Assembly (NCBI GenBank): GCA_027484165.1
Contig: JAIXWH010000124.1
Coordinates: forward strand, 1-33,842
Reading direction: 5' to 3'
Length of the DNA: 33,842 nucleotides
Origin: Chitinophagaceae bacterium
Lineage (GTDB): Bacteria > Bacteroidota > Bacteroidia > Chitinophagales > Chitinophagaceae
The position numbers and the translations under genes are program-made. The notes under the pieces are model-generated. The model ran no database searches. It saw only the letters and a list, made by a program, of their open reading frames with translations, and was not told where the DNA came from. Of the stretch, positions 1-33,842 are shown piece after piece. Each line of letters begins with the position of its first letter. Positions within the stretch are counted from its first letter, which is position 1.

Positions 1-2093
1 ATTCCATTCCATTGATAAGGAAGCTGACTTGTACAAATTGCTGTATGAATGGTATCTCTATTATAAGGTAAAACCGTTACTGATGCTGTGCTTGATAAAT
101 AATCAGGATATGCATTACATGCATCTAAAGTGTGTAATTCTTGTAAATTATAAACTGTTGTCGAGTCGGGATAAACAAATATTTGAATCGGATTTGATGT
201 ACCAGAAAATGATATTGAATCATTAATTGTACCAAACCATGGTCCTTGCCCAGTAACATTCATCGTTAATATGGCTGCATTACCCGGACAAATACTGGGA
301 TTGCCGGATAAAAATCCTGTTGGCAAAGGAATTGTCGCAATACTTATTGATGAACTGTTTGAAGAACCAAATGAATTAAAAGGTGTTACGCTGATGCCTA
401 CTATTGTATCAAATATTTGAATGGTAATTGAATTTGTATTTGTACCACTTACAATATTGGCATTGCCATTGATTATCCAATTATATCCTGTTGCAAAATT
501 TACGGGATTGATTGCAATCTGCACCGTATCACCAAAACACACTAAGGTATCCCCATGAATAATACCTGAATCTTCAGGCAATATGCCACTACTTACAACC
601 AATGGTGCCGCATTACTGATTGCTTGGCAGTAACCCGATTTCATGACACAACGATATTGTGAATTGTTAAAAGTTACAGGGGCATTACTAACCGTTAAAA
701 CAGAAGTGTTTACACCGCTATAATTGTTGTTGTTTGTGAGGTTTACGAAGGTTCCGCTTGAATCTATTTGCCATTGATATGTAGGGAATGAGCTGGTTGA
801 AGAAACAGAAAACTGCGCATTTCCGCCCACAGAAATAGAAACGCCAATTGGCTGAGATGTTACACTCATTGGTTGACTTGCCCATCCTGATGCCAATTGA
901 ACCGCAGCTTGTGCATTCAAACGCCCCGCACCAATTAGTCCAATGTAAGTAGGGTTTAATGAATCTATATTTACTGAAGATATTTTTAAGATGGTATCAA
1001 TATCTTTCCGACTTAAACAGTGGTTAACACTCAACATCAAACCAACAGTACCGCTAACAATTGGCGCTGCATAACTTGTTCCTGAACTATTAAGGTACCA
1101 ATTTTCAGCTGGGTTTACCGCTACATCGTATCCAGGTGCACTTATGTCTACCTTATCATTGTGTTGATGTGTAGATGTAGGATCATTTAGAATCTTCATG
1201 TGATTATCTAACGGACCGATACTTGTAACAGAAAAAACATTATCAAATGCAGCTGGATAAACATATGCAGCAGGGTTTGAACATGTATTGCCATTCCCTG
1301 CAGCTGCAACCAAAAAAGCGCCAACACCATACGCTTCATTAATGGCTTGTTCGGCATAATTGTTATAAAAACAACCTGCAGTCCAACTCATGTTGATTAC
1401 TTTAGCCCCAGCATAAGCAGCATTTAAAACTTCATTATAACTCATTAAGTATAACGCAAGTTTGCAATTGTATCCAATAGAACTTAAGCCATTATTGTTG
1501 TTTGTATTTCCAGCTGATAAAATGGCAACTGCATTTCCATGTGTTGGTGTAGATGTGCCCGCATTGATATAAGCATATTTGCCCAATAATTCGGAATGAT
1601 TTGGACTGTATGATTGGTCGGTAATTGCTATTACTACATTGGAATCACCTAGTGTGATATCCCAAGCAGTTTGCGCATTGATAAGATTAAGCGCATAATT
1701 GTTGATTCCTGGAATAAGTGTATAATCGTTTGGCGTATGCAATGTATCATAGATTGGCGCAGGATAAATACCCGAAACTGCATGCACATAATTGGTAAGT
1801 GTTTGCTCGAGTTCATTCTGGCTTGAACTTGAAGTCAATTCATAAACCTTTTGAAGCATTTTATTTCTTGATGAGGGCAATGCTTGCGTGCATGAAAAAA
1901 TATTTAGCGAATTGATGTAAACATTAAAAACAGAATCATTGGAGATTAATTGTCTGTTTGTTGATTGATAGGGTACATGGTTTTCATTTTGGATGGTAAC
2001 CCAAACTTTAGAGGAAGAGGATTGTGAAAAGACATGATTAAAAATTAATAAATTCAAAATCAAAAAACAGCAGATTGATTTGAAGTGATTCAT
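1..2093 (-). CDS. Secreted subtilisin-like (S8) serine protease with Ig/PKD-like modules, 3' part outside the window
   Basis: The frame is open from an ATG at 2093 (alternative in-frame ATG at 2099) to the window edge, about 697 codons. Residues 1-24 form a signal peptide (hydrophobic FLILNLLIF, then VFSQ). A peptidase S8 domain follows. The triad is D159 in AITDQSYSPNH, H185 in TPTHGNAVA and S340 in SSGTSYAAP, with the oxyanion Asn in AAAGNGN near 266. After about residue 380 come an Ig-like module (YQWQ..., YSGVNTSVLTVSN) and PKD-like modules rich in Ser, Thr and Asn. The visible end reads CTSQLPYQWNG, a motif common in long type-IX-secreted Bacteroidota surface proteins. The expected C-terminal sorting domain would lie outside the window. 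It should be an extracellular or surface protease; its substrate cannot be told. It is outside the island and divergent from the next gene. Confidence 0.9.
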   Translation of the reverse strand, partial: MNHFKSICCFLILNLLIFNHVFSQSSSSKVWVTIQNENHVPYQSTNRQLISNDSVFNVYINSLNIFSCTQALPSSRNKMLQKVYELTSSSSQNELEQTLTNYVHAVSGIYPAPIYDTLHTPNDYTLIPGINNYALNLINAQTAWDITLGDSNVVIAITDQSYSPNHSELLGKYAYINAGTSTPTHGNAVAILSAGNTNNNNGLSSIGYNCKLALYLMSYNEVLNAAYAGAKVINMSWTAGCFYNNYAEQAINEAYGVGAFLVAAAGNGNTCSNPAAYVYPAAFDNVFSVTSIGPLDNHMKILNDPTSTHQHNDKVDISAPGYDVAVNPAENWYLNSSGTSYAAPIVSGTVGLMLSVNHCLSRKDIDTILKISSVNIDSLNPTYIGLIGAGRLNAQAAVQLASGWASQPMSVTSQPIGVSISVGGNAQFSVSSTSSFPTYQWQIDSSGTFVNLTNNNNYSGVNTSVLTVSNAPVTFNNSQYRCVMKSGYCQAISNAAPLVVSSGILPEDSGIIHGDTLVCFGDTVQIAINPVNFATGYNWIINGNANIVSGTNTNSITIQIFDTIVGISVTPFNSFGSSNSSSISIATIPLPTGFLSGNPSICPGNAAILTMNVTGQGPWFGTINDSISFSGTSNPIQIFVYPDSTTVYNLQELHTLDACNAYPDYLSSTASVTVLPYNRDTIHTAICTSQLPYQWNG

Positions 2094-2317
2094 AAGCATT
2101 TTTTTTTCATTACCTAATATACTTATTTTTTTATATTTTGCTCAGATTTTACGTCTTTATTAATTTTTCGAAATGTAGTTTAAGATTAGAAACATTCCTT
2201 TAAATTGATTACGAATTAGTTACAGTAATTTCAGATATAAAACTTAAAAGCGCTTTCAAGAAAATTTATTCAAAGGCATGCTTAAATGAGGTTTAAAATT
2301 ATAAACCAAATAGAAGG

Positions 2318-2325
2318 TATTTTTG
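2318..2325 (+). promoter_or_regulatory. Candidate -7 box for the outer-membrane receptor gene
   Basis: TATTTTTG matches the Bacteroidota TAnnTTTG -7 consensus on the plus strand, about 70 bp before the first ATG of the receptor gene. I see no TTG at the -33 spacing, so support is partial. The rest of the 2100-2394 intergenic stretch is AT-rich and holds no gene. On the minus strand TACATTTC near 2170-2180 is a seven-of-eight match that could serve the protease gene. Confidence 0.3.
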
Positions 2326-2394
2326 GGCTTATGGGAATTGTCATCACAAATAATTGTCCAATAAATTAATGAATCTATTGGATTATACATCACT

Positions 2395-5061
2395 TTGCAA
2401 ATGAAAAATAATATAAAAATAAACGAAATATTTTCATCAAATATTGTTAGACTTTTGAAGAGCTATGTGTTTTCATTTACAAATTTTAAGATAAACACAA
2501 TAAAAAAAGAGTCCGAATTAAAGACACTTAACGCGATGGCAATATCAGATAAAATTGCCAAATTACTCTTTTCCATATTCAATAAATCAGAAAACAATTT
2601 TAGATATCAAGCAATCAGTCTGTTTTTGATTATTTTACTTGCTTATAATAAATCATCAGCCCAAAATTATACAGTTAAAGGAATAGTGATTGAGAAAAAA
2701 AGTAACATGCCGATAGAATTTGCAAGTGTTTCTTTAATAAATAAAAATTCAATTGTAAGCGGCGCCTTAACACAAGCGAATGGGAAATTTTCAATTTCTA
2801 CTTCAGATACAGGATCTTTTTTTCTTAAAGTGGTTTCAATTGGTTATGAAAATTTTCAAATTGAATTTTCATTAACAAATAAAAAAACAACAGTTGATTT
2901 AGACACCATTAAAATAAATCTCTCAAGTAAAGTGTTGGAAGAAATTACCGTAATTGGAAAGAAGAATAACATATCAAACAAGATAGATAAACAATCCTTT
3001 TCTGCAGGTCAGTTTGAATCTGCCAAGGGAGGAAACGCAATCGATGTATTAAAAAACCTGCCTTCAGTATCTGTCAACAGTTCTGGAGAAATAAGTGTTA
3101 GAGGCTCAAGCGGATTCTTGGTTCTAATCAATGGAAAGCCTGTTATAACTGATGCTCAAACCATATTAAGTCAATTGCAAGCGAATACCATTGAAAATAT
3201 TGAATTAATAACTGCACCTTCTGCAAAATATGATGCTGATGGCAAAGGTGGAATAATAAACATCATTACCAAAAAAGGTACAACTGATGGATTAGCTATT
3301 CAAGCAAATACACAATTGGGATTACCAAGTACAACTGACTATAATAATTTAGAAAAACCAATTCGTTTGGGTGGGGATATTACAATTACTATCAAAAAAA
3401 ATAAATGGGATTTATCTGTAAGTGGTAATTATATTCGAAACGATGCCAATGGCCGAAGAGATGGTGATGTTTATACAAAGGACTTTACTAATAATTTGAT
3501 TACTCAATTTCCATCAAGCGGAGAAAGAAGTTTTGACAGATATAATTATGGTGTTCGAACTGTTATTTCTTTTACACCTGATAAACTCAACATTTTTAAT
3601 ATCGGATTTTATAATGGAAAAAAATACCAGCAAAGAAGAGCAGATATTATCTACAATAATTCTACCGCGGATTTAACAACAGGCACTTTAATAAAGAAAT
3701 TCACTTACTTTAATTCAAACCTGCAAACAAAAGAAGGAAGTTTTGTTTTAGGTAGTTTTGATTATTCTCACGTATTTAAAAATAATTCTAAATTAACTGC
3801 TTCTGCTATCTACGAAAATGCGAATCTATATGGTAATACTTTAAATAAAAATCTGGATTACTCAACAAGCAATACTGTACTGCAGATGGTTACAAATCCA
3901 TACAGTAATCCAATAAGCGGATATAGATTAAAGCTAGATTACAGTACATCTATAGGAAAAGGAAAATTGGAAATGGGGTATCAATTTAGGGATGATACAC
4001 AAGAAGGTAAATTTAATTATAGTGTGAGTCCTGTTACCAACCAAGCTGACAGTTCTAAATTCAGCGGTACGGCACAATCAACTAATCAAATCAATGCCGC
4101 TTATCTTCAATTTTCAGGAAAAAAGAAAAAGCTGCAATACTCAACAGGATTAAGGTATGAATATGCTATAAGAGAAGTTATATTATCAACAGATATCAAT
4201 ACTTATCAATTAAATCTGAGTAATTTGTTTCCCTCATTGAATTTATTGTACAATGTTGACGATTCATGGAATGTGAAAATAGGTTATAGCAAAAGAATCC
4301 AGAGAAACAATAATTTTGAATTAAACCCTATCCCAGAAAGAGAACATTCTGAAACACTTGAACAGGGAGACCCTGATTTGTTACCTCAGTTTATAGACTT
4401 GGTTGAACTTGGTGTTAATCATACTTATAAGAAGGGATCATTTTTTTCAACATTATATTTTCAAAACATCAAGAATCCGATACAAAGAGTAAATAGTGTT
4501 TATGCAGATACTATTTTAAACAGACTGTTTACTAATGCAGAAAAAGCGAGATTAATTGGATTGGAAGTTGGAAATAATTTTAAACCATTTAAATGGTTTA
4601 GTTTTTATCTTGGGGCCAATGTTTACAACTATAAAATAAGTGGCGCTTTGGATGTATTAGGCAACACATCAACAGTAAATAATTCTGACTGGGTGTATTC
4701 AATCAACATAAATACTAATTTTGATTTGGGTAAAAATTGGATTGTCCAAGCTAATGTAAATTATTTATCTTCAAAACCTACGGCACAAGGAGAAGATTCC
4801 AGATTTTTATCTCCAAATACCTCTGTAAAGAAAACATTTAATAATGGTCGTTATTCTATAGGTCTCCAATGGCAAAATATAAATCTTGGTTTTATGAATT
4901 CAAACCAACAACGTATTACAACTTGGGGAAAAGATTTTTATACTACGACAAATTATATCTACGAAACAGATGTGTTTTTGCTGAATTTTAGTTTAAATCT
5001 CAATAAATTAAATAGTAAAACAAAACTGCCAGTAAGTGAGTTGGGAGAAAAAGAGTTTTAG
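2395..5061 (+). CDS. TonB-dependent-receptor-like outer membrane beta-barrel protein
   Basis: An 888-codon frame. A signal peptide sits unusually deep (ISLFLIILLAYNKSSAQ, ending near residue 90), so the true start may be the ATG at 2536 (residue 48); the outermost ATG is given because the sequence does not decide. Residues 92-180 are a carboxypeptidase-regulatory-like beta-sandwich (TVKGIVIEKKSNMPIEFASV). Residues 200-295 are a plug domain with the typical NAIDVLKNLPSVSV, LVLINGKPV and KYDADGKGGIINIITKKG stretches. The remainder is aromatic-rich beta-barrel strand sequence like the Bacteroidota outer-membrane beta-barrel family (PF14905-type). It is likely to move or bind an unknown ligand at the outer membrane; no SusD partner is adjacent. 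It is chromosomal, just left of the island, and convergent with the original mnmE 3' end. Confidence 0.9.
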   Translation: MQMKNNIKINEIFSSNIVRLLKSYVFSFTNFKINTIKKESELKTLNAMAISDKIAKLLFSIFNKSENNFRYQAISLFLIILLAYNKSSAQNYTVKGIVIEKKSNMPIEFASVSLINKNSIVSGALTQANGKFSISTSDTGSFFLKVVSIGYENFQIEFSLTNKKTTVDLDTIKINLSSKVLEEITVIGKKNNISNKIDKQSFSAGQFESAKGGNAIDVLKNLPSVSVNSSGEISVRGSSGFLVLINGKPVITDAQTILSQLQANTIENIELITAPSAKYDADGKGGIINIITKKGTTDGLAIQANTQLGLPSTTDYNNLEKPIRLGGDITITIKKNKWDLSVSGNYIRNDANGRRDGDVYTKDFTNNLITQFPSSGERSFDRYNYGVRTVISFTPDKLNIFNIGFYNGKKYQQRRADIIYNNSTADLTTGTLIKKFTYFNSNLQTKEGSFVLGSFDYSHVFKNNSKLTASAIYENANLYGNTLNKNLDYSTSNTVLQMVTNPYSNPISGYRLKLDYSTSIGKGKLEMGYQFRDDTQEGKFNYSVSPVTNQADSSKFSGTAQSTNQINAAYLQFSGKKKKLQYSTGLRYEYAIREVILSTDINTYQLNLSNLFPSLNLLYNVDDSWNVKIGYSKRIQRNNNFELNPIPEREHSETLEQGDPDLLPQFIDLVELGVNHTYKKGSFFSTLYFQNIKNPIQRVNSVYADTILNRLFTNAEKARLIGLEVGNNFKPFKWFSFYLGANVYNYKISGALDVLGNTSTVNNSDWVYSININTNFDLGKNWIVQANVNYLSSKPTAQGEDSRFLSPNTSVKKTFNNGRYSIGLQWQNINLGFMNSNQQRITTWGKDFYTTTNYIYETDVFLLNFSLNLNKLNSKTKLPVSELGEKEF

Positions 5062-5189
5062 AATAAAGAAGAAATTCTATTGGATAATTCAGACAATTGA
5101 AAACAATTCTAATTTTCATAAAAAGTAAAAAAATAAGAAAAAATTAGCTCTAAAAATATTCATATTTATTTGACAATCGATTTTCTATA

Positions 5190-5210
5190 TTACTTTCCGA
5201 TACAAAACTT
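5190..5210. repeat. Left attachment site core (attL/attR type)
   Basis: A 21-bp copy identical to 33603-33623, containing ACTTTCCGATACAAAACT. It is the displaced copy of the mnmE 3' end. The flanking base differs on each side (A at 5189 versus C at 33602; T at 5211 versus A at 33624), so the repeat is bounded at 21 bp. Confidence 0.88.
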
Positions 5211-5211
5211 T

Positions 5212-5261
5212 AAAACCCTTACCAGTAAAGGATTTCAGAGGCGGGGTACAAATGAGGTACA
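5212..5261. repeat. Left island-end motifs, possible recombinase arm sites
   Basis: AAAACCCTTACCAGTA followed by AAGGATTT (5212-5235) resembles the palindrome at 33537-33559 and the internal copy at 30784-30811. GGTACAAATGAGGTACA (5245-5261) matches 33463-33479 in 16 of 17 positions. Their occurrence just inside both island ends suggests accessory binding sites for the recombinase or its directionality factor. The role is inferred from position only. Confidence 0.5.
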
Positions 5262-5373
5262 GGAATAAAAAGTAAGTAGAGGGTGGGTTTTGGGTGGTGA
5301 TTAATTAACCGGTAAAGTATCTTTGAATTGGATTTCAAACATCCACTTCACAAGTAAAGATTGTATTATTTTT

Positions 5374-6945
5374 TTAATTGTTATAAACTTTCTCAAAAAT
5401 TTTATTCACGATTTCATCATTTAGTTCCCCTTTAAAAATATTCTTATAAAAGATACTACTTGAAATAAGTTTTTCCCACTCCCAAAAATAAATTGCTCTA
5501 TCCATTTGTGTAAAAGAGGGTGTTACATATACATTTCCCCTTCGTTTAAGAAATAATATACTGATATCCCATTTTGAAATATACTTTTGAATAAATTCAA
5601 TACTCCATGGGATGGATGAATTTTTGATAAAATTATACCACAGCCAATTTTTGTTATACTTTTCAATAAAATCGATAGTCCAGGGTAAAGAAGAATTTTT
5701 AGATAATTCTTCCCAATCTAATTTCAAATAATATTTTTCAATAAAATCGATAGTCCATTTTAATGTAGTATTTTTTGAAATTTTATTCCATTCCCATTTA
5801 TGATTATATTTTAGTATTAAATATTCACTCCATGGTAGAGATTGGTTACTTGATAAATTTGACCAATTCCATTTATCAAAGTACTTTTCGATAAAAGACT
5901 CACTCCATGGTAAATTAATATTACTTGATAGATTTGACCAATCCCATTTATCAGAATACTTCTCAATTAATGATTCAGTCCAAAATATTGAAATATTACT
6001 TGATAAATTTTTCCAATTCCATTTATACCTGTATTTATTTATCAAATCTGCACTCCACGGTATTGAAATGTTTTTAGAAATGCCTTCCCAATCCAAATAC
6101 TCTTTGAATTTTTCTAATAATTCATTACTCCACCCGGAATTTAAATTGTAGGACAACCGGCACAATGCAGTCCCATAATCTGCATTATCTTCACTCGATT
6201 CAACTTCTACTTCCGTAAGTTGTTTTTTGTTATTTTCAATTAATTCAACACTAATTTTAAGTGATGGGTTTTGTGACAAAGTCCACCAAATTAAATTATT
6301 TTTAAAAACCTCTATTAAGTCATTATCCCAATAAATTGATGGATTACCCGATAGATGCCACCAATTAATTTTACTTTTATACAATTTTATCAAATTAATA
6401 TCCCATGGAATATTCTGGTTTTGAGACAAATAAGTCCAGTTCCATTTTTCTTCAAATTTTTGAATCAAACTGATACTCCAAGGAAGGTTTTTATTATATG
6501 ACATATATTGCCAATCCAACTTATCCGCAAATGCTTCAATAAACTCTATATTCCAAGGCAGGGATTTATTTTTTTCCAGATCTCTCCAAAACCAATAACT
6601 GTATTTCTTGATAAATTCTATACTCCAAGGAAGTGATTCATTTTTAGATAATAATTTCCAATTAAGTTTGTTAATATACTTATCTAATAAAAATTCTTTT
6701 AAAGGATAATGATGAGAAATTAAATCTATAAATAAAACATTATTCTTCGAAACTGATTCCGAATTAATTAAATCAATTGTAGATTGAAAAATTGAAGTGT
6801 AGTCCGTTCCTTTCTTTGAGTCAGAGAATTCTTCATCTAAAACAAAAAGTAATTTTTTTAGATGAAGAACTTCAGATTCAATTAATATAATTTTGTCCTT
6901 TATTTGAGTAATAAGTTCTTTTTTCATTATGTTATTTTGTTTCAA
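5374..6945 (-). CDS. Protein of about fourteen 25-residue Trp-rich tandem repeats
   Basis: 523 aa. After an N-terminal helical stretch (about 1-85) it is built of roughly fourteen tandem units of 25 residues, typified by DWSNLSSNINLPWS then ESFIEKYFDKW. Conserved positions are the W at unit position 2, the LSxN, the PW and the I-x-K-Y-x-x-K-W helix end. Units near residues 225-265 are degenerate and carry an acidic insertion. The pattern implies a regular helical solenoid, probably a protein-binding scaffold. I recognise similar uncharacterised repeat proteins in Bacteroidota but know no function. The upstream gene ends at 6932, inside this frame; a second ATG at 6927 would remove the 14-bp overlap. 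It is the last island gene before the left attachment site. No signal peptide or membrane segment is seen. Confidence 0.75.
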   Translation of the reverse strand: MKQNNIMKKELITQIKDKIILIESEVLHLKKLLFVLDEEFSDSKKGTDYTSIFQSTIDLINSESVSKNNVLFIDLISHHYPLKEFLLDKYINKLNWKLLSKNESLPWSIEFIKKYSYWFWRDLEKNKSLPWNIEFIEAFADKLDWQYMSYNKNLPWSISLIQKFEEKWNWTYLSQNQNIPWDINLIKLYKSKINWWHLSGNPSIYWDNDLIEVFKNNLIWWTLSQNPSLKISVELIENNKKQLTEVEVESSEDNADYGTALCRLSYNLNSGWSNELLEKFKEYLDWEGISKNISIPWSADLINKYRYKWNWKNLSSNISIFWTESLIEKYSDKWDWSNLSSNINLPWSESFIEKYFDKWNWSNLSSNQSLPWSEYLILKYNHKWEWNKISKNTTLKWTIDFIEKYYLKLDWEELSKNSSLPWTIDFIEKYNKNWLWYNFIKNSSIPWSIEFIQKYISKWDISILFLKRRGNVYVTPSFTQMDRAIYFWEWEKLISSSIFYKNIFKGELNDEIVNKIFEKVYNN

Positions 6946-7159
6946 ATTTTTGGCTTGCGGATTGTTTTGATTTTTTTAATCTGCAATAACCAAGTTTTTG
7001 ACAAGATTCATCATCACACAATCCGTTCTCATCAACAATAGGACCATCAAAATATGTTTCTGGATCAAAACCTTCCACCGCTGATTTAGGTATATAATAA
7101 CCCATGTGGGTTACAAATTCGATGTCAAGTTTTTTTGAGTTATTGACCATAGAGTACAA
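6932..7159 (-). CDS. Small hypothetical protein with C-x4-C-x3-GYC motif
   Basis: 75 aa; an alternative start at Met4 is possible. The C-terminal third holds C48, C53 and C59 in CDDESCQKLGYCRLKK, followed by a basic tail. A similar arrangement (CSKCKEHGYC) occurs in the TPR protein at 7960-8550, so the two may share a small metal-binding or redox element. The N-terminal part (FVTHMGYYIPKSAVEGFDPETYFDGP) is not recognised. It overlaps the repeat-protein frame by 14 bp and is probably cotranscribed with it. Function unknown. Confidence 0.6.
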   Translation of the reverse strand: MYSMVNNSKKLDIEFVTHMGYYIPKSAVEGFDPETYFDGPIVDENGLCDDESCQKLGYCRLKKSKQSASQKFETK

Positions 7160-7195
7160 TTAAAGGAAGATATATTAAACAACTACTCATATCCC

Positions 7196-7391
7196 TATTT
7201 GTTTAAGTTAATCTAATTTACTTTGAGCTTCCTGCATTTTCTTAAAGTCGCAAATAACTTATAATAAACTACTAAATTTTTAAAGCATCATCATTAATTG
7301 GCATAATTTCAAGAGCCATTTTCAAATAAAGAATCGCATTTTTTCATCCGTTTGTTGTTTTCCCAAATTACATTTCGCCAAATTTCTATAA
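7196..7391 (-). pseudogene. Decayed fragment of a TPR-type gene
   Basis: On the minus strand, directly after the TGA of the 7392-7949 gene, the three frames together read like the end of a TPR protein: YRNLAKCNLGKQQTDEK, then after a frameshift AILYLKMALEIMPINDDALK, then after another shift CDFKKMQEAQSKLD and a stop. No single frame is open through the segment. The pieces have the Ala/Leu/Tyr spacing of TPR helices. I read it as a remnant of a longer gene broken by indels; an untranslated stretch with chance similarity is the alternative. Confidence 0.4.
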
Positions 7392-7949
7392 TCAATTATT
7401 ATTACGTAACCTTAAAATAATTAAATCCATAATTTCTTTTTTTGTTATTCTAAATACCTTCAATGATACATATGCATCGTTAACACTTTTAACCAGTCTT
7501 GTATTGGATATTTTTACCCTCTCGCCAAGATTGTGCTTTTGCATATATTCATCTCCTTTTAACAAAGCTTCTCTCAAAATACTAAAATCGTCTGCATTAA
7601 TAGTTAAATCTAAATCAGGTGAATTGTACCATGTTTCAACCTTAATACTTGGCAAAGAATATAATGATGAACCACATTCTAATTCACCATTACGAAATTT
7701 AAATGAAATCGTTGGTAACTTACAACATGAGCTAAAAGAATACAACAATTTTAAAGGAACAAAAACCTCGCTTAATCCATCCGTTTCACCATGGACAGTT
7801 TTGTATATTCCTTGACCAGAAATTTCTATACCTCCGGGCATTACTCTGATTTTGGCATTACCTGTTTCAAAGAATTTCTTTTGCAGTTTTTTGAATTCTA
7901 ACAGTACTTTGTTAATATCATTAGCTTCGACCTTAAAAGATGTTTCCAT
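7392..7949 (-). CDS. Hypothetical protein resembling a single sliding-clamp (DnaN-like) domain
   Basis: 185 aa. The order of elements fits one beta-clamp domain: a beta strand and helix (FKVEANDINKVLLEFKKLQ), strands KIRVMPGGIEISGQG, a strand ending in EVFVPLKLLYSFS (compare the vpakkLl segment of DnaN), then ISFKFRNGELECGSSLYSLP (compare the v.l...d..l.i.sg...y.l segment). Full DnaN has three such domains (about 370 aa), so this would be one clamp domain plus a C-terminal tail. This rests on pattern resemblance alone and is not certain. It could form a small clamp, mimic one, or be unrelated. It lies 10 bp after the TPR gene and is followed by the TPR remnant. Confidence 0.6.
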   Translation of the reverse strand: METSFKVEANDINKVLLEFKKLQKKFFETGNAKIRVMPGGIEISGQGIYKTVHGETDGLSEVFVPLKLLYSFSSCCKLPTISFKFRNGELECGSSLYSLPSIKVETWYNSPDLDLTINADDFSILREALLKGDEYMQKHNLGERVKISNTRLVKSVNDAYVSLKVFRITKKEIMDLIILRLRNNN

Positions 7950-7959
7950 AATTATATCA

Positions 7960-8550
7960 TTATATTATTTGTGGCGTCATATATGCTTGTTTTTCATTTG
8001 CCTTCTCCTCACCAACAAAAATCTTCCCCTCACAACCCTTCATAAACCTTTTCACAAAAGAACTATCAAGACGAGTATTAGAATTCAAACAAGCAGCCAC
8101 AGCTTCATCATATTTACCCAGAAAATAAAAGCTTGCACAAATGCCTCTCCATGCTTCTGTAATATCTGTTCTCGTTTCAATAATGTCTAAATACATGTAG
8201 CTGGCTTGTTCAAACTCATCCTGGTGAAATAGGTCGTGGGCATGCTGCAATCTTTTACCAAATTTGGTAGTTGCCTCTTTAATGTCAGTTCGCACATTTA
8301 CTATATTGGAAATCTCTCTTTCGGTAATTGGGGTTTGATCATCTAATTTTATACCTCTTTCATTTGATTCGGTGTTGGGTATTGGAATCAATTCATTGGT
8401 TGCTGGGTGCTTATAAAACTTAGCGGTACAGTATCCATGTTCTTTGCATTTGGAACACAAAAGTGGATCCTCAGAATCCGACTCTTCTATTACTTCAGAA
8501 AGTTTTATTCCGGTAGGTGTTTTTATAATTTCTCGGTATGATCTTGCCAT
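7960..8550 (-). CDS. TPR-containing protein with N-terminal CxxC-x3-GYC motif
   Basis: 196 aa. Residues 32-41 (CSKCKEHGYC) form a possible metal-binding knuckle resembling the motif in the 75-aa protein at 6932-7159. Residues 95-175 contain about two TPR-like helical pairs (AHDLFHQDEFEQASYMYLD and GICASFYFLGKYDEAVAACL). This suggests a cytoplasmic protein-interaction adaptor. A 119-bp AT-rich gap separates it from the defence-like operon upstream, and it is 10 bp before the clamp-like gene, so 8550-7392 may be its own transcription unit. No recognised family. Confidence 0.7.
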   Translation of the reverse strand: MARSYREIIKTPTGIKLSEVIEESDSEDPLLCSKCKEHGYCTAKFYKHPATNELIPIPNTESNERGIKLDDQTPITEREISNIVNVRTDIKEATTKFGKRLQHAHDLFHQDEFEQASYMYLDIIETRTDITEAWRGICASFYFLGKYDEAVAACLNSNTRLDSSFVKRFMKGCEGKIFVGEEKANEKQAYMTPQII

Positions 8551-8669
8551 ATTTCGTGATTTTCGTAATTATAAACCCAATTTATCGATAAAAATCATCT
8601 TAAACAATCTTAAGATTTTTTAAGACTACCTAAACTGTCCTAATATTTCTTAGTCTTCCCTAATAAACA
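8551..8669. other. AT-rich gap with inverted repeats at the end of the large operon
   Basis: It contains the 12-bp palindrome AATCTTAAGATT (8606-8617) and paired 7-bp arms AAGACTA (8622-8628) and TAGTCTT (8651-8657). On the minus strand the arms are not followed by a clean T-run, so I do not call an intrinsic terminator. The gap separates two gene clusters and may hold an end of transcript or a start; no good TAnnTTTG box is seen. Confidence 0.35.
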
Positions 8670-8918
8670 TTAATGCCCCAAAAGAAAATTTAAGGCAATT
8701 ATAAAACAACCTAAGACTCCCAAAAACATTATAAATAACACCCTACACCCCGATGTTGTTCTATTGTACACCCGGTTATACAAAGCCTTTTTTGGATTGG
8801 TTACCCAGCCCCACCCTCTTGGTGCTTTAAACCCAAGATTTTGTCGTACATATCTTTTTAGAGATGTTCTTGCTGCTATGCGTTTATTTAGGTTTGGTAT
8901 GCGAAATCCGAATTTCAA
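8670..8918 (-). CDS. Small basic protein with C-terminal membrane segment
   Basis: 82 aa. The N-terminal 55 residues are strongly basic with a motif that looks conserved (RIAARTSLKRYVRQNLGFKA, then PRGWGWVTNPKKALYNRVYN). Residues 59-80 are one hydrophobic span (VLFIMFLGVLGCFIIALNFL). I recall very similar short proteins as conserved hypotheticals in many bacteria, often in mobile regions, without known function. It starts 9 bp after the stop of the giant helicase gene, so it is probably the last gene of that operon. A membrane-anchored accessory or toxin-like role is conceivable but unsupported. Confidence 0.7.
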   Translation of the reverse strand: MKFGFRIPNLNKRIAARTSLKRYVRQNLGFKAPRGWGWVTNPKKALYNRVYNRTTSGCRVLFIMFLGVLGCFIIALNFLLGH

Positions 8919-8927
8919 ATATTTATA

Positions 8928-11900
8928 TTATTTAGTCTGAGGCATTTCTTGTATCAAATTATATAATTGCCAAAATCTTTCCCAAGTTTGTTTATCAAGA
9001 GTTCCTGTAATATTATTAACTACAATGCTTGACTTAACCGACAAATCTGAAATTTTAACTGCTACTTTTAAAGTTGAAAAATCAGCAATAATAAAAACTT
9101 CTGGCAACACATAAAAATTGCCATTTGTCCTATCCTTTGCCATTAATGAATTGTCTATAATCTTTAGTGGGTCATTAAGAAATTCATCAATGATATCGTT
9201 ATCAGTTGAAGGAGTTCCGAATTGCTGTTGATGCAATGCCAGCATTAGTCCAATCTTTTTATTACGTGATTTCACTTCAAGTGGATTTGATAAAAGCCAT
9301 ATTAATCTCTCAAAAGAGTTTTTGCAAGTAAACAAAGAATCATTAAGACATGCATTGCCAAGTATTTGACGTAAAGCATCAACTGAGCTTCTATATTTTA
9401 TCTTGTCAATAAATAAACTATCTCTTTTGAATTCTTTAGATTGGTTGTCATTCTCCTTTTCAATGGCATCAAATTTCTCAATATCCGACCATGTTAATGA
9501 CCAACTAATTATTGAATTTGATTCGACAATTGCTACACGTTTTTTCAAATCATCAAAGAACCTGCAATTTTCTTCCGTAGCATGGAATGTATAGCCATCC
9601 AAATAGATTGCAATCCCTTTTACCGATGACAAAATACCATCGTCTTCGATAGCTATTCCATCTTTTTCAATACTGCTTAATGATATATAAAAATCAGAAC
9701 GAGTGTTGTATTTAACACCGTTTGTTGGCCCTAATTCAAATTGAGGCCTGATAACATAATAAAAAGAATAATCACCTGAAGTAATCTTGAATTTATAATT
9801 GACAATACCATTTTCTATAAAATCTTCGAATTTAAAATCCTGTGGATTCTGATTTTGGAGATGATTCCGTAGACTTCTAATAAATCTATCTTCCAGTTCG
9901 CTTTCCTCAATTTGACCATTGCTGGTTAATGCCCCCAATCCTGTTGTATAGGTTTCCCATTCATCAGATTTGTCAACTATTTTCTTGAATAAAATTTCAG
10001 CTTTAGCCCTGCTTAATTCATCTTGAGTATATTGATTGGCGTAGGTGTATATGCAACGATAGCAGCCATCTTTCCCTTTAGCTTTGCAACTGCAATCTCT
10101 AATGGCTTCATATGCTTTTGATATTACGGTTGTGAAATCAGCAGGAGTAAACAGTTTTTCTAAATAGCCTGTACCACCTGGAATATTGTCGTATAACACA
10201 AGGTATTTATCAAAGCGACTGTTCTTTGCATTGTATTCTGAATAATTAATGATGCTTAAATGTTGAGGATTCCCTTTGTAGTATTTTTTTAAGCCCAACT
10301 CCAAGCCTGCTTTGAACATATTTATTGTCGCCTCACTCTCAAACTCCTGTACAGGCAGTAATACTTTTAATGCTTCTGTTTTAATTTCCCTGAACAAGAA
10401 TACTTCCTCAAAAACATCATCTTTAATACCATTATATTCTCGGTCTTTGTGCTTACAATACCCATAATGAAATTTGTAATCACGTTGATTGAATTTAGAA
10501 GAACTTTTACCACATTGCTTGCAAGTAACAAAGCCATGATGTGGGACATCTTCATGCTGATTAATTATAACTTTATTGGCATTAACAGCAGATGAAAGTC
10601 CAAGATTTAATTCGATTATATCAACGTTTTTTACGTATTCAATTCCAAAGGGAATTTCTTTCATACCCCATGCACCCTGAAAAGATTTACTATCGAATTT
10701 AAGGTGTTTTGAGACTCTGTAAATGTTAGAATCTCTATCATCAGAGCTATCATCCAATGATGATTTGTCTCGGAAATTCACAGACTTAACTCCACTTAAT
10801 TTAACAAAAATATGTTGGTTTTTATCTGATGCCCAAGAGGCATCACCACATTTAGGACAAATAGCTTCAGTTGATGTTACTTTATCAGCGATATGGTCGC
10901 AGTTAGAACAAAAACGTTTTACAAGCAAAGTACCAACATCTTTCCAATCATAAGTATTAAGACCAGAGATGGCAAACTTGAAACCCTGTGAATAGAAGTA
11001 ATTATCAGGGGCAAGCTCTCGTATAGCTGACATTGAAGACCTAACAATTTCAAACTGTTTGTCAGTCGGACTATTATCACTCGCCTTTGCTTTGTTCGAT
11101 TTTACCCAGGCGTTTAAAGTAACTCCAGTTTCAGGGAAAGCATAATTAGGCAATAGGCCTACATTGGTTAAGTGTTCAAGAATAGAACGTTTATCCAATA
11201 ATCTTTTTAAACCCCAAAGCGCTTTTTTCTCAGATTCCAGTCCTTTTCTTTCTTCATCATTGGGTAACAACTTTATAGCCGAATCAATTTCCTTAATGGT
11301 TTGAGATAGATATTTATATTCGTCTTTTAATTTTGTGAATACTGCTTTTAATCTGAGATAAAATCCTTCCTCCATTAAAAATGATTTAAGGTTGTCCAAT
11401 GCTTTGGTATCTATTAAATCAGGCTTATAAAATTCAGTAAATTCAGTGAGGAGAAATTTCTCTTTTGCTTTGATAAAAGAAATAATTCTGTTGGCTAAAA
11501 ATTCAGGAGCTGATAAATCTGCTCTTGACAATTGCAGTGAAATCAATCTGCCTGGAATACTATTTTTCTTGGGATCAGCAGATGACCAATTGTCTAAACA
11601 ATAGGCAAGAAAGTGACGGTACAAAATATCTTTTGCTTCGAGGTAGCAACCCGGTGTTGCTATTTCTCCTTCCATCATATCTTTTGGCTCTCCATAATAA
11701 AACAAATCGTGTGCCTTGCTTTGAGCAAAATTGGTAATGAGTGCTGAACCTGATGTGCGGCCTGCACGACCAACCCTTTGCAGGAAATTAGCAGTTAAGG
11801 GGGGGACAGAATTATTGATTGCTGTATTCAACGTACCAATATCAATACCCATTTCTAAGGTAGATGTGGCAACGATGGTGTTTAAAGAATTATACTTCGG

Positions 11901-14900
11901 TCTTTCTTTGAAATCAATTTCTTTGTTTTCTCTATCCTTTCTCTCTAAAATACCGGTATGTTCAGATGCATAAATACGAGGCGATAAATTTCTGTTATAC
12001 ACCAACTGATAATAATTTGGTTTGCTCTTCTGAATTTGACTGTATGTACCTATACAGGTATAATCCAAGCATTTTGTGTGTATTGAAATAGTATCGGAAG
12101 CTGCAACAAATAATTTGGAACCACAGGTATCACAAACATGATTGACTACTTTATTTTCAATCATTATTATGTTTGGCTCAATAGCATAATTTTCTATTTC
12201 TTCGTCACCAAGCTTATTCATTAAACCGATAGCAGTAAACGTATCTATCAATTTTTTATAGAAATCATTTACTAACTCATGATAGCCTGAAGCTAAGGGA
12301 AACGACTTGAGGTAATAACTCCTATACCAATTGTTGGCTTTGGTATATGTAGAATCTAAAAGGCCTCTGCCATGCGCTTGCGTAGTTAACAATCTGGGAA
12401 ACCTTGAACGTTGCCCAAACATTTTATTGAGGAAATGTCTATTGTCTTTACTCCAATTCAAATCCCACAATTGCAATGAGCCGTTTCTGAACTTACTTAA
12501 ATATTCATGGTCAATACCCCCTCTTGTTCTCACTCTGTGTAAAATACCATTTACAAAAGGCAATAAATCTTTTTCCTCAATCATGGCAAGGTTATTCTGA
12601 TTCAGCCACTCCTGCATAGCAGGGAATACTGCCCTGATTTTTTCTTCATCAAATTTCACAGCAGAAGCACCTGATTTTTCGAGCGTTCTTCCTATCATTG
12701 CATTGTAACCAAATTCAGATAAAACTTCCCAATACATTCGGGTATCAAATTCTTTTTTGAAAGCAGGAATGAATTTCTTTGCAGCATCACGGTAATCAAT
12801 ATCAATATCTGCCTTACCATGATAATCAGCAGGAAAAAAACGATAATAAAACGCTTCTTCTTGATTAAGGCCTGTTGAATCCGAATGATTCTTCCAATAT
12901 TCTGTGAACTGATTTTGCAAATCTGAAATACGAACAGGAACTTGATTTTGATTAATTATTTTTTGCAAGGATGCCCTGAATGTAAAACGGTAGTTTCTTG
13001 CTTCTACAAAACCAGCCTGATGAGCAGCATCCTGTACACTATTGGTAAAAGCTAATATTTTACGAAATTTTTCCGGTCTTGGGTCAAGGTCTGATGCCAA
13101 TACCTGGCTAACTGTTATGGAAGATAATGTTGCAACCCTGGTACCAATAATACCCATTGCATTTTCGGTATTACATTCCGGGCAGATATGCCTTGCCTTC
13201 GTTTCCTTTAACTTCCTTACTGCATGTATTCTTATGGTATGTTCACTTTCTCTTTCATGCAAGCTCATATCAGCCACATGCATCCAGTCATTTATTTGGT
13301 TGTTGGGTTCATACTCTTCGATATGCTTGTGGTTAGGTGTATTGATGAAATAAATATTCTTATGGTTACTAAAAAAGTACTCATATACCTGATTGGGATC
13401 ATAAAAGAAATGGTTCTTGTTGTCATCTTTTACGCCTAACCAGCCGCTTGCACCGCACTCTCTACAATAATATGATGGCAAGGCTTTAGGGTCATATTTA
13501 TCACCTACTTTATCTTTCCATGAGAATTTTGGCTGCTCATTTATTTCTCTCAAAACACCACTCAATTCCCTTACCCAAATTTGAATTTGTAAATAGAGAA
13601 ATGGGAATTTTTTGGTGTCACCAATCCTTGCTTCGCTAATTAAAGCCAATAATGAATTGATTACTTCTTCTCTTGGGCTTAATTCATTATCAGCATCCCA
13701 CTCTGCTAATCTTTTGAAATCAGGATTGATGTCTGCCAATTTTTTAAGTAGTACATCAAGTTTTACAATGCTGCTACTTGTTAATGAAATTAAGTCTTTC
13801 ATCAACTTCAACTTCTTTAATTCTTCGCCTAACTGAACTTCATCTAAACTATCGGGCATTTGCCATAAGCGTTTTTGCCGGGCTATATAATTTGAGTAAG
13901 TTTCATTTTCTCTTAGGCGACTTTCCAGTAATCCAATCTGACGTGGTATATATTTTTCCAAACTATCATCCGGCAAATCAAAAAAATCATTTACCAATAC
14001 CCTATTTTCTGTAATGATGGCTTCCTTGTCAAAAGGTTCACCAAATACTTTTTCGGCATATTCAGTAAGTAGTTGAATTGAATCATCACCTGAACCAATA
14101 GTTGCAGAAGTACCGACAGCACAAACCTGCCCTTTAGCAATGCCTAATTTTAATTTTAATCTGCGGATTAGATTTGCTACATCTGTGCCCTGAGCTCCAT
14201 CATAGGTATGCAATTCATCCAATATTAAGAATTGGAGTAAGGAAGGATCTTCTAAATTATAGTTCCAAAGGTTGTGATAATTATTGCGCAACAAAGCATA
14301 ATCCAACATTTTGAAATTGGTTAATAATATATCAGGAGGATTCTCAATTATTGTATCCCTGTTTTCAATGATGTGATTTTCACCCATTTCCTTTGGGAAC
14401 TTTTTCTTATCTTTTCCCTCTCCTATAAACAATCCTGCGGTAATTTTCCCTTTTAATCTGTCATCGCCCCAAATGGTTTCTGCCAAACGCTTAGCTTGGT
14501 CAGTTGCAAGGGCATTCATTGGATAAAGAATAATCACCTTTATACCTCTTCTACCTATATTTTTATAGCAGTGGTCTAATATTGGGTATAAAAAACATTC
14601 TGTTTTACCAGATGATGTGCCTGTTGTAACTAAAGTAGATTGGGGTTTATGATTATCTTGGGTAGTTAGCCGTTTGTATGCCTTAAATTGATGGTCATAA
14701 GGCGGAAAACCCGGAGCAATTTGCAATGGAATGATTTCATCATCGGTTGCTTTTACAAATGGCAATTTCAGTGAAACATAAGGCCCTTTAAAAATTCCAT
14801 CTTCCGCATCGGTTACAAACTTATAAAATGCCTCATGCAGGGCTTTATCTTTAAAGCCAAAAGTGGATTTTAGATATTCCAGAATAGAATGTTTTACTTC

Positions 14901-14924
14901 ATACGCTTGTTGGAGTGGTAGCAT
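8928..14924 (-). CDS. Giant DEAD-box/DUF1998 helicase (DruE/DrmA-DrmB-like) with possible nuclease-like C-terminus
   Basis: 1998 aa. The SF2 core has Walker A TTGTSSGKTE (about 100-109), DELH (236-239), GTSATIGS (271-278), ATSTLEMGIDIG (about 1018) and QRVGRAGR (about 1048). Several Cys pairs (near 485, 579, 930, 1338, 1354 and 1466) suggest zinc ribbons. A DUF1998/MZB module follows: YDNIPGGTGYLEKL (about 1575) and CSCKAKGKDGCYRCIYTYAN (about 1611-1630). Residues 1743-1822 (SDFYI, KGIAIYLDGYTFH, DDLKKR, IISWSLTW) resemble a degenerate Vsr/PD-(D/E)XK-like segment. Architecture and size fit DruE-type helicases of Druantia and, as one chain, DrmA plus DrmB of DISARM. It probably translocates on invading DNA. 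It lies 8 bp downstream of the coiled-coil gene in one operon. Confidence 0.9.
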   Translation of the reverse strand: MLPLQQAYEVKHSILEYLKSTFGFKDKALHEAFYKFVTDAEDGIFKGPYVSLKLPFVKATDDEIIPLQIAPGFPPYDHQFKAYKRLTTQDNHKPQSTLVTTGTSSGKTECFLYPILDHCYKNIGRRGIKVIILYPMNALATDQAKRLAETIWGDDRLKGKITAGLFIGEGKDKKKFPKEMGENHIIENRDTIIENPPDILLTNFKMLDYALLRNNYHNLWNYNLEDPSLLQFLILDELHTYDGAQGTDVANLIRRLKLKLGIAKGQVCAVGTSATIGSGDDSIQLLTEYAEKVFGEPFDKEAIITENRVLVNDFFDLPDDSLEKYIPRQIGLLESRLRENETYSNYIARQKRLWQMPDSLDEVQLGEELKKLKLMKDLISLTSSSIVKLDVLLKKLADINPDFKRLAEWDADNELSPREEVINSLLALISEARIGDTKKFPFLYLQIQIWVRELSGVLREINEQPKFSWKDKVGDKYDPKALPSYYCRECGASGWLGVKDDNKNHFFYDPNQVYEYFFSNHKNIYFINTPNHKHIEEYEPNNQINDWMHVADMSLHERESEHTIRIHAVRKLKETKARHICPECNTENAMGIIGTRVATLSSITVSQVLASDLDPRPEKFRKILAFTNSVQDAAHQAGFVEARNYRFTFRASLQKIINQNQVPVRISDLQNQFTEYWKNHSDSTGLNQEEAFYYRFFPADYHGKADIDIDYRDAAKKFIPAFKKEFDTRMYWEVLSEFGYNAMIGRTLEKSGASAVKFDEEKIRAVFPAMQEWLNQNNLAMIEEKDLLPFVNGILHRVRTRGGIDHEYLSKFRNGSLQLWDLNWSKDNRHFLNKMFGQRSRFPRLLTTQAHGRGLLDSTYTKANNWYRSYYLKSFPLASGYHELVNDFYKKLIDTFTAIGLMNKLGDEEIENYAIEPNIIMIENKVVNHVCDTCGSKLFVAASDTISIHTKCLDYTCIGTYSQIQKSKPNYYQLVYNRNLSPRIYASEHTGILERKDRENKEIDFKERPKYNSLNTIVATSTLEMGIDIGTLNTAINNSVPPLTANFLQRVGRAGRTSGSALITNFAQSKAHDLFYYGEPKDMMEGEIATPGCYLEAKDILYRHFLAYCLDNWSSADPKKNSIPGRLISLQLSRADLSAPEFLANRIISFIKAKEKFLLTEFTEFYKPDLIDTKALDNLKSFLMEEGFYLRLKAVFTKLKDEYKYLSQTIKEIDSAIKLLPNDEERKGLESEKKALWGLKRLLDKRSILEHLTNVGLLPNYAFPETGVTLNAWVKSNKAKASDNSPTDKQFEIVRSSMSAIRELAPDNYFYSQGFKFAISGLNTYDWKDVGTLLVKRFCSNCDHIADKVTSTEAICPKCGDASWASDKNQHIFVKLSGVKSVNFRDKSSLDDSSDDRDSNIYRVSKHLKFDSKSFQGAWGMKEIPFGIEYVKNVDIIELNLGLSSAVNANKVIINQHEDVPHHGFVTCKQCGKSSSKFNQRDYKFHYGYCKHKDREYNGIKDDVFEEVFLFREIKTEALKVLLPVQEFESEATINMFKAGLELGLKKYYKGNPQHLSIINYSEYNAKNSRFDKYLVLYDNIPGGTGYLEKLFTPADFTTVISKAYEAIRDCSCKAKGKDGCYRCIYTYANQYTQDELSRAKAEILFKKIVDKSDEWETYTTGLGALTSNGQIEESELEDRFIRSLRNHLQNQNPQDFKFEDFIENGIVNYKFKITSGDYSFYYVIRPQFELGPTNGVKYNTRSDFYISLSSIEKDGIAIEDDGILSSVKGIAIYLDGYTFHATEENCRFFDDLKKRVAIVESNSIISWSLTWSDIEKFDAIEKENDNQSKEFKRDSLFIDKIKYRSSVDALRQILGNACLNDSLFTCKNSFERLIWLLSNPLEVKSRNKKIGLMLALHQQQFGTPSTDNDIIDEFLNDPLKIIDNSLMAKDRTNGNFYVLPEVFIIADFSTLKVAVKISDLSVKSSIVVNNITGTLDKQTWERFWQLYNLIQEMPQTK

Positions 14925-14932
14925 TAATGTAA

Positions 14933-16564
14933 TTATTTATTTGCATCAAAAAATGCCTTTATTAATACCTTGTCTTTTTTAATTTTAAGTAGCTTATCTT
15001 TCAATCCAGGTTCACTGTCTATTTTCATTTCCAGTATTTCGAAAGTTAAATCATCATTTTTTCTTGGAAAGCAATAGCCTAAAAATTGAAACCAATTTTT
15101 CTGCTTTGCTTTTGGAAGTTCTTTCAAAAGATAATTTCTAAAATCTTGAACAGTTAATACCTCTTTAACTGAACCTGTTTCTTTTATTTCAATAAGATCA
15201 ATTTTATCCAAATCATTCTTGATTTCATTATTATTGTTATCGCTATCATTACTTTTATCATTTACCTGAACTGCTGTTTTTGCGCTTACTTCATATATTA
15301 CAATTGGCTCAGAAACTTTTTCATGGAGGTTAGATATAATTACGTTGTCATTTTTTTCAATTTTTGCTATTCCTCCCTCTTCAGTTTTGTTAGTATTTAT
15401 ATCCAAGCCCGCGCGTGTCTCTTCTTGCTTTAACACTGCTATTTCTTGCTCGGCCACTTTTCTTTCCAACTCCTTCTTTTTCTCAATAACAGCTTCTTCT
15501 CTAATTTGATTTTCTATTTTTTCGGATTTTTTACTTTGGGTTGACTTTAGCAAAGGAGCATTCGACAATCTATGTAACCCTTCATAAATATTTTCAAATG
15601 AAAAAATATATCCAAGCAAAGACATTACAACAGCAGCAGTCTTATTATCTTCACTTATCAACAAATCAATCTCCTTGTTGAGTAAATCAATGTTATTATC
15701 ATGCTTATTGAGAAAGGATTTAAAGGCAAGAAAGAAATAGGACACTTTGAATATATTTATTCCTGTGTAATCTTTTGAAATTAAATCAATCATTTTCTCA
15801 TAGCTTGATTTAAGTTCATCATCTTCAATCGAAAGGAAATCCTCATAAGAAGCCCAATAGGAATTATTATTAATTTTAGATTTGTATTTAATACTCGATT
15901 TATAGTATGGCCCATTTGTAAACACTTCTTCAGGTTTATCTAAATATTTAATTGCAATTGCACCAACTTTACAGATATGCTCAATGTTGCCATCTGGAAT
16001 GTAAGAAGGCGTTTTATTATATGCTACTAAATGGTCTAAAAAAGTAGTTAATTTTTGAGATTTATTTTTATCAATTAAATTTTTCTTAACTGCTGCTTCA
16101 ATAGCTAAATTAATTTCTTGATTTATGATAACATCAAGATTAAAATGAGAAAGTATTTTTCCTGAAGTATTTTTCCTGAACTCCATTGAACGAATAATTT
16201 TCAACTCTTCAATTCCATTTTCAAATACAGGATATTCTACCTTGAAGTCATCACTAATTTTACCACTAAGAAGTTGGCTTCCCATCTTTGTTAAAGGGTA
16301 AATACAAAGAATTGAATCGAATGAGAGAAGAACCCCATCATGAAACTTAATTTTACTTTTATCTACTTCTAATATTACTATTTCATGGTCTTGTTCAAAT
16401 AAAGGAATAGCTGTATTAAATAATTTCACCACCTCCTTTAAATCAGATTGGAGCATCAACTTAAGACTCTTAACTGATTGGTCAATAAACTGGTTGATAT
16501 CGATCCTTATTTGATTGTATTTATATAAATACGTAAACTTGTTTCTTTCTATTGCTACTATCAT
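14933..16564 (-). CDS. Unrecognised 543-aa protein with central coiled coil
   Basis: I do not recognise a family. Residues 1-340 look like a mixed alpha/beta globular region with many long helices. Residues 350-395 are a charged, Lys/Glu/Ala-rich coiled coil (IREEAVIEKKKELERKVAEQ). Residues 400-470 are low-complexity, acidic and Asn/Asp-rich. A small C-terminal domain (about 475-543; VQDFRNYLLKELP, WFQFLGYCFPRKND) looks folded. The layout suggests two folded ends joined by a flexible linker, fitting an adaptor or sensor. It sits 12 bp after the UvrD-like gene and 8 bp before the giant helicase gene, so it is almost certainly a component of the same system. No signal peptide or membrane helix is seen. 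Confidence 0.8.
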   Translation of the reverse strand: MIVAIERNKFTYLYKYNQIRIDINQFIDQSVKSLKLMLQSDLKEVVKLFNTAIPLFEQDHEIVILEVDKSKIKFHDGVLLSFDSILCIYPLTKMGSQLLSGKISDDFKVEYPVFENGIEELKIIRSMEFRKNTSGKILSHFNLDVIINQEINLAIEAAVKKNLIDKNKSQKLTTFLDHLVAYNKTPSYIPDGNIEHICKVGAIAIKYLDKPEEVFTNGPYYKSSIKYKSKINNNSYWASYEDFLSIEDDELKSSYEKMIDLISKDYTGINIFKVSYFFLAFKSFLNKHDNNIDLLNKEIDLLISEDNKTAAVVMSLLGYIFSFENIYEGLHRLSNAPLLKSTQSKKSEKIENQIREEAVIEKKKELERKVAEQEIAVLKQEETRAGLDINTNKTEEGGIAKIEKNDNVIISNLHEKVSEPIVIYEVSAKTAVQVNDKSNDSDNNNNEIKNDLDKIDLIEIKETGSVKEVLTVQDFRNYLLKELPKAKQKNWFQFLGYCFPRKNDDLTFEILEMKIDSEPGLKDKLLKIKKDKVLIKAFFDANK

Positions 16565-16576
16565 TATATTTGATTT

Positions 16577-17743
16577 TTAAAATAATATTTCAGTATTGTC
16601 ATTATTTGAAATTCTTTTTGGTTGCATTCCATTTAAAAAATTATTTAACCCAGGATAAATTGAACCAGTATAGCTAACAAACAAACCTGACTTAGATCGA
16701 GATAATGCAACTAATAATAATGAATCTTCATTTGAATGAATGTACATTTCATTATTAACCATTGGTAAATAAACATAGTCAAAATCTAAACCTTTTGCAC
16801 TATGATAAGTAGTTATAACTACCTTATTATCTCTGTCAGCCTCAGTTAATGAGCCAAATCCATTTCCTACATAAACAATTGGGATTCCAATGTTCTTTAA
16901 ATGATCATTCATTAATTCGTATTTTGGCATTCCCCTTTCGTTTACCCTTTCCCATTTCTGTTTCCCTTCTATTTCTGCAATAAAGTTTACAAATTCGCAT
17001 ATCCCATCATGCTCACATATAAGTATTGCACTTACTTCTGATGCTCTTAATATATTAGTTTGCTTAATTTCTTTCCAGCAAAACCTTATTTCTTGTTCAT
17101 TGTCATCTGAATCGAATTCGTAAAGTTTTATTTCAGTATCTTCCTTTGCTATGTTTGGCATGTCATTCAACATAGAAGGAAATACTTTCTTTAGTAGACT
17201 TAATACGGATTCCGTTAACCTATATATAACACCCAATTTTTTCTCAATTGGAACAATTGTATTTTGAATTTCTTTTGAAGTTGCTGGACGTTGATTCCAA
17301 ACAGGTACACTATTGTAAATCGACTGCTCTGCATCACCTGCAATAATTAAATTTTCACAGCTCGATTTCATTAAATTAATAAATTCTATTGGTAGATCCT
17401 GAACTTCATCACAAAATATTGCACCGTACTTCGCACCGTTATTTCTAATTCGCCATTCTAATTGATAAATAGTAAGTACAGGTATCGATTTCCCATTTAG
17501 TTTCGGAATTTGCTTAAGACCAGTCTCTAATAAATCTACCAAGGCCCTTGTAAAAACTACTACACAAACTTTTGCATTAGGCTTTTTAACCAAGTAGTCC
17601 GCCAATGAATGTAATAGCAGAACGGATTTGCCACTACCAGCATGCCCCTTTATCCAAATGGGTTTATTAGTTATTTTACCAATTTCATCAATTACTTCAA
17701 CTTGGTCTGGACCCAATTTATCTTCGGTTATCATCCATTTCAT
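16577..17743 (-). CDS. Small UvrD/Rep-like superfamily 1 helicase
   Basis: 388 aa. Motifs in order: Q-motif-like LGPDQVEVI (10-18), Walker A GHAGSGKS (33-40), Walker B/motif II CDEVQDLP (111-118), motif III IIAGDAEQSIY (about 133-143), motif V TTYHSAKGLDFDYVYLP (about 311-327) and motif VI LLVALSRSKSGLFVS (about 341-355). It is much shorter than UvrD or Rep (about 670-720 aa), so the 1B/2B insertions must be minimal. All ATPase motifs look intact. Probable role: an ATP-driven DNA translocase or switch within the defence operon. It starts 5 bp after the methyltransferase-Hsp70 fusion gene. Confidence 0.88.
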   Translation of the reverse strand: MKWMITEDKLGPDQVEVIDEIGKITNKPIWIKGHAGSGKSVLLLHSLADYLVKKPNAKVCVVVFTRALVDLLETGLKQIPKLNGKSIPVLTIYQLEWRIRNNGAKYGAIFCDEVQDLPIEFINLMKSSCENLIIAGDAEQSIYNSVPVWNQRPATSKEIQNTIVPIEKKLGVIYRLTESVLSLLKKVFPSMLNDMPNIAKEDTEIKLYEFDSDDNEQEIRFCWKEIKQTNILRASEVSAILICEHDGICEFVNFIAEIEGKQKWERVNERGMPKYELMNDHLKNIGIPIVYVGNGFGSLTEADRDNKVVITTYHSAKGLDFDYVYLPMVNNEMYIHSNEDSLLLVALSRSKSGLFVSYTGSIYPGLNNFLNGMQPKRISNNDNTEILF

Positions 17744-17748
17744 AATTT

Positions 17749-20301
17749 CTATTTTATTTTAATTATATTTTTCGTTGGTGTTTTAAAGCATTCTAAAGCT
17801 TCTTTTTCATAGTTTAACCCTATGATTTCGCATTTCAATTCTTGATCTGGAGCAATATAAAAAATTAATTTCGATGCAGATATATTTGCAGGAACAACAA
17901 AATATTTTTTGTAATCATTATTCTCTTCTGAGTAACAAATTATAGTCGTTTCAATTGAAGAGAGAATTCCATCGATTTCAATTTCCACCTCCATAGAAGG
18001 AACGCTGATGCCATTTTCAAAAAGTGTCATAGATTTATTTTCTCCTTTCAAATAAATATCATGTCCTAAAATTGGCGTAATGATATTTTTACCAAATGAG
18101 TTAAGAACAAAAGATTGTAAAGCAACACCTCTTGAAACTTGTTCTTGTATATTATCTGAAATAAATATTTCTGAACCTCTAAAGTAATTAGACACTTGAT
18201 TTTTGATGTATGGATTACGACCGCCACCGCCAGAGACTATTACTTTATCGATTAAAGAGATGTCAATTTCTGCATTTTCAATCGATTTATCTATTGTGTC
18301 TTTTATTCCATCAATATCAGCAGTTCCTTCCCAATAGGACTGCATAATACTGCTAAATTCTTTAAACGATATACCGATACTATTGATACCGATTAATCTA
18401 AGATTTTCTGTTGCAGGTATTGACCTATTTTCATCTGATGTACTTATGGTTGGCAATTTGTAATTTATTGCTGCATCAGTTATGATGTCTTTGCACAATT
18501 TAATTTTGAGCTTTTCGCACAAGCTTATTAACTCAATCCGATATTGTTCATTTATGAGAGTGGTTATTCCGGAATTTTGAATGATTAAATTAGCAATAAG
18601 TTCATCAATTAGATTTCCACCTATATTACCGAGTCTCAAAACAGAAAGCAATTGGGATGTGAAACCTTCTTCGCCATTTTCAGCATGTAAAATGGAAACA
18701 TCTACTGTACCCGCACCTAAATCCAAAACCAAAATATTCTTTGGTTTATTATTTTCTACATAAATATTTTGCTCAAACAAGTAATTTATTAACGCTGCAT
18801 TCGGTTCTTCAATAAATGGAGTGTCTTCGCATTCTATTCCTGCATTTATTAAGCATGTTTTCAATGCAGTCTTTTCTTTGGAGGGAAAACCAGCAGGAAT
18901 GCTAATAGAATACTCAACATCTACTGGAAGATTATTGATTTTCAGATACTCAAAAATTTGGTCTTTTAAATATTTAAAAAAATAAGTAAGACCCTCTTGT
19001 GCGTTAGATATTTTAACAATAGCATTATTTAATAACATAGAATTGGGGTATTCAACATTTTCAAGGTTGCCGAGATTCTGCTTAAATGAATGCCAAGTAT
19101 TTTTACCTAACTCCAAAAAGGGTTTATGATCTGCCGCATGCACTCCAACCATGAATTGCCCATTAGAGATAGATATTACAGTTGGCACCAATGGACTGCT
19201 TGTTGTTGAGCCCAAATGGTCTTTCTGTTTAATAGGAATTGTCTTTATTTTAATTTTCCTATCAACCAATTGTGCAGTACTAATTACCGTTGATGATGTC
19301 CCAAAATCAATACCAATAAAAATCTTTTTATGAATAAAGTCATTAGCGTCAAGATTTTTAAAATTTAAAGGCCTATAAAGTGCATTAAAACCAAGTGCTG
19401 CATAATCAATTGACTTTTCTATTATTCCTTTGGAAAGAATAGAGTAATCATAACTCAGATTTTTACGTGGTATTAATCCATCTGTGCCTACCAATAAATT
19501 TTGAGCAATTATAGGTGATGGTCTATGATGAACTGATATCAATGACCTTGAACTTGGCAGCGATAATGTTGATTTAATAAATTTAGGAAGAAAATCATCT
19601 ACCAAGTATTTCTCTAAAGCTTTAATTGTTGGCCTGGCTCCTGACGTTAAGTCTGACATTAGGAGATAGGAATTACCAGGCAGATATTCAAAGAGTAATT
19701 TTAAATTAATTTTTAAAGCCTGGAGCTTTGAAGTAGCAATCTCATTCAAACAATTTTGAATGACCAATAAATCACTTTTTTCAATAATTGATTTTACTTT
19801 TTTCGTTTCTACTTCAGACACTAAGTCAAATTGTACCGACCTCCAATTTACATTAACTTTTCTGCTATTGATAGCCTCTATTAAATTCTCCCGAACTATT
19901 GAATGACTATAATTCCAAGTTGACGCATTGATATCCAATATAGTAATATGTATAAATTCAGCATCAGTGCAATTGTTAAGTATGTACTTTATGGCACCGT
20001 ATGCCTCTGAACCTGGACCCCCTCCTATAAAAGTTAAGTGAACCTCTTTTTTACCTTTGAAAATATCAGGAACTTCTTCAATAAATATTTTGTAAATCAG
20101 CTGATAATAATGGGGTAGATATGTGGCTAAATAGGCCGCTTGAATATCTATTTCTTCATATGGAACAAAAACAGGACTGTTTCGATAAGCTATGCGTAAT
20201 GATTTAACGGACTTTTGCAAAGATTGCAAATAGCTCTCTATTCCAGTATTGGCAGGAATATGTTTTTTTAACCCATTTAGTATAGCATCATAAATGTCCA
20301 T
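17749..20301 (-). CDS. Fusion of a SAM-methyltransferase-like domain to an Hsp70-type ATPase
   Basis: 850 aa. Residues 85-260 look like a Rossmann methyltransferase: motif I LTFIGGGPGSEAYGA (89-103), acidic strand ITILDIN (119-125) and FDLVSE (158-163). A linker (260-325) leads to a full Hsp70/actin-fold ATPase: phosphate-1 IGIDFGTSSTVI (329-340), EEPNAALINY (498-507), phosphate-2 LVLDLGAGTVDVSIL (524-538) and adenosine motif VIVSGGGGRNPYIK (687-700). The last 115 residues are beta-rich and may be a reduced substrate-binding domain; the helical lid of DnaK seems absent. The ATPase looks active; the methyltransferase target is unknown. It starts 3 bp after the AlkB-like stop and ends 5 bp before the SF1 helicase. 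The frame is continuous, so this is a genuine fusion rather than two genes. Confidence 0.88.
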   Translation of the reverse strand: MDIYDAILNGLKKHIPANTGIESYLQSLQKSVKSLRIAYRNSPVFVPYEEIDIQAAYLATYLPHYYQLIYKIFIEEVPDIFKGKKEVHLTFIGGGPGSEAYGAIKYILNNCTDAEFIHITILDINASTWNYSHSIVRENLIEAINSRKVNVNWRSVQFDLVSEVETKKVKSIIEKSDLLVIQNCLNEIATSKLQALKINLKLLFEYLPGNSYLLMSDLTSGARPTIKALEKYLVDDFLPKFIKSTLSLPSSRSLISVHHRPSPIIAQNLLVGTDGLIPRKNLSYDYSILSKGIIEKSIDYAALGFNALYRPLNFKNLDANDFIHKKIFIGIDFGTSSTVISTAQLVDRKIKIKTIPIKQKDHLGSTTSSPLVPTVISISNGQFMVGVHAADHKPFLELGKNTWHSFKQNLGNLENVEYPNSMLLNNAIVKISNAQEGLTYFFKYLKDQIFEYLKINNLPVDVEYSISIPAGFPSKEKTALKTCLINAGIECEDTPFIEEPNAALINYLFEQNIYVENNKPKNILVLDLGAGTVDVSILHAENGEEGFTSQLLSVLRLGNIGGNLIDELIANLIIQNSGITTLINEQYRIELISLCEKLKIKLCKDIITDAAINYKLPTISTSDENRSIPATENLRLIGINSIGISFKEFSSIMQSYWEGTADIDGIKDTIDKSIENAEIDISLIDKVIVSGGGGRNPYIKNQVSNYFRGSEIFISDNIQEQVSRGVALQSFVLNSFGKNIITPILGHDIYLKGENKSMTLFENGISVPSMEVEIEIDGILSSIETTIICYSEENNDYKKYFVVPANISASKLIFYIAPDQELKCEIIGLNYEKEALECFKTPTKNIIKIK

Positions 20302-20304
20302 TTC

Positions 20305-20931
20305 TTATAGCTTAATAGTTCTAAAAGTTAAATTAATTCTTGGCTCATGTATTTTCTTTTGAACAGGTATTTGGTGTAACCAATGATGTTGCAATGCACC
20401 TTTCATAATTACCAAAGAACCTGAGGATAGTTCAATTTGAAGTTTTTGATCAGGATCTTCTTTATGCTTTAAATCAAAACGTCTTATTGCTCCTAAACTA
20501 ACGGATGCAATGGTTGGATTTTCTCCTAATTCTGGTTCATCATCAGAATGCCAGCTCACTTTATCATTTCCATCTCGGTATAAGTTTAGCAAAACACTAT
20601 TGAAATTTTCACCGGGTAAGAAATGCTCTATTACCCTTTTTATATCCATGAGTTCTTTTGTCCATGGCTCTGGATTGCACATGATACCTGAGTATTTATA
20701 ATTAAAATCAGGATAACCATACCAAGCAGTTTTTCTGGGAACAGGATAAGTCTTACCATACATTTTGATTTCCTCTTGTCGCCAATTGATGTTAGATAAC
20801 AAAGCATCATAATAAAATACTGCTTTTTCAGATGGCATAAAGTTGCTCATTAACCAAACTTCCCCATCCTTTAAATTGAATTTCTCAAATTCCCTTTCTT
20901 TCGATTTGTTTTCTTGATTGAACAATTCCAT
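20305..20931 (-). CDS. AlkB-type 2-oxoglutarate/Fe(II) dioxygenase (ALKBH2-like)
   Basis: The ATG at 20931 gives 208 aa. The frame extends back to 21027, but those 32 residues overlap the methyltransferase gene and look unlike the family. Iron ligands are H128 and D130 (SWHSDDE) and H186 (HHWLHQIP); 2-oxoglutarate-binding arginines are R198 and R204 in EPRINLTFR. YRDGNDKVSWHSD is typical of the ALKBH2/3-like bacterial branch. The expected reaction is oxidative removal of N1-methyladenine and N3-methylcytosine from DNA. It starts one base after the methyltransferase stop, implying translational coupling. In this operon it may repair off-target alkylation made by the methyltransferase or act on modified phage DNA; both are inference. 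Confidence 0.92.
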   Translation of the reverse strand: MELFNQENKSKEREFEKFNLKDGEVWLMSNFMPSEKAVFYYDALLSNINWRQEEIKMYGKTYPVPRKTAWYGYPDFNYKYSGIMCNPEPWTKELMDIKRVIEHFLPGENFNSVLLNLYRDGNDKVSWHSDDEPELGENPTIASVSLGAIRRFDLKHKEDPDQKLQIELSSGSLVIMKGALQHHWLHQIPVQKKIHEPRINLTFRTIKL

Positions 20932-20932
20932 A

Positions 20933-23900
20933 TTATTCAGTTTTATTTTTGTCTTTAAATATTTTCTCAAAATGCTCCCACGCCACCTTATAATTCTCCA
21001 CTCTATCACACTTATCAAAAGGAGCATTGTAGGTTATTTTTTTGTTCTTATATAATTCACTTTTAGTGATTGTATGCTCGTAAGTTTCTCCCGCTTTTAG
21101 GTTGCGGATGGTTTCCCATACTGGCCTATCTACACCAACACCAACCAAACCTTTACTGCAAGTGAATATAATATTACCCTTGGTATCGTACCAGGTATCA
21201 TCTTCGTTTTGTTGCAGTACGGGGAACTGTACATTGTAAATGAGTATTAACTCCTCTAAGGTTAAACCTAATGCCATGGCGGTAATTACATCAATCTCTA
21301 TTAATGCCTGCCTCCGCTCAAACCAATTGCGTAAAGGAGTACTCCATTGCCAGTTGGGGGTGAGGGTATTAAATGATTTTAACCTTGTATCTTTTTTGCT
21401 CCAGTTGTCTACTTTAAAACCTTCTTGCCAGCTTTCTTCCCATAAGGATGAATAATATTTATTTAGGCAGTTAAGTTGAAGGGTACGATTGAATAATTGA
21501 AGTTTGTATTTTTCTTCGACACCTAATGGAAAGGCAGATAAACGACTATCTGTGAGATTAGATGCACCTACTGTTTTTATAAAAAAGTCTAAAACTATTG
21601 AAGATGCAACCGCAGCAAGTTCAATAAGACTGTTATTGTCTTTAAATACAGAAGAGATAACACCATTTGTATGGGTTGATTTTGACGGTAAAATAGCAAC
21701 TGTCAGTGTTCGTTCACCTGCTTGGCTCAACATCTTTCTAAATCCTACTTTATAATAATCTATCCATCGGTCATATAAATCATTTCCAAAATTATCCTTA
21801 GAGCCTGTTTTAAATCCACGAATTAGTTCTGGAAAGTTTTCACTGTTTAAGTTAGGGGTATAATTAGTTCTTGGGATAAAATCTTCATCTGTTTGTTTGT
21901 GCTCAATGGTATCATAATCTGCCTTTTCAATGCAAATTTCTCTTGGTGTTTTGTATAACGGATTTGATACAAAAAAATGAGGCCCACTATAAATCATTTC
22001 GTACTTGGCAATATTTGGGATTAATGTACTTCGTTTTATTGTCCCGGAATCCACATCATTTGTTTCATGCCAACCTTCTGTAATTTTATAATTATAGTTT
22101 TTTATGGATGTTTTAAAACCACTTAGTTTTTCTAAGACAGAAATTATTGATGATGAATGAACAGATACTAATTTGGCTGTTTCTCCAACATTTGAGTTTT
22201 CAAAAGCATTCGCCAATACTTTTAATCTTGTATTATTAAAATATACTAATCTTTCAAAATGTGGTTTAATATTCCAGATAAAACCATCTTCTCCATCACC
22301 TTTAACTTTTATCCCACCACAAATTCCATTGCCATCATGTATAAAGCAGCCATCAATTGTAGAAGGATGAAATAAATTATTGATTGAATAAAAAGAAATT
22401 TGAGATTTATTTCCAGAATAAATCTGGACTCCATATTTTTCACGATGTGCTACTTCTGCAAATAAGTTAAAAGCATTTTGGAATTGAAAATGGTATCTTA
22501 ATCGAGGATACATTTCCATACGCAAGGATTGACCGTTAGGGTCATCGTACACTCCCTCAGGGTGTAATAACCCCATAAAACCATTTTTACTAAGTAAGCT
22601 AAAACCATTTTCCAATACACATTTGTATAAATTGGTTTGTTGTCCTTTTAATAATGGATAATTTTGCCCAGCATTCATAAATACAGCAATACATTCTGTC
22701 CCCAACATCTCATTGTAATACAATTCCTTTAGCTTTTCATCTTTAAAAAACTCAGCTTGTAATAATCTCACTTGTGGTGCTGTTACGCTTTTAATTTCTA
22801 CCTCAGGGAACTTTTCAGCAATTATTCCTTTTTCTTCAAATGTAAATTTCAACCAAGGCGGATTACCCGCTATTAAATCAAAACCACCTCTTTCCCAAAA
22901 CACATCTAAAAATTCAAGTTGCGGATGAAAGAAAAAGTATTTGTTGGCCAATTGGCTTATCATGGCAAGCCTTTGGTTGTTATCGAATAAATCTTTGCGG
23001 TTTGTGTATTCTACCACAGCCTCTGCAAATACAGTTGCATTATCCGTTTCTTCACCTAAAGCCAATTGTTCACCACCGGTATAAAACAATTTGGGTTGTG
23101 TACCTACCGCAATAGATGGTACTTTTTTCTTCACTGCTTCATTGGCATCTACTGCATTTAGATCCAGCTCTAAAATGGCTGCAATGTCTTGCCAGTATTG
23201 TTGTCGGTTGGGCAAATCTTTGGCATCCCGTAGATCCCAAAACCAAAGACTACACCAATAATCCATTACCATCTTCAATTTAAAGTAGGGAGCATTGTGT
23301 CGGTTTCTTTGGTCGGCCAGTTGCTCTTTTTCATCATAACTTTTCAAATTCAATACTCCAGCTCCAGAAACACCAAATATTTCTTGCTTATTGGCAGTTT
23401 GAATATTGATTGTTCTTTGAAAACGATAAAACTCTGCGAGTAGTTCATCTATTTTGTCGCAAATCTTTTTTAATTTTTCAACTTCAAATTTTTTCAAAGG
23501 CTCACAAAAATTTTTCTTCCATTTTGTCACCCCCTTACTTTCAGTATCATATTCCGCCTTGAGCATTTTAATGCTGGTAGAAGGTGCCATGTTTTTGTCG
23601 GGCAGTAAAAAATGATATATTTCATCAGATTTCCGACCATGTTTTATTTTATCATACTCCTTGTTGGGCTTAAACTCCAATTGTCTTGGTGCTGTGTCCC
23701 ACCATTCTTTTTTCTTTGGCACTCGTTTATCACGACCTCGAGCATCTTTTACAATTTCATCTTCTTCAATGAGCTCTTTTTCTTTATACACTTTCAACCA
23801 AGCACCCACAACCGCATTCCCAACACTTAAACGATTACTGAAAAAAGGCGTTTCCATATCCTTATGAATCACATTCAACCAAAGAGATAGCTTTCCTAAT

Positions 23901-25828
23901 TCAATGGCAGTGGGGTTTAAATCCACGCCATAAGTATTATTGGTGGCGATATACGCTTTTACTTTTTGAAGTTCTTCCTTAAATAAATCAGGAGCAACTC
24001 GTTTGTTTAATTCTTTTTGTCTGTATGTGATGTAAGCGTCTGCCAACTGATTGATCATTTCATTGTGGAAGGCAGCAGCACCCATTGCTGGTTCTAATAA
24101 TTTCAATTCCAACAACTCTGTTGCTTTCATTTCACCCTTATCTAATTTTTCCAAAATAGGTTTAAGGGTATATTTAACTGTGCAGCGAGTAAGAACTTCC
24201 GGAGTATAGTATGAAGCAGATTTTTGTCTATCACGACCACTGAGGCGGTAAACAAAAGTCCCTTTTTTAGTAATGACATCATGCCCAGCACTATCTTTTA
24301 GAATTTCATTTTCTTGAAAATCATCTCTACGCATGCGAGGCACTAAGTATGTGCCTTCGTTGGATGCATCTGCTTTGTGAACTTCTATATAATCTTGCTC
24401 TGCATAAAAACCTCTATAAGCCAATAAACTTTCATATACAGATCCTAACTGATTGATACCAAGGTTTGCATAGGATATACGGCCTCTTGCACGATTACGT
24501 TGTTGTTTACTGAGTGATAACCTGCAAATAATATCTTGCCATACTTTATTGCGAAACTTTACTTTGTGCAGATGATGCAACTTTGAATTATTGAACAAAG
24601 GAGAATCGATGTGCCTAACCCTGAAGCTTTTGTTTTGACCATTTTCTTTTTCTCTGTAACCAGAGCTTAAAAGATAAAAGAGTTTGTCCAATGATTCGTG
24701 AAAAAAATAACCATTCAAACTGGCTTCCGAATAAAGTGGCACTTGTTCTAAATCACGAAGCATTTCTAAAGAATAACCCTTGTTGTAAATAGGGTCATTA
24801 CTTGGTAGAATATCTAAATCTTCTCTGCTTTCTGCATAGAAAACAAACAATAACCTATATATGATATTAAGACAGTCATCTTTTATTTCATGTTCAAACG
24901 TATCATCAGTTTCATCAAAAACTTCTTGTAATACATTTTTCTGAAAGTATAAAGCCTCATTTGCCAATGCTTCCACTGCATGTATGATTCCTTCTTTTAA
25001 ATCTTTTGTTACTTCATAAGCCGACTTGTGACTATCTTCATCAAGCTGGTCTAACAACACCATATTGCTTTCGGGTGTTAATGATTCTTTGCTCAACAAA
25101 AAATAAAATAACGCATAATAATTGGCGTTTCTATTGGCAGTTGCTTCGGAGAAAAGTTCTTCTAAATCAAACTGTAAATAACTTCCTCTAAACCATTTTT
25201 CTTGTTCTAAGAGATATATAATATTGCCTGCTAAAAGCAGAATATATTTTGGACGTAGGTGAGGTTCAAACAAAAATAATTCTGAAACCGCCTTATTTAT
25301 AATAACCGGAGAAATCTTTAAATGTGCTTGTACTTGAAAAACCCTGTCCCATTGTGTGCGATGATATTTTTGTGGTGGATTATTTTGTGTTTCGTCTTCT
25401 ACATTATATCGTTGTTCAAACAATCCGTCAGGCTCCGTATCATCTTCTTTAATCAAAGCCTGCATTTCCATTATCATCAAATGCGTTTGATCTCCCCTAT
25501 GCAGAATATGTCTAACAGGAATTACTTCGTTTTCGGATAGATGAAATAAATTGTTGTACTGCGAATGATTACCATCGTAACCCAAGGCATTTAACAAGAG
25601 TGTATGAAATTGATGGCTTTCAAAAATCTTGTCTTTATTACGCAGCTTATCTTCAATAAATAATTGTTTAAAGCGAAAAAATTTATCTTTTAATGGAGAA
25701 ACTCTTTTATTGAAATCTTTGATATCCTCAGCAGCATAGCCCGTTTTACTTAACACCTTTGAAGTGAAGTCTTCATCAAAGTAATTCGATGAAAAGTATT
25801 CGCCTATATTTTGAATGAATTTGATCAT
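20933..25828 (-). CDS. Large N6-adenine DNA methyltransferase (DrmMI/PglX/type IIG-like)
   Basis: 1631 aa. Motif X-like SYYTPEVL (539-546), motif I LEPAMGAAAF (578-587), YGVDLNPTAIELGKLSLWL (633-651) and catalytic motif IV GNPPW (988-992), separated by a long insertion typical of PglX/DrmMI-type enzymes. About 530 residues precede the methylase core, and about 600 follow NPPW, probably including target recognition. I see no convincing PD-(D/E)XK nuclease motif at the N-terminus, so it is probably a methylase only, marking self DNA. Length exceeds usual class 1 DISARM or BREX methylases (roughly 1200-1400 aa). It is 20 bp downstream of the zinc-finger gene and directly followed by the AlkB-like gene. 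Start chosen at the first ATG, which gives tight spacing. Confidence 0.9.
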   Translation of the reverse strand: MIKFIQNIGEYFSSNYFDEDFTSKVLSKTGYAAEDIKDFNKRVSPLKDKFFRFKQLFIEDKLRNKDKIFESHQFHTLLLNALGYDGNHSQYNNLFHLSENEVIPVRHILHRGDQTHLMIMEMQALIKEDDTEPDGLFEQRYNVEDETQNNPPQKYHRTQWDRVFQVQAHLKISPVIINKAVSELFLFEPHLRPKYILLLAGNIIYLLEQEKWFRGSYLQFDLEELFSEATANRNANYYALFYFLLSKESLTPESNMVLLDQLDEDSHKSAYEVTKDLKEGIIHAVEALANEALYFQKNVLQEVFDETDDTFEHEIKDDCLNIIYRLLFVFYAESREDLDILPSNDPIYNKGYSLEMLRDLEQVPLYSEASLNGYFFHESLDKLFYLLSSGYREKENGQNKSFRVRHIDSPLFNNSKLHHLHKVKFRNKVWQDIICRLSLSKQQRNRARGRISYANLGINQLGSVYESLLAYRGFYAEQDYIEVHKADASNEGTYLVPRMRRDDFQENEILKDSAGHDVITKKGTFVYRLSGRDRQKSASYYTPEVLTRCTVKYTLKPILEKLDKGEMKATELLELKLLEPAMGAAAFHNEMINQLADAYITYRQKELNKRVAPDLFKEELQKVKAYIATNNTYGVDLNPTAIELGKLSLWLNVIHKDMETPFFSNRLSVGNAVVGAWLKVYKEKELIEEDEIVKDARGRDKRVPKKKEWWDTAPRQLEFKPNKEYDKIKHGRKSDEIYHFLLPDKNMAPSTSIKMLKAEYDTESKGVTKWKKNFCEPLKKFEVEKLKKICDKIDELLAEFYRFQRTINIQTANKQEIFGVSGAGVLNLKSYDEKEQLADQRNRHNAPYFKLKMVMDYWCSLWFWDLRDAKDLPNRQQYWQDIAAILELDLNAVDANEAVKKKVPSIAVGTQPKLFYTGGEQLALGEETDNATVFAEAVVEYTNRKDLFDNNQRLAMISQLANKYFFFHPQLEFLDVFWERGGFDLIAGNPPWLKFTFEEKGIIAEKFPEVEIKSVTAPQVRLLQAEFFKDEKLKELYYNEMLGTECIAVFMNAGQNYPLLKGQQTNLYKCVLENGFSLLSKNGFMGLLHPEGVYDDPNGQSLRMEMYPRLRYHFQFQNAFNLFAEVAHREKYGVQIYSGNKSQISFYSINNLFHPSTIDGCFIHDGNGICGGIKVKGDGEDGFIWNIKPHFERLVYFNNTRLKVLANAFENSNVGETAKLVSVHSSSIISVLEKLSGFKTSIKNYNYKITEGWHETNDVDSGTIKRSTLIPNIAKYEMIYSGPHFFVSNPLYKTPREICIEKADYDTIEHKQTDEDFIPRTNYTPNLNSENFPELIRGFKTGSKDNFGNDLYDRWIDYYKVGFRKMLSQAGERTLTVAILPSKSTHTNGVISSVFKDNNSLIELAAVASSIVLDFFIKTVGASNLTDSRLSAFPLGVEEKYKLQLFNRTLQLNCLNKYYSSLWEESWQEGFKVDNWSKKDTRLKSFNTLTPNWQWSTPLRNWFERRQALIEIDVITAMALGLTLEELILIYNVQFPVLQQNEDDTWYDTKGNIIFTCSKGLVGVGVDRPVWETIRNLKAGETYEHTITKSELYKNKKITYNAPFDKCDRVENYKVAWEHFEKIFKDKNKTE

Positions 25829-25848
25829 TATTTTCTGTTCATTATTTT

Positions 25849-26373
25849 TTACTTGTTATATGTTTCAAGATCACGAAATTTTATAAATACTTCTTCACTT
25901 ACAGAGTTATTCATATAGTCGATACCTACATTAAAGAATATTGGCTTATTGATTGAACTCAGGAAATGATTGTATGACTTAGGGAAATTATTTATTAAAT
26001 AACACTTTGTTTCAGCACATGGTATTAGTAATAAGTGATAGAAAAGCGTATAAAATATTTTTGCTCCTGTTAACCCTATTTCTATATCTTCAGATTCATA
26101 TACAATGCCACTTCGCAATAAATAATCCATAAATGCTGCGTCTCTTAAGTTAAAATACACTACTCCATAGGTAGCAAGAACAAAATTATTTGACCTGACG
26201 AATAAACCAAATGCATTTTCAAGATTTTTTTGGAACTCTGACATCAATTTATGTTCAAAAAAAAGCGATATTTTGTTTTTGCATTCAGGATATAAACTAC
26301 AACCAAGATAGTTTCCTACACTAAGAATTTTTAAATTTTCACAACATTCATTTTTATTTATACACGCATTCAT
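25849..26373 (-). CDS. Hypothetical protein with topoisomerase-type C4 zinc finger at the N-terminus
   Basis: 174 aa. The first 35 residues contain C4, C10, C11, C25 and C31; YLGCSLYPECKNKI closely resembles the second half of the zinc finger repeated at the C-terminus of type IA topoisomerases (FLGCxxYPxCK). The usual first CxxC is altered to C-x5-CC. The rest (about 40-174) is helical and not recognised. A single-stranded-DNA-binding role would be consistent with topoisomerase fingers but is inferred. It lies between the SNF2-type helicase gene (10-bp gap) and the methyltransferase gene (20-bp gap), so it is likely part of the same system. Confidence 0.78.
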   Translation of the reverse strand: MNACINKNECCENLKILSVGNYLGCSLYPECKNKISLFFEHKLMSEFQKNLENAFGLFVRSNNFVLATYGVVYFNLRDAAFMDYLLRSGIVYESEDIEIGLTGAKIFYTLFYHLLLIPCAETKCYLINNFPKSYNHFLSSINKPIFFNVGIDYMNNSVSEEVFIKFRDLETYNK

Positions 26374-26383
26374 AATTCTGTAT

Positions 26384-29224
26384 TTAATTAAAGAACACTG
26401 CTAATACTTTCAAATAAGCATCGCCTTGAAGGGATGTCATGTTTTTATTGTATTGGCTTGTTGAACTAAGGATAGTTTCTATTTCCCTTTTTTGGGAATC
26501 TTTTTTACCAGAGAAAAATGGAGTGATGGTTTTATCGCTAAAGTCCAATTCCAATTGTTCCAGAGCATCGTTTTTCCAATTCGCTAATTTTTGCTCATAC
26601 TCGTTTAATTTGGTTTCCATTTTTACTTCCAGTTGTTTTTGTTCGGTACTCATATAACTTGTAACGGAAGTCACTGCTCTTACTAATAGCTTATGCAATG
26701 CAGCTAAATCATTTTCAGAAATGTTTTCAGTGTGCATTGTTTCTTGCAACTTGAACTCATTAATGAAATCAATTAAGTGAAATGGTTCCCTGAAAATACT
26801 ACCATCAATATTTAATCCAACCACTAAAAAATCGGCAACAACAGGTTGCCCTAAGTTATTAGAAACCTGTGCTTGAAAAATATACCAAGAAGTTTTATCA
26901 GGAACACGATTTGATTTGGCAACCAAGGCAACATCTTTGTCCACACTTGCTTCCAGCTTAGTCATGTAATATTTAACTACTGGATGCAGTTCATTCAATA
27001 TTTGAAACTCTGCCCATTCTCCTTTCTTTTTCCTTGCGTCTTCAATGGCTCGTTGCACTAAATCTTTATCTAACGATAATTTGAAAAGTTGATTGACTTT
27101 GGGTTTCGATTCAGGAGGTAGGTCAAATAAAATTTGATTCAAATCCTTTGTATTCAATATTTCGAGATAACCATCTTGTACCGTTACATCTTCTGTTTTA
27201 ATTTGATTAGCAGAAGAAAGTTGCTCGAACAAATCAGAATAGAATTTTGCTTCACTTGGGTAAATAGTCAAATTGGTCTCGTAAGGATTAGCTGTTATTG
27301 TAACCGAAGTAGAATCATCCTGATTAGCAAACAAGGTATTAAAGTCGAAGCCTGCCATCTTTGTATCTAAATCTTCTAAGAAAGATTCATTTTGGATCAT
27401 TATTGCTTGCTCTACCAATTGTTCTTCTTTGTTGGCATCGTATAGCTTCATTACAGAACCGGCATCACCTAATGTCTTGTAAACTACTTCCTCTTTTTGA
27501 GTGAGGCGTTCCACAATGTGTAAGTCGGTTTTTAATCCGTCAATATCAGATTCTGCAATGATGTAATGAATGAAAGGTGTTTTCTTTTGGCCATACCGGT
27601 CAATACGACCATTACGTTGTTCCAATACAATTAAAGACCAGGGAATATCATAGTTGAACATTCGATTGCAATAGAAATGCAGATTCACCCCTTGCGAACC
27701 TGCATCAGAGCAAAGCAATAAACGAACTGAACTATCCTCTTTTCCAAAATCTTCAATAATGGCTTGTTGCTCGGTATCTGATAAACCTCCATGAAAAAAA
27801 GCAATGGCTTCTTCTGCTATTTTAAAATCGTTTTGCAGATTTTCTTTGAGGTATTCAAGTGTATTTATCCTTTCAGCAAAAATTACATAGCGGTCATTCT
27901 TCTTTATTCCTGTCCAACCCAATTCCAGTAAAGTGTCTTTTAGCTTTTTATATTTGGTATCGGAATTAGTACTAAGGATTGTTTCTAATTTTATCTTTAG
28001 GGCATTCAATACCTCTAAATTTTCATACGCAAATTCATTCTTAGCTTTTGTTGCATCAACTTTTTCAATTCTTCTCTGAATGCTTTCTAATGCAGCCTTT
28101 GGCGAAGACATAAATGCTTTGAATATTCCAACAGAAAATAGGAAATCTTCTTTTGGCTTTCCATTTTTCAAGGCATTTAATGCATTAAATTTTAGCTCTT
28201 GTTGATATTGTAAAAAATCAGTTTCAGCAATACTAAGTTCGGCTGAACTTCGAACTATTTTTCGTTCCTGAAAATTTGCCCTAACCGTTTCATCGGTAAT
28301 ATCATTTTTAAAACGTCTCACATAATAGGGCTCTACATGCGATTTGTTATACTCGCCACTTTTTGGAATAGCAGTTGGCTCAATCATATTGATAAGGTTG
28401 GCAAAATTCTCTTTTCTACCATTGTGTGGTGTGGCAGAAGTAAGTATCAATGATTCGCACTTTGTAGTAATTAGTTGAGCTAAATCACCACGCTGGCTTT
28501 TATCATTTGCTACTGTATGACACTCATCAATAACCACAGCATCCCATCTTGATTTTTCGATGTAATGCCTAAACTTGGCGTTGTTCTTCAAAGTATCAAT
28601 GGAAATGATTGTTTTATCGTAATATTCAAAAGGGTTTTTATTTGAAGGAAGGTGAGATTTAATTTTGGCAATACCTTCAGAATCCAACCTAACCAAAGGA
28701 ATGGCAAAGCGATGCCAAAGTTCTTGCTGAAACTGTGCAAGAATCGATTTTGGAGCCAGCACCATAATACGCTTTCCTTTACCTCTCTTTATCAATTCAG
28801 AAAGAAAAATACCGACTTCAATTGTTTTACCTAATCCAACACCATCAGCAATCAATAATCTCGGCCTGGGAAGTTGCAATGCTTTAAGTGTAGGTGTTAA
28901 TTGATATTCAGCAGGATTAATGGCCGCTTTATTCGCGATGGTTATTTTTTCAGAAAATACCGCAGCGTTTCTAATTTGGGTTTCAAGAAATAGTTTTGTT
29001 TTCCGATAACCGCTATCATTATCTGCAATAAGTTTTGTTTGATTTGGATCTATTGGTTTTATATCATTATCAATGTTTGAATCAAATGAGAAGCGCTTTC
29101 CTTTAACCAACTCACTAATTCCTTCTGCTTCAATCAACCAAGTTCCATCATGGTTCGAATTAGAGTTGGTGATAATAAAATCCTCTCCCCTTGTTGATAT
29201 TCTTTGACCTATTGTAAGATTCAT
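26384..29224 (-). CDS. SNF2-family helicase (DrmD-like)
   Basis: 946 aa. Walker A ADGVGLGKTIE (126-136), motif II IDECHTVA (232-239), motif III LTSATPHNG (261-269), a second RecA domain with FHGGLSDTEQ (about 480), SDAGSQGVN (about 505) and motif VI EQRNGRIDRYGQ (about 533-544). The pattern is that of RapA/HepA-like SNF2 translocases and of DrmD, the helicase of class 1 DISARM. The C-terminal 350 residues are helical with a charged coiled-coil segment (EQKQLEVKMETKLNEYEQ). It probably moves on double-stranded DNA and may displace or sense bound proteins. Its ATG overlaps the TGA of the XRE gene by 4 bp, so its translation is coupled to the regulator. Confidence 0.92.
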   Translation of the reverse strand: MNLTIGQRISTRGEDFIITNSNSNHDGTWLIEAEGISELVKGKRFSFDSNIDNDIKPIDPNQTKLIADNDSGYRKTKLFLETQIRNAAVFSEKITIANKAAINPAEYQLTPTLKALQLPRPRLLIADGVGLGKTIEVGIFLSELIKRGKGKRIMVLAPKSILAQFQQELWHRFAIPLVRLDSEGIAKIKSHLPSNKNPFEYYDKTIISIDTLKNNAKFRHYIEKSRWDAVVIDECHTVANDKSQRGDLAQLITTKCESLILTSATPHNGRKENFANLINMIEPTAIPKSGEYNKSHVEPYYVRRFKNDITDETVRANFQERKIVRSSAELSIAETDFLQYQQELKFNALNALKNGKPKEDFLFSVGIFKAFMSSPKAALESIQRRIEKVDATKAKNEFAYENLEVLNALKIKLETILSTNSDTKYKKLKDTLLELGWTGIKKNDRYVIFAERINTLEYLKENLQNDFKIAEEAIAFFHGGLSDTEQQAIIEDFGKEDSSVRLLLCSDAGSQGVNLHFYCNRMFNYDIPWSLIVLEQRNGRIDRYGQKKTPFIHYIIAESDIDGLKTDLHIVERLTQKEEVVYKTLGDAGSVMKLYDANKEEQLVEQAIMIQNESFLEDLDTKMAGFDFNTLFANQDDSTSVTITANPYETNLTIYPSEAKFYSDLFEQLSSANQIKTEDVTVQDGYLEILNTKDLNQILFDLPPESKPKVNQLFKLSLDKDLVQRAIEDARKKKGEWAEFQILNELHPVVKYYMTKLEASVDKDVALVAKSNRVPDKTSWYIFQAQVSNNLGQPVVADFLVVGLNIDGSIFREPFHLIDFINEFKLQETMHTENISENDLAALHKLLVRAVTSVTSYMSTEQKQLEVKMETKLNEYEQKLANWKNDALEQLELDFSDKTITPFFSGKKDSQKREIETILSSTSQYNKNMTSLQGDAYLKVLAVFFN

Positions 29225-29535
29225 TTGTTTGATGCTTTTATCATTTTTTGTTTCTTAACCAATGTGGTTAAACTTTCATAATAATAGGGCTCATTTCCAA
29301 ATTCATTCTCAATCTTCTGATTTAAAAATTGAATCTGCAACATTCGATATTCCAAATCAAACAACTCAGCTACTGGCTTTAGCATATGCGATTGCACTTG
29401 CCTTTCACCATGCTCTATTTTACTAAGCATTGAAATGTCAATACCCAACTTATCTGCAACAATTTTTTGTGACAGTTTATGCTCCGTTCTCAACTGGTGA
29501 AGGTATTCACCAAAATCAACTATTCCGTGACTCAT
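29221..29535 (-). CDS. XRE-family HTH transcriptional regulator
   Basis: 104 aa. Residues 8-62 form a classic Cro/CI helix-turn-helix (LRTEHKLSQKIVADKLGID, SMLSKIEHGERQVQ). The C-terminal 40 residues are helical and may dimerise. It is the first gene of the defence-like operon and overlaps the SNF2-helicase gene by ATGA. Upstream, a TTGAC-N6-GTCAA palindrome overlaps the promoter, so it is probably the operon's autorepressor, keeping levels of methyltransferase and helicases in balance. Small controllers of this kind are familiar from restriction-modification operons. Confidence 0.9.
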   Translation of the reverse strand: MSHGIVDFGEYLHQLRTEHKLSQKIVADKLGIDISMLSKIEHGERQVQSHMLKPVAELFDLEYRMLQIQFLNQKIENEFGNEPYYYESLTTLVKKQKMIKASNK

Positions 29536-29544
29536 AATTTACTA

Positions 29545-29580
29545 TTGACAATATGGTCAAATATAAGAAATAGAGTCAAT
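29545..29580 (-). promoter_or_regulatory. Promoter and palindromic operator of the defence-like operon
   Basis: On the minus strand TATATTTG (29565-29558) matches the Bacteroidota TAnnTTTG -7 box and lies 22 bp before the XRE start codon. The palindrome TTGACAATATGGTCAA (29545-29560; TTGAC arms, 6-bp spacer) overlaps this box, and a third half-site GTCAA lies at 29575-29579, 19 bp away. The -33 element is weak. The layout fits XRE repressor binding at its own promoter. Confidence 0.6.
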
Positions 29581-29652
29581 AAAAAGTACCAGAAATTAAT
29601 ATATGTGAATAAAGAGGAAATTATTGTAGAAATTATGTCAATAACAGGAAAT

Positions 29653-29712
29653 GGGCTTAGTAGAAGAACTTCTAAACCCGTGTAGAAAATAACAAAAAAG
29701 GCTTCTAAGCGG
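29653..29712 (-). terminator. Possible terminator region after the small three-gene operon
   Basis: On the minus strand, beginning at the TAG of the membrane-peptide gene, a short GCTT/AAGC pair is followed by CTTTTTTG (T-run at 29699-29694). About 15 bp further an imperfect hairpin spans 29679-29653 (GGGTTTAGAAG paired with CTTCTACTAAGCCC). Either could end transcription before the XRE operon. The stems are weak, so confidence is low. Confidence 0.3.
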
Positions 29713-29971
29713 CTGTATTCTGAGTGTTATTTTTACTTTCAGTAACCGGCGACACATCTCCTAATGATGTCTTCGGCAGATGATAATGATTAATAGTAAT
29801 TGTTCGGGGCTTAGTCATCTTATATAAACAATAAGCACCTCCTAAAGCGGCAAGAAGTTGAGCAGCAAGTAGCCAATAGTTAGTTTTTGTTTCAGCAGAA
29901 TCATTAGGCTTAAATTCGACTGCGTTTTCCATGCGTTTCATGAACGCTGGATTTTTTGATAGATTATTCAT
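29705..29971 (-). CDS. Small single-span membrane protein, hypothetical
   Basis: 88 aa. A polar N-terminus (1-30) precedes one hydrophobic segment (about 32-51, NYWLLAAQLLAALGGAYCLY), then a basic and Ser/Thr/Asn-rich C-terminal tail. Its ATG overlaps the TGA of the upstream zinc-finger-like gene by 4 bp, so the two are translationally coupled. No family recognised; there is no cleavable signal peptide. A membrane anchor or regulator within the island's maintenance module is possible. Confidence 0.6.
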   Translation of the reverse strand: MNNLSKNPAFMKRMENAVEFKPNDSAETKTNYWLLAAQLLAALGGAYCLYKMTKPRTITINHYHLPKTSLGDVSPVTESKNNTQNTAA

Positions 29972-30321
29972 AATCGTATAATTTTTACTTTTTGAGTCTT
30001 TGAAACGATATAAGCGTAAGGGCCAACAGCAATGTACTCTTGATTACGGATTACAACTTTGTCTGTTTCTATTTCCCAGTCCATCTTTAATAGTTCCAAA
30101 AAATTTGCATCAAATTCTATGTCTTCTCCAAATTGATCAATACAAGTTTTTAAAATATTTATTACCAGTATTATTCTTTTATTCATCTTGGATTTCCCAT
30201 AATACAATTTGTTATACTCTTGTTTTGCTAATCTTGAATGTAATTTATTACAGCAGCCATCAACGCTCTCATCAAGTATTGTCAATAGCTTTTTACATTT
30301 TGAATATCTACATCTTTTCAT
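29968..30321 (-). CDS. Hypothetical protein with N-terminal zinc-finger-like Cys cluster
   Basis: 117 aa. C4, C9, C23, C24 and H28 (KRCRYSKCKKL, then GCCNKLHSRLAKQEYNKLY) resemble the short treble-clef fingers that end in a basic helix, like the one at the N-terminus of the 32985-33344 protein. The rest (50-117) looks like a small alpha/beta domain, not recognised. It starts one base after the stop of the HTH gene upstream and overlaps the next gene by ATGA, forming a compact three-gene operon. Function unknown; DNA or RNA binding is possible. Confidence 0.6.
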   Translation of the reverse strand: MKRCRYSKCKKLLTILDESVDGCCNKLHSRLAKQEYNKLYYGKSKMNKRIILVINILKTCIDQFGEDIEFDANFLELLKMDWEIETDKVVIRNQEYIAVGPYAYIVSKTQKVKIIRL

Positions 30322-30322
30322 A

Positions 30323-30670
30323 CTATTTATTTTTTTTATTGAGATAATTATTTACGAGTGTAGTTTTTTCGTGCTGTGTTTTGCGCCTTCCTGACTTTAG
30401 CCAAATGTCTACCTCCGACTTCAAAAATGTTAGCATCTTTGTCTCCGGACTTTTATGAAAAGGAATGATTTTTTTGTGAACCCATTCGTAAACTGTCTGG
30501 GCCTTAGGATGGCTGGGCAGATATTCAATTAGTCCATTGAGATCGAACCATTGGTCCGGTTCTTTATTTCTTTGTGCAGGAAATTGATTATCACTTAAAT
30601 CAATTAGAAGTTTTTCTAACTTATCTAATCGGGAAAATATTACGTCAAATGGGTTATATGAATCAGCCAT
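30323..30670 (-). CDS. Excisionase-like helix-turn-helix protein
   Basis: 115 aa. Residues 1-30 form a short helix that may coil (FDVIFSRLDKLEKLLIDLSD). Residues 40-92 look like an HTH_17/MerR-type winged helix (WFDLNGLIEYLP, TVYEWVHKKIIPFHK, FLKSEVDIWLKSGR). Bacteroidota mobile elements often carry such a protein near the integrase as a directionality factor. Here it is separated from the integrase by one gene and heads a three-gene operon. The upstream 190 bp contain palindromes that may be its operators. It could be a second excisionase or an element regulator. Confidence 0.75.
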   Translation of the reverse strand: MADSYNPFDVIFSRLDKLEKLLIDLSDNQFPAQRNKEPDQWFDLNGLIEYLPSHPKAQTVYEWVHKKIIPFHKSPETKMLTFLKSEVDIWLKSGRRKTQHEKTTLVNNYLNKKNK

Positions 30671-30860
30671 ATTAAATCCGGTTGTTTCTCGAAATTAATA
30701 AGATGCTGTACCCTAAATAAAAGATATGTATTGACGAAACGTTTCGAATCAAAGAAAAAAAGGAATACAAATCGATAATCTCTAAAACCCTTACCAGTAT
30801 TGGATTTAGAGAACTGTATTAATTTCTAAATGAACTATTTGAAATGTTTCGAAACATTTC
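30671..30860. promoter_or_regulatory. Regulatory gap with two GTTTCG palindromes and an island-end motif copy
   Basis: CGAAACGTTTCG (30735-30746) is a 12-bp palindrome, and GAAATGTTTCGAAACATTTC (30841-30860) is a perfect 20-bp palindrome starting right after the stop of the upstream gene. They share GTTTCGAA. AAAACCCTTACCAGTA (30784-30799) is identical to 5212-5227 at the left island end. No gene is present. The palindromes are probable protein-binding sites controlling the operon that starts at 30670, although the 20-bp one could also form a hairpin in RNA. Confidence 0.5.
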
Positions 30861-31835
30861 TCATGGTTTCAAAACAGGAATTTTCTTGGTGGAGAAGTGC
30901 TGATTAAGTAAATCCAAGGCTGTAATAAACTCATCTACTTTTTTTACACCATGAGTTAAACCTTCTAATTGTAATAACTCTTTCGCTTTAATTAAATTGT
31001 TAAGTTGAATTTTATATGAACGGAAATCTTTCTTTTCAGAAACTAAAAAATTTCTAGTTTTAATTTCCTTTTTTATTAATCCTTTTACTATTTTATTTTC
31101 AGAGTATTTATTCAGCCATTTTTCAGCCGCCTCTTTTGTCATTTTTTGTCCTATTGCAAACATTGCGATAGCAATATGCGGAGATTTAAATTGTTTGTTT
31201 TTTTGGCTTGCCTGTATCTTTTTGTATTCTTTATAATTAAACCCTTCCAACCACTTCAAATACTCAAAAAAAGCAGTTGCCATAATTCTATAAGGCACTT
31301 TACTTATATCCTGAAATGGAAATTTAGGGCTATTGATAAAGCCAACTTGAGCGGGCTTATTTGGTTTGAGAATTGTAAAATAATATTCTCGAACATCTGA
31401 CAAATCAACAAAATCAAGGCGAGACCGATTTAATAATAACCCTTTCTCGATATCATCCAGTAATTCTTTTTCCCTAACTCCTAAAATTACTTTTACATCA
31501 TGAATCTCATCTTGCAAATACTTTTCATTCTTTTTAGATGATAAATAACAATTGGTTAGTTCATTAGTTTTATTATGCACAGAGGCATTGAATATTTTTT
31601 CTTTTTCTGCATTAATACAGTCCAACACTTCTGGGAGCAAATCTTCATCACGAACAAGATTATTAATATTATCCTCCTCTCTTTTTATAATTTTTTTTCT
31701 CAGTTCTCTTTTATAAACCTCCGGCATATCTTTAGGAATATTGATGTTTTCTCCTTTTAAATTAGGAAAAAAAATGTCCGAAGAATACAATCCGAATTTA
31801 CCGTCCAACCAATCCTGAAAAGTTCTTTCTTCCAT
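30861..31835 (-). CDS. Integrase-associated hypothetical protein
   Basis: The ATG at 31835 gives 324 aa (MEERTFQDWL); an upstream ATG at 31868 would add 11 residues. Either start overlaps the integrase 3' end (38 or 71 bp), so expression is coupled to it. The protein is highly charged and mostly helical, with a Lys/Glu-rich N-terminal half. Its central segment (YRIMATAFFEYLKWLEGF, then SPHIAIAMFAIGQKMTKEAA) looks like a small folded domain. Similar genes downstream of Bacteroidota integrases are usually left as hypothetical; I recognise no named domain. A role in excision or element control is an inference from position. Confidence 0.7.
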   Translation of the reverse strand: MEERTFQDWLDGKFGLYSSDIFFPNLKGENINIPKDMPEVYKRELRKKIIKREEDNINNLVRDEDLLPEVLDCINAEKEKIFNASVHNKTNELTNCYLSSKKNEKYLQDEIHDVKVILGVREKELLDDIEKGLLLNRSRLDFVDLSDVREYYFTILKPNKPAQVGFINSPKFPFQDISKVPYRIMATAFFEYLKWLEGFNYKEYKKIQASQKNKQFKSPHIAIAMFAIGQKMTKEAAEKWLNKYSENKIVKGLIKKEIKTRNFLVSEKKDFRSYKIQLNNLIKAKELLQLEGLTHGVKKVDEFITALDLLNQHFSTKKIPVLKP

Positions 31836-32985
31836 AGTTCTTATTAATTTTAATTTTTTCCGATGCACTTCGTTTCATCTCATCTACCACCTTCGCATAT
31901 ATCATAGTTGTTTTAACACTCCTGTGACCCAGCATTTTGGATACGGTATAAATATCTGTTCCACTCATTAGTTGAAGTACTGCAAAAGTGTGTCTGAAAC
32001 AATGGAAGGTGAATTTCTTCGTAATACCAGCATCGTTAAGCCACATTTTAAAGTGAGGATTTTGGGAGCAGTCGTAATAATCCAATCCTCCAAATACATC
32101 ATCTTCAGGGTCGCCGGCATTCCCCAATAAATTATACGTATCATCCGAAATAGGCATCATCTCAGCCCCACCAGTTTTCTGCTGTTTAAACCTGATGTAG
32201 TAACCCTGACCATCAATATGAATCACCTCTTTCCATTTCAGCTGCTGAATATCGCTGAAACGCAATCCTGTTAATGCAGAAAACAATCCAGCATTTTTAA
32301 CTACCGGTATGGCACAACGCATGCTGGCCAGTTGGTTCAGTTCTTTTTGATCTAAAAACTCACGATGTGTTTCTTCCTCTTTTATGCAATCCAATCTTGC
32401 ATTCAAATCCACTTGCAAATGGCCATCTTTATAGGCTTGTTTCAATATTACTTTAAACTTGTCGAAATAAGATTTAGCCGAATTGATAGATAAGGTTTGC
32501 TTGTCGGATTTTCTGCTGGGTGTATTCAATAAATATTCTTTGAAATCCTCACAAATAGATTCGTTCAATTGTTCAAATGGCAATGATTCTCCTTGAAGAA
32601 AATCTTTGTAATATAAAAAGGCAGATTGCCAATTATGAACATTAGTTCCATTTCGTTTTAAGGCAAGCTTTTCAAAATATTGAATGGTACAAACCTCCGA
32701 CATTCTTTTTTGGTGTAACAGTCGCTTCTCAAACTCATTGTACACTTCAGGCTTGTTGAGGATGTTTTGGCGCTTGTGTCTGATATCTTCTGCAATCTCA
32801 AGTGTGTCTTTGTTATTGGCTCTTTCTGAGGGCGTTTTAGGGCTTTGCCATATGTATTGACCCAAGAACTCCCTCCGAGTCATTTGGCCCGTGTAGATGT
32901 TCTCAATTGCAGGATAAAAATCAAGGTATAAACTCAACCTACCCTTTGATATTTTTTTCTTGCGGAGTGTAACTTTAATCCCCAT
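31798..32985 (-). CDS. Tyrosine recombinase (site-specific integrase) of the island
   Basis: 395 aa, close to the usual size for Bacteroidota integrases. An N-terminal arm-binding-like region (1-90) precedes a SAM-like core-binding domain (about 95-195) and the catalytic domain. Catalytic residues: R242 (TGLRFSD), K270 (KQQKTGG), H328 and R331 (HCFRHTF), H354 (LGHRSVKTT) and nucleophile Y363 (MIYAKV). All are present, so it is probably active. Its ATG overlaps the stop of the HTH/zinc-finger gene by one base (TAATG). It should catalyse recombination between the two 21-bp copies of the mnmE 3' end. Confidence 0.95.
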   Translation of the reverse strand: MGIKVTLRKKKISKGRLSLYLDFYPAIENIYTGQMTRREFLGQYIWQSPKTPSERANNKDTLEIAEDIRHKRQNILNKPEVYNEFEKRLLHQKRMSEVCTIQYFEKLALKRNGTNVHNWQSAFLYYKDFLQGESLPFEQLNESICEDFKEYLLNTPSRKSDKQTLSINSAKSYFDKFKVILKQAYKDGHLQVDLNARLDCIKEEETHREFLDQKELNQLASMRCAIPVVKNAGLFSALTGLRFSDIQQLKWKEVIHIDGQGYYIRFKQQKTGGAEMMPISDDTYNLLGNAGDPEDDVFGGLDYYDCSQNPHFKMWLNDAGITKKFTFHCFRHTFAVLQLMSGTDIYTVSKMLGHRSVKTTMIYAKVVDEMKRSASEKIKINKNYGRKNFSGLVGR

Positions 32986-33344
32986 TACTTTTCCTTTTTA
33001 AATAAATCTTCTATTGCTTCTTTTTTTACAAAGGTTTTGCCACCAAGTTTTGCAGAAGGCAACTCTCCCCTTTCAATAATTCTATAAAATGTTCTTTTAC
33101 TCAACCCAAAAATTTGCGATAAATCCTCAATGGTGTAGTAAGCCTTCATCATCGTTTCCAGAATAGGTGTAAATTTTATAATGGAAGTTTCCTCATTACT
33201 TTGCTTCATTTTGATTTCTTTCAATCGCTGTTTATACGCTGCGTTATTACACCTATGTGAGCAAAAACGAGTAGTTGTTGTCTTAGCAACAAAATCATCT
33301 TTGCATTGCTCGCAAACCCTAGTTATTTCAATATTCGAACTCAT
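32985..33344 (-). CDS. Zinc-finger plus excisionase-type HTH protein
   Basis: 119 aa. Residues 11-32 hold C11, C14, C28 and C32 (CEQCKDD, RFCSHRCNNAAYKQR), an FCS-like treble-clef finger followed by a basic helix. Residues 68-115 are an HTH_17/excisionase domain (YYTIEDLSQIFGLSKRTFYR, IIERGELPSAKLGGK). It is the first gene of the integrase operon. It may bind the island ends, control the direction of recombination and regulate the integrase; the tandem repeats just upstream are candidate sites. The combination of finger and HTH in one short protein is less common than a plain excisionase. Confidence 0.85.
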   Translation of the reverse strand: MSSNIEITRVCEQCKDDFVAKTTTTRFCSHRCNNAAYKQRLKEIKMKQSNEETSIIKFTPILETMMKAYYTIEDLSQIFGLSKRTFYRIIERGELPSAKLGGKTFVKKEAIEDLFKKEK

Positions 33345-33373
33345 AATTTATCTCTTTTATCCTTAATTTAGTG

Positions 33374-33418
33374 TACAATTTAAGACAATTAAAGACATAT
33401 TGTGTCAAATTGTGACAA
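33374..33418. promoter_or_regulatory. Cluster of short inverted repeats upstream of the integrase operon
   Basis: This stretch, 30-75 bp before the start codon at 33344, contains GACA-TATTG-TGTC (33394-33406), TTGTGACAA (33410-33418) and further GACAATT/ACAATTT elements. The recurrence of ACAAT and GACA in both orientations suggests binding sites for the HTH/zinc-finger protein or the recombinase. I see no clean TAnnTTTG box, so the promoter itself is not placed. Confidence 0.4.
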
Positions 33419-33462
33419 TATATTTTTAGTCCTTGTTGGTAAATCTTACTAATTTCACCAAA

Positions 33463-33559
33463 GGTACAAATAAGGTACAAATATTACCCAAAAATGCAAA
33501 AAAATAAATTTTCTGGACAAAAATGATAAAATGACAAAACCCTTACTAAGTAAGGGTTT
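33463..33559. repeat. Right island-end motifs: direct repeat and 23-bp palindrome
   Basis: GGTACAAATAAGGTACA (33463-33479) matches 5245-5261 at the other end with one mismatch. The arms AAACCCTTACT (33537-33547) and AGTAAGGGTTT (33549-33559) form a perfect palindrome around one base, related to the motif at 5212-5235. On the minus strand the palindrome lies 44 bp after the mnmE stop and is followed by TGTCATTTT, so it could also act as a terminator for mnmE. Confidence 0.5.
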
Positions 33560-33602
33560 CAATGTGTTTTTTGGTAGTTTTTTAGGTGTTTGTTTTTGCC
33601 AC

Positions 33603-33623
33603 TTACTTTCCGATACAAAACTT
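33603..33623. repeat. Right attachment site core inside the mnmE 3' end
   Basis: A 21-bp copy identical to 5190-5210. It consists of the TAA stop of mnmE plus the codons for its last six residues (KFCIGK), so recombination in the repeat never changes the protein. Confidence 0.9.
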
Positions 33624-33842
33624 ACTAAAAATATAATCTAACTTATCCTCACTCGTCACCTCTCCTGTTATATCTCCCAAATGAAACAGACAAGTTCTAA
33701 TCTCTATAGATAACAAATCGCCGGGAATATTTTGATCTAATCCATTTATAATAGCAGTCAATGACTCTTTCATTTTCAACAAGGCCTGTAAATGCCTTGC
33801 ATTGGTAACTACTGTATTATCTGTATTTACATCGTTGTTTAC
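33603..33842 (-). CDS. mnmE: tRNA modification GTPase MnmE (TrmE/ThdF), C-terminal 79 residues
   Basis: Only the 3' end is in the window. It reads TNARHLQALLKM, GDLLSIEIRTCLFHLGDITGEV and ends in IFSKFCIGK, the hallmark C-terminus of MnmE with its invariant C-x-G-K. MnmE is a potassium-stimulated GTPase that works with MnmG to modify uridine 34 at the wobble position of certain tRNAs, using folate and FAD. The C-terminal Cys belongs to the helical domain. The gene is complete at its 3' end despite the island insertion at its stop codon. Confidence 0.96.
   Translation of the reverse strand, partial: VNNDVNTDNTVVTNARHLQALLKMKESLTAIINGLDQNIPGDLLSIEIRTCLFHLGDITGEVTSEDKLDYIFSKFCIGK

Follow-up and report, generated by a model that had tools for sequence, protein, structure and literature searches.

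A methyltransferase-like domain fused to an Hsp70 ATPase domain in an ARMADA-like operon of a Chitinophagaceae bacterium

The window, i.e. the whole stretch of 33,842 nucleotides analysed here, carries on its minus strand a run of nine genes that, judged by protein similarity, is ARMADA-like. The run begins with an HTH regulator of 104 aa (29221..29535), followed by a RapA/SNF2 (BrxHII/DrmD-like) helicase of 946 aa that is ArmA-like (26384..29224), a zinc-ribbon-like protein of 174 aa whose Pfam match is below the cut-off (25849..26373), and a PglX/type IIG-like DNA methyltransferase of 1631 aa that is ArmB-like (20933..25828). The zinc-ribbon-like protein has a 44% identical homologue in a BREX-type locus (L037), where PglX precedes it and a UvrD-like gene follows. 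Next comes an AlkB-like 2OG-Fe(II) dioxygenase of 208 aa (20305..20931; Pfam PF13532, 1.9e-35), ALKBH3/ALKBH2-like by sequence; its ORF is open to 21027, and the start at 20931 matches the length found in the related loci L001 and L002 and gives no overlap with the methylase gene. Beyond the fusion gene that is our subject lie a short UvrD-like SF1 helicase of 388 aa (16577..17743), a protein of 543 aa that we call X (14933..16564), and an ArmC-like YprA/DruE-type helicase of 1998 aa with DUF1998/MZB (8928..14924). At the limits used, X could be placed in none of the families of Pfam, PADLOC, NCBIfam or PHROGs, and the matches of its counterparts to DUF6393 (E 0.063, X of L001) and Tubulin_3 (E 0.036, X of L022) are below cut-off.

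The fusion gene, complement(17749..20301), encodes 850 aa from an ATG start. The original prediction had one uninterrupted frame here, and all 850 codons are indeed open, although on the minus strand; frame 1 of the plus strand is full of stops. Residues 1-300 (19402-20301) form a class I SAM-methyltransferase-like domain, residues 301-325 a linker, residues 326-735 (18097-19326) an Hsp70 nucleotide-binding domain and residues 736-850 a lid-less tail at the position of SBD-beta. Homologues of 850 aa, 72% and 71% identical to the window protein, are present in L001 and L002, two metagenome-assembled genomes that are near-copies of each other. Since both encode the same fusion with matching gene order, it is neither a chance product nor an assembly error of one contig. 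Between the window and L001 the 25-residue linker is 80% identical, pN is 0.174, 0.180 and 0.209 for methyltransferase-like domain, nucleotide-binding domain and tail, and the corresponding pS values are 0.729, 0.706 and 0.732; purifying selection acts on all parts of the fusion. The fused form is rare: it turned up in none of 293 other genomes from the family, and a scan whose reach is limited to close relatives shows it, besides the window, only in these two near-identical loci.

That the N-terminal 300 or so residues adopt a class I methyltransferase fold, as originally proposed, is moderately supported: the structural ranking favours it, whereas model confidence is low and no Pfam methyltransferase family reaches its cut-off. 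In a three-sequence AF2 model the domain has a mean pLDDT of 50.8, with 162 of its 300 residues below 50 (single-sequence AF2 of the whole fusion protein gave a mean of 35). Re-ranking of the structural matches put SAM methyltransferases in the first six places, four of which go to a single enzyme, and many other Rossmann folds come after them; the best match to this low-confidence model was histamine methyltransferase (Z 13.9, 3.6 A over 181 residues, 14% identity), with short-chain dehydrogenase and transcarbamoylase Rossmann folds close behind at Z 10-11. The best Foldseek match by E-value to the domain model was a non-methyltransferase. Its nearest known likenesses are Methyltransf_34 (BMT6-like), NAS and histamine methyltransferase: the predicted fold is similar, but the profile matches are weak (best E 0.016-0.09) and lie below the cut-offs of these families. 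Of the two motifs first pointed out, ILDIN is at 121-125 as given, while GGGPGSE occupies 93-99 rather than 94-100. Conservation of motif I in homologues had been set beforehand as a refuting test; in our alignment (A1, which leaves out the 159-aa fragment of L010/L017) G93, G95, E99, D123, Q182, N183 and N186 are invariant in all nine sequences, down to 25-29% identity, and the proline of motif I (GxGxxxE) is kept in seven. Since its glycines and acidic residue are thus invariant, the domain passes that test. The broken copy of L017, outside the nine-sequence alignment, has D at the position of E99. We infer that the domain binds SAM.

The Hsp70 part is matched by Pfam PF00012 at residues 329-735 (E=1.4e-22), and the motifs GIDFGTSST (330-338), DLGAGTVD (527-534) and GGGGRNP (691-697), which we take to be phosphate-1, phosphate-2 and adenosine, are intact, in agreement with what had been predicted. 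In an alignment to the genome's own DnaK, K407, E499, D527 and T532 pair with the catalytic positions, presumably K70, E171, D194 and T199 in DnaK numbering. The predicted absence of a helical lid was likewise confirmed, as the protein stops at residue 850 and has no counterpart of that part of DnaK; in the same alignment the hydrophobic interdomain linker of DnaK is not conserved. The chaperone side of the fusion, as read from the sequence, is therefore incomplete, with no lid and no conserved canonical linker. The tail resembles SBD-beta weakly (hhalign of the tails of six triads with the SBDs of four DnaK-type proteins, E 0.0045, probability 7.7%), and in the window the Pfam HSP70 match goes no further than position 377 of a profile of 599, as against 516 in an unfused sister protein (L035), where it runs through the SBD-beta region. 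The PADLOC model PDC-M61B matches the Hsp70 part weakly (E 3e-6), and the unfused Hsp70s of L023 and L036 gave no PADLOC match at E 0.001. Taken together, the joining of a methyltransferase-like domain to a complete Hsp70 ATPase domain within a defence-type operon is supported.

A search for unfused versions, as had been suggested, showed that both halves occur separately in other loci. In eight of the ten loci with neighbours read, the methyltransferase gene adjoins AlkB on the same strand, and in the other two it adjoins DUF1848 (this count leaves out L020 of G347, with a partial methyltransferase match at E 2.7e-5, and five Synechocystis plasmid records). Relatives of the methyltransferase were found neither in scans of viral contigs nor in a search of phage records. 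Three stand-alone methyltransferases have repair-like rather than defence settings: the next gene in L014 encodes a methylpurine-DNA glycosylase, LexA, O6-methylguanine methyltransferase and an HhH-GPD glycosylase lie 6-9 kb from the gene in L015, and DinB lies about 3 kb away in L016. Genome context suggests that the methyltransferase goes with AlkB and DNA repair, not with protein substrates. In L015 and L016 it directly precedes a UvrD-like gene, and since no Hsp70 is seen among the ORFs read there, Hsp70 appears dispensable for the association of methyltransferase and UvrD. The two genes after the methyltransferase of L013 (346 and 703 aa) were considered as a split UvrD, which Pfam did not bear out.

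The other half belongs to a triad of genes, Hsp70-UvrD-X. Unfused triads are present in L023, L035 and L036, and one whose Hsp70 is fused to HEPN in L022 (Antarctobacter); the N-terminus of a triad-type Hsp70 is empty, a Swt1-like HEPN with RNxxxH (L022, its near-copy L028, and L029; all matches below the Pfam cut-off) or the methyltransferase. In a tree these Hsp70s form a clade of their own apart from DnaK (support 99/98), L035, whose frame is broken by an in-frame stop, being represented by its longer part only. X proteins match each other between window/L001 and L035 (2e-7, 4e-9) and between L023 and L036 (3e-33); elsewhere X is considered the same gene by position only, because those of the window and of Antarctobacter have no BLAST match to each other. 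Searches with X gave no plasmid match and no match in 246 other genomes of the phylum. Some triads adjoin restriction or defence operons, which are ARMADA-like, type I R-M, or PLD-Snf2 with a type IIG methylase; that of L022 has no adjacent defence system, only toxin-antitoxin and IS genes. Several candidates were rejected as triads: the Hsp70s of L024 (Priestia), L025 (Haloplanus) and L030 (a giant-virus-like contig) fall outside the clade and have no UvrD neighbour in view, the UvrD of L034/L037 (G076) is a relative from a BREX locus with no Hsp70 seen, and L026 and L027, two UvrD matches among those listed from viral contigs, are by eye other helicases.

It is therefore highly probable that the fusion merged two modules that also exist separately, the AlkB-paired methyltransferase and the triad Hsp70. 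How it works is a more doubtful matter, and our proposal of an ATP-driven Hsp70 switch, with methyltransferase and AlkB acting on nucleic acid, is tentative; the nucleic-acid substrate, the role of Hsp70 as a switch rather than a folding chaperone, and the role in defence are all presumed. The fusion is part of a cassette of AlkB, methyltransferase-Hsp70, UvrD and X that separates ArmB from ArmC in this ARMADA-like anti-phage operon. Incoming DNA would be recognised and processed by ArmA, ArmB and ArmC, and the ATP state of Hsp70 would be set when it touches its UvrD-X partners or the complex of processed DNA; that state may in turn position the N-terminal enzyme. The methyltransferase and its AlkB partner could then modify bases in nucleic acid, or reverse a modification, whether for telling or protecting host DNA or for handling modified phage DNA. 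Composition, origin and mechanism taken as one account have a slightly less than even chance of being right. We would also suggest, with some reserve and as something rather less than probable, that Hsp70-UvrD-X is an undescribed defence add-on carried on varied restriction or defence operons, whose Hsp70 serves not for folding but as an ATP-driven sensor or licensing switch with an exchangeable N-terminal slot holding nothing, a HEPN RNase, or a methyltransferase that makes a writer/eraser pair with AlkB on nucleic acid.

For the N-terminal domain one may also consider an alternative explanation, namely that it is an effector freed by the Hsp70 switch on infection, in which the methyltransferase replaces the HEPN RNase and harms cell or phage by methylating RNA or DNA. 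The HEPN domain does sit at the same N-terminal place in the three sister loci, and effectors of defence systems usually exchange N-terminal domains on a common core. Nevertheless, we consider this unlikely: stand-alone relatives of the methyltransferase lie beside AlkB, some near DNA repair genes, and are not placed as toxins, no immunity gene was recognised, and the unfused triads do without any N-terminal domain. Another view is that the domain is catalytically idle and serves for docking or SAM-sensing, tying AlkB to the Hsp70-UvrD-X complex. Besides the missing Pfam family, it could draw on the fact that no NPPY-type or other substrate motif was recognised by eye in the domain and that AlkB is its strongest genomic link; the seven residues invariant across distant relatives, from the motif I glycines to N186, are however as expected of a cofactor and active site in use, and idleness seems to us improbable.

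The Hsp70 part might, on the other hand, be a true chaperone device that holds an unfolded or phage protein for the methyltransferase to methylate, an idea from the original prediction, in which the fusion could alternatively sense such a protein or remodel the helicase/methylase complex. The complete ATPase site, the location of the tail and the longer Pfam match of L035 fit such a device, which is nonetheless a very unlikely one given the lack of a lid, the unconserved interdomain linker and the weak similarity of the tail to SBD-beta; among the nine operon proteins there is no match to a J-protein or GrpE, and the recognisable partners are nucleic-acid enzymes. Finally, neighbouring genes may have fused by chance with no joint function. 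In L015 and L016 the methyltransferase occupies the place before UvrD that Hsp70 has in triads, and joining by loss of a stop codon is therefore possible, but the frame has stayed fused at 71-72% identity, its parts are all under similar constraint and the linker is well conserved, which leaves this hardly credible.

The merger of an AlkB-paired methyltransferase with a triad Hsp70 bears on a wider question. Hsp70 domains occur in several predicted immune systems, where they may be chaperones, RNA binders or switches. The window offers an intact ATP site, no lid, sisters that are unfused or differently fused and few partner genes, which make the role of Hsp70 testable. Moreover, a pair of AlkB and methyltransferase that in some genomes lies among DNA repair genes is here tied to an anti-phage operon, which suggests that ARMADA-type defence may have a further layer in which bases are modified or such modifications undone. 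Literature searches found no description of a methyltransferase-Hsp70 fusion or of an Hsp70-UvrD-X triad. ALKBH8 combines an AlkB oxygenase and a class I methyltransferase in one polypeptide and targets the tRNA wobble uridine; the window couples the same two activities, as predicted from sequence, but in two genes and with an ALKBH3/2-like AlkB.

The closest known system is ARMADA, Type II above all, with a BrxHII/RapA-like helicase, a PglX-like methyltransferase and a YprA-like helicase (PMC12458937). Aligned over most of their length, the three corresponding window proteins share 29-38% identity with those of four ARMADA-type plasmid operons (L038-L041), at 507-569 bits for ArmA, 900-950 for ArmB and 786-881 for ArmC; against L040 the RapA-like helicase reaches 35% identity over residues 2-944 (551 bits) and the PglX-like protein 38% over 193-1622 (927 bits). 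We rejected Druantia since the YprA-like protein, for all its 339 bits to DruE models, scores only 109 bits against the DruE of the L040 plasmid, which PADLOC assigns to Druantia III at 2072 bits; the DruE models match L040 ArmC about equally (347 bits), and the PADLOC 2023 matches shown include DruE models but none for ARMADA. DISARM was rejected as well: the DrmD model scores 350 bits where its cut-off is 610, and neither DrmB nor DrmC models are among the best 25 PADLOC matches per protein. Type II has the strict order ArmA-ArmB-ArmC-ArmD, in which YprA is followed by a GajB-like UvrD helicase with a RelE-like domain fused to its N-terminus (PMC12458937), whereas the window has five extra genes in the run (the zinc-ribbon-like gene between ArmA and ArmB; AlkB, methyltransferase-Hsp70, short UvrD and X between ArmB and ArmC), lacks the long UvrD gene ArmD, and has its 388-aa UvrD-like protein before YprA. 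Among the reference operons, L041, ordered C-D-A-B, and L039, into which a 185-aa gene is added, also depart from strict order. The N-terminus of L040 ArmD looks RelE-like by eye, with no Pfam match there. In the main text of the ARMADA paper, Hsp70, DnaK, chaperone and AlkB do not occur (PMC12458937).

Other likenesses concern Hsp70 itself. The N-terminal domains of the sisters L022, L028 and L029 belong to the Swt1-like HEPN family, in whose source paper, in the portion available, the sole mention of Hsp70 concerns the DnaJ domain of Sacsin (PMC3710099). HSP70 is a component of predicted conflict systems centred on GTPases, tubulins or HSP70; GTPases, tubulin-like proteins or GrpE are present there, and the window operon showed none of these. 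The text of that paper does not contain 'methylase' or 'methyltransferase' (PMC7159879). CoCoNuT is a predicted defence system in which CnuD/CnuCD and Hsp70-McrB fusions likewise join an Hsp70-like NBD/SBD to different domains, and its superoperons also hold further restriction systems such as Druantia III (PMC11090510). There, however, the partners of Hsp70 are McrB GTPase or McrC-derived domains, while the nine window proteins gave no match to a McrB-like NxD GTPase in Pfam or among the best 25 PADLOC matches per protein; and CnuD is thought to be poor at ATP hydrolysis (PMC11090510), whereas the ATP-site residues of the window Hsp70 are intact.

The uninterrupted frame of the original prediction is real, although it is read from the minus strand, on which positions 17749-20301 hold a single open frame of 850 codons with an ATG start, and frame 1 of the plus strand has stops throughout the same stretch. 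A scan of genome_contigs (84,980 species), with a sensitivity limited to close relatives, revealed the same 850-residue fusion in two further loci, L001 (72% identical) and L002 (71%), both in metagenome-assembled genomes, whose titles are Flavobacteriales and Chryseobacterium gleum. Since these two are almost identical copies, they amount to one independent comparison. Between the window and L001, pN and pS are 0.174 and 0.729 in the methyltransferase-like (MTase) domain, 0.180 and 0.706 in the Hsp70 nucleotide-binding domain (NBD), 0.209 and 0.732 in the tail, and 0.133 and 0.477 in the linker. Thus, synonymous sites are near saturation (the short linker excepted), while the protein sequence of the fusion has been kept.

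Up to residue 320 Pfam reports no family at E 0.001; relaxing the limit to E 10 adds a single match for the N-terminal part of the window's protein, Methyltransf_34 (E 0.086, below the family cut-off). Stand-alone relatives, at 25-29% identity, were found on plasmids of cyanobacteria as well as in genomes of Bacteroidota. In an alignment of nine sequences (three fused and six unfused), Methyltransf_34 matched three members (best E 0.064) and NAS two (best 0.016), unrelated Pfam families scoring similar E-values across the same nine. The motif GGGPGSE, which had been placed at residues 94-100, lies at 93-99, whereas ILDIN is indeed at 121-125; G93, G95 and E99 are invariant in all nine, as are D123, W129, Q182, N183 and N186, and the proline is kept in seven. 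This pattern is consistent with motif I (GxGxxxE), an acidic residue closing strand 2 and a QNxxN motif that follows strand 4. A model made from three sequences has a mean pLDDT of 50.8 and a pTM of 0.54, and is best over residues 80-215, where strands and helices alternate. Ordered by E-value, Foldseek placed eIF2B first, histamine methyltransferase third and Dot1L fifth, but after structural re-ranking the six leading entries were all methyltransferases: four of histamine methyltransferase (up to 13.9; 3.6 A over 181 residues), xanthosine methyltransferase (11.8) and theobromine methyltransferase (11.3), with short-chain dehydrogenases next at about 11. Neither the model's confidence nor the leading Foldseek entry favours the predicted fold; on the strength of the conserved residues and the structure ranking, we regard the domain as class I methyltransferase-like, with a tentative fold.

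The neighbours of this domain were read in ten loci (the window, L001, L002 and L011-L017). In eight of them the adjacent gene, in the same orientation, is AlkB; it lies upstream in seven and downstream in L017, whose MTase copy is broken. In L015 (9677-11573, minus strand) and L016 (824-2712, plus strand) a DUF1848 gene occupies the AlkB position, and in L012 (17992-19838) DUF1848 is found on the other side of the MTase gene, on the opposite strand; the term DUF1848 was not found in the literature searched. L015 also has O6-methylguanine methyltransferase, HhH-GPD glycosylase and LexA genes 6-9 kb off, and L016 has DinB about 3 kb from the MTase gene. In L014 a methylpurine-DNA glycosylase gene continues the AlkB-MTase run (12335-14442, minus strand), a compact arrangement that appears to be an alkylation repair operon with an uncharacterised MTase-like protein in its middle. 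The domain is present in 5/395 genomes of the phylum, 3/395 of the class and 1/294 of the family, sets that overlap and each include the window's own genome; the other four phylum genomes have it unfused, since their open frames span only 174-350 residues.

The intact Hsp70 ATPase core stands as predicted: Pfam HSP70 covers residues 329-735 (E 1.4e-22), and K407, E499, D527 and T532 align with the catalytic residues of DnaK. In this alignment DnaK's hydrophobic linker has no conserved counterpart, and a helical lid is absent, as had been noticed. The last 115 residues occupy the place of the substrate-binding SBD-beta, with a weak match to it (hhalign E 0.0045, probability 7.7%); since the Pfam HSP70 match of an unfused sister in L035 extends to profile position 516 of 599, the tail likely descends from an SBD.

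This Hsp70 belongs to a triad with a short UvrD-like helicase and a family-less protein X. On the Antarctobacter plasmid pSMS3-3 (L022) the three proteins have 959, 387 and 456 residues, the UvrD being 29% identical to the window's (E 2e-41), and the triad is flanked by toxin-antitoxin and IS genes, not by a known defence system. There the Hsp70 N-terminus is a Swt1-like HEPN domain with RNRHAH (Pfam E 0.0015, below cut-off). The Persicobacter plasmid pPP6 (L023) carries a triad without an N-terminal domain, with cas genes about 8 kb off; its helicase is the nearest tested triad relative (E 1e-20) of a UvrD-like gene that follows the MTase gene in L015 and L016. A UvrD-profile search at E 1e-20 hit 4/326 phylum genomes: the window's own, G159 (L035), G234 (L036) and G076 (L037). 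The triads of L035 and L036 are unfused; the first follows genes for a PLD-Snf2 helicase and a type IIG methylase, and the second has HsdM, HsdS and HsdR next to it on the opposite strand. The Hsp70 of L035 (9288-11729) is broken by an in-frame stop, its remaining frame being open. The L037 locus is of the BREX type; it contains a UvrD-like gene and encodes a homologue of a 174-residue window protein, and no Hsp70 was seen there. HEPN-Hsp70 also occurs on two viral-collection contigs, L028, a near copy of L022, and L029 (Pfam HEPN_Swt1 8.7e-5, below cut-off), where a transposase-like gene lies beyond a break in the Hsp70; neither contig shows a UvrD gene over the stretch available. Three of these Hsp70s thus begin with the MTase and three with HEPN, two cases being independent in each group, and three have no N-terminal domain; among the HEPN forms the full triad is seen in one. 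In a midpoint-rooted tree of 13 Hsp70s, which has some long branches, omits L029 and uses only the longer part of L035, eight triad-type proteins form a clade (99/98) that excludes DnaK, Priestia, Haloplanus and L030; within it, the MTase form groups with L035 and the HEPN forms (99/96).

Hsp70 NBDs change conformation with ATP, SF1 helicases travel along nucleic acid, and AlkB dioxygenases have alkylated bases as substrates. The lid is missing and every recognisable partner works on nucleic acid, which makes a folding chaperone a less likely role for the Hsp70 than that of a switch within a complex bound to DNA or RNA. Nucleic acid is the likeliest MTase substrate, because the stand-alone MTase is tied to AlkB and repair genes. 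The MTase/AlkB pair may protect host DNA, undo phage modification, or make a mark read by the operon.

The operon occupies 29535 to 8928 of the minus strand and, when 20931 is taken as the AlkB start, has no intergenic gap longer than 20 bases; its gene order is HTH, RapA/SNF2 helicase (ArmA), 174-residue zinc-ribbon-like protein, PglX-like methylase (ArmB), AlkB, MTase-Hsp70, short UvrD-like, X and YprA-like helicase (ArmC). Immediately behind PglX, the BREX-type locus of another genome (L037:8721-9263) encodes a 44% identical homologue of the 174-residue protein that separates ArmA from ArmB here (25849-26373, minus strand), so this protein may be an accessory common to PglX-type systems. 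The ArmB-AlkB interval is a variable slot, holding in L001 (7069-9367) and L002 (2844-4022) one or two extra genes (373, 374 and 392 residues; no Pfam match) that the window lacks. Upstream of the operon (31798-33344, minus strand) are a gene of the phage integrase family (Pfam PF00589, 3e-19) and one for a small, excisionase-like HTH_17 protein, so the operon may belong to an integrated element; the window has no tRNA gene. At 5374-6945 (minus strand) a 523-residue protein without a Pfam match is built, by eye, from numerous copies of a short repeat that contains tryptophan.

Among the matches listed, titles and abstract beginnings gave no description of the fusion, the triad, DUF1848 or the AlkB link, within a collection that covers a minority of subscription journals. 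PMC11090510 treats Hsp70-McrB and CnuD, PMC7159879 GTPase-HSP70 systems, and PMC3710099 Swt1-like HEPN, with a single Hsp70 mention that concerns Sacsin. In the main text of PMC12458937, on the anti-phage system ARMADA, there is no occurrence of Hsp70, DnaK, chaperones or AlkB; the paper reports that in E. coli ARMADA Type II loss of any one of the four genes abolishes protection. A YprA relative (E 1e-30) is present in 33 plasmid-collection records, and the four examined (L038-L041) all have ArmA, ArmB and ArmC relatives, scoring 507-569, 900-950 and 786-881 bits against the window; the window's ArmC scores 109 bits against the Druantia III DruE of the L040 plasmid. In all four, a gene of 704-716 residues that is BLAST-related to the window's UvrD adjoins ArmC. 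The order is A-B-C-D in L038 and L040 and C-D-A-B in L041, L039 has an additional 185-residue gene between ArmB and ArmC, and the ArmD N-terminus of L040 is RelE-like by eye only. The window's three core genes match the ARMADA description (PMC12458937, section 5), but it has neither the RelE-UvrD gene nor the strict gene order of Type II, and the operon is therefore ARMADA-like rather than Type II.
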